Shown here: positions 1 to 64,000 of the stretch, in pieces
Numbering within the stretch: the first letter of the stretch is position 1
How the letters are laid out: every line of letters starts with the position of its first letter
NCBI GenBank assembly: GCA_014871385.1
Contig: CM026424.1
Location: 1,736,001-1,800,000, forward strand
Reading direction: 5' to 3'
Length of the DNA: 64,000 bases
From: Ceratodon purpureus
Lineage: Eukaryota > Streptophyta > Bryopsida > Pseudoditrichales > Ditrichaceae
Position numbers and translations under genes: made by a program
The notes under the pieces: model-generated
What the model was told of the DNA's origin: nothing
Database searches by the model: none
What the model saw: the letters and a program-made list of their open reading frames with translations, nothing else

Positions 1-653
1 TAGTCTAAGATAAAAGCAACAGACAAATGTATATCTCGCACATCCAGTGGCCATTTATAAACAAGCGATACAAAATTAGAGAAGGTGTTAACCAATGCTT
101 CGATATGAAGTCGAAATCTTGAAGGAGTCCACTTACATTTCTGTAACATGGGAGACGTTTGATACTGTGGCATTTTCAGCGCAGGTAATGCCATACCACG
201 CCGGCGGTCCACATGGGTCACTCCCTTTCCAATTGGCTAACTTTCCCCCGGGGTCAACAATCCTCTTCATGAAATCCAGAAGTGCAGCCGCTGAAATCAG
301 AAGAAAAACAGTGTGTTATATCTTCAACTTACTATAGACTTGTGTCAAACAAAAAACTGCCATTTCAGAAGAGAAGAATACTTATTGTCTGGAGTAGGCA
401 CATTTAGGTCTTCGCTAACATTCACTACGAACAATTTCCATGCATTCAATACTTCGTGTCGGCACTGCCATAGCACTGTCATGATTCTCCATTGAAACCC
501 ACATAGCACAAATGATTTCCGGTCACACAGGAGGTACTAGAGTGGGTAGCACTTACTTTCAGTAGGATCTGAAACTGCACTTGCGGTTGCAAAAATCACC
601 GTCAAGCTAATCAAAGCCAGCATCCCAGAAATGTTCCTCCTCAGCCCCTTCAT
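1..653 (-). CDS. LRR receptor-like kinase, 5' exons only (partial, continues off the left edge)
   Basis: Two exons are visible on the minus strand. Exon 1 (653-557) starts at an ATG and encodes a basic start followed by a hydrophobic run ending near TASAVSDPTE, a typical signal peptide; it ends at a GTAAGT donor. Exon 2 (290-137) follows a TTTCAG acceptor in matching phase and encodes a plant LRR N-terminal cap: a helix AALLDFMKRI, then LANW, the Cys pair context SDPCGPPAW and YGITC, then SHVTE just before LRR 1. It ends at GTAAGTGG. The layout matches plant LRR receptor-like kinases of the class whose ectodomain begins right after the signal peptide; these are plasma-membrane receptors. The LRRs, TM helix and kinase would lie beyond position 1, so a receptor-like protein without kinase cannot be excluded. 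The family call is knowledge applied to the cap motif; the splice sites are seen directly. Confidence 0.75.
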
Positions 654-2700
654 CTTTCAGGCCGGTGCACAAGGAATTCCTCTACTGTACGTTACAAATA
701 CTACCCAAATTTCGGCTTACTCCAGGTCTAGAAATAATGGTTCGTCTACTCGAAATCGAATGACATGGGTTTTCTCACTCATTTTTCCACTCTTATAATT
801 TGCAAGACTTGCAAACATTGAAGGAGGTTATCGAAACGTGTCCGGCCCGAGAACTGCCCAAAGGCCGCAAATTCTCGTTCCCAAGAATATTTCTCCCGTC
901 CTTGTTGCAAAGTTTCCAAGATGCGTGAGTCCAGCTCTTGAAGCAATGCACAACGCTGCCCCACTTCTACCAAAGAATTCCCTTGAGGCTCCCAAAAGCA
1001 ACCCCAGTAGTTATGTGGGGTCCGTGTCACCGAGAAGTAGGAGGTGTTACGCAATGACGGTTTTTATCTCCTCAAGATGCTTTGTCTTTCCTGGCTCTGT
1101 GCACTCAAAAGTGCTGCTTCCTCATCATATCATCAGGTATGCCCACTTGAGCATGCAAATCTCGCAACCCTTCAGTACTGTTCTCAATTGAGCAAGACAT
1201 AACCCTGTCGAAGCAAACTTATTCGCTCTCCTGGCTATGGCTAAAACCTGAAGAAACAATTACAAGTAAACAAGATAGTTCAGAAATTCTCCGCTCAAGT
1301 TGTCACAGATTCAATGAAACACATTGAATTTGTTACGGCACGTGCCGACCACTCTCAAACCGAGAGATGGGGATGGCTATGAGCACCACATGGGCACACA
1401 CTCTGAATGGGGAATGGAAAACTAGGCCGAAAAACTGTCAGCAAAGATGGAAGAATGGCAGATGTTTAATAAAGTCACTGTCCAAGTAAGAAAACCGGTA
1501 ACAATTGCTTGACCACAACTTGGGTAAGTACTCTTGAAGCGTAACGAGAGGAAACGGAGAAGAGGAAAGACAAATAACCCAGCAGGTTCAATCTAAGCAT
1601 CCGAAAACGTTCACCGGTGGCACGGCCTACAGCAACAAACTTTCTAGTGATCATGTGGAAGAACACCAAGAATGATAGCAGCACAACAATACTTGGGAAG
1701 TTGATAACATTTCCATCAGTGCTACAGCTAAAAGGAAATTCTCTTTATCGTACGTCGAACTCCGCACTAGTCGCCGCATGTGCCAAGACTAGCTACGAAA
1801 CAGGAACTCTGTGTAATTCACCGGACCCTTCCACCACTGTTGCAGGGAATAAGCTCTCGAATTGCAAATCTAAAGCACACAACACCGTACGTAAGTTCCC
1901 TCAGACTCAAGAAGTAACTCCTACTCGGCCTCCTAACCTCCAACATTAATTGCAAATCGAAGTCCCACCTATCAGCAGCAATAATGCGCGCACGGCGACC
2001 TTACATAACACGTAACCTTGACATGACACCGCGGCCTCCTCCCAGAATTCATTGCGACCAACAGTGCAAACGGCTCTACATCAGACGTACATCCGTAAAC
2101 TCACTCCAGCTCCCACTTCAACGTCAACGCACAAGTCAAGCCATGCACACCCTGCCGACCAGCCATTAAAATGCAGCCTAACCGCCTCAGAAACCCTCCA
2201 TCGAAACCACAACCGTGACTGCAGACCTCAAGATCCCACCTTCAAAAACTGCACCTCCTCCCCAGAAACTCACTCCACCAACCCACACCGCTCACCAGAA
2301 CTTCCACAACCAGCAAACTCTTGACCATCTCCCAAGTCGATACTCCACGCACCACTCACCGTGACCTCACCCTCCCGCAATCCCGCAAGATGTTCGATCA
2401 TGACGAGCTACAGCGCCGATGATCGACGAACCACGCCAGCATGAGCCACGAAACAGAACTACTAGATCATCAGCACCAACTCAGTCATCATGTGCCCAGC
2501 TTACCGAAGCAGACGCTCCAGTGATCGTCACGAGAATAAACGCCGAAGAAGGGCCGAAGCTCCAACCTGAGCCAACTTACACTGCTGTGAACCGGCAGGC
2601 TCCCGGTGCACCGTACTCCTGCAGGCGTCTAGCCATGGTCCCACCGGTGCGATATATCTAGATATGATACAGTACTAGCGAACTACGCAGCAGGAAGCAA
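654..2700. other. Upstream region of the LRR gene; no convincing gene
   Basis: About 2 kb with only short open frames and no recognisable domains. It should hold the 5' UTR and promoter of the minus-strand LRR gene. From about 1,900 to 2,640 the plus strand is unusually rich in C and A and poor in G and T, a strand asymmetry that makes accidental open frames on the plus strand. No repeat family or RNA gene is recognised. Confidence 0.5.
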
Positions 2701-2813
2701 GCCATCGATTAAAGTATTGGCACTCAAAGCTAGATCGACGATATCGATCACACTGTTGCAGTTCCACTACGTTACTGTGCAGTTACTGTGCAGTGGGCTG
2801 ACCCACATACGTC

Positions 2814-2883
2814 ATGAGCGAACTCGTCTTGTCCGGGGATCGACGGCGACTGTTGTCGAGATCTATCCATCGTCTGCCTTTCG
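2814..2883 (+). other. Possible short 5' exon (low confidence)
   Basis: An ATG at 2814 opens a 23-codon frame that ends exactly at a good donor, TTTCG followed by GTAAGTT. The stretch is GC-rich compared with the AT-rich DNA after it, as plant first exons often are. No downstream exon with coding potential was found in the next 3 kb. It may be a transcribed leader, a relic exon or chance. Confidence 0.2.
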
Positions 2884-3730
2884 GTAAGTTTACGTGGTGG
2901 TGTGTAGGAATGCAGGGCACGCCGCTGACTGATTGTTCATCAGTCAGACTAGGTCCTTGAGGTGGGGCTTGCTTTTAAGATAGCACCGGTCCTGCTTGAG
3001 GTTTTTTTTCTACAGAACAAACGGCGGTTTGGGCTATTTTAGAACATGTCGAGAAATCAGTAAGTTAAGTTGCTGTAATATTATGGATGGGTCAACTTGC
3101 ATGACTGGTGTGGAATCTGTGGATAAAATTGTAGGAAGATTCAAGTGACCTGTAGGTTATTTTCGAAGCGGAGTTCTTATTAGTTTTTATGGTACAGTAT
3201 CAGGGAATTTTTTCTTTGGGGACATGCGCTTTGACGGTATGACTAGTTTGTTGTTGTTGTTGTTATTGTTGTTGAATATGGAAGAAATTTGCAGGATTTT
3301 GAGTTCATGGCAGTGTGTGCCACAGCCGGTTTATGGCCCAAGTGATGCTGGAATAATCTTCTGGGTAGGTCAGTAGTAACCCGGGACCCCTTGCAAGGGT
3401 TTTTATCCTTTGTGGTGAAATGAATAATAAATTGTAAAGGGAGTTGTTTTTTCTTTACCAACTCCCTTCGAAGATGCTGGATTCTCTTGCAAATTGTACT
3501 TTGGTGGATAAAAGCTGGTCTAGACTCTATATTATATTTGGAAGAAAATGGGCAGCTATTTCATAGGGCATGTGTTTGCGTAAGAAAATTTGGGTTCAAC
3601 CCCAAAGACACAAGTGGCACCTTCTTCGAACATGATGAAACCCTTGTAAATGGGGGGCCATTGTTGAAACAAGGGGATTAATTGTGTAAAAGGTTTGTGG
3701 CCGGGCAAAGTTTTACTATGAATATGAATA
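2884..3730. other. Intergenic DNA, no gene seen
   Basis: Short frames only. A GTT microsatellite-like patch occurs near 3,250. Nothing else is recognised. Confidence 0.5.
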
Positions 3731-4470
3731 GGGGGGAGTGCACAATAAAGTGGACCACAAAGTGCAAAATGTGACTACTAAGAAGTGAATATGAAGTGTG
3801 CTGTTTTTTAAGGCTCAAAGCTGATTTTGAGCATTTTGGTGTAGTTTTTTAGCATTTTAGTCACTTTCTAGAGTGTCACAAGGTATTTTATACGCATATT
3901 CATAAAAAGAACATCCTCAATTGAAACTAAAATTGACCACTAGTTCTAAATCAAGAAAATAAACTTTTTGAAAGTCTTAATTTCTTTATTTGGTGCCCTC
4001 TATTGTCTTTAAAGGATGTTTTTTTCAATTTAAAAAACAATGTTAGGTGAAAAAAAACACACAAAAAGTACCGCGGAAGTGACCCCCTTAAAAAACATCC
4101 TTGCGATACTTTTGGAACCCTAAACCAATTAATGAGTATATGAATTGATTATTTTAGAATACCTTTTAAACATATAGAGGGCACCGCAAAATTAAAAGTG
4201 ATTTTGGACAAAACCCTAAACCGTTATGTACACTTTTCCAAATGACTGCATTCACTTTGCCCGACTTTGACGTCCCCGTTTCCCATTGTAAACTCAATTT
4301 CTTTTCCCGCAACTTTGGAAAGTTGAAGGAGATCAAGAGTACTTTCTGTATCCCAAACTTAATTTTGCATAGACGTAACGTAGATCCCACTTTCTCTAGT
4401 GTTTACGGAAGGGGCTGAAATTGGGAAAAGATTAGCACTTTTTTGGTCCACTTTATTGTGCTTCCTTCCA
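3731..4470. mobile_element. Non-autonomous inverted-repeat element of about 740 bp
   Basis: The 18 bases at 3740-3757 (GCACAATAAAGTGGACCA) recur as a perfect inverted copy at 4444-4461. The similarity extends outward through a G-rich end (GGGGGGAGT at the left, the complement of CTTCCTTCC at the right) and inward for about 8 more bases. ATAG lies immediately outside both ends and could be a target duplication. There is no coding sequence inside. This is what a MITE or deleted DNA transposon looks like; the superfamily is not determined. Confidence 0.55.
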
Positions 4471-7400
4471 TAGAAGTGCTAAACCTTCAACAATGTAGTG
4501 ATATTAATAAAAACATTAATCTAAAACTTTGTAAAATGTTCAAAAAGTGTCCCAAATTTCTGTAATTTTTACCATTGAAGTCTTTTTGAAATTCATAAAT
4601 CTTAAGACCAAGTTCCAAATAGACCTCATAAATGAGAAACACTAAAATTTTAGTAACATATGTTGGATTGGAATACAAGAAAATTATACCCAATTTTAAA
4701 ATGTAGAATTTCAACTAGATAGAAACCATTTATGGAAAAAATATGGACTTCAATCCAATTTTCTTTGGTCAAAACTCTAAAACTAGGCATTAAGCACAAC
4801 TACTCTAAATATTGTAGTATTTATGTTGCAATTTTGGTTTAAGATTTTATAAGATATTAAGTCCTGGCAAAAAAATAGAAAAAATAATTTATATTGGTCA
4901 TGTTGATAATTCTTTTTTTTTTTTGCATATTTTATGTAAATGCCACACTTCTCTATAATGTCTAAAACTCTATGTACAAGTAGCTAACATAGTCTTCATT
5001 GAGATTTTCAAGAAAATTCAAATTCGATGATGCAAATAAAATTTCACTTCACAAAGAATCAAAGTGTGTTCCATTTTATCCTAACCTCCCTTAAAACAAT
5101 CCTCACTACAAATACTATAATCTTCATATCTGTCCAACAAAAAATTCTAAAAACATTTAATCACACATTTCCTAGTAATCCAGATTAAGGTCCTACAATC
5201 AAAGACGAGAAAGTATCCTCCATTTCATTTTCCACTAAACACAAAAAATATCAAATATTTAGAGTTGCATCTGGAACCTAATCCAGGAACTTTGTAATTT
5301 TGCCTTCAAACAGTTACCAGAGGCCATTACAATTTACTAGATGGTGTGTTACCCTAATACCCACTGAATGGGTACCCCATTTGCTACCCAAATTTTAAGT
5401 TGCCATTAAGAATACAAAGTGGTCATACCTCGTGCTTTGACCACATGCAATACATGAATCATCAACAGTACAGCGATGTTACATTCTCAGTGGAATGCAG
5501 GAATCAGGGGCAGCCTTGCAAAGAAAGACATGCAGGAAGAATCAAGATATGCTCCAAATCAGATCTCCCAACTCTGCAATCTCCCAATCTTCAATCCCCC
5601 CACATGACCACACATGGAACTGCCAGCCTCCCTTCACAACTCCATGACGTCTTCCTGTGTGCAAATTAAATAGTTTTAAAATTGAAGATTAAATATAAAA
5701 TCACAAAATAATAATAATAATAATAAATAAGAAAATCTGTATCATTTATAAAAATGTTTATTTAGAAGGAATCCAGAAATTGGTCAAGATGTTACAGTAA
5801 ACTCAATTTGGATATTTCAAGTTGAAGCGCAGAGAATTGTATGCATCCATCCCAAAAGGATTTTTGTCATCTAATTAGAGTAAAGTGAACAGTTCACTTC
5901 ACAAGGCACAAAGATAAGGAAGGTGACTCAAGCGGTTTTTGATTTATATCTTAGAAATGCCACGTCATCAAGAAGAAGGAAAAAAAAAAACAACTAATTT
6001 CTAAAATTCCAAGCTCATTTTAGCCAATTTTCACTTCTAAAATGCTGAAAATTTCAAGAATATCCCTATTTAAAAAAATTAAAAAAATTAAATGATGAAA
6101 TTTCAACCCCATAAAGATCATGAATTATCATGTTCACTAAAAAAATCTTGTCAAAAAATATTAAAAATCCTAACTATAGTAGCTTGCCGGAGTTACTGCA
6201 ACCACTTTGGATTTTGTGGTATTTTAGAGGTTAAAGAAACCCGCACATTGCTCCTTCTTAATCCATATCCTTGTGATTTGTGATTTTAAAAAAAAATTAT
6301 ATCTTAGCAATTCTACGTGATCAAGAAGAAGGGGAAACTTTTAAAAATTACAAAATTAAGACTATGGAAAAAACATGCAAAGAATACAAATTTGCACTTT
6401 AAGAGTGATATTTACTAGGTCTACGCAATGCTACGCAAAATCATTATTTTTTAGTTTGAATATAAAAAATGAAAGATGTTCATATAAAAATGAAATAAAA
6501 TCAAATTTACACAAAAAATGAATGAAGTCTAGCTTTGTTTTTGCTTCTAAAATGTGTCAATTGATTTTTAAATATTGTTTGAAATAACTTTTGAAATAAC
6601 CTTTTGAATAGCCATCTATATAATCTAAATAACCTTTCAAACAACCTTTCAAGTTCCACCTCCAACTTCAATTTTTTTTAATTTTTTTTTCACGACCATG
6701 TAGGACCAATAATACCAAAGGACATGACAATGACAAAGGTCACGACGCTGATTTTTTTTCATATTTTTTTGGAGTAAAACCCTCTTCGAGTTCCTCGTTG
6801 ACGAAACTAATAGGAAAATATAAATATTTTGGTCATATCATGTTTTACAGTTACTTGAAATCAAGAATTCTAAAAAATAATGGATAGATGAAAGTAGTAA
6901 TAGATGGATACAAATAGAATTTTGTTCATCATCCACATAGTGAATGTTTGGCACTGAAGAAGTATTGTAGTAACATAGTAGGTTTGTCTAAAAATGATTC
7001 TAAAAGTCAAAAACGTAAAAATTAAAAAATCATGAAGACAAAACAACGGAAGTAGAACAAATAAGTTTTTTGCAATATAATTTTATTTTATGCCAATTTA
7101 AGGTCATTTTTACTAATTTTTTGAAAAAAACAAAAATTGAAAAATTCATTTTTTGAGAGATGAAACAATTTTTTTTTAAAAATAAGTGAATATTCATTTG
7201 CCAAATGGCGATTCTACTATGGTGTTAAGGTATCCAATTAAATCCAATATTGGATGTCAAAATTGCAACCTAATAAAGTTATTTTATTTACTTCTATATA
7301 TAAAGGGTCGCTCCTTCCCTTAAAGCTACAAAGGAGGTACAGTCGTCCCTCTCAATTATGACATGTTTGGGAAGCCCTAACTTCAAAGTGGCAAGCATGG

Positions 7401-8970
7401 ATTAGGCACATAAATGACTTGTCCCATGTGTATTGCTTCAAACAATTATATTGTCATATTATGGAGTGTCATAATATGGAGGTTAGATTGTACATTCAAC
7501 CAAATCTATAATCAGTGTCTGGATTGAGGTTTTTAATTTCCACCTTGAAATGCAATTTGGATCTTCAAAACAAGCTGATCTATTGGTAATTTAAAACCAA
7601 AGACCTCACTTGAAGTCATTTTTTTTTAATATTCAGAAAAGACTATTCATCAAAATAATAAGTCAAATTTCATTAGTCACTGTGATCATGTGGGAGAGAT
7701 GGAATGGACTGCAAAAAGTAGAGTTACCGTTTAAAGGTCAATTCCTTGCCTGATACCGCAATGCAAAATCTCTTTTAAACTCCATTTTAAGCACAATTCT
7801 CTTTTTAATTTGCTTTGGCTCTCTACTGACGAAGTATAGATCTCTTTAAGATTCGCAGTTTGGCATTCTAAAAAACCCATTTGATGCAATAAAGTAAAAG
7901 ATATGAACAAGATTCTCCTAAAATAAAACCAAGCCCCATTTGATGCAATGGAGTATAAAAAATAAACAAGATTCTTCCAAAATAAAACCAAGCCCGAGGG
8001 GCTGGGGTTGACCTTTAAGGATTAACCCTTAAAGGTCCATGACTATGTTTCACAAGTAAATGCTCCAAAACTAACATTTCTAATGTAAAAAGTATGGATG
8101 ACTAAAACATCATTATTTTCCAATTCTAACCGTAAGATCTTCAACTAGATTATTTAAGTAGATGACTCAAAATATTTCATCATATTGCCTTGACCTGGTT
8201 TCGTAGCGGTGTACTTTTCTTCATTTGCAATGGATTCTCGTGCACCATTTGACTCAAAAAAAATATAAAATAAAAAAATATATTTCATCATAATCAATTG
8301 TAGAGATTAAAATATTATAGCAATTGAAATTTGAAAACAAACTTCTTTGACACGGTTTTTAACTAGGTTGACACATTCTAACTTTTTTTTTCTTAGGCTT
8401 TTTGCATTATAGATTTTGGGGGTTTTGGTGCATGACAAAGACTACCGGTACTAGTTAGCTAATTGTATAAAAAAATCTAAGCACAAATGACAAGTGTAGC
8501 ATATCGAAAACAATATTTTTATTAAGTTGAACACATAAGAATGCTAATTTATATTTCTTTCCTAGAAAATCCATTTTCTCACAAAGTTCTAATCTAAACA
8601 GTCAAATTAAAGATTAATGTCCATTCTTTGAATGAACAAAAGAAAAATAATAAAAAATAAAAAAACAAATTTTCTAGCTTTTATGAAGGAAAGAAGAAGT
8701 TTTTTGGTACATTGCCTGAAACGGTGAAAAATCTTTGATCTTTTGTGGAATGAACATTTTGTACTGAAAGAAGTTTTCTTTTTTAAAATCTCAAAGATGG
8801 CAACATCAAGTATTTATAGGGAAAATTTCAAAGGTAATGATGTATTTAGCATGGCTGCCCAAATTTCCCACTGACCACAAAATTCTACTTTGGGTACCAT
8901 AACTATTTTTTTAAATGTCTAATTGAAAAAAATGAAATTAGATTTCCTAAAAGTCCTTGTGACGGCAAAC

Positions 8971-9003
<33 letters not shown>

Positions 9004-11071
9004 CAACTTATCTTAAATTGAATAAAGAGATATATGCCCAAATTTTTAAAAAGCCCAAATGTGGTAGATTTTCCTTTAGGGATTAATGCACAAGTTTAAT
9101 ATGAGAATTTTATTTTATCACTAAATTCTAAAAATGATGTCTTAAAATTCGAACCAACCCTTATAGCCCTTCCACTAAAGGGCTAAAATTCCACAGCCCT
9201 ACAAAATGAAAATCACATGAGGGCTTTTATTTCGAACAATGTCTATATCCTTATAAACACAATTATCGCTCAAAACAAAATTATGCTTTTGCGTGAGGGT
9301 GTTCAAAAAGTTCATTGAAGAATGTGATGTACAAAAAATTCTTCCATTCAATAGGTAATTTTTTATTTTTTTTTCATTTTCTCCTTGTAGGATACTAAGG
9401 TAGAGATGGGTATTCCTGTGAATGGAAATTACCTATTGGTTGCTCTGTGTATACGCAGACTCCAAAGTAGGTTCATAAATCTGCACGCTGCAGCAACCAA
9501 TCCATAATTGTTCACGAGGTTGGCTGATGCATCTGATGACATGAGCATTTTATGATAAATGCCAATTTGTGACCATAATTCAGCATGTTGGGATCAAGAC
9601 ATAAGATGCTAAGATAATCTTAAAGCCAAACATACATTTCTAGTGTCAGTGGGTCCTGTGGTCGTCTGGCTTTGTTGCTCCTTTTCCCTCAGAGTGCTTG
9701 TGGCTGAAAGCGGTTTGCATCGTGTTTCGTATTGCAATGAAATTCCCTTACAAGTATTGTGCCTCTGTGCCAAAGACCAGGTTGTCATCACAAAAGGTAA
9801 TTTGTTGTAGCCAAGAACCACCTCCTTTAAAGATCATCTTGCCATGGTCGTTCTCACAGACCATCTTGCCACAATCAAGGACCACTATGTCTTAGCCAAA
9901 GACCACTTTGGCCTAGCCACGTACATAGCACTTTGTATCAATTGATATCTTGTATAGCAATTCTTTCTGTCCAATATTGATTCTTCTTGATCCCAATTCC
10001 TTCCACTTGTGATTTTATTTTTCATTCTGATTGTTGTTCTCTAGGTTGTCCATCAAATTCTTTTTGACAAGTGTAGAATAAGGTGAAATCACATGTAACA
10101 TATTGGACAAGAGTACAAATAATTCTAATATACAATTAGAGAGCTTGAAGTTTATAACTTATACCAAACTATTTTGATTTTCAAATGGAGAATTTTGTTT
10201 CTTTCATAGCCACAGGCTACAGCTGATCTTCAAACTTTTAAAGATGTTCATTCATAAATTAGGTTTCATGTTGGATTGTTTTGAGGAATTTGCTTGTAAC
10301 TGACAAACAAATAAACAGGATACTATTTTTTACAGTGTAGATTCTAAGGACGATTTTTTGAAGGCATCCAAAAGAAAACATATGTCAAAATCAATTAATG
10401 GTTATATTTTTATAATGGTATAACCTGAAATGCTGAAGAGAAAAAATTATAAATATGGTTTAAAGCAAAAATTATGGGTTTTAAATCAAAACTTAAATTT
10501 TGTAGCAAATTTCTCAAGGCAATTGAAAATAAAGATCTTCCAATCTCAAGCCTTGGATATTGTAAACTTATGCGGGTAGCACCTTCAAAAAATTCTAAAT
10601 GTCATGCTTGCTGCTTGCATGTTATTGGTTGCCGGTTGTCCTAGGCTACAATAGAGTTCATTTAGGCCATTACTTTTTCATTCAAAATTAAAAGAAAATT
10701 TTATAAATACATGAATTTTCAAAACTAAAATTCTACGAGATTTTGAAACTCAAAAAATATGATTTTTTTTTTCAAATTTGCCCAAAACTACCTTAAAATA
10801 TCCACAACCCACTTTGGGGTCCTTGGTCCTTTTGGAGTTAACTTCCATTTATAGCTTCAGAAATTCAAAAGAAATGATATTCCAAGTAATAATGAATAAT
10901 TTAAAATTTATATATGACAGGATTTAAAAATATGTTTGAATACTTACTATGATCACTTAATTACTTGTACTATCTCCTAGCACATCCAACTTCCAAAACC
11001 ACCCGTCAATTTTATAATATGTGGGTTTAGAACCACTTGAGGATAGCTTATTCTAATCTCTGTAAAGCAAG
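4471..11071. other. AT-rich, gene-poor DNA
   Basis: About 6.6 kb with high A+T, many short homopolymers, a run of 29 A at 8975-9003 and no open frame with a recognisable product. A short inverted repeat built on CAATAGGTAATTT lies near 9,350 and 9,430. The stretch has the look of decayed transposon or intergenic DNA. Confidence 0.55.
7877..7998. repeat. Tandem duplication, about 61 bp x 2
   Basis: The block beginning CCATTTGATGCAAT and ending with AAAATAAAACCAAGCCC is present twice in succession with small differences. It lies between TTTAAAGGTCAATTCC at about 7,730 and GGTTGACCTTTAAGG at about 8,010, which are imperfect inverted copies, so the duplication may sit inside a small inverted-repeat element. 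Confidence 0.55.
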
Positions 11072-11073
11072 TA

Positions 11074-11098
11074 TAGTAGAGCGTCCAATAATGGCGCA
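11074..11098 (+). repeat. Left terminal inverted repeat of the pogo-like element
   Basis: TAGTAGAGCGTCCAATAATG leads the end, followed by GCGCA, preceded by TA at 11072-11073. It pairs with 17805-17829 on the other strand with two mismatches in the 23-base core. Confidence 0.75.
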
Positions 11099-11584
11099 AA
11101 TTTCAGCATGGAGAATCTGAGTGAGTTTTAGGCGTTGTAGCAATTTTAGTTGATGAGCAAGGCACCAAGGAGTCAAGTGGTTCAAGAATTGAATTTTTTG
11201 AGCAAAGGATGAATTATCTACAATTAAAAGAAGGAAAGGTAGTAGAGTCCCACATGTGGTGCATAGGGTCCATGCGTAAGCAATAAGAGAGAGTTTAGGT
11301 AGAAGACAAAACTAGTTCCAAAATGGAGCAAATGACTCACTGGAAAAGAACAAACGAGATCCTAAATCTAAGGGAGAAGAACTCCCTTTGTGCTAAAAAG
11401 GAGTCTTGAAGTAAGCATTTAGTTCCCATGTAGAGAACATTATTGTCCTATTATAACTCCTTTTTGTTCCCATGATGTGCACCTAGCCACATGCAAGAGC
11501 ACGATCTGTTGACTATCATGGTGCACCAAAAATTCAGGAATGACCTTGCTGGCAAGCAACATTGGCGCGCTTTTTTTGCTTATT

Positions 11585-14500
11585 CTATCTTGGGTTATCG
11601 TTGCTTTCAGATCCAGTGAAGGGTGCCGTTGTGGGGGGGAAGAAGGGAGTCATAAGCATCGGATTGTAGAACATGGGTGGTGGAGACGGCCACACATTTG
11701 AAGTGGGTGGTCGGAATGGAGTTGATGAGGTTGCATGCGACATGTGTGGGTGGAGGTGGGCTGGACGTTGTACATCTCTGCCGAAGGTGGAGAATGCTGT
11801 GCCTGCTCCTCGTTGCAAATCTACTGCGGAGTTGGTGGCACATCTGCCTGCTGCGGCGTTGCACATCAGCTCAGCAGTAGTGCCGCTGCCCCAAACCCCC
11901 TGCGGCCCGCCACCTTGTATCATCTCCGCTGCTCTGGCGTCCCATCCCTCCGCCCCTGTAGGGTTCTGTAGCGACGCACAGCTCCCTACGAAGGTGCTGC
12001 TCCCGGCAAGGTTGCTTTGTGGGTTGTGCCGCCTTCCTCGTCCTCCCCCCGCAGCCCTCCTCTCAGCTTGAAGGCGCTCCTTTTCCAGCCGCTTGGCTGC
12101 ACGTTCAGCCTTCCTTTGATTCACAGCTGCGATGCGCTCCTCTTTTTCTCTCCTTCGAGTTTCTTTGTTTGCAGCTCTCTCTTCAGCTTTGCGCTTTGCT
12201 GCTTCTTCATTCTCTTGTCGCTTTGCTAGAAGTTGCTCACATGCAGAGATGTAGTCTTCTGAGGTCAAGATATGGGATTTTGTGAAATCCAATAGTGGTT
12301 GCTGACGCTTTCTTTTTCGAGCTGGAATAACCTCTGGAAGGGCTAGAAATGAGCTGAAATTTTGATCTTCATTTCGCTCTTGCAGGGTCGACTCAAAATC
12401 TGGATCAATGTTCACAGCCCTGTCTTCCACTTCGTGAGTACTTTCCTCTGCATTAGGAACATTCACATAGTACCTAGGTTCTCGATCTTGCTCTACATTG
12501 GCATTGACGTCATTGCTCGCTGCTGCAGATGGGCCCTCACCGAAGTCTCCCGCAGCAAAAGCGTTGCCTGCTGTGCCGGTACCTAAACCCCATCCCAAAC
12601 CCTCAGTCGTCACATGTTAGGATTTGCGCAGAGCCTGCTTTGCTGCAGCTGTCGTTATTGTCATTTTTGCAGTTAACATCGAAGTGATTAGCAGTCAGAA
12701 GTAATTAGGAGGTTTTGGTTCGGAGTAAAGCCAAGTACCCACCCTCACTTCGTAAGTTTCGATGGCAGCGATGGAGTTCAAGTCAGTTGAATTTAGTGGC
12801 AGCGAGTTCAAGTCAGCGAGTTCAAGGCAGCGAGTTCAAGTCAGCAGGCTACAATAAGTGTTAAGATACATTGGCAAACAGCTATCGAATTATGCGTCCG
12901 TAGAAGGAGTTCTTTACTGCAAGCCACATTTTCAGCAGCTTCTCAAACTCACCGGAAGTTACGATAAGAGCTTTGAGCACAAAGCTACGGATGGTTCGTG
13001 TTCATAAATTAAACTGTAGTTGGTTCATTATTTCGTTTCAACCGAATAAAGCACAGATGCTGTTAGTTTCCTAGTCTGCATGTGGCTGTCTTGTGGATAC
13101 GAGGTTTTATGCGCTCTGTTCCGGTGGCTTAAGCAGTCATTAACTTAACTGGGTTTGCATTTTTCTACATTGGGTGGTTAACAGGATTGAAAAAGCAGGG
13201 TTCCGAGAAGTCAGAGGTATGTTAACTATTGTGCCTTTTTATTTTGTGAATCTACATACTGTAGCAATGTAACCATGGTCTCAGTACCCTCACTTTAGGG
13301 TTCCAGTTCACTTGTAGTTTAGTTTGTCAATATTTAGCCTTCCTAAAGCTCGCAAGTCGCAGCTGCCTTGATCGACTAATTCTAAAAAGCAGGAACACTT
13401 AGGAACACTTAGGATTCTCATCGAACATCATGTATCACACATATAGTTGAACTGGGGATTCTGGCCAGATTCTTCCTCTGGAATTCAGTAATCGATTCTG
13501 GGCCACCTCATGGTTTTGGTTACTAAGACTTAGGGTTCTCGTGAATATGCAGGTGCCTGTGTTTTAAAGGCTTCAAATGCAGATTCTGACGAGTATGCTA
13601 CTGTAGTTTCCAAGTCGCTGGAAATTTTCTTGGATTGCCAGCCCTCTCTGTACGGTATGTTTAATTTCAATTAGTTGCGTCTTTGTTTCGTTTGTACTCT
13701 ACATTTCAAACAAGTCACAATGGTTCTATAGTCACCCTCTATAATGACTCTAGATTCATTCAGGTCGAAGTTGACTTCTTTTCTCTCCTGCTGGTTCAAT
13801 TGCTGGTTTCACTATCTGTGTCATTCTTTCATGCTGTCGTTGATGAACTGTTTAATAATATGTTATTCATTGACTGTCAAGCAGAAGAGTCCCGTTAGTC
13901 TCACACAACTAATAAGATTAAATTACAAATAATGTTACATGTATCTCTAATAAAATCCGCTAAGTACTTCAATCGCTTTGAAGTCAGAGTGAAAGAACGG
14001 TGTTTAATTACATGCATGCTGATAGATTGGGTGGGATGTACTGATCGCAGAAACTATGCTCCCCATTCCGACGACAACCAGAGGTGTTGTAACATTCTAC
14101 CCCAAAAGTCAGATTCAGGTCCTTCAATCATTGCCATTTTTGAGTTATGTTCTTTAGAAAGCTTCGTGACAGAAACTGGTTATTCAGATCTCTTAACGAC
14201 GTCTGGACTAATATAGGTTTTCAAGGTTTTCAAGTTTCTTACCTCTGGCTCTAATTGCTGCAACCTGCTCATCGTCCTCACCTTGCTCGCTGTCGTCTCC
14301 ATCAGAGGCGGAGGATCCCTCTTCAGCTCCAGCTTGGAAATTAGCCGATGGGCCCATATCCCCTGCCAACGCGCCCTTGTCGAGGGGCCAGATTCCTGTC
14401 CGCCTGAAGCCTGCTTTGATGTTGTTTACTGTGAGTGCCTGTCCGAGAGCTTGAGCGGTCCACTCGCACAGTAAGCTCTTCTCCACCTTCTTGTTTGTTT

Positions 14501-17347
14501 GACCCCTCATCCAGTTGTCTCGGATCCTTCTAAATGCCGCTTTAAAAGGTGCGAAGCAAGTCTTGTCGAGAGGTTGCAAAGCATGCGACGTGTGTGATGG
14601 TAGAGTTATAACGTCAATGCCGTGTTGCATGCAAGTTTTTGCGACTTCCATTGTAACATGTGATGTGTGGCCGTCAACTATGAGCAGATGCCTGTTCACA
14701 GGTGAAACCCCAGGACCATCCTCCAATTTCTTCAGAAAGTGAGCAATCCAGCTTTCAAAGAGGAACTTCGTCATCCACGCATTGTGTTGAACTCCCATGA
14801 GAGCTCTAGGTTCGCATCTCTCAACCACGTTTGATGTAAAATTTTTGCCCTTTACAATGTAAAAATTGGGAATCTTTCCACCTGCTGCGTTGATACATGA
14901 AAGTACCGAAATGTGCTCCCTTTGATCAGGTGTGATGGAATTCACTAACTTGCTGCCCTTCTTTGCCAAGACCATTGCTCCACCGTTCTTTGCCCCTTGG
15001 ACACCAGACTCGTCACAGTTCCAGATATGGGACTGTGGATAATTGTGAGTTGAGTACATGTATTCTAGATTAGCATAAAAGCCTTCTACAATTTCAGGAC
15101 ACAAGCCTCGAGCACGGGCAACTGCAAGTTCTTGAGACTTACGGAGTGAAAGTTCAGGATGCCGATTTCGAAAGCTTCTCAACCAGCCGCTGCCAGGTAG
15201 GCCCTTTGCAGTCCAAGGTGTTTGTCGTGCTTGAGTAGCTTGTGCTACTTTAACTCTCAAATCTGTAGGTGTCAATGGATTACCAAGCTCTTGCATTTTG
15301 AAGATGAACTCCACTAATTTCCCTTCTTCATCTTGTTTCAAGGTTGGGCGTATACCTCTCTGTCGCCCAGATGTCGTCGCCCACAAGTGGTTGCGGAGCG
15401 ATGTGGCAGGTATGTTATACATTCTTGCAGCCTCCCGAATTTTCAGCCCATCGTCTTGAATTGCTGATAGTGCTTGCTCCAACTGCGCATCTGTCCAATT
15501 TCCGTTCTTCTTGAGTTTTAACGGCCTGGTGCTTGCTGATGCAGGTGCCCTGCTCCGGAGCTCACCGCCACCCCTACAGCCAGATGTTGCCCTCTGTCGA
15601 ATCCGACCAACCTGCAATATAAACCTAGGTACACATTAGTTTAATTCTAATTCTGAACATCGAAGTAATTAGCAGTCACAAAAGTACTAGCACACATGTT
15701 CCAACTGGATTGTCTGATGGAGGATCACTCGGGCTGGCAAATTGTGTTTGTTGACAACGAGAACGACACACTTCTTCTCGGTGACCATCCCTGGGAGTGA
15801 GTCCTCACATCCAGAAACTGGATTTAATGACCTTCATTTAGGCTTCGTTTAAATCACATGAGTATTACTTGAGTGGTCATTCATCATATCCGTGTCTTTT
15901 TCCATTGACAAATTTTGATGCAAGTGCAACTTTACCTCTGTTGACTAACCTGCGCATATTTTTTCGGAATCATGCAGTGAGTTTCTAAATTGCGTCCGCT
16001 CTGTCAAAATCCTGTCAACCGCGGAAGTGGCTCAAATGAGCCAGGAGAGCCTAAACATGGAGGTAACCAGCTACAGGGGGTAACCTTCTACATGGGGTGA
16101 ACTATGCTTCTGCTGGAGCAGGCATTCAGGAAGAATCCGGCCAAGTCTTCGTAAGGATCAACCTGTGAAATTCTTTTTCCTGATTACTATATATGCTCCA
16201 AAAGACGACCGTAGAAGATTCTGACAATGTGAGTTATATTTCCTGGCTGTGATGGCTAACGCTGTGGATTCGTGTTCAGATCGGCCGTGTTACAATGTCA
16301 CAGCAATTCGATCACTTTACGATAACGAAGCAGCAGATTGCTCTGATGATTGGACAACAAGGGATGGAAAAACTGATTCACAACGGCATCTACTCTTTCA
16401 CAGTTGGAGGTAACGATTACATCAACAACTACATGGCTCTCACATCCAACACCAAAAACATGTACACACTTCCTCAATACCTAGACCGACTAATCACTCT
16501 CTTCAGAGGGCAGATTAAGTTACAATATTCAATCACCTTCAATCACCTGCTCACTATTTTTAAGTACCATGTCGATTATTCGTTTATGAGACAATGAATC
16601 TAAGCTGTAAAAATGACAATCTGCTTGCAGACAGCATATGGTTCGGGATGAGAAAATTCATTATTTCCACGATGGGCCTATCGGTTGCGCTCCTTCTGTG
16701 CTCTCCACAAGAAGCAAGAATGGGGAGTGCGTCCAAGTGGTGAACGACTACGCCATCAACTTCAACAATGCCTTGAAGCCCATGTTGGAGAGCGTTCAAA
16801 CTGAGCTTCCAGGCTCTGTGATTTTCTACGCTAACGCTTTTGGTGTCGTCAAGTCGATCATTGACAACCCCTTGAAATATGGTACAGTTTATATTTTCAG
16901 ATACTAGCTTAATGCTATTTCAGAACTCTAATGCTAGCAGCGAAGAAGAAGTGTCGAGTATTCTCTGAGAAATTTACAGAACGAAGTCTCTGTGTCCTAA
17001 TAGTTTTGTAAATTGATAGGAGTAGTTGCCGGTTTAACTTAGAAATGCTGTACCTGGTGTTGTGTTGAAGCTTGTTGACGGCAACTAAGTGGTTGCTCAC
17101 CGAGTTCTTCATGTTCCCCTTCCTGTCCATCAGCTTCCTCGCTCTGGGATTGTGCAGGCTCTTGCGGTTGCTGTCCACACATGGATGGGTACCCTTGAGA
17201 TTGAATCTCCTCATGTGGTCCTCGATGCTCATCTTCCTCTCTAGTATGTAATCGCAGTGAAGGAATTCGACCTCTTCGCCTTTGTCTACTGCTACTTGCC
17301 CTCTGTGACATTAGTTCATCAAAACTCAGATTATCATCATCCTCCAT
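11585..17347 (-). CDS. Pogo/Tigger-type DDE transposase, three predicted exons, 886 aa
   Basis: Predicted exons: 17347-17054 (ATG start, donor CAG|GTACAG), 15611-14243 (acceptor TATTGCAG, donor AGAG|GTAAGA) and 12582-11585 (acceptor GGTTTAG). The phases join without a break: 294+1369+998 nt. Domains: an acidic, Gln-rich N-terminus; a psq-type helix-turn-helix at about residues 130-175 ([11 protein letters not shown]...AARMYNIP); a CENP-B/Tc5-type second DNA-binding helix with [17 protein letters not shown] at about 240-257; and a DDE_1 catalytic core with Asp 298 (NCDESG), Asp 411 (LIVDGHTSH) and Asp 447 (LQPLDK), a DDD triad with 35 residues between the last two. Exon 3 adds [11 protein letters not shown], a nuclear-localisation-like stretch, and a long Lys/Glu/Arg/Ala coiled coil, the usual tail of large plant pogo-type proteins. 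The enzyme would cut at the terminal repeats and insert at TA. No internal stop is seen, so it may be functional. The catalytic exon is certain; joining exons 1 and 3 is inference. Confidence 0.75.
12779..12845. repeat. Short tandem repeat, GCAGCGAGTTCAAGTCA-like units
   Basis: Four to five imperfect units of 11-17 bp containing CAGCGAGTTCAAG lie next to the captured LIM fragment in transposase intron 2. Confidence 0.6.
12875..13215 (+). pseudogene. Captured WLIM (LIM-domain) gene fragment inside transposase intron 2
   Basis: The exon at about 12886-12989 encodes [18 protein letters not shown] followed by [18 protein letters not shown]. This is the end of the first LIM domain of plant two-LIM actin-bundling proteins, where the consensus is close to [18 protein letters not shown]. 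It follows an AACAG acceptor-like site. A second short exon at about 13184-13215 ([11 protein letters not shown]) follows GGTTAACAG in matching phase and ends at a GTATGT donor, so the intron between them was carried along. The first zinc-binding half, linker and LIM2 are missing. It lies opposite to the transposase and within its intron. The LIM assignment rests on the motif and is good; its status as captured host DNA is inference from position. Confidence 0.65.
13555..13653 (+). pseudogene. Unidentified exon-like fragment inside transposase intron 2
   Basis: Following a TATGCAG acceptor, one frame stays open across about 99 bases, encoding [18 protein letters not shown] and then [16 protein letters not shown], and ends at GGTATGTTT, a usable donor. 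The frame reads like a helical segment of a eukaryotic protein. I cannot name the family. It may belong to another captured host gene. Confidence 0.35.
15705..16062 (+). pseudogene. Captured auxin response factor (ARF) PB1-domain fragment inside transposase intron 1
   Basis: Two exons with their intron. Exon A (15705-15796) encodes [18 protein letters not shown] and then TLLLGDHPW; exon B (15978-16062), after a TGCAG acceptor in matching phase, encodes [14 protein letters not shown] and then [15 protein letters not shown], ending at a GTAACC donor. This is the C-terminal half of the ARF type I/II PB1 interaction domain, including the acidic OPCA-like motif (VDNEND...GDHPWDEF) that docks Aux/IAA and ARF partners. 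The DNA-binding domain, middle region and PB1 N-terminal half with the conserved Lys are missing. Retention of the intron shows DNA-level capture, not a cDNA copy. Family assignment is strong; no promoter or start is visible. Confidence 0.8.
16100..16885 (+). pseudogene. Captured GDSL esterase/lipase gene fragment inside transposase intron 1
   Basis: Three exon pieces with introns. The first (about 16100-16154) encodes [19 protein letters not shown] and ends at GTAAGG. The second (about 16280-16518) encodes [13 protein letters not shown], block III with the oxyanion Asn. The third (about 16631-16885) encodes [10 protein letters not shown], then after a one-base shift GPIGCAPS, and runs to DNPLKYG at a GTACAG donor. 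Order and spacing follow plant GDSL lipases. The catalytic Ser block (GDS) and the last exon with the Asp-His pair are absent, and the frame changes between ISTMG and GPIGC because a base is missing, so no active enzyme can be made. It lies directly after the ARF fragment in the same orientation. Confidence 0.8.
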
Positions 17348-17684
17348 TTCTGAAACTATGTGTGTGCATAATCTGTTTACAATCTGAAGTTGCAAATGAA
17401 GCACTCTAAACTCATCAAACTAAACAAGTCGAAACCAATTTGTGAACAATGAGAATTGAAATATGAATGCAAAACAATTGGAAATCGTGCACTGCATTTC
17501 AAATTAATGCACAAGCCGCACATTGGTTTATGAGTAGGCCGCCACTATTAACCAACTAATTTTACTGAATAATCTGTTCTGCATCAAGTAATAAATGCCC
17601 CACACTTGTTTCATAACTACCCAGCCAATCATCCAAAAAGTGCCATACCACTTTTGTAGAAATGCATGATGTCATCCAAAACTT

Positions 17685-17829
17685 GTATAGTTCCATTCAA
17701 AAATGGCGCAATTTTCATCCACGGCTACAAGCCGTCACTTTTTACACATTAACTGATCAGTTCTTGAACACCCTACGTTGTTACTAGAGCTCCATTTTCG
17801 GCACTGCGCCATTTTTGGACGTTCTACGA
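17685..17829 (-). repeat. Right terminal inverted repeat with a subterminal copy
   Basis: The terminal repeat is 17805-17829 (read on the minus strand: TCGTAGAACGTCCAAAAATG followed by GCGCA), with TA at 17830-17831. About 100 bases inward, 17696-17710 holds AAAAATGGCGCAATT in the opposite orientation, so this end forms a subterminal palindrome that could be a second transposase binding site. Confidence 0.65.
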
Positions 17830-17831
17830 TA

Positions 17832-18413
17832 GGCGTCAAATTTTCAGCAAGTAACCATTTTCAAACACATGTGTGGCCACGACATTGCTTTTAACTTTTC
17901 AATTAGTGCAAAATTTTGAAATACTCTCATCCATTCAATACAAAGGGAACTATGTATAGAATGGTGTGCCTTATCAAACACTGGTGTTTGATTTTACAGT
18001 AGACAAGTTTGTAGTTTGTAGCAATGGAGCCACCAAAGTTGACCAAAATTTGACCAAAATTTGACCAAAAAGACATAACCGTGGATTGCTTCAGAACATC
18101 TTTTCCCACCTTTGCGAAAACACATGGCATACTTATACAGGTGTTAATCCCTGAATGTGTACTGCATAGTACAAAGTGACAAGGCCACTCAGTAAAAATA
18201 TGTACGCTTAGACCTAGCATTTAGATACGGTGTGGACAAACATGCAACCCAAGGACAGGAAGCTGTGTAGGGTGTTTGTAGTGCCTGTAGAGTGTTATGA
18301 TGCAGAGTTGGTATTGTCAACTGACAACTCTGTAGGTGGGAGAGACCACACAGTGATCAGAATTTTCTGTGCGGTAATCTACGGTAACACCATAGCTCGT
18401 TCGCCACATGGCA

Positions 18414-18500
<87 letters not shown>

Positions 18501-19570
18501 GAAAGATAGGGTTGTCTCTAAAAATAGAAATATCTGAATTTTTGTTTCTTTAGCAAAAAATCAGTAAAATGATCTTAAATGGCTTTGAAATAACTAAATA
18601 TTGCAAATACTAATTTACTCAATTTTTACATTTTTGCATCCAGAATTTTCTAATTTGTAGGTTTTTAAATTTTAGGATTATTTTTGGACAAACATGCTAT
18701 GGCACTACTGTACTTGAGTCCATGTAATGTCGAGAAATTTACTTGAGTCAAAAAGAAAACCAAAATAATGTAAACTGAGTGACCCAACAGAATGAAATTG
18801 AGCACACAGTATCAATCCGTTCTGAATTTGAAGGTAAAAACAAATACTACGCTTAAACTTGCATATTCCGCAAGCTTTCTCCCTCTGACTGTAGCTGATG
18901 CTCAAAACCATCCACTCCAATATTCAACCTACTCAAACTCTTGCTGGGTCCCTTAACTGATGATGACCTCAGGCTTACTCTTTGACAATAAGAGGTTGTT
19001 GACAAGATGAGGTTCTACAACTTGCTCCAACTCTTACTCGACTGGTTTTTGAGTTTGAAGGAAGCTTTTGATGCACAGATATCCTTGAGTCAGCTTTGCC
19101 GTACTAAAACCTTGGTCCAATGTTGCTATCGATCAGGCCTGACTTCCATGACACTGCACAGTACCCTCTAACATGTCTTGCAAACCCTTTGTGAATTCTT
19201 TGAATTCTTTGTTATATTTCCATTGTAAAAGCATTCTACAAGAACTATCCTATTAATTTTTTTGCTTTGTAGGACCTTCACTTCTATATAAAATGTCCAT
19301 GCCAAAAAATAAAAATTATATTTTTGATGAAGTATTTAATTTTATTCTTTTAATCTGTGAAAAAAATAAATGAGAGATATATGTGATGATTTTTGAACAC
19401 TTGATTGCATCAATATATAAGAAATGTCATTGTTCATATCCATTGTATGAAAAAGATGCATATTATGGAGGTAAAAATCTCACTAGCAATACATTCTATA
19501 TGCATTTGTGAATACTCTCAACTTCAAACTTTTGTCAAATCTCGTACTCAAGACTAGATGAAATCTCATA
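17832..19570. other. Intergenic DNA, no gene seen
   Basis: AT-rich flank of the pogo-like element with no supported gene. It contains the AT microsatellite listed separately. Confidence 0.5.
18419..18498. repeat. (AT)n microsatellite, about 40 units
   Basis: An uninterrupted run of alternating A and T of about 80 bases. A Tyr-Ile repeat in one frame across it is only the translation of the microsatellite. Confidence 0.95.
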
Positions 19571-19672
19571 CTCCCTCTGTCCCATAATGACTTTCTCATA
19601 GGTTCTCTCAAATCTACCTCCGCACGTAGATTTGAGAGAACCTATGAGAAAGTCATTATGGGACAGAGGGAG
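19571..19672. mobile_element. Stowaway-type MITE, 102 bp, perfect palindrome
   Basis: Two 47-bp arms are exact reverse complements of each other around an 8-bp centre (CTCCGCAC). The ends begin CTCCCTCTGTCCCATAATGA, the classic Stowaway terminus, and TA flanks both sides (19569-19570 and 19673-19674). Stowaway MITEs are moved by mariner-like transposases. The absence of any mismatch between arms suggests recent insertion or recent arm correction. A transcript would fold into a perfect hairpin. Confidence 0.9.
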
Positions 19673-19674
19673 TA

Positions 19675-21134
19675 CTTCGCAGTAGCCTTCTGTATAAAAA
19701 TTGAGCTTGATGGATATTAAGTAAGCCACGTGTCACGGAAAGGATATTCTTAAATTTTATATTGAGTCAAAAGAAGATTACTATATTCACTTCTCAAATA
19801 CAAAAAATCTCATGAAAAATCTCAATTAACTTGCCAAAATTTCAATTCAAAAGTAGACTATGCAAGAGTTTCAAGAGAGTTTGCAAACTGGGGTTGCAAG
19901 ACTTTCTAGAGGGTACTGTACTTACAGTGCTGTGACATAAATTCTGTTGTGAAGCTCACTTGAAACTTTTTTTCTTTCAAAAAAATATGATTTTTGATTG
20001 GTGCCACACATGCAGAAATTATCTTTTGATTGTGAAATTTGGTATGTAGGACTATCTCCTTGTCATCAACATCTGTAACAAGTTTCATGGAAAAATAACA
20101 GATAGAATTTAAATAGGTGGTGATTTTTTCCATGTATGACGTGGAAATGGAGGTGCACATTGACTATGACGATGTCCAAGTTATATTGATTTCAACACCT
20201 GAATCTGATTACAAGGCGATTGTTTCGTATACACATCATTAATTATAATTATCAAGGGGAATTTGGGGCCTACGCTTTAAAAAAAAAAACAAAAAAAAAC
20301 CACAAGACCCCAAAATGGGGAGGGCCAAGAAAATGGACACATCCAAGCTACGCTCTTTGGGGAAAAATAAAGAGACCCTTAATGAATATATTCTTGGCGG
20401 TTGTAGGCATTTCAATAGAGGCACTCATGGACAAGTGGTGGTTAGAGGATGGTTTACCTTATGTCTTTGACATAGTTCATGGTAAATCACAGAATTTGGA
20501 TGTGACACACTGCACCGAAGTCGTCTCTGCAAAGTATCTCTGCAAAGTACCATTCTGTACTGTATGTCTGCAGTCAACAAATACCAGGTCATGCATCCGA
20601 ATTCCAAAATATTCTAACCTCCTTTTGGGGAGGAGTTTAAACATTTAAACTAATCTCTCAGCATAGAAATCCCCCACCAATCTTAATTATCACTTATATG
20701 GTAGCTCCAGACCCTGTAGAAAACCAGCCACCTGATAAACCAGCGTCTCTGTTTTACTTCCTTTACAGCATTCAGCAGAAGCTCCAAAACAGGATTATGA
20801 ATTGATCTTCGGTTCCATGGCATTGTTCATGTGAAAATTCATGAATTTGATGCACAATAGTCCATTTGCCAGCTTCTCTCCTACAAACATGTATGATGAC
20901 AGAAAATTCTTGGGCGATGTGTTATGCGAAGGAGAATTGATTGTAGGAATGGAAACAGATCAGACAGAGTGCTAGATGATAGACGTTGGGCATTCAATCA
21001 GACCTTACAGCTAGAAATGGTTACAACCCTGCTGTAATTTCCTCCAACCCCTCTGCCAGCTCTATGTAGATCTTCCCGGCCGGTGTGTAATCTTGTGCAC
21101 CATCTCCATCCGTGCGCAGTAGCTGGACAGAAAG
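19675..21134. other. Intergenic DNA, no gene seen
   Basis: AT-rich, with an A-rich run near 20,280-20,300. An open frame at 20,220-20,648 has no recognisable features. Confidence 0.45.
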
Positions 21135-21573
21135 CTAAGGTAGAATGACCTTAAACCGCTCGAATAAGGAATTGAGCGTGGTTCTGGACTTCGAGTGCAT
21201 GACGTGAAATTTTTCTTCGAAGTGGAAACAGGAGGGAGAGTGAATGCAGAAATTTCCAGAATTAAATAGCGAAAACTAAATTTACTACAAATTTTTGAAG
21301 CGAAAAGTGTACATGACCTTAAAGTGATCAGTAGACTCTCCTTTTTATCCGGCAGACGAGTACTTTGTGGCGCTCACGCATGTAGCTAAAACCGTGCAAA
21401 ATAGAGTTAATGAACCATGAACCATGAACCAACCACCTCCCTACACATGTCCATATCGAGTCACTATTTATGAAATTGCTGTGCACGCAATAAGGTCACG
21501 CCATGGGCGGCTACAGGAGCGGTCTACCCTGCGCTTCTGGGGGGCCGCGCGGTTTAAGGTCATTCTACCTTAG
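21135..21573. mobile_element. Inverted-repeat (MITE-like) element, about 440 bp
   Basis: CTAAGGTAGAATGACCTTAA plus ACCGC at 21135-21159 recurs as an exact 25-base inverted copy at 21549-21573. The interior has no coding sequence. I could not settle a target duplication, so the superfamily is open. Confidence 0.6.
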
Positions 21574-23754
21574 AACACACACCCAACCTGCTCCTGTTTC
21601 TTACTCAAACAAGCTGCGAGATGCAATTATTAACCTCTATTTCGAAGTACCATGTCCAGACATTTACTCTTTTAATCTCATACTTTGAGAACCCAATAGA
21701 TGATGGAAATCTAAGAAGCAAGGAAAGCAAGGATTCAAGCTTGAATCCACTGACTGAAATATTAAGTGATATCCACATCCTCACAATGGTAGACGCGGAT
21801 CCAAGTTAGAAACGGTGCTGATCGTGACCTGATGATGTGTATATCAACGGAATATGTAATATCAATGATTGCAAGAAATTCAAATTTTACTTACCGCCAG
21901 TATCTTCAAATGGTAGCACAGAAGAGTAGGTGGTCTTCTGTGCCTGGATGAATCCAACACAAACAAGAAGCTCGTGAATTGATGTTGCTTCAAACCACAA
22001 CATATATAATACTCTTGCACGTTTTTTATACTAACCTTATCTCGGCCTCACCCGTCCCCATTAGTAGAGATTACCGAAAGGAACGTGGATGCCAACTTGC
22101 TCACTCGGCTGGTTGGCAGTAACACTTATTCAGATGGATTCGGACAAAAAATACGACGAGGGCAAGAAATCTCGAATTATGGAGACAAAGAAATGAAACT
22201 GCATATCTACCCAATCTGATTGTGATGCAAAAAGCTGTAATATTCTCAATTCACCTAACTTGCAAGTAGGCTCACTGCATTTCCCAGCAATCATCATTTG
22301 ACAGGCAATCTGGGTCGATACAAAACGTGAAGGCACATCGAATATATTCTGAAGAGCTCAATATCTCTGAAGATGTTATCCTGAAGAGGTAATTTGCAGT
22401 GTTGAGTTCTTCACATCTGACAGTTGTAAATAACTCAACACTGTAAATTACCTCTTCATTGACAGGATATTGTTGTATATCCATGAAAACTACATGGTCT
22501 AATGGTCCTTTGACTTAATGGTTTATCAAAAGACCAAGCAACATTCTATCAGGTTGAACATGAATCACCCTTTCTTACATATGACACGATGCAATGCCTA
22601 GGAAGTCAAGGATAGTTCCGGGTGTAATAGGCTTGTCTCCCTAGAATGTGGACAGTCCACTATCAAATTAATATACTTCTAAATCATGAGTGCTTTCGAA
22701 GACAGCGTAATGGTGACGACGTATCAACGATAAATTACTTATATTTTTCTCTCTCTACCAGATTGGGTGAGAGTCAATCTGTTTTATCAGATGATGGAAT
22801 CAGTCTAAATACTTCAGGGTTTCGACTGCTGATTTCGAATCAGTTTCCTATTACCATGTCGACATTTGAACAGATTACTGCCTTCATTAGAAAGACGAAG
22901 CTGTCAATCAAGAATGTTTTGCATCTAAGCCCCTCGTTACTGCCGGCAAATTTTGAAGTGAAGCGAATATAGAGCGATGGACTTGCTGAACAGAGAAATC
23001 TGACGAGCTCAGGCCATTATGTGATAAGTTCTCGTCGCTATATACATTTCAATCTCCTAGATCGCAATAGTTTGAAAAGGCACATTGGCTAAGCCACCCA
23101 TTAGAGACAACTACATTAACTGTAATCCAAAAAAAAATGTTTGACTACTCCATAACAGTAGCTGCAACGCTGTCTTTGATTGAGTAAAGCTCAAAACCGA
23201 TTATGCTTAACATCCAACCAGAGCTCATGACAATTGGACCCTGCAGGTGCTCTGAAGTAGATACTAAAAAAAAAGCATCGGAGTATGGTAAAACTATTAG
23301 CTAGTTACAGATGAACTGGGCATGCTTTGCAAAATTGGTAGAGAACCAAGGAACCGCTGTTGACAGTGTGAGACAATCCTGATGGGTGTCGAAGCAACTG
23401 CAAGCAGAAAACGTTCTATATCGTAAAGAAAGCACCAAGCCTAAAACCTTCCGCATATATACAGTACAACAGGACCGAAGCGCGTTTCAACCAACATGTG
23501 ATTAGTTTCGAAGCCGCAGTTGTGCGATGGGTGTAGCCAGGGTTCGGACTTGTGAACGGGACATGAAGCCACATTTCTCCGTCTCAACGTGTCCAATCAA
23601 ACCAGATAGCCCTGCCAACAGCCACATACTACTATGAGACTACTATTGGATACCACATGATCGCTCAACATTTTGATGGTTCCTAATTCCAATGTCATAC
23701 TAGGCGCAACTCCAACAGTGCCATGGCAACTTCGTGTGGAAATCGTTTCATGAG
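21574..23754. other. Intergenic DNA, no gene seen
   Basis: No supported gene. It contains the foldback at 22383-22457. Short open frames here show no domain. Confidence 0.45.
22383..22457. repeat. Foldback with 26-bp arms
   Basis: GAAGAGGTAATTTGCAGTGT and the next six bases (22383-22408) pair with 22432-22457 at 25 of 26 positions around a 23-base loop. TATCCTG lies outside the left arm, and its complement CAGGATA lies five bases outside the right arm, lengthening the stem with a bulge. The size suits a microRNA-like precursor or a small MITE remnant; no expression evidence is available. Confidence 0.6.
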
Positions 23755-24877
23755 CTAGACGTTAGATATTTCATGATCCAGAGACACAGAAAGCTTACAG
23801 GTAGCAGTGAAGCCGCATTTTTTGCATCTGAAATCTTTGGTTGAATGAGCGCCGGAGTTGAGGTGCTGATTCAAGCTAACCAGGCTGCCAAATTCTCTGC
23901 TGCAAAGATAGCATTCAAACGCACGTCCATTGTAGGATCTCGCAGTGGCCTCTATACGCCCAGCACTGCAAAAAACCCAGTTTATCATCAGCTCCATTGT
24001 CCATCAAAATATTCAAGATGAAGACAGGGCTAACAACTTCCAAGAGACATTTCTATCCCAAGTCTCTAAGACCTTGCCAACTCCGAATTTAAACCGGCAT
24101 GGGAGTGCGGCTTGCCTCGCATTATCATCCGAATAACCAAGTCGAGGCACTGTTAGTAGATTTGGGTTGCCCGATTGCAGTTCCCAATCCCGAACTTTCT
24201 TCACCCACTGCTGCTGTGTGAGTCCGAAACACTTCCCCAACTCCGCCTGAGAGAGTTACCATCCTCATCATCAGATGTCAAGTACGAAAATCTCTGACCT
24301 ACCTAGCCCTAATTATCACAAGTTAATTGCAACCAAAATGTTGTTAACTAAACATCTGATCGAGTCATTCGGAGAAACAAAGAACTCTGTCTACACAAGC
24401 CAATATCAAGATAAGCCCCGGTTTACCGATTCCCATTTCCAGATGCAACAACTCTTTCAACCTTGAATGAACACAACCATCCACACACAATGTCAGAGAA
24501 CATTGCACAGAGGCTCCATAAAGAAACACATGCCCTCGTGCACAAGAAGCAATAGCGTCACCAAGAAGGGTACGACGTCTTACATGTTTGGCCATAGCCG
24601 AGACCGATGGAAAGCCACGATCGCACCGAGGGCACCGGATGTCTCTCGGCCGGTGTGTCTCCTCGTGTCCTCGCAAAGCAGCTGGTGAGGAAAAGTGACG
24701 GTCGCAAGCCCCGCAGTAGTTATGATTTGAGGAAGCAAGAAAGTGCTGGCGTCGACTATGGTGGTCGCGGAACATTCGCTGGCAGGCATTGCAGGAAGGA
24801 TGCTCCTCCTCCTCGTGCTCCTCCAACTCATACTGATAGTCGGCAAAATAGCTGCAGAAATCGCACGAGTAGTACAT
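23755..24877 (-). CDS. C2H2 zinc-finger protein, three predicted exons, about 218 aa
   Basis: Exon 1 (24877-24584) starts at ATG and encodes four Cys2His2-like fingers in a row: CDFC...HEEEEH, CNAC...HFLASSNH, CGAC...HEETH and CPRC...AKH, ending at CAT|GTAAGA. Exon 2 (24246 to about 24095) follows CTCTCAG in phase 0 and encodes a finger-free linker (LTQQQWVKKVRDWE). Exon 3 (23965-23755) follows a TTTTTTGCAG acceptor and adds CYLC...HLNSGAH and a last CKKC...H motif. The exon 2 donor CCG|GTTTAA is weak but is the one I found that keeps frame with exon 3. Closely packed fingers with short linkers, some with long His-His spacing (ASSNH), suggest nucleic-acid binding, possibly RNA. It is not a plant EPF/QALGGH-type protein. 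I cannot name an ortholog. Confidence 0.65.
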
Positions 24878-25389
24878 CTTCGCCGACGCTGCTCCTTACC
24901 TGTGCACACCCAAGAAGCACCCACCACCACGCGAAGATCAGTGCACAAGGAACTCCACTCCCTTCCTTTCTACACTCAATCCTACTCCCATCATCTCACT
25001 CCAGACGCTCACGATCCAATTCCGATCCATCTCTCTCCGACGACAAAACCCAAACACCAGATGAAACAAACCTCCAGCCACTTCCCAATCATGAAAACAA
25101 ACTCAAAACAAACCCATCACAGATCAGACTCCGATACTGTCCTTCGTCCTCAAAGAGAACTTCACCTCGAAAACTCCACAACAGAAACAGAATTGAAAGA
25201 ACTCGCAAGACTCCGCAGCCAGCGAACAGTTGATCTTCACCTCGAGAACTCCAAGAAAGAAAGGGAACTGGAACGCAGGAAGGAGTCACAATTGAACTCA
25301 AGAGCAGTGACAGTGTTGAAGAGTTGCTACAATTCTCTCACATGGAAGAGGAAACACCTTGCGAATGCGCATGAAATGAGGGCATAGGA

Positions 25390-25431
<42 letters not shown>

Positions 25432-25799
25432 AGGAGGAGAGGTGCTGGATTTATGTATGCGTGTGGCATCGGTGGGCAGTTGGGTACATGATGGTGTGTC
25501 ATTAACAAGAGTGGAAGGATGCTATGAGTGTGGAGAGTGGAAATTGATGCGAAGAGAGCTTGGCGAGGAAGCTTGGCAAGTTGGCATCAACACAAGACAG
25601 TCTCTTGCAAAGAAGCATCTTTCATCAATCTTTGGCATCAATCTTTCAAATGCAAAGGCGGCGCTCTTGTACTGATTTTAGCGTTTGGATGGCGGCTGGT
25701 TCCATCCATTTGGTGTCAAGGGTTTAAGGATAGGGGCTACCGTACTTTAGGGGCAGCTACGTCGTTACCTCTTAGTGGAATAATTAATTAATTTCAAAT
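24878..25799. other. Upstream region of the zinc-finger gene
   Basis: From 24,900 to 25,380 the plus strand is rich in C and A, and it contains two imperfect copies of CTTCACCTCGARAACTCCA about 78 bases apart (near 25,150 and 25,230). It is likely promoter and 5' UTR of the minus-strand zinc-finger gene. No other gene is supported. Confidence 0.45.
25392..25430. repeat. (GT)n microsatellite
   Basis: About 19-20 uninterrupted GT units. Confidence 0.95.
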
Positions 25800-26174
25800 T
25801 TGGGTGTCCGGCAATAAAATAAAATAAATGATTTTTTTGAAATTTGACTTGTAAGAAAAAAAATAGCTTTAAGTTCAACTTTCATCCACAATTGGTGAAG
25901 TTCTTTTTGGATGTTTGTTATTTTAGTAGACTTCATGTAATCATTTTGAACATTTTTAATTTTTTTGATTTGAAGTTCTTGTATTGTGATTTTGAGACAT
26001 TTGATCATTATTTTATTTCATGATTTTCCGGCAAACATGCAACATGATTTTTTTTCTAATCTGACATTTATATTTGGAATTGTTCTTTGCCAAAGTTACG
26101 TCTAAGGTATGGTACTATGCATTTTCATGTCCTTTTCTTCAAACATAATTTTAGCTACAATGGCTACAAAATTT

Positions 26175-26267
26175 TTGGTTTTAGAACAATAGGTTTTTAC
26201 AAACTTTGGTTTTAGAACAATAGGTTTCTACAAACTTTGGTTTTAGAACAATAGGTTTTTACATATT
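26175..26267. repeat. 31-bp tandem repeat, three units
   Basis: Three head-to-tail copies of TTTGGTTTTAGAACAATAGG followed by TTTYTACAAAC, nearly identical. They abut the left arm of the inverted repeat at 26263-26425. Confidence 0.85.
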
Positions 26268-26425
26268 TCACCCTCCATGGAAAAACCAAATTGGTTTAAA
26301 ATATAATTTGGGGTGCATTTGCTGAATCGCTCAGAGATTGAGTTTGACAATATTGCTAGATTTTTGATGATAGGGTCCCAAAATTCTATTTTAACCAATT
26401 TGGTTTTTCATGGAGGGTGAGATAT
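26263..26425. mobile_element. Small inverted-repeat element
   Basis: The block around CACCCTCCATGG and AAACCAAATTGGTT at 26263-26302 recurs inverted at 26386-26425, with one or two single-base gaps. Arms of about 40 bases around an 84-base centre fit a small MITE. Target duplication not settled. Confidence 0.5.
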
Positions 26426-27178
26426 GTTGCTTGAATTTTTTTCATCTTTTTCATCTTTTGCCTGTTAATTCTTTATTGCATTGTCAAAAAAGTTGCCATT
26501 TGACTAATCAAGGTAGCAAATTTCTCTTGGATAGCATTCATCCAATCTCCAAAAAATATTATTAAATTATATGATTTGTTAACTTTATGCACATGTGAAA
26601 CTCATAGAAAGTAAATCATAAGTGAATTTCCTTTGCTTAATTTTGTGTTGAAGTGATTTTAAAAAAAATCTAAGATATTTTAGTTCAAAGAGTGCTCATA
26701 AAAATCAACTCATATTATTCAGCAATAATAAAATGTAAGAAATTCATCACAATTGAAGTGCTACATTTCAATCCATCACAATAAATTTTACTCATAGAAT
26801 TTCAATTTCTCCTTATTGTTATATTTAATTTGAAATTCCAAAAATTCCAAAAATATTGGTGATAGCAATTATAGATCTAACCGTATAAATGTAATCTAAA
26901 TTTTACAATCTACAACTACAGTTCCAATACCAGTCTATAGTTTTCCCTTATATTTATATTATATAATAAGTCTTTGCAATTATAATTCAAATTTGGAAAA
27001 GATTAGGTTTCTAATTGGAGATTACGAGCATGACCACTGATTTTCCTTGACGGGGACCAGAAGCCAGAGGCTTTGGAGTGCCCAAGGCTGATCACCGGGA
27101 GGCCATAACAAACACACTTTCCTTGCAGTTTCTTCTTTCCTTCCTCAATTCCCCACTACTTCCTCCATTACCACTCAA

Positions 27179-27205
27179 CCCCCCCCCCCCCCCCCCCCCC
27201 CCCCC
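27179..27205. repeat. Homopolymer run of about 27 C
   Basis: Uninterrupted C run. Its exact length is unreliable with any sequencing method. Confidence 0.9.
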
Positions 27206-27269
27206 TTTTATTAGCGCTCACAAAAACTCTGAACATTTGTTTTTCATACTCTTGCAATGATTTTTGAGG

Positions 27270-27690
27270 TTCATTTTTAGGGGGCTTTCGAGAAGTTTAT
27301 TAATTTCTTTTTATTGTTCTTTAAGAAGAAGGTGGTTTAGGGGGGTGAGATTTACGAAGTTTATGTGAGACTTTAGGGAGTTTTAGGAGAGGTTCAGGGG
27401 TGTTTTAAAAGTGGTTTTACAGAGGTTTTAGGGAGGGTGTTTTAAATAGAATTAAGAGGTATTGAGGGAGTTTTTGGAGGTTGTGGAGACATTTTAGAGA
27501 GATTATTAGGAGGTTTGGGGAGGGGGCAAGTTATAAGTAGGCTTTTGGGTTGACATTTAAGAAGTTGGAGAGAGTTTTAGGGGAATTTAAAGGAGGTTGT
27601 AGAGAATTTATCTTTAGGTTTTTGGAAGGTTTTGGAGGAGTTTTTAGAAATTTTTGGAGGTTGATTGTGAGGACTCATGAGGGTTCCGTA
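27270..27690 (+). repeat. G/T-rich, C-poor stretch with TTTAGGG-like motifs
   Basis: About 420 bases almost lacking C on the plus strand, with at least four exact TTTAGGG (plant telomere unit) and many GGAGG, TTTTAGG and GGGG variants. It may be a degenerate interstitial telomere-like tract or a simple purine-skewed repeat. Runs of three to six G at short spacing could form G-quadruplexes. Confidence 0.5.
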
Positions 27691-28499
27691 AGGTTTGAGG
27701 AAGTTAACCCCTAAATGCCTAAGCCTATTACCGCAGAAATAGACTTTGACTTTGGTTGCTTTATTTTGACACTATAAATAATGTAAAATATGAATTTTAA
27801 ATTTTCCTTAGCTAGATACACATGTTATCTACAAGAAATAATTTTATCGAAATTAATGGTTTCATTATGTAATTAATATAAATTTTCAAATAAAAACAAA
27901 CAAACAAAATTCATAACAAATATAGGTTATACTAAAAAATTACAAAATATTTACCATAGATGTATATGACAATTTAAAACCTTATACTAGTTACCGTGCT
28001 CAAAAAATATGTTATGATTAGAAAATATGATGAAAAAACCTGAAACCGTGGAAAATCAAGTAGTAGTCACGGTTATTCCCCTTCATCTTGTATCAGCTAT
28101 AAATCACTCAATTTAAGGTATTTTTTAAAGTTTTAAATTGGATTGGAAAAAAGATTTGTCAAGTTACATTTCATCAATTTAACTCAACCGTAAAAAAGAT
28201 CATCCTAATAGTCAAAATTGTGTTTCAGCAATATGTATCAAGGAATTTTTAAATACTTAGACAGTATTGATCTTTTGGACTTTAAGGAGGCACCAAAATT
28301 CATGAAATTATCATTTCAAGAATTTATTAATGAAATTTGATAGGTTTCTCACAATTTTACATCATGAAAAAAAAATGGATGAAAAATTGTCATTTAAATG
28401 ACAGTTATGGAACTTGGAAAAATAAGATCGACCATTTTTTGGTCGTTTAGGCGTTTAGGGGTTAAAAGAGGAATTGATGGGGGGTTTTGGAAGTTATTG

Positions 28500-28950
28500 G
28501 GAGGGGTTTTTTTGGAAATCAACGGCATCGCATGTAACATGACATTTGAGGTAAATGGCCAGAAGTACAACCACTACAATCTATTGGCTGACAATATTTA
28601 CCCACAGTGGAGTTGCTTTGTCCAAAGCATTCATCATCATGAAGATGAGAAGATGAAGTTTTTGCAAAGATGTAGGAATCTTGCAGGAAGGATGTGGAGA
28701 GGTGCTTCGGGATTCTTCAAATGAGTTCGCCATTATCCGCAATCCCTGCTTGTAGTGGAGGATGGAAGAAATTGCAAACATCATATTTGCATGTTGCATT
28801 TTGCACAACATGATATTGGATGATGAGAGTACTTTACAGAGCGTGGAAAATGTCCTTTGGGGTGCATTTGAAGCGAATGTGTCAATGGAGAGAAGCCTGA
28901 TTTTTGAGGAGTTGACAGATGTCACAAAAAAAGTTAGACAATGAGGATTT
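28500..28950 (+). pseudogene. Broken PIF/Harbinger transposase (HARBI1-like, DDE_4 C-terminal part)
   Basis: Recognisable pieces in order: FEVNGQKYNHYNLLADNIYP, then WSCFVQSI (Harbinger transposases have NG..Y..GYYLADGIYP.W..FV..I), then in another frame RKDVERCFGILQ, then in a third EFAIIRNP and, past a stop, MEEIANIIFACCILHNMILD. The last is the conserved HNMI.ED region that carries the final acidic residue of the triad. At least two frame changes and one stop break the gene, and the N-terminal catalytic part is not seen upstream. It is a dead fragment. Confidence 0.75.
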
Positions 28951-31005
28951 GCACTTTGTGACTTTGGGGTGAGAAAAGACCTCATTGAGCACCTCTGGGC
29001 TTTGAAGGGCCAGAACATGTATGGTTGAATTTTATTATGAGTGAAATTGGCCATGTAGCCTCACTTTATCTTTGTAAGTTTTTAACATCCCTTGTAACAA
29101 TGAACAAATAAGCCAACCTTGAATTTACTAGGTCCCTTCATTCCACCTTAGCTTCCATTTTGTAAAAAATCATTTTAAAATTATGAAATATAGATGCGTG
29201 CTATAAAGCTAAATCGAAGCATTTAAAGATACGGTTTATTGGATTTTTGTTGGCATAACTATACCACCTTGCTTTGTTTAGTTCTTTTATTTAATTTTTA
29301 TATAGTTGGATTCTACATAGTTCTTTTCCTTTGAATTTAATTTCACATATCAAACGTACAGACTTTAAGAAAAACAAGAATAAAAAAAGTACAAAAGAAG
29401 AAAAAAATGTAAAAGAGTATAAATAAATAAGAGAATTTAGCTTTATAAATTGTATCCATTCATAACACAATGCATATGGAGTCCAACTATATTTTTAAAT
29501 TACTTTTTCAAAGTTGAGCATTAGGATTGAATCATTGAATGCTTTCTATTCTTAATTGACTATTATATAACATTTTAATTTTCTAATTTTAATTTTATTT
29601 AGACTATGTTCTTAAGTAGTAAATGCGCATTAGGCATATTCAAGTGGTGAATTTCCTTTCTCAAATAATTCAAGTTTTGGAGGAAATCGGCAACAAATCT
29701 TTGAGGAGAATAATTAATATTCATTGGTAACAAACAACCTATTGGTATTGAATGGACTTGATATCATTCAAAAGAACATTTTGAATACTAAAAATATAAA
29801 TTTTGATCAAGTTATTTTAGCATGTGTGGCCAACATGTAGAAAGGAAGCTACTATGTAGAAAGACTTCAATGGAGGCCAACCATTATAAGGAAACATTTC
29901 CATATGAAACAAAACCTAATCCAATCGTCTTGAGTGTTTTTCTATCATTCTTTATATTTGGACTTGTTATTTTTTTCCAAACATTGTTTCTAACCTTTTA
30001 TTATATAGAAAATTTAATTTTAATTTGTTAATCTTTTGTAATCTCATTTATTTCAATTGATAGCACATGGTTATATATTCTAACATCATGTTATTAAAAA
30101 GAATTAACATAATTTATTAGTATTTAGGTTTTTTATAATTTTTGAGATGAAGTATTCTATTGTCTTCAACACAGTTACATTAGTAACAAAATAGTGCATT
30201 GTTCATATAACTCACATTTACATTGTAAATATTATTTTTAAAAATTCAAGAACGTAAACTAAGTTCAAATTCACTTATTAATATGCATAATCGCATCCTC
30301 TAAAGTTATAGAATATTGTCTTAAAATGATTTGATTGTGTTAAAAATTGTTAAGGATATGGAATGCAATCCCTTTTTGTTTCAAGTTGCAAGAGACCTTT
30401 AAGTATGTTTATTTGATTTTGGCATTTTTTGAATTTTCCTTTCATTCATCTTTATTGTTTCAAATTATGAGTAAAAGTTTGAGTTGGTTTTGATGAGTTT
30501 GGTCAATCTAGGCATTTGTAAAATATCATTGATGAGTTACAGTATGACTCTGTTTGTAGACTTAGAAGTGCCAATTTGTTATGTACCAAATTGTTTTGTG
30601 CCAAATTGTTTTGTGTAAATTTTTTATTATCAATTATGAGATTGGTCACATTGCCATATACGTTGATTCTCTAATTCTACAACATCATCATTATCTTTTA
30701 ACCCAATTTAGGAATATTACTACCACTAACTATGCCATTCACCCAGCCATGCGTGGATCCTTCCAAATTCCAGGGTGTTCATGAATACTCACCAGGATCT
30801 ATAAAAAGAAGAAGAAGAATACAAAAGCGTATCAAAACTTGATGACGATGACAAAAAATGTGGATCCAAAAAGAGGCCAAAGAAAAACATCACAAAACTC
30901 GACAAACAATAAGACGAGTACACAAGAACTGCAAAATATGAAGATGACCATTTAAAGGATAAACAAGAAAAGAAAACCAAGAGATGGTGCAAAATTCACT
31001 CACTC
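28951..31005. other. AT-rich, gene-poor DNA
   Basis: About 2 kb of high A+T with no supported gene or repeat. Confidence 0.5.
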
Positions 31006-31008
31006 TAA

Positions 31009-31629
31009 GGGCCGAATTACACCTAGGGGCCGGGCCAAGTTTTCTTGGAGCCAATTGCTTGAAATTTCAGCCCGTTTTTGGATTGGGGCCGGCCTCAAGT
31101 CCCCATCATAATAAGATTAGAACGAGGGCCGATTTTCCCTTATGTAATGGTCTTCGGGCCAAGAAGCCGGGCCAACCCAATAAATCTAGAAAAACAATGA
31201 ATTATTAATGGTGGACATGGAGGAGCAAAGACGAATGAGGTGGATGAGATTAACATGGGCTTGGTTTCTAGGCGGGAACTGCCTGGTCACTTTCTTGTTG
31301 GTTACTTTTTGTTTTAAACCCGATGGGGAATTGAAGGATGAGATTAGCATGGGCATCTTCTTTGTAGACAAGAGGTGGTGGGCTCAATTCCCCACGGCTC
31401 TGGGATTCATTGCAATTGGTTGAGGACAAAGGATTTTTAATTGTGAAATACTTTTTTAATTAAAATCTGACATTGGTCCCTAGGCCATAAAAAAATTCTG
31501 CCACCAAATTGGCCCGAAGACTAGGTGTAAGGGGGTTTGGGCTGATTTTGGGCTCTCGGCCAATCACGATTGAGGATTTCAGCCCTCAAAGGGGCTGAAT
31601 TGGCCCGGCCTCTAGGTGTAATTCGGCCC
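31009..31629. mobile_element. PIF/Harbinger (Tourist-like) MITE, 621 bp
   Basis: The ends are inverted repeats beginning GGGCCGAATTACACCTAG and continuing through GGCCGGGCCAA, about 30 bases with one mismatch. TAA flanks both sides (31006-31008 and 31630-31632), the three-base target duplication of PIF/Harbinger elements. The interior repeats GGCCGG- and GGGCC-like motifs but has no transposase. A diverged Harbinger transposase relic lies 2 kb to the left; a functional link is only a possibility. Confidence 0.85.
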
Positions 31630-31632
31630 TAA

Positions 31633-33476
31633 GTTGCTGTCACGTCAAGCAAAATTCGCTCACTCCAAGGTATCCCTCTCTCCAAACTGCCGTCCAAGGC
31701 AGCTCATTTGGAGTGACGGGCGGTCCGGCATGATTTTAGGATTGGCAGGACCCTAATGGCAACTTTGCTAAGACAGATCCAGCCACTTCGTTGGCGTGAA
31801 CGTTGCCGGTAACGGTGCACATGGTCTAGAAAAAAGTGACAATCTGAGGTCGGATCTACCTCAACTATATCAATCCGTGCGACACAAAGTATAAGCTTAT
31901 AAAACAAATCAAGATAATTTATTTCCCGACGAATATAGTTTAAGAAGTCGAATAAGAAAAACTAGTCGAAAGTACAGTTGAGATGACCAAGTACCGCATC
32001 ATGTGTCGTGCTATGTCGGCCGCAGGAGATTCGTAGACAAAGCGCCGCATCGTCTCATGCCGTCTCCAAAGAAACTGATCATCATGGAAGCGTCCTGGCT
32101 GCCACCAACATATTCCGCACGCAAATGTACCAAGCTCAGTTCCGATTGCCAGTATTACCCTACCAGTTGAACATGATTTTTCACAACTTATATATGAACT
32201 GTGAACACGATCAGAAGCATACGACGAACCCATATGACCTGATGTTAGATATGAGCTACTAGAACGAGTGCTTCAGTTTGTTCCTTGACCGAATCCCCGT
32301 CTGAGGATCTGAAACTACCATGACAATCACATAGACATTATTCAAGGAACCTTAGAATAATTACCTCGCCAGGTTTTACATGTTTTTACATGTTCATCAC
32401 ATAGTACACCTGCAATGGAAGAACAACGGTCAGATGCAATACGTTGGTAACAAAGTTGATTTGAAGCCTAATTAGTTCAGTCATAATTGAGGAAACAAGT
32501 GTTTTTGTACCCATTGTATTCCTCCATACTCAGTGAAATCTCACAACAAACGCGTCCATGAACACAGTGACTCTGATGAAACAGTAATTTCACCCAAAGT
32601 ATCACTGGCGCTCTGCATTGCGAGGATCATACGTCCGTTGTCGGCCGTGACGGTAGCCGACGGAGTTGACCGCGTGATGCTGAAGTTCCTGCTTGAACTG
32701 TACTTGTGCAGACAAAATATATTATTATAATAAAACTGACAAGTTTGGAGTTGACTCTCCATTGGATTCCTTCCACTTGCTCGGTCTGTAGACGTTCTCT
32801 TCGTTAACTGGCATCCAGAGACCACGCGCAGTGACCCGCAGCCTGGTTTCGCACAAACACGGTACGTGGTACCGTTGTTGGTTGGTGGTTCCTCTTACTT
32901 CTAGTACTTCTTGGTGCTGGATGCGAGCTCCTGTCGAGATCTCAGTTTGTAGGTCGATCGAGTAGCGGACGCTTCACAATCAAGGTTTGTCTGATCAGTC
33001 CATGTCCTTGCTTATAATTATTGACGGATATTTCGCTACCTCCACGCAGGCATCTGTTCTGCTTAATGCTTAATGTCACCACTGTTGGAAACCGGGGGTA
33101 GAGCAATGTCATGTGGCACATTAGTGTATTGTGTGACTTTAGCCCAGACTTGCCAGAACTGCAGTTGAAAAGGTGTGCCTCAAGTTTGTGATTTAGTTCT
33201 CGTGAGGACGTCGGAGGGTTTGGTGGCTCTGCAGCAAGAAGGGAGTCCAGCAGGAATTCCTTTGTTTCTGATATGTGTGAATACTAGGGGAAAATGAGCT
33301 TAGTTTTATTGGTTTGGTGTTTTGTTATATTATCTTGGTATTTCCTTAACAACGGTTCTTTCATCTTATCTTTTAAAGGTACTGCAGAAGGAGAACTAAC
33401 TAGCACTTGAGGATTCTGCTTGATCTTCCGTTTTCTTACACAGCCTCGGAACCTGTGGGTGGCGATAGGTTGCTTC
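31633..33476. other. Intergenic DNA and probable upstream region of the hydrolase gene
   Basis: No supported coding gene. Around 32,840-33,000 the GC content rises and a GT donor-like site follows a short GC-rich stretch (AATCAAG|GTTTGT), suitable for a 5' UTR exon of the downstream hydrolase gene. Confidence 0.4.
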
Positions 33477-34797
33477 ATGGGGTCGTGGATACCGTCGTGG
33501 ATGGCGTCGTGGATGGCGTCGTGGGTACCGTCGTGGATGGCGTCGTTGTGGAGTGGTTCCCCAGCTGAGGACGCTTGTGTTAACAGCTCCAACTCTTCTG
33601 GGCCAGAAAGTATCACGAAGGTATTAAGTGTACTTGTGGTGCATTTGGAAAGAGTCTTTGATTTTTCATCATTTGACGATTTCAAGAAAGGGGCTCAAGG
33701 GAAGGGTTACATAAACTATCCCTATGATTGTCTTAAACCACAGGTGTTCGTTGAGGAGCCCTATGAATCCTAATTTGTCCTTGAACTTGTGTATTTGCAG
33801 ATCAGTAATGGAGTGTACAAACTTAGTGAACCTGGTGGGCCTCTTAAAGTTGAAATTGTGTTCATCCATGGACTACAACTATTTGACTACCGTGATGCGT
33901 ACTGGAAAACTTGGATTGCTGGAAAGACGGACAAAGACGGCAAAGAGTTCTGTTGGCCAATCGCATGGCTGGCAGGGGATGTTCCTGGAGCTCGAATTTG
34001 GTCCCTCTCCTACGACTCCACAGCCTTGAGGACAGGCACAACAGGAAATGTGGATGGATATGCATCCGGAGAATCTCTAGTACAGGAGATGGTTGAGTTC
34101 GCCAAAATAGGGCGACATAACTGCCCGGTTGTGTTTGTTTGCCATAGTCTTGGAGGTTTGATGGTCAAGGAGATAGTGAAGCATGCACATGAGAAATTTG
34201 GGAAGGATGAAAAGTATAAAAACTTTCTCCAGAGCATAAGAGGGTACCTCTTCTATTCGACACCCCATGATGGGTCTTGCCTGGCTGATTATTGCAAGCA
34301 CCTGCCTAAGATGGGAAAGATGGTTTCCCGCTTGGAGGTCATCAACGATGGGATTGGCCGTCTGAATTCAAGTTTCGAAGGCATTGAAAAAGATTACTAC
34401 CCCAATAGATGGCAGTACTCCGCTATTGGAGAAGCTCATATGACCAAAGTACCATGTGTAAGGACCTAATGACCCACCTTACCAGTCCTCCACAGATCTG
34501 TGCTCTATGATTTATAACCACATCTAAAACTTTCCTTCTTTTGCTGTGCAGACAGGGATCGCTGTAAAGATCGTTGAGGAGACTTCAGCACGCCATGGGT
34601 ATAAGCACTTTATGACTGCACCAGCTGATCACTTTGGCGTCTGCAAGCCAGAAGAAAAAACAAGTATCAGCTACCTGCGATTGCTGAATCTCATCGAGGA
34701 TGTGGTGGGTGACAAGCCTAGTCTTCAGACCAATGATGAAGTTAAACATGACAGGAGTGAGCTAATCTACTCTAAGGTCGTGCAAAGGATGCGTTGA
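33477..34797 (+). CDS. SERAC1-like alpha/beta hydrolase, three predicted exons, about 348 aa
   Basis: Predicted exons: 33477-33620 (ATG, donor CGAAG|GTATTA), 33801-34457 (acceptor TTTGCAG, donor ATGT|GTAAGG) and 34552-34797 (acceptor CTGTGCAG, stop TGA); all junctions are phase 0. Exon 2 has the hydrolase fold: VEIVFIHGLQ (oxyanion strand), WSLSYDS, and the nucleophile elbow VFVCHSLGGLMVKEI with Ser in GHSLGG-type context, then GYLFYSTPHDGS. Exon 3 carries ADHFGVCKPE, the usual place of the catalytic His. SERAC1-type domains act in lipid or ester metabolism, and in liverworts they form the N-terminus of hydrolase-NBS-LRR immune receptors. Here the frame stops after the hydrolase and no NB-ARC follows. 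Exon 1 is uncertain: it encodes a Trp-rich repeat (PSWMASWMAS) from a minisatellite and may be UTR. Confidence 0.7.
33479..33550. repeat. 15-bp minisatellite, about 5 units
   Basis: Five copies of units like GTCGTGGATGGCGTC lie in tandem. In the predicted exon 1 frame they encode repeats of the form (P/A)SW(M/V/I). Confidence 0.75.
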
Positions 34798-35679
34798 TGC
34801 AGAACACAGTGGACGTAGCTAACCAATATGTCTAGAAAATTCGACACAGTGGTTGATGAAACCGGGTCCAAACTTGATGACTTTGAATGTAGAGCAAAGT
34901 GAGCACATTGGATAGTTCTCACGAAGTCAGGGTGCAATGTTGAATTTTTCGGAAGCTGTCCACAATTACAGAAGTTGTAAGCAACAGTGGTCGGTTGGGC
35001 TATGTGTGCAGTTAGTGGGAGCTCAGTGAAACCTCGGGGAGTGTAGCGACCATGCAGATCATAGCAAACCTTCAAGCTTGATCTGCAGTACTTGCAGGGT
35101 TTTGAATTTCTCTCGGATGTGAATGAAGATAAATCCGAGCGTTTCACTATACTCACTCTTGCACATATATAGGAGACTCATCAGATACACATGGGATTTC
35201 ATGTATAGTATTTATAGAAATTTCCTATGTAAATATAAACATTGTATGAAGCGTATATGTTTTTTTGGATTTTATTTATATTGTTAGTTTGCATTTCATT
35301 CAAAGTGCTGAGTTGTGACTTTCTCAGATGTAATGAGCCAGAAACTGGTCATTATGGTAGGAGTTTTTGTAACAACTCAAAATTAAAAAATTGATCAGAA
35401 TTGGACGGATGTGGAGAAATCAATGAAAGGAAATGAATGTGTAAAAATTTGTTTGTTTTCGTGTAAATTCCATGTCTAAGCTTGAATTGAAAATTTATAT
35501 TGAACAAGGCCTATGCAACCGTATTATCATTAGAAAGCAAGGGAAGTGTAGTTATCAATTTGTAGAAAAAGAAATGCTCCTCTTAGAGTATATAGAAATG
35601 TAAGACTAAATCAAAGTGTAAGCTTTGAATAATATCTTCTTTCTTCCAAAAATGTAAGATTAAGTCTCCGATTCATTCT
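34798..35679. other. 3' flank of the hydrolase gene, no further gene
   Basis: Likely 3' UTR followed by AT-rich DNA. No NB-ARC or LRR coding sequence appears here. Confidence 0.5.
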
Positions 35680-36090
35680 CATTAGGTGCAAAATGGGGTT
35701 ATGAAAAGGCCATGTAAGCCTGCCCAAATTAGGTGAACCCCCTGCCCAAAGCCCCTCTGCCGCTGGCAACGGATGCCAGAATCGCTGCCCGCACAGTTAA
35801 CTAGGGTCCTCGGTGGCGCACTGTGAACAAAGGTCCTCGGAATAATGCTTGTGATCATGAATGAGTTGGCTCGGGGTTTGGTCCCAAGTGGGCAGATGTT
35901 GTCAGCTCGCCACTGTAACAGCACCATCCACACGCCTCGCGGGGAGGTCATTGGTTCGAGCCCCCGTGGCGGTTGCAGGCACTACGGTGGCACGTCCAGT
36001 GCCATGTCAAAAAGTACGCGGGCAGCGGCCATTTTTCTCTCTCATGTGCCGCTTACACGGCCTTTTCATGACCCCATTTTGCATCTAATG
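35680..36090. mobile_element. Inverted-repeat element, about 411 bp, with 40-bp arms
   Basis: Arms 35680-35719 and 36051-36090 match at 37 of 40 positions; the ends begin CATTAGRTGCAAAATGGGGT. The interior is GC-rich compared with its flanks and contains GGTTCGAGCCC at 35952-35962, which fits the RNA polymerase III B box GGTTCGANNCC, but no proper A box or cloverleaf. No clear target duplication. It is a MITE-like element of unsettled superfamily. Confidence 0.65.
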
Positions 36091-37073
36091 AAATTCTAAT
36101 TAGTAGCAATTAGAGAGACACTATATCATCGGAACTTACAATTGAAAGATAGGGCCTTCATTTGGTCAAGTAATTTGCAACAAAGATGCCAAGCAAAAAA
36201 TTTCAACCTTGATAAAATTTATCTCTCTCTAGCTGCAATGAAAAAATGCTTGATGCAAATTTGACTATTACATAGAAATGACAAATTAGAAAGCATAATT
36301 ATCACACTTAGAGAACTTCTAACTACTATCCAAATCTTGAAATATAGTCACATTTACAAAGTTTTTACTTATAGTTAAGTGATGATTTGAAGAAATAATA
36401 CATTTCCTTCATACTCTTTATAGATCCTTTTAATATTCCTACTACAAGGTATACACCTATTAAAAGATATCTAAATAAAATTTTGATATCTATAATATTA
36501 ATATCTATAATAGAATACATGGATATTAATTTTCTTTCTCTACTTTGCCATTCATTAACGAATGCATCAAAGGATTCAAAGAGTCATGTGTGAAATTTTC
36601 TCTATTTAATATAATTTCAGGCTTGCATGCTTTTCTACCACTACTAAAGAATGTATTGCCATTTTTGTTGATATTGTAGATTCATAGCAAGGCACGAATC
36701 AAAAACACTTCTACAGAGAAAAAAATGTTGAAAATTTCCAGAACAAAGTAAAAAAATACATGATCTAAAACCTACAGTTTGAAGTATTTGATCTCCATTC
36801 AGTTTGATATGTTTACAATCTATTTCATGTATTCTTCTAGTCATGAGCAAAGGTTGTACGATAAAGAAATACACAATAGGATATTTGTAGGGTATTTATT
36901 ATTTTATTATTTTATTTTTTGGAAAGCAAATGAACGAAATTCATTGCAAGGGAAAGGATACATTCGGAATATTTGTAGGATTTTGGGCATGATCACACAG
37001 ACTCTTGAGCTGAGCTTGCCTTTGAATGGAGGCCGGAGATCTACCAGCAACCCTGTCTCAATTAAAATCTAAG
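36091..37073. other. AT-rich intergenic DNA, no gene seen
   Basis: About 1 kb with no supported gene. Confidence 0.5.
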
Positions 37074-38047
37074 CTACAATTTGTGCATATGTACAGTGAC
37101 ATTTTTCTCCCAACAACGATTGAATGCACATAACATAAGTTCATTATGTTCTAGATCCCAACACCGTACGATAATACAACAGGTCAAGACAGTTGCAGTG
37201 AAAGAGATGAGGAATAACACCAAAATCCCCTTGAACATTAGACGGGTCCATTCGTCCTCTTTAATTTTCTTGTTCTGCTTCTCTTTGAATGCTGTATACA
37301 AATCATTGAAATCAAGATTCCCACTATCCTTCAGCTTCTCTATCTTGTTCTTGACAAACTGCAAGCATTTGTGTAAAAAAATATTAAGATCAAAGAAACT
37401 GGTCAATCTAGTTCACAATGCCAACTTCATGTCCAACCAAGGTTCAACAGGATTTCCTACAGGACCCTTGAAACCCTTATTTTTGCTTAATACGTTTGAA
37501 GATGATGTAAAAAACATTTAAAAATCCAAAAAAAAAAAAAAAACACACACATATCTGAAAAAGTCTAACACTATTTCAAGATTGAGTTCGCACTTCAGAA
37601 TGAAGTGAAACGGATAGATCAACGTACCTTTGCTAAATGTTCTGATTTGATGAGCTTCTGCTTGTCGGTCTTGTAGTCGTCTAGCTTGTACAGGACACTA
37701 CATAGTACACCCACGAACGCCAAAATACACAGAATGGCAGGTAACAGAGAGGTTTGGCAAGTGAGCTTGGGAGATGTAGCCACAGTATTGAAGACCACTC
37801 CTTGGAAGACGGTGTAGAATCCCAGCAGTTGGTACAAATCGGTTTTGTGAGAGGTGCACCGTGCTGTATACAGGGCAGCGTTCTGCAGTTCCTCCTTCCT
37901 CTCAGTCTTTAAATCCTCCAAGCGTGAGTTGTTTTCGTCGCTAATGGAACTGGAGCTCTGAGGATCTCCAGATGATTTCAATCCCTGAGTATCGCCGGAT
38001 TTTGAACCTTCTGCTAGGATTTCAGGTGATTCTTTTCCCTTAGTCAT
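37074..38047 (-). CDS. Small membrane protein with three predicted TM helices, two exons, 234 aa, unknown function
   Basis: Exon 1 (38047-37628) begins at ATG (MTKGKESPEIL) and ends AAAG|GTACGT; exon 2 (37358-37074) follows GCTTGCAG in phase 0. The N-terminus of about 60 residues is Ser/Asp/Glu-rich and probably disordered. Two hydrophobic helices follow: LLGFYTVFQGVVFNTV and SLLPAILCILAFVGVLCSVL. A charged loop rich in Lys/Asp (about 70 residues, spanning the exon junction) leads to a third helix GILVLFLISFTATVLTCC. Several Cys lie near the membrane. I do not recognise the family; plant-specific proteins with this layout are usually uncharacterised. A 5' UTR exon may end at a GGTGAGT site near 38,780. 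The reading frame extends upstream of this ATG only through a TTG codon, so I chose the ATG. Confidence 0.6.
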
Positions 38048-40048
38048 ATCGCGTTGGTCCAGCGAATTATGCGTAATATGTCCTGCCAATGAAGTTATAT
38101 GCCATCCAAGAAGGCGACGTGCAATCAATACAAGATCATGTGAGTTTAAAGATAATTAGATCAGCTTAAGGAAGTGGTTGCAAGTAGCTAAGAGAGTGAA
38201 CCGGGACAAAAACGGAGACCCCAGTAATCACAACAACTGTTACTTAATTCTGTTCCAACAATGAGGTCCTTCAAAGTGTACAGTGCTTTTAAGTAGAACA
38301 ACTTGGTTTCATACAAGAACGCTAATCAAGTGGCATTTGGAATGAGGTTTAAATTCGTGGAAAATTTGACAAGCAGAGGTACAGGACAGCATCCTTTGGA
38401 ACCAGAAAGCACATGATGATCTTGCAAACTATAGATTTTACTTTTTCCAAAGCGACGGATGTCAGGCTAATTCAGTGCGCTACGCAAGTAAACTAGAAAT
38501 CATCTCTGGGTGTATAGTCACCCTCGTTACAGTGAGGTTTGGTTCATCTTGACAACGAAATTGCCAAAGGAAACAGAGTGTGGCTCTCCGCACACCCACA
38601 GCAGAAGTCTGGCTTCCGAACATACACACTCAGAAGCTGGTCTTCAGGCCGAAGCTAAGACATCGCTAGACTACAATATTATATCCAGAGGACTCTTTCA
38701 GAAACGACCACATCGACGAGTGCATTGAGAGAAAATGAAACCCCAAGTTAAAAATCTGTAAAGGCGAGAGAAAGAATACTCACCCCTGGAGGATGCCCTT
38801 GAGATCCACGTCGTTTCGCAACTGCAAGCTAAATAACGACAGTGCAAACCTCCACAATGCAACTCCACAAATAATTTGAACTTTTCCCTACTTAGCTAGC
38901 TGAGGGTTAGCTGATGTAACCTCTCCGTTCTGAAGAAGAACGATTTAGAGAAGGTAGCGATCAAGTGCTCAAGTCAGTTACGGCAGAGTCATGTGTCGGA
39001 CCCGACATTACTGTCACGCGGGTTGGAGGAGTCGAGGACTTTCGTGGACACTCTCGACTCTGTCTGCACCGTGTTGTCTGTGCATCTCATAATATTTCAT
39101 TGAGGTGCAGCACTGCAGCAAGGTATCCAATGTTACTGTACCTGCTCATCAGATCGGGCTAGCAGAGATTTTGATGCTTCACTGTCGCTCAGTTGGTGGC
39201 AATATCTAAATTACGACCTCCATAAACATTCGTGTTTCTAACTTCGGGCTTGCTGTAAGACTTGAGTGCCTTGAATCATGGCTAATGGGCCCAGTTGGAT
39301 CGACAAAATAAAATTCATCAATTTTTTAAATATTTCGTTTTTGACAGAAGTATCAAGAACTGATTTTTACAGAATTTTATATATCAGTTCTGAAAGTCGT
39401 TGTGATTTTTGTTATGCGCAACAAAATATCCAGTCTGGAATCTGGATCTTGCAAGGAAGGGTTAGCTTAATGTTAATGTAACTCAAAGTCTGGAAAGGTG
39501 TCATTTTTGGCGTCAGCAGAAGAGCTGGTCAATACCATATACAAATATAATCATAGTTTATTTTGATGTCTGCAAAAATGTCTGCAATAATCCAACTTGC
39601 TTTGCTGGATAAGTCTGCCTGCATCAGACGGTACTAACAGAGGAGTCCGGCTGTCAGCTTCACTTTTGTAGCGTTGAAGTGGGGCTTGCATTAGCTCATT
39701 GTTTCGAGTGCTTTCAAGTGAAGATTAGGTTAGCCGTGGCTCAGAAGGTGAGGTCATGTCGATTGTAAGTTAGACTGTGTAGTGGGTTTAATATCCTTCG
39801 TGTAACTTTCTGGCTTTTAGATCCGAGGAGATACATTGTCTGAGGTGCGGTGCAAGTTCTAACATACGCTTGCCGAGGTGTATGACGACGGTCATGTGCT
39901 TATTGGAAAGTTTAGTACGGGATTCAAACGAACTTGGTGTTTTTCAAAGATTTGTCTTTGCAAGGATGCTGAGTAGATGGTTGTACGTGGACTTGTGCTT
40001 GCAGGTTGATCATCAAAACCGGTGGGAGGTTTGACTATCCCAAGAGTC
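38048..40048. other. Region between two divergent genes, no coding gene seen
   Basis: It should contain the promoter and 5' UTR of the membrane-protein gene (minus) and of the small protein gene (plus). TGCTTGCAG at 39996-40004 looks like the acceptor of a 5' UTR intron for the latter. Confidence 0.45.
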
Positions 40049-41326
40049 ATGCCTGCAACTCACAGTAAGCTTACGTTTCGGAACGAAACTGAAGAGGATA
40101 TTGTTTTCATTCACATTTTTAAAAATGTTCAGGGAAATACATTCACTGTGAGAAGTCGCGGCGGGTTGCATGTAGAAAATGTGACCGTTTGCCAAACACA
40201 TGAGAGATTCTGCTTACTAGGTTCAGATGGCAAGAAGATCACAGGCAAAGAGTTTGACACGGATGATCTCCCCGACTTCACAGGGGTGGTTGTCACCAAG
40301 GTGGGCGATGAGTATATTCTTACAAAAGTCCGGAGGTAAGGGACCTAGGTAACATTTTCACGCAAGCTCTGGAAATCAAAATTAATGAAAATGCACTATC
40401 TCTGAAGTCATAATCAAGAAGTGGTTGTAGTCTAAATAGTAGTATTAGGCTGCAAATTATGATAACTTCTTAACTTTGGGCATTCCTCTTCATAAGCACA
40501 ATTGTAGTTTGAGATTGCTGGAAGTATGATATCGGAAAGCTTTGCCATCTCAATTGTCACCATGGTAACACACAGATCGACATTGTGTTACAAAATTACA
40601 CATATATACACTGAGAACTTAGAATGAGATCTAAATTCCATGTTTGAATTGAAGAATGAGGTTTAGAGTTCTGACATTCTTACATGAGGTAGAACTTATC
40701 AAATTTGATGTGTGTGTAGAACCACTTGGTGGACTTGGTTGCAAAGCCAAATCCATCGAATTCCAAAACTGTTCAGCCAAGATGAGACACTTCCAACAAG
40801 GTGAGAATCCGAATTTTATGACTTGGTTATGGAATGTGTAGGTCTGTGTGATTCATCAAACACCTAATTCTATGACATTCCTTTTGGAAAGGAAAATGAC
40901 TATACCACGTATTGTTGATAAACTGGGTCATTTAGATTCCTGAGAATTTTGTATCCCTCTCCTCTGTGCACTCTGGCTTATCGGTTTCAGATCTCTCGTA
41001 GAGTGGATCTCTGCCAACTGCCCTTGCACTGTAGATGATATTATTTTTTAATTATTTTTCTGCTCGGTTGTACAATATGGCTTTTGTAAACAATGGTATT
41101 TCTATGTCTCCATACTCATTTTATAGTAATAACACCATAGACTGTAGCTTCCAATTGTAAAACCGAGCAGAAAAAGTAACAACTGAATCGTTACTCTTTC
41201 TAACTTAGTCATTTGATTTTGAATTTTTTTGACTCAATCCAGATGGAAGGTGCAGCAGGCTCCTTTTGTAGTAAAACTTGCTTGTGTGTTTGCAGGCAGA
41301 CCAGCTCTAGAAGACGGACTATGTAG
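40049..41326 (+). CDS. Small protein of about 100 aa, unknown function, with a possible alternative end
   Basis: ATG at 40049 (MPATHSKLTFRNETEEDIVF) opens a 96-residue frame that stops at 40339. The sequence alternates short beta-strand-like stretches (KLTFRNET, IVFIHIF, FTVRSRGGLH, VVVTKVGDEYILTKV), suggesting a compact beta fold. Small plant proteins with a similar N-terminal RNETxxDI pattern exist (DUF7748-like), but I hold that link weakly. The stop TAA lies inside CGGAG|GTAAGG, a strong donor. Splicing from 40335 to the acceptor TTTGCAG at 41295 would join in phase and replace the end by QTSSRRRTM, stopping at 41326, giving 105 residues. Both ends are plausible; transcripts would decide. 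The open frame begins upstream of the ATG only through a GTG, so I chose the ATG. Confidence 0.5.
41055..41175. repeat. Foldback with 22-bp arms
   Basis: TTTTTCTGCTCGGTTGTACA plus AT (41055-41076) pairs with 41154-41175 with one mismatch. The 121-bp unit lies within the possible last intron of the small-protein gene. It may be a small MITE. Confidence 0.5.
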
Positions 41327-41329
41327 GAA

Positions 41330-44300
41330 ATCCATTTACTCCCCTAGGCTTTAATGCAGCCTTGTATAAGTGAACTTGTGGAGTTTTGTTTATACATCAT
41401 TACGATGTCCATGATTCTAAATTGTAGCCTAGTCATTTTGATAGTGGCCAGGACCTTCTGCTACTTTGGAAATAGTGATTCAATGATATCAGATGATTGA
41501 CATTGAATTAATTTGCAAAAAAGTTTCTTGGACCTGTTTATGGAGCCAAAACTGCCAAACAGACCCTTGCTAATTGCAATCTCTTGGTTTCTAAAATTAA
41601 ACATCACATAGAATTTTTAAACCACAAGTTCTTGAATTTAACTTGTATTAAAAGGTATATATCAAATTGGAGCACAATCTATTTTACAAATCGGTAAATT
41701 ATAAGTTACAAATGCACTATAAAAGTTTTTTTGACAGTGCTTGGCAGCTTGAGCAGGGTACCTAAGTTTTGATGCCTAAAGATTTTCTTTGGAAACACAT
41801 TTGATTTATGTAAGATCATCAATTCTTGTAGGTATGGAAATTAGCTTTACGCTTATAACTTTGAGCCTTGTATGTGCTCGAAAAGGTAAAAAATCCTTGT
41901 TTTAGTCATTGAGGGTGTGCTGAAAATACCTTACATTATCCAAATTTAAACGAACCGAAAAGATAACCTAAACATATCTAATTAGAAATCTAAATTGGGA
42001 TATGTTTGTGTTAATGAGGAATATAATCTCAAAAAGTTTCAATGAAATCGGAGTGAAACTCAGAATTCTTCTAATTCTTGAAGTCTAAAAAAATACAATT
42101 TCCTATAATTTTGAAGGGGCAGCTTTGGAATAGTAGGACTTGTGGATGGACCTGTTGTCATGCCACAAAAACATGATGGTATGTGTTAATGCTTGATGAA
42201 AATCAGAGTCTGAATGTTAATGTTTCTATGGATGGAAAATATGCACAAGTTGGAAACAAACCTATAGGTGGTAATGTCATATGGATGAAATTTTACAATG
42301 ATGAAAAGAACCCTTTTGGATGGAACCACTAGTTTAATGGAAAAATGACCACTAGATGAAAAGTGTCAACAATGTGTATGGATAATAAAGAGAGAGAAAC
42401 TTTGGTCTTCGGAGGCAACCAATGTGAATTAAGTGTCTGATTGATCCACTCTCAATCCAATGCGACAAGATAAAGGTATACAAGTAAAGATCTATTTCAT
42501 CCTTTTGAGTGTAGACACTTTAGTCACAAGTAATCAAACACTTTAGACTTTTTCAATACAAGGTGTAAGTTTTAACCTCTAAAGTTGAAAGGCCTCAAAA
42601 CTGCCAAAAACCCTCAAAATTAGACTCTTTCAATACAAGGTGTAAGTTTTCAAGTTTTGATGTATTTTGGAGGAAATGACCATAGGATCTAGTTTTTTAC
42701 TTGTATATGTATATGTACTCAAAATACCAAATTCAAACTCCTTATTGTTTGTGAGATCATAACGTTCTAAGTTGAAAAAAAGGTTTTTTCCTTGTTTGAA
42801 AATGGGCTTCAAGTGTTTAGTGAGCCAAAAAAACCAATTTCTAAAGCAAACTAGATGTGAACCTCTTTAAATTCTTGTTTGTAGATGAGTTAAGAATATG
42901 TCCATGGAATGTTTTCCCTCATACGATGTAACAAACCTCCCAACAGGTTTGCCACTAACTCTCAAACAAAAAGACAAAGGAAAGATAAGAACTCAATATA
43001 TCTATAATAGAACTATAAAGATCAAAATATATTGACTGAAGGCTCACCACCCAACGATAGAGAAGTGATCACCAAAGAAGTGTTTCACCTTCTCACCCCC
43101 AAGCCTTTATATACTAGTTTTTTCCCAAAAAGAACTAGAGTCTATCTCAGACTATGTCCCAGAGTCTAGCCTATTCATAGATCATTCTATCTCCTTTAAT
43201 CCTATATCTGGAGTAAAGATAATCCACAAATCCTTCTATCTCTTCAACTCAGAGACTCTTAGTAGATCTTTCCATCTTTTTTACTCCTATATTTGGAGTA
43301 AAGATAATCCATAGATCCTTATATCCCTTTAACTCAGAGACTCTTCTAGATCTTTACTCCTATATCTAGAGTAAAGATAATTCACTACTAACAGTAGTCT
43401 AATTCTAGGGTATTTCATCTTAAGTTGTCTAACTCTTGTACACATGTTCTCAATCTTGGAGTGGTCTGACTCCAATGCACTAATGATATAGAGATGTCTA
43501 ACTCCAATGCACATGTTCTCAATTTGGAGTTGTCTAACTTCGGTCCATCCAGCCTCAACTAGGAGTTGTCTGACTCCTTTCATCCTTTGTTTACATACTG
43601 CCACATGTGATTAGAAGATTTCATTCATCCATCTATCATCATAGTTACGTTACATACGACCTACAAAACCTAAAAAAATGCTTGATTTTTCACATGGAGG
43701 TATGCTGAAATTCAAATGCAAAGGTCGGTCTATGATAGCAAAAAAGGCATATGGAGAAATATTGAATTGGAAATCCAAGCGATGAGATCATGTCTTCAAG
43801 TTGTATTTACATGTAAAAAAAACAAAATTTGAAAAAAGTAAAATCTCAATTTTTGGTGAATTTTTGAAGTTTCTGTTATCTAATTAATTTTGGGCAGATT
43901 TTGAGCATATACTGCAGTTTGGGCAGATTTCAGCATGCTCAAATAGTATGAAAATTTCTCATGCTGTGCCAAAGTTAGAGCCACATCCGGTAAAATTTGA
44001 CTCATAGGGAGCCTGACCGGACCCTAAATCATACAAAAACTGTTGAATTGATGCTTTAGGGGTTGTCAAACTATTTTTGAATGTTGTGTTGCAATTACCC
44101 TCCTTTTTAAATGTTTCCTAAGATCATATCTTCAAATTGGAAGATTATAGTATATATTTTACCTATATTATGCACACTTAAAAATGAGATTTTGGAGGAT
44201 GTGTAAGTTCAAAGTTAAATGAAATTTGAGTTAAATTTCAAAAATGAAAATAACAAGGTTCAACATTGGCCTATGTCAATACCTTTCCGTTGCAATCTTT

Positions 44301-46098
44301 CATGGTATGAACACATTCACAAATAATTAATGTGAAATTTTGATGAATGAAAGTAATTCATCAATATACAATTCTAGACAAAATATTATATGATAAAAAG
44401 TGAAAGATGACATCCATACATTGAATCAAGATTGTAATACATAAACTTATGTAATACGAATAAGAGGATACAATCCAAAAAAATAAAACAAGATACAAGC
44501 TTCCCAGTACAAGAAATGACACAATGCATGTGTTATGTTTGCAAGTATTTCAATGTATTCGAGTATTTGTAATATTAATGCATTTTGTTCATAGATATCT
44601 TGCTAGTTGCATAACTCCAAATTGAAATTTTATTTGCCAAGAAGATGTATGTAATGATTACAATATTCCCCAACTCTAAACATCAAGATGTTTCTATTAT
44701 TTGTATTTTTGGCACACCATTTTCTAAATGTGGTCGCCTGGGCTCCAAAGAGTTAAGGACACGAGTCTACCTTTAACTATTTCTAAGGCACTATGGTCTT
44801 AGTTTGGCCTTCAGGAATCAGGAGGCACAGTGAGATTATTTTTGTCACTTGTGGACCGTGGTGTGGAGAAATTTGTACACTTTGAAACTTATATTCTGGC
44901 GGAACAGCCAAGGATTCCGTGTACTGTATTTGATTAAACTTTGCATAGTGCTGTGAAGTCTGTACAAATATTTCCTCCTCGTCACATAAAATAAGATGTC
45001 TGTACAAAATGACAAAGACTTGTGTGCACAGACACTGAAGTCTGGAGGAGACTAATCAGAATATTGTGATTCAGTGCTGAAATCAGCCCTGCGCGAGTCT
45101 CGCCTGCAACAGTTCTTCGCAACTTGCACTCTTGACAATATTATTTAATGCCTTTCGAGTTGAGGTTAAATCTTTTTACAGCATGGTTTCATCGGTAAGA
45201 TTCTTTGGCTGTACAGACAGTGGCACCAGCCACCGCCCAGGTCCCACCCCCTTGAATTCTGCATGCGGCGACGTTCTTCATGTTCCGCCGATGCTAGCAA
45301 CAGTGGGTACGTCGAGACACACGCATAAGTTCGTGTTGTGTAACTTATCCATGTCTTCGAGCCTTAGATCAAAGCATTGGCTACGGCGTTCTTCCAGCAG
45401 GTGTGCTTTGTTGTTCGAGAAGTAGAACTGAATTACTGCTCGATATGCAGTGGGGACGGCTAAACGAATGTAGGACCTAGGTACTGCCACAACCACTGTC
45501 GGATCCATCTGTGCTCATGATCGATGTCGATCTTGTACTACATCCGAGGCTCAGAATAGTGAAGTAGGAGGAAAGGTCGAGCATCGACATGCGGCCAACG
45601 CTACATTTCTCCGAAGAATCCAAAGGTACTAGCTTCTGAATCTTGTATCGATGGGGTTTGTTCTCATTTCCTTTTCGTCACTTTCATCTCTGGAATTTCG
45701 ATTCTGTTTTCCTTAGCTGCTTCACTTCACAATTGCCTCGATAGCGTCGGTACTTGTGACTAGGATGTGGTTATTGTATTGTATCAGTGCCAGCATTTAC
45801 TACAAGTTTCGTAGAATTTGTTATAGGGTATTGTGAGTATTTGAAGTTTTTGGAATTTAGGGTTGGTCTAGTAGCTTCCTGGATCGTGTGACTTCGAAGT
45901 TTGTGTACTGGTGAAATAATCTCTTCGACTTTCACCAGGCACGCTTCTTGAGTCGACCAGGGGTCAGATCTCCAACAGATAGCTAAGCTTTTCTACATAT
46001 CATTTGATACTGTTACGGTCATCGCAGGTAAATATTTGCTTTTCACAAACATCTTCGCTGTGGAGCTTTAAGCAAGGACTCGTAAAGTTCGTTCCACT
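41330..46098. other. AT-rich intergenic DNA, no gene seen
   Basis: No supported gene up to the kinase start. It includes a 28-bp direct repeat (CAATACAAGGTGTAAGTTTT at about 42,554 and 42,631) and the tandem repeats at 43,201-43,590. From about 45,040 the GC content rises toward the kinase gene; 45,540-46,020 probably holds its 5' UTR. Confidence 0.45.
43201..43590. repeat. Imperfect tandem repeats, two adjacent families
   Basis: Units of 76-85 bp beginning CCTATATYTGGAGTAAAGAT recur at about 43,201, 43,286 and, truncated, 43,362. Directly after them, 43,430-43,590 has three to four diverged units with GTTGTCTAACTCC and CATGTTCTCAAT. No coding content. Confidence 0.65.
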
Positions 46099-49000
46099 AT
46101 GGCAACATCCCCCATGGATGTGGATTCTGGTGAGATTCTTGATATTGGTTCAATGTATTGGTTGAAGGAAGAGAGATCTTGGTGAATTTAGAATTTTACT
46201 TTCCAAACACAATGCTAATCTGAGATGATGTTTGGAGGGGTGACATATCATAATTATTTGTAAAATTCAGCATTGCGGGTGAGTGACTTCCAATCAAGTT
46301 AGTGCGGCATTTTTGTATTGAAATATTTGCTATTATAACCATAAAATGCAAATGAGGTGAAGATAGAGGTAGATCATGAGCGAGTATCTAGGTGAGAATA
46401 GGGTTAGATTTACATATATTATTACTCTGATGTACCTCAGCAAATTAATGGAATCAACATTGCAGTTACCTGTAAATGAAGAAGTTTGGAGAATATTATC
46501 ATAGCAATAAGTTATGTTTGGATTGTGTTTAATCTTGGACATGTAACATGTTTAATGTAGCTCTAATAATCAAATTTCTACGCAGGGTGTGGTTCTTGCA
46601 CACAAGAAGAATTTCTGCCTCCAATCGAGGTCGCCGGAAGTAAAGAGTCAAAGGCTTTGGCTAGTGGCCCCAGTTTTGGTTCACAAGATATGGTTGTGGG
46701 ACCATTTGCCAAATTCCGCAATGCCATTACAATCATCGAGCAAATCCAGAAGTTGATTTCCGAATCTGATATGGTATGGAACAAACAGCAATGCAAACGC
46801 ATTGCCGATCGTTGCAGTTTCCTTGCTGAATTAATGGCGGGGATGGTTCAGGACGAAAATTCTGTTGTTAATCAAGCCTCTGATGGTGGCAGCAGTAGTA
46901 GTGAAGAAGTTAATGGACTCCTTCATGTGCTACTGAAGGTGAAGATCTTCATTTCAGGCTATGTTGACAAATCTCAAGCAATCACCAATGTGATATGCCG
47001 GACAAATAACCCAGAGGCTTTTAAGGAGCTTCATGAGGAGTTGGACGACGCCATGGCAAAGCTTGGTTTGCAAGGGATGGAAGATGCAACTCAGTTAACT
47101 TCTGGAGTGGAATCGAAGATGAACATGTTGAGAGCAGATGCTGAAGAGGACAAGGAGGAGATGCTGAAAATGCTTTCTCAAATGTCGGAGTCTGCCCGAA
47201 CAACAGAGATGAATCAGGACCTGAAGAAATTAGCACATCAGGTGGTTTTGGATAAAACAACAGATTTGGACGTTAAGAAACTAGTGAAAGACAGTCGTGA
47301 TAAATTGCCAAGTTATCTCAAAATTGCTCAAACGGAGATAGAACTTGGTGAGCCTGTACGCCAATATGAAAGGAAAAGCGAACGAGATCTTTTGCATGAG
47401 GTTGGTTGGGCCGAGGTAAGGAAGGGAAAATTTCTTGATTGCGACTTCGCTATCAAGGTGTTCAACTGTGGTGCAGATGATGGTAGCCGGGCTACATGGA
47501 ACCAAGAACAGCTGTTGATTGAGGCTGGCTCATTGGTAGAATTGCAACATCCTCATGTTGTCCGGCTTGTGGGTTTCGGGCAAGATAAAAAACAATCAGT
47601 TTTTGTGATGGAGTTAATGGACGGAGATCTTCGAAACTTCATGACAACTAAACTGAAGGCTACACCAAAGCCTGCTAAACCCTTCACAGACAGTGAAGCG
47701 CTCAAGATTATAATGCAAATTGCACAAGCCATGTATTTCATTCACACTAGGGGATATGCACATGGAGATCTCAAGTGCTCCAATATTGTGGTTAAGAAGA
47801 ACCGTGGCCAATATCTTGAAGTCAAGATCGCTGATCTCCGAGGCTCTCAGAAGCGTGGAGAATGGAACCCTGAGGCGTTCGAGAAAGCAAGCAAAACAAG
47901 ACGACCTCGATGGACTGCACCTGAGGCTCTTGATCATTATGGTCGGGATCGTGAACCTTCTTGGGAGGACTTAAAGCGTATTGATATTTACAGTTTTGGA
48001 ATGACCTGTTACGAAATTGTAACAGGTAATTTTCCATTTCATGGGATAAGAGATGAAGGCGTTCTCCTCGAAATGATAAAGAAAGGGGAGAGGCCGAAAT
48101 TGCCGGAGACCTTGGCTGATCATTTCAAGGGACTGATAGCATCATGTTGGGAGGAAGATCCGAAGAAACGGCCAAGTTTTGAGAAAATTTGTCAGTTTTT
48201 AGATAATGTCCCGTCACCTCAAAAGGATCGTTTTTCCAATTTTGCTGTGATGCTGAGTCAGTTTACGGACAAGATGCCAAGGTGGGTACTGGGTCTAGGA
48301 AAAGAACAGTCTGAATCTTCTCGTGGAATTTCTGACAGTGCCGATATATTACGACCTGAAGACATGAGAAATATTCCTGAATACCAGTACTTGAAAATTG
48401 AGCCAGAGGCCCTGAAAAGAGTCACTGCGGAACCTATTGGGTCAGGATCATCTGCAAAGGTTTACAAGATAACCTGGTTAGGTTGCACATTTGCCGAGAA
48501 GGAACTAAGGAAAAGCAAGTCATATGCTAAATTCGTGCAGCAGGAAATAGAGTCCTTGATAAGAATTAGCCATCATCCTTTCATGGTGCAGCTGGTTGGT
48601 CTATCGGTGAAGCCGAATGGGGTATGTTCGATTATAATGGAGTACATGGATGGAAATCTGCGGAAGCTAATCGATACTAGATTGAAGAAGAGGAAAGGTG
48701 CATATGGGACCAACAGGGAAGGGCCCTTTGATCTTCATGAAGCAGTGCAAATCATCTCCAAATTTGCATTGGGTATGGCATATTTGCACTCCCGGAACTT
48801 GGTGCATGGAGACTTGAAATCTGAGAATGTGCTTGCCCAGGAATATTCTGGAATTATAGATGTGAAGATTGTGGACTTTGGAATGTCGCATCTTGAAGAG
48901 TCTCTGGAATTGAGTGATACAGAATCAATCTTTACAGAATCGAGTGACACGGAATTCAGTGTTGCTGAATCCAGTGATACATCTGAGGCACCGAAGACAA

Positions 49001-49395
49001 AGTTCTATTACAGGGGCTGGGGTACTGATTTCTATCGAGCACCAGAAATGTTGCGCATTGATGGGGAGGGTCCCAAAGAAGAATTGTCCAAGCTGGGGTT
49101 GCCTGATGAAGATTCAACGGCAGACCTGCAGGCAAAGAAGGCAACAGATGTCTTCAGTTTTGCAATGACATGTTACGAGGTCTTAACTGGAAACCGTCCA
49201 TTCTCAGATCGTCGACCAAAACCGTGTGAAGTGAGATCAGGTCTCAGGCCAAAGTGGACCTTAAATCCGAATCTAGACCCGAAGTGGCTCCAACTGCAGG
49301 CGATTGTTGAACGATGTTGGTGTACGATTCCAAAGGAAAGACTAACCTTTAATGACATTTGCAAAGAGCTACTGAGCTTTCAAACTTCCAGTTAA
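46099..49395 (+). CDS. Tandem (dual) protein kinase with HeLo/MLKL-like N-terminus, two exons, 946 aa
   Basis: Exon 1 (46099-46129, MATSPMDVDSG) joins exon 2 (46586-49395) through a GTGAGA donor and a CTACGCAG acceptor in phase. Residues about 45-190 form a helical bundle resembling the HeLo-type domain of plant MLKL-like proteins. Kinase 1: Lys 301 (FAIKVF), catalytic loop HGDLKCSN at 403-410, DFG replaced by DLR at 427-429, APE at 455-457; its Gly-rich loop is degenerate. Kinase 2: intact GSGSSAKV, Lys 649, HGDLKSEN from 751, DFG 774-776, APE 829-831, with about 50 residues between DFG and APE that include an acidic Ser/Thr repeat (TESSDTEFSVAESSDT). Both lack the Arg of HRD (non-RD), as in many immune kinases. 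Kinase 1 may be a pseudokinase and kinase 2 the active one. Similar kinases head NBS-LRR receptors in mosses; here there is none. A role in immune signalling is inference. Confidence 0.85.
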
Positions 49396-49863
49396 AAACA
49401 TCATGTAGTACTGTGAGTCTCTAACCACTTGATATTCCTTGAGATATGAATCCCAAACTTTTGAACTAAGTATTTCACGCATCTTAGAACTGTTAGAGCT
49501 ACATTCAACTGTTAGAACTACATTAAGATGTAATTTTTTTTTCTACCTGAATTATAAGTTGCTTGAGCTCTCAAACGCACAAGCTCCTTTGTATGCTGAA
49601 ATTGAATCAGGATCTTTAAATTATATCATATGTAGTGGACTGCCTTATATTCGTAAGGGAGCTGTTATTTGGCAGTTATTCTTTCACTACAGAAAAAACT
49701 TATACGGTTCGCTTATGTTCTGATATGAGATGCTCTATTTGCATTTCGTAGTCCACCTGGCATGCAAATTCATTTTTAGAAGCAATGCCAATTATTGAGA
49801 ACTTTCTCATTGTAGGTATATTTGTGAGAGCTCAAGAGCTCCAGTTGTTGACTCACTTGCTTG
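49396..49863. other. 3' flank of the kinase gene up to the retrotransposon array
   Basis: Probably 3' UTR and a short intergenic stretch. The sequence changes abruptly to LTR sequence at 49864. Confidence 0.6.
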
Positions 49864-50223
49864 TATAGAAAGGATAAAATACTCAGCAAGCAATGACTAA
49901 CTTAACGACACTTCACATGCTCCATCTGACTCCACACAACTCCAAGTACTGCAACGAAGGTTTATTGATCGGCATCAATCACCTAGTACAATGCTAGTGA
50001 CACTAGCCTAACATACACGGACTCTCCTCAGGCTCCAAGAACACACTCTAGGATACCCGTTCGACAAGAGAAGAGAGAGAGTCACACTGGTACCAAGGAC
50101 CTATGTACGCTACAGTGATTTCTGGTCCGCCACTCACAGGTGGCAGTCGACCGTATGTGGGCTTCCCGCCCAGTGGTAACTACGCATGCGTATACACTAA
50201 CTAGTGAGAACTTAGAATATCCA
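49864..50223 (-). repeat. LTR 1 (left-most, outer 3' LTR)
   Basis: On the element's sense strand it runs from TGGATATTCTAAG to CCTTTCTATA, so its ends are TG and TA instead of TG...CA. The inner edge is set by the adjoining purine-rich tract GCGAGTGGGAGT (could shift by three bases); the outer edge by the point where unit sequence and left flank diverge. It contains an AATAAA poly(A)-like signal and a 12-bp palindrome TACGCATGCGTA. It appears identical to LTR 2. Confidence 0.8.
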
Positions 50224-50240
50224 AAACTCCCACTCGCATC
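50224..50240 (-). other. Polypurine tract of unit 1
   Basis: Sense GCGAGTGGGAGT lies directly before the 3' LTR, where plus-strand priming occurs in LTR elements. The same tract is present in units 2 (from 55348) and 3 (from 60472). Confidence 0.6.
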
Positions 50241-50262
50241 GTAGTTAGTACTGTGCTTCCGG

Positions 50263-51048
50263 CTATGGGGAAACTGCACTGAGACCGAGTAGGGATCGCA
50301 AACGCTGGAAGCGGTCTCGAGGCAGTGGCTTTGTAAAAATGTCGGCGATATTATCATCCGTTGAGACATACTCGACGTTGAGGTCACCGTTCTGGTAGTA
50401 CTCCCGTATCACATGATATTTGATATCAATGTGTTTTGTCCGCTGATGGAACTCTGGGTTCCGGATTAACCGGATAGCGGATTGATTATCCGAAGCAAGC
50501 ATGGTAGGCTGAGACTGAGGGAACCCAATATCACCAAGTAAACGACGCATCCAGCGGATTTCCCTTGCAGCTCGGTGTGCCGCATAATATTCAGCCTCCG
50601 TTGTGCTGCTGGCGGTTGTATTTTGCTTCTTGGAACCCCAGGCAACGCGGCCGCCATTAAGCATCAGGACAAACCCTGACCTGGACTTGCGATCGTCTTG
50701 ATCCATAGCAAAATCCGAGTCGCAGTAGGCGGTCAGCAGATTGCTGCAGTTGTCGCCACCGTACGTGATGCAAAAAGACGAAGTCCCTTGCAGATACTTC
50801 ATGACCCGTTTTAAAGCGGAAACATGAGGGGATTGAGGAGCAGAGTTGAACTGACCAGCACGGCTTACTGAGTATGAGATGTCGGGGCGGCTACCACTTG
50901 ACGCCCACTGCCAAGCGCCTACACACTCCTGGTATGGGAAGGTGGAGTCGAGCTCTTCAGTACCGAGAGCGCCATCTGTGCGAAGTTGAGCAGCACTTGC
51001 CGGATCAGCAGGAACAACCACGGGAAACGCATCAGAAAAACCGTATTT
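50263..51048 (-). CDS. RNase H part of pol, unit 1, in frame after a stop codon
   Basis: About 261 codons that continue the pol frame after the TAG at 51051-51049. It holds the copia RNase H: YCDSDFAMD (first Asp), TEAEYYA (Glu), ASDNQSAI (Asp) and DNIADIFTKPL (last Asp). There is no early ATG, so expression would need readthrough of the TAG or internal initiation. The sequence is otherwise intact, and the same break occurs in all three units. Confidence 0.8.
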   Translation of the reverse strand, partial: KYGFSDAFPVVVPADPASAAQLRTDGALGTEELDSTFPYQECVGAWQWASSGSRPDISYSVSRAGQFNSAPQSPHVSALKRVMKYLQGTSSFCITYGGDNCSNLLTAYCDSDFAMDQDDRKSRSGFVLMLNGGRVAWGSKKQNTTASSTTEAEYYAAHRAAREIRWMRRLLGDIGFPQSQPTMLASDNQSAIRLIRNPEFHQRTKHIDIKYHVIREYYQNGDLNVEYVSTDDNIADIFTKPLPRDRFQRLRSLLGLSAVSP

Positions 51049-54000
51049 CTACAGCTTTGCTAATATATAGCGCTCCTGGTCAATCTGGAGAAGCCTCTGC
51101 TCTCGAATCCGGACTATATGCAAACCGACATATACTTCAGGGTAGCCAGTTGTAATCTTGAATGCATCGCCCATATAGGATAATATGTAGGTGACTCTGT
51201 CAGGGGCTGTGCTGATGGCCATGCCATCGTCAACGAAGAGTGTTATGATCAGACGAGGGCTGTGACGACTGAAATACACACACCCGTCAGCAGAGGTAGC
51301 AGTGAGATTGAACTCACGTAGGAACGAGTTGAACTTTTGGTTCCAAACTCGGCTGGACTGCTTGAGTCCGTAGAGAGCCTTCTTGAGGCGGCATACCAGA
51401 CCTGCATGAGCGGGGTCTTCGAAGCCAAGAGGCTGCGCCATATAAATCTCTTCGGAGATTTCCCCATACAGGAAAGCGGTTTTTACATCAAACTGCGTGA
51501 TATCCATGTCCTCTGCGGCAGCAACTGACAAAACCGCACGAATGGAGTCGAACTTGATCACGGGGCTAAAGGTCTCGGTATAATCCACATCTTCTCTTTG
51601 CGTGAAGCCTTTAGCAACAAGCCTCGCCTTGTACCTATCCACGCTTCCGTTTGCAGCAAGTTTATGTTTAAAAACCCACTTGTTCTTGATTGTGCGTCGC
51701 CCCGGGGGTAGAACTTGGTATTCCCACGTTCCATTCTCAATAAGAGAGTCAAACTCTTCCTGCATTGCGGCTTTCCAGTGATCACGCTGATCCAAGGACA
51801 TTGCTTCTTGGTACGTCTGTGGGTCGTCAGGTATCGGAACGTGTGCAACACATGCATAACTGTTGCGATTAATGGGATAAATCCACTCGCCATGTCTGGC
51901 AGGTGGTTGCCGTTGACGCGGTGGGAGAGGTTCGGGCTCTGGCAGGTGAACCTCCGCTTGGCGAATAGGACTCGCTGATCTTGACGGTACAGTGTCTGAC
52001 GGCTCAGCGGACACGGGGTCGTCAGCGTCGGATATATCAGCTCCTGCTGCGATATGGAGTCCCCAGGTGGCAGCGGCATGGCCAGTGGGGGACATGGAAT
52101 CCTCCTCTGTGGACTGGCTAGGTGGATCAAAGGCCTCGACTTCTTCGGTCGGAAGTGCACAGGGGTCATCGCCCAGGGGGGCATGTGGGGCACCTAATCC
52201 GGGTGCAGGTGGTGCACCAGCCCCAACTGCCTGTGGGTGCATGCCTACTCCCACTACTCTCATTGGAACAACGGCTCCCACTACAGCTGGCGGCCCGCCT
52301 CCTCCCACTGCTCCCACTGGAGGGTCGGCGTCGATATAACCCAGGGGAACCCAGTCGGGTTGATCAACTATAGCAGGGCTGCTGGGAACCGAAACAGGAA
52401 CGGAGTCCTCGTTAAACAAAACATCTCGGGCCTCTACAATTTCCTTGGAATCGGTGTCCCAAATTCGGTAGGCCTTGCTGGTTTCGGAGTATCCCATCAT
52501 CAGTCCCTTGCGGCTCTTGGGATCCATCTTCTTTCTCAGTTCTTTGGGGACGTGGACGTATGCATCGGCTCCAAATACTCGCAAGTGGGCAACAGATGGT
52601 TTCACGCGGTGCCATGCCTCAAAAGGTGTCTGATCGGCGAGGGTACGGGTGCCTGTGCGATTGAGCACGTAGGTGGCGTTCATGATCGCTTCTCCCCAAA
52701 GGCGAGTAGTAAAATTGCTTGCATGTATCATACTGCGTGCAGCTTCAACAAGAGTACGGTTGTCTCGCTCCGAGGCACCATTTTGCTCAGGTGTGTATGC
52801 AACAGTGAACTCCTGGCCGATTCCTTCATCCTCTAGCATCTTGGTGAATCGACTGCTGGTGTACTCACTCCCTCGGTCACTGCGTAGAATCTTTGCGGTG
52901 TATCCTGTCTCCCTCTTCAACCGCGCCAAGAAACGTCGGAACGAGTCGAAGGTGTCAGGCTTGCTTCTGATGCACTCAACGATGCGGTACCCCGTAGCAT
53001 CATCTTTAAAGAGAGCGAAATACAGAGCCCCACCAATGCTAGGCACTTGCATCGGCCCACACAAATCGGTGTGCACAAGGTCTCCAGGATGTTCGGCCTT
53101 GACTCTTGGGTCACTCCCGGGAAACTTGGTACGGTGGTGTTTCCCGTACGCACAACCTTCACAAAACTGCTCACCCTCGGTGTCAGTGAGTATGAGACCG
53201 TCCACCATACCAGTCGACACCATCTTCTGAACCATACCATGACTGAGATGTGCCAATCGGCGGTGCCAGCGATCAAGAGACTGGGTGCTAGCCTTCTTGG
53301 TATCCATTCCAAAGGAACGAGCGACGTTCGCTTGGTTTCCTGCATCTTCCTGGCTGATTGCGGAGATTTTGAGCTGATACATCTGGTCTTTGATAACTCC
53401 CCGCATGATAACTACGCCTTCATGGATAAGCTCACATCCGTGCTTCATGTGCAACGTAAAGATATCCCTCTGGGCAGCCTTGTAGCATGAGAATAGGCTT
53501 CTTCCAAGGCCCGGAACAAGCAATACATCAGTGAGGGTTGCGACTTCCAAACCAGTGTCTGTCTTGATGTGAATCAAGATATCACCGACCCCTGTTGCAC
53601 GCATGGCGACTCCTCCGATTCCTTCTACAGGCGAACTCTGATCGTAAGAGATGGGTGTGAAAGTATGAAACCATGAGGGCTGATCCGTCATATGCTGCGT
53701 ACAGCCGCTGTCAGCAACCCAGTACTGACTGGTTGGTCTTGACGAGCTAGCCATCAGTGCAAAATGAGTGCCGCTCTGGTGAGCTGGGCTTGGAAGTGCA
53801 TCGTTGCTGCACTCATCCGCCCAAGAAGATGTAGCGGGACCAAAACCGGAATGGCATAAGGAGGACCGGGCCAGAAATGCTTTCTGGGGTCCACCGGTCT
53901 TTCCTTTGCTAGAGGTGTCATCCGATGGCTTGGTCTTGCTTGTGTCCTCTTTCTTCGCATCTGAGGTGCACTCCTTAGACCAGTGCCCCTTCTCGCCGCA

Positions 54001-54771
54001 CTTCCAACACTCGGTACCCTTCTTTCGATCTTCGATCTCCTTACGACGAGTCTGTCGCTGCTCGTAAGTCTGGCTGGATCTTGAGTCTCCTGATCCACCT
54101 TTGGTCGATCCACCCTTGCTGCTATCACCCTTGCCTTTCGACGAGGCTGCCACATATGCCGTCACCTTCTCCGATGTGGCATTCAGACGATTCTTGATTC
54201 GAGCTTCTTGCTGGTACATCCGCAGGCTGAGGGTTTCCAAAGTCTTGGAGGCTTCTGCGGTAGTGTCCCATGCACTGAGGACATTGTCATAACCTGCAGG
54301 TAGAGAGCTCATGACCTTGGCAATTACAGCATTATCAGTGAAGGTGGAGTCACCTCGACTCTTTAGCTGGTTAACGATCACCTCTAGGTTTGAGATGAAT
54401 GACGCTATGCTCTCTCCCTCATTGAGCGTGCACTTATAGAACTTCTGCTGCAGAGCGTGAACACTCTCGCTAGCATCTTGCTCATGAATTAGCTTAATCT
54501 TAGACCACATACCATGAGAGGTAGTGCAACTGATGACATGTTGCAAATGCTTCTTGTCAAGGACTTGACAAAGAAGACTGATAGCTTGGTTATCCTTCTT
54601 AACCCAAGCTGTTTGATCGACACCTGCCTCTGCCGGCTTTGGTTCCGTACCATCTACCACGGACATTAACTCTTTACCAAGAAATACCGCACGCATTTGA
54701 AACTTCCACAGGTGGTAGTTCTCGCCGTTGAAACGGTCTATGTTACCCAAGTCTAGCTTGGACTCTGCCAT
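51049..54771 (-). CDS. Copia Gag-Pol polyprotein, unit 1, 1,240 aa to an in-frame TAG
   Basis: ATG at 54771 (MAESKLDLG). Gag of the UBN2 type at about residues 1-200; zinc knuckle CWKCGEKGHWSKEC at about 253-267; protease active site WVADSGCTQHM at about 350; GAG-pre-integrase HHCC (WHRRLAHLSHG...CEGCAYGKHH) at about 500-545; integrase with D in HTDLCGP, D in RSDRGSEY and E in EQNGASERDN at about 565-665; a Pro/Gly/Ala-rich spacer; then reverse transcriptase with WKAAMQEE and the catalytic FVDDGMAIS at about 1182. PEQNGASERDNRT is closer to animal and algal copia than to the PQQNGVAERKNR of common plant lineages, from family knowledge. The frame ends ILAKL-stop just before RNase H. Codon use is GC-richer than the surrounding plant DNA. 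Confidence 0.9.
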   Translation of the reverse strand: MAESKLDLGNIDRFNGENYHLWKFQMRAVFLGKELMSVVDGTEPKPAEAGVDQTAWVKKDNQAISLLCQVLDKKHLQHVISCTTSHGMWSKIKLIHEQDASESVHALQQKFYKCTLNEGESIASFISNLEVIVNQLKSRGDSTFTDNAVIAKVMSSLPAGYDNVLSAWDTTAEASKTLETLSLRMYQQEARIKNRLNATSEKVTAYVAASSKGKGDSSKGGSTKGGSGDSRSSQTYEQRQTRRKEIEDRKKGTECWKCGEKGHWSKECTSDAKKEDTSKTKPSDDTSSKGKTGGPQKAFLARSSLCHSGFGPATSSWADECSNDALPSPAHQSGTHFALMASSSRPTSQYWVADSGCTQHMTDQPSWFHTFTPISYDQSSPVEGIGGVAMRATGVGDILIHIKTDTGLEVATLTDVLLVPGLGRSLFSCYKAAQRDIFTLHMKHGCELIHEGVVIMRGVIKDQMYQLKISAISQEDAGNQANVARSFGMDTKKASTQSLDRWHRRLAHLSHGMVQKMVSTGMVDGLILTDTEGEQFCEGCAYGKHHRTKFPGSDPRVKAEHPGDLVHTDLCGPMQVPSIGGALYFALFKDDATGYRIVECIRSKPDTFDSFRRFLARLKRETGYTAKILRSDRGSEYTSSRFTKMLEDEGIGQEFTVAYTPEQNGASERDNRTLVEAARSMIHASNFTTRLWGEAIMNATYVLNRTGTRTLADQTPFEAWHRVKPSVAHLRVFGADAYVHVPKELRKKMDPKSRKGLMMGYSETSKAYRIWDTDSKEIVEARDVLFNEDSVPVSVPSSPAIVDQPDWVPLGYIDADPPVGAVGGGGPPAVVGAVVPMRVVGVGMHPQAVGAGAPPAPGLGAPHAPLGDDPCALPTEEVEAFDPPSQSTEEDSMSPTGHAAATWGLHIAAGADISDADDPVSAEPSDTVPSRSASPIRQAEVHLPEPEPLPPRQRQPPARHGEWIYPINRNSYACVAHVPIPDDPQTYQEAMSLDQRDHWKAAMQEEFDSLIENGTWEYQVLPPGRRTIKNKWVFKHKLAANGSVDRYKARLVAKGFTQREDVDYTETFSPVIKFDSIRAVLSVAAAEDMDITQFDVKTAFLYGEISEEIYMAQPLGFEDPAHAGLVCRLKKALYGLKQSSRVWNQKFNSFLREFNLTATSADGCVYFSRHSPRLIITLFVDDGMAISTAPDRVTYILSYMGDAFKITTGYPEVYVGLHIVRIREQRLLQIDQERYILAKL

Positions 54772-54973
54772 GGCTAACGACAACAACTCTTACACAACAA
54801 GAAATCTGGACCTGACTCTTCGACAAGAGGATCAGTGACTCCTTATTACAACAGTACTGACGGTACTCGCTTGACAGAACGACTTTCACTGTAGCTCACT
54901 TTTTAGAAGAAACTTCAAACCGACTCTAGTCTCTCTATAGTTGCTGACTGGACCGCAGCTTAATGCAAACGCC

Positions 54974-54987
54974 GTGGGCCCATAACC
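54974..54987 (-). other. Primer binding site of unit 1: initiator tRNA-Met anticodon arm (half-tRNA type)
   Basis: Sense GGTTATGGGCCCAC abuts the 5' LTR end. Its complement GTGGGCCCATAACC equals the anticodon stem-loop of eukaryotic initiator tRNA-Met around the CAU anticodon. Drosophila copia and yeast Ty5 use this site with a cleaved 5' half of the tRNA; most plant Copia elements instead start with TGGTATCAGAGC, matching the tRNA 3' end. An identical site lies at 60098-60111 for unit 2. Confidence 0.85.
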
Positions 54988-55347
54988 TATAGAAAGGATA
55001 AAATACTCAGCAAGCAATGACTAACTTAACGACACTTCACATGCTCCATCTGACTCCACACAACTCCAAGTACTGCAACGAAGGTTTATTGATCGGCATC
55101 AATCACCTAGTACAATGCTAGTGACACTAGCCTAACATACACGGACTCTCCTCAGGCTCCAAGAACACACTCTAGGATACCCGTTCGACAAGAGAAGAGA
55201 GAGAGTCACACTGGTACCAAGGACCTATGTACGCTACAGTGATTTCTGGTCCGCCACTCACAGGTGGCAGTCGACCGTATGTGGGCTTCCCGCCCAGTGG
55301 TAACTACGCATGCGTATACACTAACTAGTGAGAACTTAGAATATCCA
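54988..55347 (-). repeat. LTR 2, shared between units 1 and 2
   Basis: It serves as 5' LTR of unit 1 and 3' LTR of unit 2, and appears identical to LTR 1 by eye. Confidence 0.85.
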
Positions 55348-55386
55348 AAACTCCCACTCGCATCGTAGTTAGTACTGTGCTTCCGT

Positions 55387-56172
55387 CTATGGGGAAACTG
55401 CACTGAGACCGAGTAGGGATCGCAAACGCTGGAAGCGGTCTCGAGGCAGTGGCTTTGTAAAAATGTCGGCGATATTATCATCCGTTGAGACATACTCGAC
55501 GTTGAGGTCACCGTTCTGGTAGTACTCCCGTATCACATGATATTTGATATCAATGTGTTTTGTCCGCTGATGGAACTCTGGGTTCCGGATTAACCGGATA
55601 GCGGATTGATTATCCGAAGCAAGCATGGTAGGCTGAGACTGAGGGAACCCAATATCACCAAGTAAACGACGCATCCAGCGGATTTCCCTTGCAGCTCGGT
55701 GTGCCGCATAATATTCAGCCTCCGTTGTGCTGCTGGCGGTTGTATTTTGCTTCTTGGAACCCCAGGCAACGCGGCCGCCATTAAGCATCAGGACAAACCC
55801 TGACCTGGACTTGCGATCGTCTTGATCCATAGCAAAATCCGAGTCGCAGTAGGCGGTCAGCAGATTGCTGCAGTTGTCGCCACCGTACGTGATGCAAAAA
55901 GACGAAGTCCCTTGCAGATACTTCATGACCCGTTTTAAAGCGGAAACATGAGGGGATTGAGGAGCAGAGTTGAACTGACCAGCACGGCTTACTGAGTATG
56001 AGATGTCGGGGCGGCTACCACTTGACGCCCACTGCCAAGCGCCTACACACTCCTGGTATGGGAAGGTGGAGTCGAGCTCTTCAGTACCGAGAGCGCCATC
56101 TGTGCGAAGTTGAGCAGCACTTGCCGGATCAGCAGGAACAACCACGGGAAACGCATCAGAAAAACCGTATTT
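55387..56172 (-). CDS. RNase H part of pol, unit 2
   Basis: Protein identical to the unit 1 copy; in frame after the TAG at 56173-56175. The single base change of this unit (T at 55386) lies one base beyond the stop codon and does not alter the protein. Confidence 0.8.
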   Translation of the reverse strand, partial: KYGFSDAFPVVVPADPASAAQLRTDGALGTEELDSTFPYQECVGAWQWASSGSRPDISYSVSRAGQFNSAPQSPHVSALKRVMKYLQGTSSFCITYGGDNCSNLLTAYCDSDFAMDQDDRKSRSGFVLMLNGGRVAWGSKKQNTTASSTTEAEYYAAHRAAREIRWMRRLLGDIGFPQSQPTMLASDNQSAIRLIRNPEFHQRTKHIDIKYHVIREYYQNGDLNVEYVSTDDNIADIFTKPLPRDRFQRLRSLLGLSAVSP

Positions 56173-59100
56173 CTACAGCTTTGCTAATATATAGCGCTCC
56201 TGGTCAATCTGGAGAAGCCTCTGCTCTCGAATCCGGACTATATGCAAACCGACATATACTTCAGGGTAGCCAGTTGTAATCTTGAATGCATCGCCCATAT
56301 AGGATAATATGTAGGTGACTCTGTCAGGGGCTGTGCTGATGGCCATGCCATCGTCAACGAAGAGTGTTATGATCAGACGAGGGCTGTGACGACTGAAATA
56401 CACACACCCGTCAGCAGAGGTAGCAGTGAGATTGAACTCACGTAGGAACGAGTTGAACTTTTGGTTCCAAACTCGGCTGGACTGCTTGAGTCCGTAGAGA
56501 GCCTTCTTGAGGCGGCATACCAGACCTGCATGAGCGGGGTCTTCGAAGCCAAGAGGCTGCGCCATATAAATCTCTTCGGAGATTTCCCCATACAGGAAAG
56601 CGGTTTTTACATCAAACTGCGTGATATCCATGTCCTCTGCGGCAGCAACTGACAAAACCGCACGAATGGAGTCGAACTTGATCACGGGGCTAAAGGTCTC
56701 GGTATAATCCACATCTTCTCTTTGCGTGAAGCCTTTAGCAACAAGCCTCGCCTTGTACCTATCCACGCTTCCGTTTGCAGCAAGTTTATGTTTAAAAACC
56801 CACTTGTTCTTGATTGTGCGTCGCCCCGGGGGTAGAACTTGGTATTCCCACGTTCCATTCTCAATAAGAGAGTCAAACTCTTCCTGCATTGCGGCTTTCC
56901 AGTGATCACGCTGATCCAAGGACATTGCTTCTTGGTACGTCTGTGGGTCGTCAGGTATCGGAACGTGTGCAACACATGCATAACTGTTGCGATTAATGGG
57001 ATAAATCCACTCGCCATGTCTGGCAGGTGGTTGCCGTTGACGCGGTGGGAGAGGTTCGGGCTCTGGCAGGTGAACCTCCGCTTGGCGAATAGGACTCGCT
57101 GATCTTGACGGTACAGTGTCTGACGGCTCAGCGGACACGGGGTCGTCAGCGTCGGATATATCAGCTCCTGCTGCGATATGGAGTCCCCAGGTGGCAGCGG
57201 CATGGCCAGTGGGGGACATGGAATCCTCCTCTGTGGACTGGCTAGGTGGATCAAAGGCCTCGACTTCTTCGGTCGGAAGTGCACAGGGGTCATCGCCCAG
57301 GGGGGCATGTGGGGCACCTAATCCGGGTGCAGGTGGTGCACCAGCCCCAACTGCCTGTGGGTGCATGCCTACTCCCACTACTCTCATTGGAACAACGGCT
57401 CCCACTACAGCTGGCGGCCCGCCTCCTCCCACTGCTCCCACTGGAGGGTCGGCGTCGATATAACCCAGGGGAACCCAGTCGGGTTGATCAACTGTAGCAG
57501 GGCTGCTGGGAACCGAAACAGGAACGGAGTCCTCGTTAAACAAAACATCTCGGGCCTCTACAATTTCCTTGGAATCGGTGTCCCAAATTCGGTAGGCCTT
57601 GCTGGTTTCGGAGTATCCCATCATCAGTCCCTTGCGGCTCTTGGGATCCATCTTCTTTCTCAGTTCTTTGGGGACGTGGACGTATGCATCGGCTCCAAAT
57701 ACTCGCAAGTGGGCAACAGATGGTTTCACGCGGTGCCATGCCTCAAAAGGTGTCTGATCGGCGAGGGTACGGGTGCCTGTGCGATTGAGCACGTAGGTGG
57801 CGTTCATGATCGCTTCTCCCCAAAGGCGAGTAGTAAAATTGCTTGCATGTATCATACTGCGTGCAGCTTCAACAAGAGTACGGTTGTCTCGCTCCGAGGC
57901 ACCATTTTGCTCAGGTGTGTATGCAACAGTGAACTCCTGGCCGATTCCTTCATCCTCTAGCATCTTGGTGAATCGACTGCTGGTGTACTCACTCCCTCGG
58001 TCACTGCGTAGAATCTTTGCGGTGTATCCTGTCTCCCTCTTCAACCGCGCCAAGAAACGTCGGAACGAGTCGAAGGTGTCAGGCTTGCTTCTGATGCACT
58101 CAACGATGCGGTACCCCGTAGCATCATCTTTAAAGAGAGCGAAATACAGAGCCCCACCAATGCTAGGCACTTGCATCGGCCCACACAAATCGGTGTGCAC
58201 AAGGTCTCCAGGATGTTCGGCCTTGACTCTTGGGTCACTCCCGGGAAACTTGGTACGGTGGTGTTTCCCGTACGCACAACCTTCACAAAACTGCTCACCC
58301 TCGGTGTCAGTGAGTATGAGACCGTCCACCATACCAGTCGACACCATCTTCTGAACCATACCATGACTGAGATGTGCCAATCGGCGGTGCCAGCGATCAA
58401 GAGACTGGGTGCTAGCCTTCTTGGTATCCATTCCAAAGGAACGAGCGACGTTCGCTTGGTTTCCTGCATCTTCCTGGCTGATTGCGGAGATTTTGAGCTG
58501 ATACATCTGGTCTTTGATAACTCCCCGCATGATAACTACGCCTTCATGGATAAGCTCACATCCGTGCTTCATGTGCAACGTAAAGATATCCCTCTGGGCA
58601 GCCTTGTAGCATGAGAATAGGCTTCTTCCAAGGCCCGGAACAAGCAATACATCAGTGAGGGTTGCGACTTCCAAACCAGTGTCTGTCTTGATGTGAATCA
58701 AGATATCACCGACCCCTGTTGCACGCATGGCGACTCCTCCGATTCCTTCTACAGGCGAACTCTGATCGTAAGAGATGGGTGTGAAAGTATGAAACCATGA
58801 GGGCTGATCCGTCATATGCTGCGTACAGCCGCTGTCAGCAACCCAGTACTGACTGGTTGGTCTTGACGAGCTAGCCATCAGTGCAAAATGAGTGCCGCTC
58901 TGGTGAGCTGGGCTTGGAAGTGCATCGTTGCTGCACTCATCCGCCCAAGAAGATGTAGCGGGACCAAAACCGGAATGGCATAAGGAGGACCGGGCCAGAA
59001 ATGCTTTCTGGGGTCCACCGGTCTTTCCTTTGCTAGAGGTGTCATCCGATGGCTTGGTCTTGCTTGTGTCCTCTTTCTTCGCATCTGAGGTGCACTCCTT

Positions 59101-59895
59101 AGACCAGTGCCCCTTCTCGCCGCACTTCCAACACTCGGTACCCTTCTTTCGATCTTCGATCTCCTTACGACGAGTCTGTCGCTGCTCGTAAGTCTGGCTG
59201 GATCTTGAGTCTCCTGATCCACCTTTGGTCGATCCACCCTTGCTGCTATCACCCTTGCCTTTCGACGAGGCTGCCACATATGCCGTCACCTTCTCCGATG
59301 TGGCATTCAGACGATTCTTGATTCGAGCTTCTTGCTGGTACATCCGCAGGCTGAGGGTTTCCAAAGTCTTGGAGGCTTCTGCGGTAGTGTCCCATGCACT
59401 GAGGACATTGTCATAACCTGCAGGTAGAGAGCTCATGACCTTGGCAATTACAGCATTATCAGTGAAGGTGGAGTCACCTCGACTCTTTAGCTGGTTAACG
59501 ATCACCTCTAGGTTTGAGATGAATGACGCTATGCTCTCTCCCTCATTGAGCGTGCACTTATAGAACTTCTGCTGCAGAGCGTGAACACTCTCGCTAGCAT
59601 CTTGCTCATGAATTAGCTTAATCTTAGACCACATACCATGAGAGGTAGTGCAACTGATGACATGTTGCAAATGCTTCTTGTCAAGGACTTGACAAAGAAG
59701 ACTGATAGCTTGGTTATCCTTCTTAACCCAAGCTGTTTGATCGACACCTGCCTCTGCCGGCTTTGGTTCCGTACCATCTACCACGGACATTAACTCTTTA
59801 CCAAGAAATACCGCACGCATTTGAAACTTCCACAGGTGGTAGTTCTCGCCGTTGAAACGGTCTATGTTACCCAAGTCTAGCTTGGACTCTGCCAT
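56173..59895 (-). CDS. Copia Gag-Pol polyprotein, unit 2, 1,240 aa to an in-frame TAG
   Basis: Identical to unit 1 except Thr for Ile in the spacer between integrase and RT (SSPATVDQ against SSPAIVDQ). All catalytic motifs are present: CCHC knuckle, DSG protease, DDE integrase and FVDD RT. The same TAG ends the frame before RNase H. Confidence 0.9.
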   Translation of the reverse strand: MAESKLDLGNIDRFNGENYHLWKFQMRAVFLGKELMSVVDGTEPKPAEAGVDQTAWVKKDNQAISLLCQVLDKKHLQHVISCTTSHGMWSKIKLIHEQDASESVHALQQKFYKCTLNEGESIASFISNLEVIVNQLKSRGDSTFTDNAVIAKVMSSLPAGYDNVLSAWDTTAEASKTLETLSLRMYQQEARIKNRLNATSEKVTAYVAASSKGKGDSSKGGSTKGGSGDSRSSQTYEQRQTRRKEIEDRKKGTECWKCGEKGHWSKECTSDAKKEDTSKTKPSDDTSSKGKTGGPQKAFLARSSLCHSGFGPATSSWADECSNDALPSPAHQSGTHFALMASSSRPTSQYWVADSGCTQHMTDQPSWFHTFTPISYDQSSPVEGIGGVAMRATGVGDILIHIKTDTGLEVATLTDVLLVPGLGRSLFSCYKAAQRDIFTLHMKHGCELIHEGVVIMRGVIKDQMYQLKISAISQEDAGNQANVARSFGMDTKKASTQSLDRWHRRLAHLSHGMVQKMVSTGMVDGLILTDTEGEQFCEGCAYGKHHRTKFPGSDPRVKAEHPGDLVHTDLCGPMQVPSIGGALYFALFKDDATGYRIVECIRSKPDTFDSFRRFLARLKRETGYTAKILRSDRGSEYTSSRFTKMLEDEGIGQEFTVAYTPEQNGASERDNRTLVEAARSMIHASNFTTRLWGEAIMNATYVLNRTGTRTLADQTPFEAWHRVKPSVAHLRVFGADAYVHVPKELRKKMDPKSRKGLMMGYSETSKAYRIWDTDSKEIVEARDVLFNEDSVPVSVPSSPATVDQPDWVPLGYIDADPPVGAVGGGGPPAVVGAVVPMRVVGVGMHPQAVGAGAPPAPGLGAPHAPLGDDPCALPTEEVEAFDPPSQSTEEDSMSPTGHAAATWGLHIAAGADISDADDPVSAEPSDTVPSRSASPIRQAEVHLPEPEPLPPRQRQPPARHGEWIYPINRNSYACVAHVPIPDDPQTYQEAMSLDQRDHWKAAMQEEFDSLIENGTWEYQVLPPGRRTIKNKWVFKHKLAANGSVDRYKARLVAKGFTQREDVDYTETFSPVIKFDSIRAVLSVAAAEDMDITQFDVKTAFLYGEISEEIYMAQPLGFEDPAHAGLVCRLKKALYGLKQSSRVWNQKFNSFLREFNLTATSADGCVYFSRHSPRLIITLFVDDGMAISTAPDRVTYILSYMGDAFKITTGYPEVYVGLHIVRIREQRLLQIDQERYILAKL

Positions 59896-60111
59896 GGCTA
59901 ACGACAACAACTCTTACACAACAAGAAATCTGGACCTGACTCTTCGACAAGAGGATCAGTGACTCCTTATTACAACAGTACTGACGGTACTCGCTTGACA
60001 GAACGACTTTCACTGTAGCTCACTTTTTAGAAGAAACTTCAAACCGACTCTAGTCTCTCTATAGTTGCTGACTGGACCGCAGCTTAATGCAAACGCCGTG
60101 GGCCCATAACC

Positions 60112-60471
60112 TATAGAAAGGATAAAATACTCAGCAAGCAATGACTAACTTAACGACACTTCACATGCTCCATCTGACTCCACACAACTCCAAGTACTGC
60201 AACGAAGGTTTATTGATCGGCATCAATCACCTAGTACAATGCTAGTGACACTAGCCTAACATACACGGACTCTCCTCAGGCTCCAAGAACACACTCTAGG
60301 ATACCCGTTCGACAAGAGAAGAGAGAGAGTCACACTGGTACCAAGGACCTATGTACGCTACAGTGATTTCTGGTCCGCCACTCACAGGTGGCAGTCGACC
60401 GTATGTGGGCTTCCCGCCCAGTGGTAACTACGCATGCGTATACACTAACTAGTGAGAACTTAGAATATCCA
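60112..60471 (-). repeat. LTR 3, shared between units 2 and 3
   Basis: Third copy in register with the 5,124-bp period, apparently identical to LTRs 1 and 2. The PBS of unit 2 (60098-60111) abuts it on the left. Confidence 0.85.
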
Positions 60472-60510
60472 AAACTCCCACTCGCATCGTAGTTAGTACT
60501 GTGCTTCCGG

Positions 60511-61296
60511 CTATGGGGAAACTGCACTGAGACCGAGTAGGGATCGCAAACGCTGGAAGCGGTCTCGAGGCAGTGGCTTTGTAAAAATGTCGGCGATATT
60601 ATCATCCGTTGAGACATACTCGACGTTGAGGTCACCGTTCTGGTAGTACTCCCGTATCACATGATATTTGATATCAATGTGTTTTGTCCGCTGATGGAAC
60701 TCTGGGTTCCGGATTAACCGGATAGCGGATTGATTATCCGAAGCAAGCATGGTAGGCTGAGACTGAGGGAACCCAATATCACCAAGTAAACGACGCATCC
60801 AGCGGATTTCCCTTGCAGCTCGGTGTGCCGCATAATATTCAGCCTCCGTTGTGCTGCTGGCGGTTGTATTTTGCTTCTTGGAACCCCAGGCAACGCGGCC
60901 GCCATTAAGCATCAGGACAAACCCTGACCTGGACTTGCGATCGTCTTGATCCATAGCAAAATCCGAGTCGCAGTAGGCGGTCAGCAGATTGCTGCAGTTG
61001 TCGCCACCGTACGTGATGCAAAAAGACGAAGTCCCTTGCAGATACTTCATGACCCGTTTTAAAGCGGAAACATGAGGGGATTGAGGAGCAGAGTTGAACT
61101 GACCAGCACGGCTTACTGAGTATGAGATGTCGGGGCGGCTACCACTTGACGCCCACTGCCAAGCGCCTACACACTCCTGGTATGGGAAGGTGGAGTCGAG
61201 CTCTTCAGTACCGAGAGCGCCATCTGTGCGAAGTTGAGCAGCACTTGCCGGATCAGCAGGAACAACCACGGGAAACGCATCAGAAAAACCGTATTT
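60511..61296 (-). CDS. RNase H part of pol, unit 3
   Basis: Protein identical to units 1 and 2; in frame after the TAG at 61297-61299. Confidence 0.8.
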   Translation of the reverse strand, partial: KYGFSDAFPVVVPADPASAAQLRTDGALGTEELDSTFPYQECVGAWQWASSGSRPDISYSVSRAGQFNSAPQSPHVSALKRVMKYLQGTSSFCITYGGDNCSNLLTAYCDSDFAMDQDDRKSRSGFVLMLNGGRVAWGSKKQNTTASSTTEAEYYAAHRAAREIRWMRRLLGDIGFPQSQPTMLASDNQSAIRLIRNPEFHQRTKHIDIKYHVIREYYQNGDLNVEYVSTDDNIADIFTKPLPRDRFQRLRSLLGLSAVSP

Positions 61297-64000
61297 CTAC
61301 AGCTTTGCTAATATATAGCGCTCCTGGTCAATCTGGAGAAGCCTCTGCTCTCGAATCCGGACTATATGCAAACCGACATATACTTCAGGGTAGCCAGTTG
61401 TAATCTTGAATGCATCGCCCATATAGGATAATATGTAGGTGACTCTGTCAGGGGCTGTGCTGATGGCCATGCCATCGTCAACGAAGAGTGTTATGATCAG
61501 ACGAGGGCTGTGACGACTGAAATACACACACCCGTCAGCAGAGGTAGCAGTGAGATTGAACTCACGTAGGAACGAGTTGAACTTTTGGTTCCAAACTCGG
61601 CTGGACTGCTTGAGTCCGTAGAGAGCCTTCTTGAGGCGGCATACCAGACCTGCATGAGCGGGGTCTTCGAAGCCAAGAGGCTGCGCCATATAAATCTCTT
61701 CGGAGATTTCCCCATACAGGAAAGCGGTTTTTACATCAAACTGCGTGATATCCATGTCCTCTGCGGCAGCAACTGACAAAACCGCACGAATGGAGTCGAA
61801 CTTGATCACGGGGCTAAAGGTCTCGGTATAATCCACATCTTCTCTTTGCGTGAAGCCTTTAGCAACAAGCCTCGCCTTGTACCTATCCACGCTTCCGTTT
61901 GCAGCAAGTTTATGTTTAAAAACCCACTTGTTCTTGATTGTGCGTCGCCCCGGGGGTAGAACTTGGTATTCCCACGTTCCATTCTCAATAAGAGAGTCAA
62001 ACTCTTCCTGCATTGCGGCTTTCCAGTGATCACGCTGATCCAAGGACATTGCTTCTTGGTACGTCTGTGGGTCGTCAGGTATCGGAACGTGTGCAACACA
62101 TGCATAACTGTTGCGATTAATGGGATAAATCCACTCGCCATGTCTGGCAGGTGGTTGCCGTTGACGCGGTGGGAGAGGTTCGGGCTCTGGCAGGTGAACC
62201 TCCGCTTGGCGAATAGGACTCGCTGATCTTGACGGTACAGTGTCTGACGGCTCAGCGGACACGGGGTCGTCAGCGTCGGATATATCAGCTCCTGCTGCGA
62301 TATGGAGTCCCCAGGTGGCAGCGGCATGGCCAGTGGGGGACATGGAATCCTCCTCTGTGGACTGGCTAGGTGGATCAAAGGCCTCGACTTCTTCGGTCGG
62401 AAGTGCACAGGGGTCATCGCCCAGGGGGGCATGTGGGGCACCTAATCCGGGTGCAGGTGGTGCACCAGCCCCAACTGCCTGTGGGTGCATGCCTACTCCC
62501 ACTACTCTCATTGGAACAACGGCTCCCACTACAGCTGGCGGCCCGCCTCCTCCCACTGCTCCCACTGGAGGGTCGGCGTCGATATAACCCAGGGGAACCC
62601 AGTCGGGTTGATCAACTGTAGCAGGGCTGCTGGGAACCGAAACAGGAACGGAGTCCTCGTTAAACAAAACATCTCGGGCCTCTACAATTTCCTTGGAATC
62701 GGTGTCCCAAATTCGGTAGGCCTTGCTGGTTTCGGAGTATCCCATCATCAGTCCCTTGCGGCTCTTGGGATCCATCTTCTTTCTCAGTTCTTTGGGGACG
62801 TGGACGTATGCATCGGCTCCAAATACTCGCAAGTGGGCAACAGATGGTTTCACGCGGTGCCATGCCTCAAAAGGTGTCTGATCGGCGAGGGTACGGGTGC
62901 CTGTGCGATTGAGCACGTAGGTGGCGTTCATGATCGCTTCTCCCCAAAGGCGAGTAGTAAAATTGCTTGCATGTATCATACTGCGTGCAGCTTCAACAAG
63001 AGTACGGTTGTCTCGCTCCGAGGCACCATTTTGCTCAGGTGTGTATGCAACAGTGAACTCCTGGCCGATTCCTTCATCCTCTAGCATCTTGGTGAATCGA
63101 CTGCTGGTGTACTCACTCCCTCGGTCACTGCGTAGAATCTTTGCGGTGTATCCTGTCTCCCTCTTCAACCGCGCCAAGAAACGTCGGAACGAGTCGAAGG
63201 TGTCAGGCTTGCTTCTGATGCACTCAACGATGCGGTACCCCGTAGCATCATCTTTAAAGAGAGCGAAATACAGAGCCCCACCAATGCTAGGCACTTGCAT
63301 CGGCCCACACAAATCGGTGTGCACAAGGTCTCCAGGATGTTCGGCCTTGACTCTTGGGTCACTCCCGGGAAACTTGGTACGGTGGTGTTTCCCGTACGCA
63401 CAACCTTCACAAAACTGCTCACCCTCGGTGTCAGTGAGTATGAGACCGTCCACCATACCAGTCGACACCATCTTCTGAACCATACCATGACTGAGATGTG
63501 CCAATCGGCGGTGCCAGCGATCAAGAGACTGGGTGCTAGCCTTCTTGGTATCCATTCCAAAGGAACGAGCGACGTTCGCTTGGTTTCCTGCATCTTCCTG
63601 GCTGATTGCGGAGATTTTGAGCTGATACATCTGGTCTTTGATAACTCCCCGCATGATAACTACGCCTTCATGGATAAGCTCACATCCGTGCTTCATGTGC
63701 AACGTAAAGATATCCCTCTGGGCAGCCTTGTAGCATGAGAATAGGCTTCTTCCAAGGCCCGGAACAAGCAATACATCAGTGAGGGTTGCGACTTCCAAAC
63801 CAGTGTCTGTCTTGATGTGAATCAAGATATCACCGACCCCTGTTGCACGCATGGCGACTCCTCCGATTCCTTCTACAGGCGAACTCTGATCGTAAGAGAT
63901 GGGTGTGAAAGTATGAAACCATGAGGGCTGATCCGTCATATGCTGCGTACAGCCGCTGTCAGCAACCCAGTACTGACTGGTTGGTCTTGACGAGCTAGCC
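61297..64000 (-). CDS. Copia Gag-Pol polyprotein, unit 3, cut by the right edge of the window
   Basis: The frame is open from the TAG at 61297 to the window edge, covering protease active site, integrase and RT; the Gag part and the 5' LTR lie outside. It carries Thr at the spacer site, like unit 2. Whether the array continues is unknown. Confidence 0.9.
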   Translation of the reverse strand, partial: ASSSRPTSQYWVADSGCTQHMTDQPSWFHTFTPISYDQSSPVEGIGGVAMRATGVGDILIHIKTDTGLEVATLTDVLLVPGLGRSLFSCYKAAQRDIFTLHMKHGCELIHEGVVIMRGVIKDQMYQLKISAISQEDAGNQANVARSFGMDTKKASTQSLDRWHRRLAHLSHGMVQKMVSTGMVDGLILTDTEGEQFCEGCAYGKHHRTKFPGSDPRVKAEHPGDLVHTDLCGPMQVPSIGGALYFALFKDDATGYRIVECIRSKPDTFDSFRRFLARLKRETGYTAKILRSDRGSEYTSSRFTKMLEDEGIGQEFTVAYTPEQNGASERDNRTLVEAARSMIHASNFTTRLWGEAIMNATYVLNRTGTRTLADQTPFEAWHRVKPSVAHLRVFGADAYVHVPKELRKKMDPKSRKGLMMGYSETSKAYRIWDTDSKEIVEARDVLFNEDSVPVSVPSSPATVDQPDWVPLGYIDADPPVGAVGGGGPPAVVGAVVPMRVVGVGMHPQAVGAGAPPAPGLGAPHAPLGDDPCALPTEEVEAFDPPSQSTEEDSMSPTGHAAATWGLHIAAGADISDADDPVSAEPSDTVPSRSASPIRQAEVHLPEPEPLPPRQRQPPARHGEWIYPINRNSYACVAHVPIPDDPQTYQEAMSLDQRDHWKAAMQEEFDSLIENGTWEYQVLPPGRRTIKNKWVFKHKLAANGSVDRYKARLVAKGFTQREDVDYTETFSPVIKFDSIRAVLSVAAAEDMDITQFDVKTAFLYGEISEEIYMAQPLGFEDPAHAGLVCRLKKALYGLKQSSRVWNQKFNSFLREFNLTATSADGCVYFSRHSPRLIITLFVDDGMAISTAPDRVTYILSYMGDAFKITTGYPEVYVGLHIVRIREQRLLQIDQERYILAKL

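Follow-up and report, generated by a model that had tools for sequence, protein, structure and literature searches.

Introduction

Gene capture by transposons is a known phenomenon, and the pickup of host genes by DNA transposons has often been argued from non-autonomous elements. The closest described systems, compared here through the cited passages of each paper, share single features with the locus reported below. A survey of Pack-TYPE elements in rice and maize, which included Mariner-type (Stow) TIRs, describes TIR elements with host-gene fragments, Pack-Mariner among them; Pack-TYPE is defined there as non-autonomous, and elements matching a transposase are classed by the pipeline as autonomous and not Pack-TYPE (PMC8903248), whereas an intact predicted pogo transposase frame is present here in 4 of 11 paired copies. 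CACTA elements of Chenopodium bear a transposase together with host-gene fragments outside the coding sequence, as do ours, but they belong to another superfamily and the compared fragments precede ORF1, in the 5' region (PMC8978399). Similarly, maize Ds2 and Ds-l4 contain internal filler DNA derived partly from intron-containing genes, for which repair of excision breaks was the suggested mechanism; these elements, however, are non-autonomous members of the hAT superfamily (PMC3260210). Soybean Tgm-Express1 is likewise a DNA transposon that has collected gene fragments, five in all within 5.7 kb; it is, however, a CACTA element and is named separately from the autonomous one (PMC2613891). Turmoil-1 of C. 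elegans has also incorporated protein-coding sequences, yet it is an animal element, and the two coding sequences are enclosed by its inverted terminal repeats and do not occupy transposase introns (PMC2572040). The pogo family of Tc1/mariner, to which the transposase type described here belongs, has two named transitions to plants, Selaginella and dicots; in the text of that paper the word "intron" is absent and "capture" occurs only within a reference title (PMC7325037).

Our literature search, which covered open-access papers mostly at the level of listings, found no pogo element with host-gene cargo and no report of a transposase-coding pogo element with serial intronic capture. The initial annotation of the DNA analysed here had regarded host-gene capture by a pogo element that keeps its transposase as novel. 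That view has to be narrowed, since capture by transposase-bearing elements is published for CACTA (PMC8978399) and Pack-Mariner for Mariner TIRs (PMC8903248), as far as the cited passages extend; the combination of pogo, intronic position and nested capture appears to be the only new part.

Results

We analysed a window of 64,000 nucleotides of Ceratodon purpureus (GCA_014871385.1, CM026424.1, positions 1,736,001 to 1,800,000) together with related copies elsewhere in the genome. The element in the window has imperfect terminal inverted repeats with 21 of 23 matches across the repeat proper, as originally noted; with the flanking TA included, the arms span 27 nt (11072-11098 versus 17805-17831) and are 89% complementary. 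The left 201 bp of the element have 8 full-length genome matches at 99-100% and 8 more at 82-96%, while the right 230 bp have 7 matches at 97-100%. Because the end sequences are multicopy, a chance inverted repeat is excluded. Copies were located via their ends, so that captures inside the terminal 200 bp would escape detection; 11 copies were paired at both ends and 13 were read for cargo. Ten of the 11 paired copies are flanked by TA at both ends, with differing flanks, and the sole exception, C4b, has a degenerate right end. The prediction that other copies would end at the same points was thus borne out. The flanks of 9 copies yielded no paralogous site against the sequences gathered here from the one genome. 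TA flanks are typical of Tc1/mariner, and the element is one member of a multicopy DNA transposon family with a TA target. The coordinates of its features are collected in Table 1.

Table 1 Features of the element in the window (identity refers to the donor or donor-like locus)
Feature	Position in window	Strand	Basis
TA target-site copy, left	11072..11073		Sequence; TA on both sides in 10/11 paired copies
Complete pogo-type element	11074..17829 (C4:1747074-1753829)		Ends common to other copies; TA on both sides
Left terminal inverted repeat	11074..11098	+	Arm comparison
Transposase exon 3, ends at stop codon	11585..12582	-	Frame and splice sites; intact copies compared
Transposase intron 2, 1660 bp; contains LIM, L036 and L037 pieces	12583..14242	-	Predicted
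Second piece of L037-like sequence	12706..12762		98.2%, 57 bp
14-bp tandem repeat adjoining LIM capture	12800..12845		Sequence
LIM (WLIM-type) gene fragment, one exon and part of next intron	12871..13336	+	99.1%, 466 bp, vs C3:20565952-20566417
Older captured piece, donor-like locus L037 at C3:10314705	13354..13485		85.7%, 133 bp
L036 fragment (exon left unnamed by the initial annotation)	13491..13590	+	97%, 100 bp, vs C2:26470763-26470862
Transposase exon 2: HTH_psq, HTH_Tnp_Tc5, DDE_1	14243..15611	-	Pfam; splice sites
Transposase intron 1, 1442 bp; contains SPX remnant and ARF-GDSL block	15612..17053	-	Predicted
42-bp remnant of older SPX-gene capture	15648..15689	+	92.9% to L041, donor-like locus on C7
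ARF part of captured ARF-GDSL block: AUX_IAA/PB1 exons with intron	15681..16056	+	Donor match; Pfam
GDSL-lipase part of the same block	16069..16888	+	Donor match
Transposase exon 1, 98 codons	17054..17347	-	Open frame, GT donor; same in other intact copies
Right terminal inverted repeat	17805..17829	-	Arm comparison
TA target-site copy, right	17830..17831		Sequence; other paired copies

The predicted transposase comprises 886 amino acids encoded by three minus-strand exons, and its matches to DDE_1 (E=1.9e-23), HTH_Tnp_Tc5 (5.7e-6) and HTH_psq (8.2e-6) all exceed the curated cut-offs, in agreement with the pogo-type assignment first proposed. A D-D-D triad in exon 2 was read by eye. The combination of DDE_1 with Tc5/CENP-B-type and psq-type HTH domains, TA flanks and shared inverted repeats agrees, on sequence criteria, with membership of the pogo family of Tc1/mariner. 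A complete 886-aa spliced frame with GT/AG sites occurs in four of the 11 paired copies (C4, which is the window copy, C10b, C3 and C2), all of which carry host DNA; the other seven have no demonstrated intact frame, one premature stop being present in C11 and the remaining six being broken or incompletely modelled. The intact predicted frame suggests that the element may be autonomous. Exon 2 comparisons of the main clade with the C10c/C13b clade give a dN/dS of 0.05-0.08 at a dS of about 2, which is near saturation, and this ratio points to purifying selection; the six pairs formed by the four intact copies have dN/dS values of 0.30-1.04, two of them lying near 1.

The host origin of the cargo was established by donor loci. 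The ARF-GDSL block (15681-16888) is 96.3% identical to C13:5914031-5915241, where the ARF|GDSL junction is identical and both genes extend further. Two separate captures, as the initial annotation had listed them, are thereby rejected, and the sequences indicate a single captured block of about 1.2 kb, pre-fused at its source. The right limit of the ARF part (16056) was set by the match to an ARF paralogue. The window exons fall under the Pfam cut-offs, both for GDSL (E=0.00073, 20.2 versus 23.6 bits), which exceeds the cut-off at the donor locus, and for AUX_IAA in the ARF part (E=0.0041, 17.4 versus 22.7 bits). The LIM piece was identified via its donor on C3, in which LIM matches above the cut-off flank the captured part on either side; its exon and intron content was read by eye, so that the description of the cargo as multi-exon fits ARF and GDSL but not LIM. 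The exon that had been left without a name also proved to be a captured piece, with a donor stretch on C2 that has no Pfam match. Since the C13 and C3 donors extend past the captured parts, the cargo does not consist of resident genes split by the transposase. The position of the cargo within the transposase introns was not part of the initial annotation.

The cargo varies from copy to copy. Identified host pieces occur in 12 of the 13 copies read, and their 17 donor loci, which match at 81-100%, include genes for ARF/GDSL, LIM, SPX, IST1, two LRR kinases, WD40, legumain, kinesin and pfkB; six donors have no gene assignment (L036, L037, L045, L046, L048, L050). For the 8 copies in which all three transposase exons were placed, no identified piece lies outside the introns, and the same is true wherever the two exons flanking a piece were located. 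In C1 and C6b a single exon escaped detection, and exons 1 and 3 of C10c and C13b align partly, so the intron limits there are estimates. Several donors are 97-100% identical to the captured pieces, among them an unassigned locus (100% over 446 bp), an LRR kinase (99.7% over 289 bp) and kinesin (98.1%), followed by legumain (96.6%) and WD40 (about 95%). At donor identities of 81-91% it is less certain which of the two sequences was copied from the other. Captures are also nested within earlier captures: IST1 (93-95%) lies within the SPX piece (95-97%), and the second LRR kinase lies within the first. In C10b and C2 the ARF piece is interrupted by an insertion of ~372 bp. The same captured structures occur in copies on different chromosomes, hence the cargo travels with the element.

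Capture sites show short overlaps, filler and small deletions, with about 174 bp deleted by the IST1 capture and about 139 bp by the L037 capture in C6a. A 9-bp BLAST overlap at the left ARF border was rejected as a junction mark, as hand alignment revealed no clear shared bases, and 22-bp BLAST gaps located within the SPX piece were not counted. One capture can be compared with the preceding state, retained in a sister copy. The match to the pfkB locus is continuous over 238 bp in C13b, while in C10c 53 bp of the same piece are replaced by a 478-bp kinesin fragment; C13b shows the pre-capture state.

Copy C3 contains an extra 331 bp of a GDSL gene, with a 2-bp overlap at the joint with ARF. 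Its alignment is a mosaic of 14 sites of the GDSL-gene (L038) type in columns 61-303, then 13 sites of the element type in columns 378-786, mapping the breakpoint within 75 columns. This pattern marks a one-sided conversion tract from that GDSL gene. Columns 224 and 290, where L038 carries a base of its own that is not in C3, are read as later changes in L038; at column 513 the C3 base equals that of L038 and also that of C11. An ancestral status of the longer GDSL piece was rejected, given that the C13-type junction bases are present in the tract and its sites form a mosaic. Additionally, 10 of the 11 gene-assignable captures run antisense to the transposase (p=0.012, two-sided), with coding strands entered by hand from domain and donor comparisons and the C3 extension not counted as an independent event. 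The sense exception is pfkB, whose piece lies only downstream of the last assigned coding stretch of that gene.

Discussion

Together, these data lead us to assign a probability of roughly 80% to the joint reading that a recently active pogo-type family keeps a three-exon transposase and loads host-gene fragments of ectopic-repair origin into its two introns. The captures are most likely patches of ectopic repair synthesis that survive where they are spliced out. A break within the element, in all likelihood the gap that excision leaves behind, would expose ends that copy ectopic host DNA through synthesis-dependent strand annealing, at times switching template, and closure would follow by end joining at microhomology or with short filler. 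Patches in exons or terminal binding sites would be lost, while intronic patches would persist since splicing excises them, especially when the splice and polyadenylation signals of the cargo are antisense to the transposase. Homology of the cargo could later direct repair to the parent gene, as may have happened in C3. A bolder extension, to which we give somewhat less than even odds, treats the transposase introns as a loading dock: host DNA would be gained serially with the transposase retained, antisense loading would protect expression, and cargo homology would draw the next repair, forming a ratchet. If so, the element would be a self-sufficient, continually recombining gene shuffler and no defective by-product.

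The most serious competitor, about a third as probable as our preferred reading and hence unlikely, accepts the same anatomy but holds that the patches arose from random breaks with no tie to transposition, the introns of long-lived repeats gathering templated insertions that the transposon merely spreads. Break repair in general produces short overlaps, filler, small deletions and nesting, and breaks not caused by excision would leave identical traces; against this, 17 donor spans is seemingly a lot for random breaks to leave in the 13 copies of so small a family. Delivery of the cargo by other gene-capturing elements (Helitron, Pack-MULE or CACTA) inserted into the pogo introns is very improbable. 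The ARF-GDSL fusion does exist outside the element, so some gene shuffling is independent of pogo; a separate element did enter copy C10a, where a 3.3-kb insert with inverted arms resembles a nested fold-back element; and the 5-bp repeat flanking the C3 legumain piece could on its own resemble a target-site duplication. However, the C10c/C13b pair represents a replacement losing 53 bp where an insertion would have brought a duplication, sequence was likewise lost at the IST1 capture and at the L037 capture of C6a, and donors differ between copies. The reading of resident host genes invaded by a transposase, with no larger element, draws on nothing beyond the mixture in a single window and has a negligible chance; we reject it, as the TA-flanked ends and the arrangement are repeated on other chromosomes and the donors are located elsewhere and are longer.

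Ectopic repair could also be combined with retention of the fragments for a benefit, such as camouflage that evades silencing, or an influence on the parent genes through small RNAs. The antisense bias (10 of 11) fits this addition, and camouflage has been proposed for CACTA captures in the cited part of PMC8978399, but intronic tolerance accounts for location and orientation with no benefit, and we consider the addition improbable. The repair model itself is directly testable, owing to the young copies, the donors at 97-100% identity, the before-and-after pair and the mapped conversion tract. An element of this family may move by its own means and shuffle genes as well, which suggests that the division into autonomous and gene-carrying elements can overlook a class: cargo would not be sought by a pipeline that ends with the transposase match, as described in the cited passages of PMC8903248. 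Introns as low-cost cargo space for a selfish gene are a general and checkable idea.

Copy C4b, the one copy of the 13 read with no identified host piece, was considered as a lean ancestral form and rejected: its exon 2 aligns to base 1354 of 1369 and is without the splice donor, so that the shortness of its second intron points to a deletion.

A family of TA-flanked elements with a predicted transposase

The window copy of the transposon (C4; other copies are likewise named by chromosome) carries 27-nt inverted arms that are 89% complementary when counted with TA, and over the repeat proper we obtained the same 21 of 23 matches as the initial annotation. The pogo-type transposase that it had proposed is present on the minus strand; the three predicted exons splice to 886 codons plus a stop, and DDE_1 and two HTH domains in exon 2 are all over the Pfam cut-off. 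On its domains, terminal inverted repeats and TA, rather than on a pogo tree, we class the element as pogo-type.

Both ends were searched against the host genome assembly (362.5 Mb in 151 contigs, the largest 110.5 Mb). The left 201 bp gave at least 8 full-length matches at 99–100% and at least 8 at 82–96% (best 40 of 132 candidates), while the right 230 bp gave at least 7 at 97–100% and at least 9 at 72–95% (best 40 of 223). Matches restricted to the terminal 41–47 bp made up 24 of 40 scored for the left end and 23 of 40 for the right; four pairs of these are 311–319 bp across and resemble miniature non-autonomous relatives. Further copies sharing the terminal sequences, a search for which had been proposed, are present: 11 are paired at both ends (C10a, C10b, C3, C2, C11, C6a, C4, C5, C4b, C10c and C13b), and 10 of them have TA on both sides with differing flanks, the exception being C4b, whose right end is gone. 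The cargo map comprises these 11 together with C1 and C6b, which were read with their ends not both paired; end matches at C13:480413, C11:6448626, C6:26622421 and C6:19576054, among others, lie outside it.

Four copies (C4, C10b, C3 and C2) keep the whole predicted spliced frame; C11 has a single premature stop, and in the remaining six paired copies the frame is broken or not fully modellable. For exon 2, the main clade compared with the C10c/C13b clade gave dN of 0.11–0.15 and dS of about 2, which is near saturation (ratio 0.05–0.08); among the four intact copies dN/dS was 0.30–1.04, resting on very few changes. Many more distant pogo transposases are also present in the genome: among 975 candidates 93 were scored, of which 12 reach 73% or above, and many of the others have long open frames. 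Frames of 800–1165 aa, perhaps without the cargo-holding introns, are found for many of those scored.

Features of the window copy
Feature	Window position	Strand	Details
Element C4	11074–17829		TA on either side
Transposase exon 1	17347–17054	minus	predicted; GT donor
Transposase exon 2	15611–14243	minus	predicted; AG acceptor, GT donor; DDE_1, HTH_Tnp_Tc5, HTH_psq
Transposase exon 3	12582–11585	minus	predicted; AG acceptor
LIM-gene piece	12871–13336		99.1% to C3:20565952–20566417
ARF-GDSL block	15681–16888		96.3% to C13:5914031–5915241
100-bp piece			97% to C2:26470763–26470862
Two L037-like pieces (L037, a donor locus)
SPX remnant			42 bp

Host-gene pieces lie in the predicted transposase introns

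Foreign pieces were identified in 12 of the 13 mapped copies, C4b having none. In the eight copies where all three exons were located (C10a, C10b, C3, C2, C11, C6a, C4 and C5; the final bases of exon 1 are unaligned in C10a and C6a), every identified piece lies inside intron 1 or intron 2. The pieces of C10c and C13b lie between the aligned portions of exons 2 and 1, and those of C1 and C6b adjoin exon 2, one flanking exon not being found in either copy. The 17 donor spans, 11 of which were given gene names, sum to about 10 kb; as copies were detected via their ends, captures within the terminal 200 bp would escape. Complex captures are common to C10b and C2, and to C4 and C11, at distinct chromosomal sites, and therefore the cargo travelled with the element.

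In the window copy, the WLIM fragment has a donor on C3 with LIM stretches on either side of the captured part. ARF and GDSL fragments, both previously noted, are indeed present, yet as one block rather than separate pieces. At the C13 locus, the ARF extends past one block border and the GDSL past the other with an identical ARF/GDSL junction, so the element captured a pre-existing fusion as one piece. This locus (C13:5912000–5917200) joins a 3' part of the ARF to a GDSL lipase lacking the first exon, which a GDSL gene on C2 retains; a stretch matching it also occurs on contig C55. The ARF/GDSL joint in the window copy shows a 17-bp tandem repeat.

The proposed comparison between copies revealed differing cargo. 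Specifically, an IST1 piece nested within one from an SPX gene is carried by C10a, C6a and C1; C10b and C2 share 183 bp of the LIM piece and an LRR-kinase piece with a second nested inside (assigned from LRR matches in the donor genes, adjoining the captured parts); C5 and C6b hold a WD40-gene piece and a piece matching donor L045; and C10c and C13b hold a piece matching donor L050 with a pfkB-locus piece nested inside, within which C10c alone has a kinesin piece. Pieces of C3 absent from the other mapped copies match L046 (98%), a legumain gene (about 97%) and L048 (100% over 446 bp). The ARF piece of C10b and C2 contains an insertion of about 372 bp (L010 5336–5708), by eye without obvious inverted ends or target duplication and possibly another capture. 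In C10a, the 3' end of exon 1 is disrupted by a 3.3-kb insert (L009 323–3659) that has CCAGGGTTG ends and inverted arms of 1.2 kb and resembles a nested fold-back element.

Relative to the transposase, 10 of the 11 donors with an assignable coding strand lie in antisense orientation (two-sided p = 0.012), the C3 extension and the GDSL piece it extends not being independent orientation events. For pfkB, the sole sense exception, all of the contributed sequence lies downstream of the last coding stretch assigned to it. Splice and polyadenylation signals would leave the transposase transcript undisturbed when they lie on the opposite strand, so that selection on the transposase may explain both the intron location and the antisense orientation.

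Junctions between captured pieces

Forty-eight neighbouring piece pairs lie less than 25 bp apart, many being one inherited junction recurring across copies. Neighbouring pieces overlap by 1–5 bp or stand 1–20 bp apart, spacings that are approximate because the limits are BLAST borders. Two further values were set aside: a 9-bp overlap at the left ARF border, where hand alignment showed no clear shared bases, and 22-bp gaps, which are located inside the SPX piece. Capture of the IST1 piece deleted about 174 bp from the SPX piece, that of the C6a L037 piece about 139 bp from L036, and that of L043 about 1 base; the pfkB-locus match is unbroken in C13b, whereas 478 bp of the kinesin gene replace 53 bp of it in C10c. 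The C3 legumain piece has a 5-bp repeat on both sides. These marks are more consistent with templated repair synthesis and end joining than with further transposon insertions.

The GDSL piece of C3 carries C2-gene bases at 14 diagnostic sites in alignment columns 61–303 and the bases of other element copies at 13 sites in columns 378–786; three columns depart from this pattern: at 224 and 290 the C2 gene has a base of its own, and at 513 C3 has the C2-gene base, as does C11. Upstream, this piece continues with 331 bp more of the C2 gene and then ARF, joined over 2 bp. We read this tract as one in which a broken element end would have invaded its cargo's own parent gene, copied outwards from it and been closed by end joining.

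Relation to known systems and other features of the window

In the mostly open-access literature searched, we found neither a pogo element with host-gene cargo nor serial nested capture in transposase introns, which is weak evidence of absence. Published work describes gene capture by transposase-bearing CACTA elements (PMC8978399), by hAT Ds (PMC3260210) and by Mariner-type terminal inverted repeats (PMC8903248). The present family resembles Pack-TYPE elements in holding host-gene pieces within a terminal-inverted-repeat element, but falls outside their definition because the predicted transposase is retained.

Elsewhere in the window, at about 50000–64000, lies a tandem array of three nearly identical copia-type units repeating every 5124 bp. 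Units 1 and 2 agree at 99.96%; unit 3, truncated where the window ends, agrees at 99.97% across the 3652 bp that entered the comparison. By eye, a 912-aa open frame at 46657–49395 apparently has two protein-kinase domains in one protein, and a 226-aa frame at 33789–34469 resembles an alpha/beta-hydrolase or lipase-type protein.
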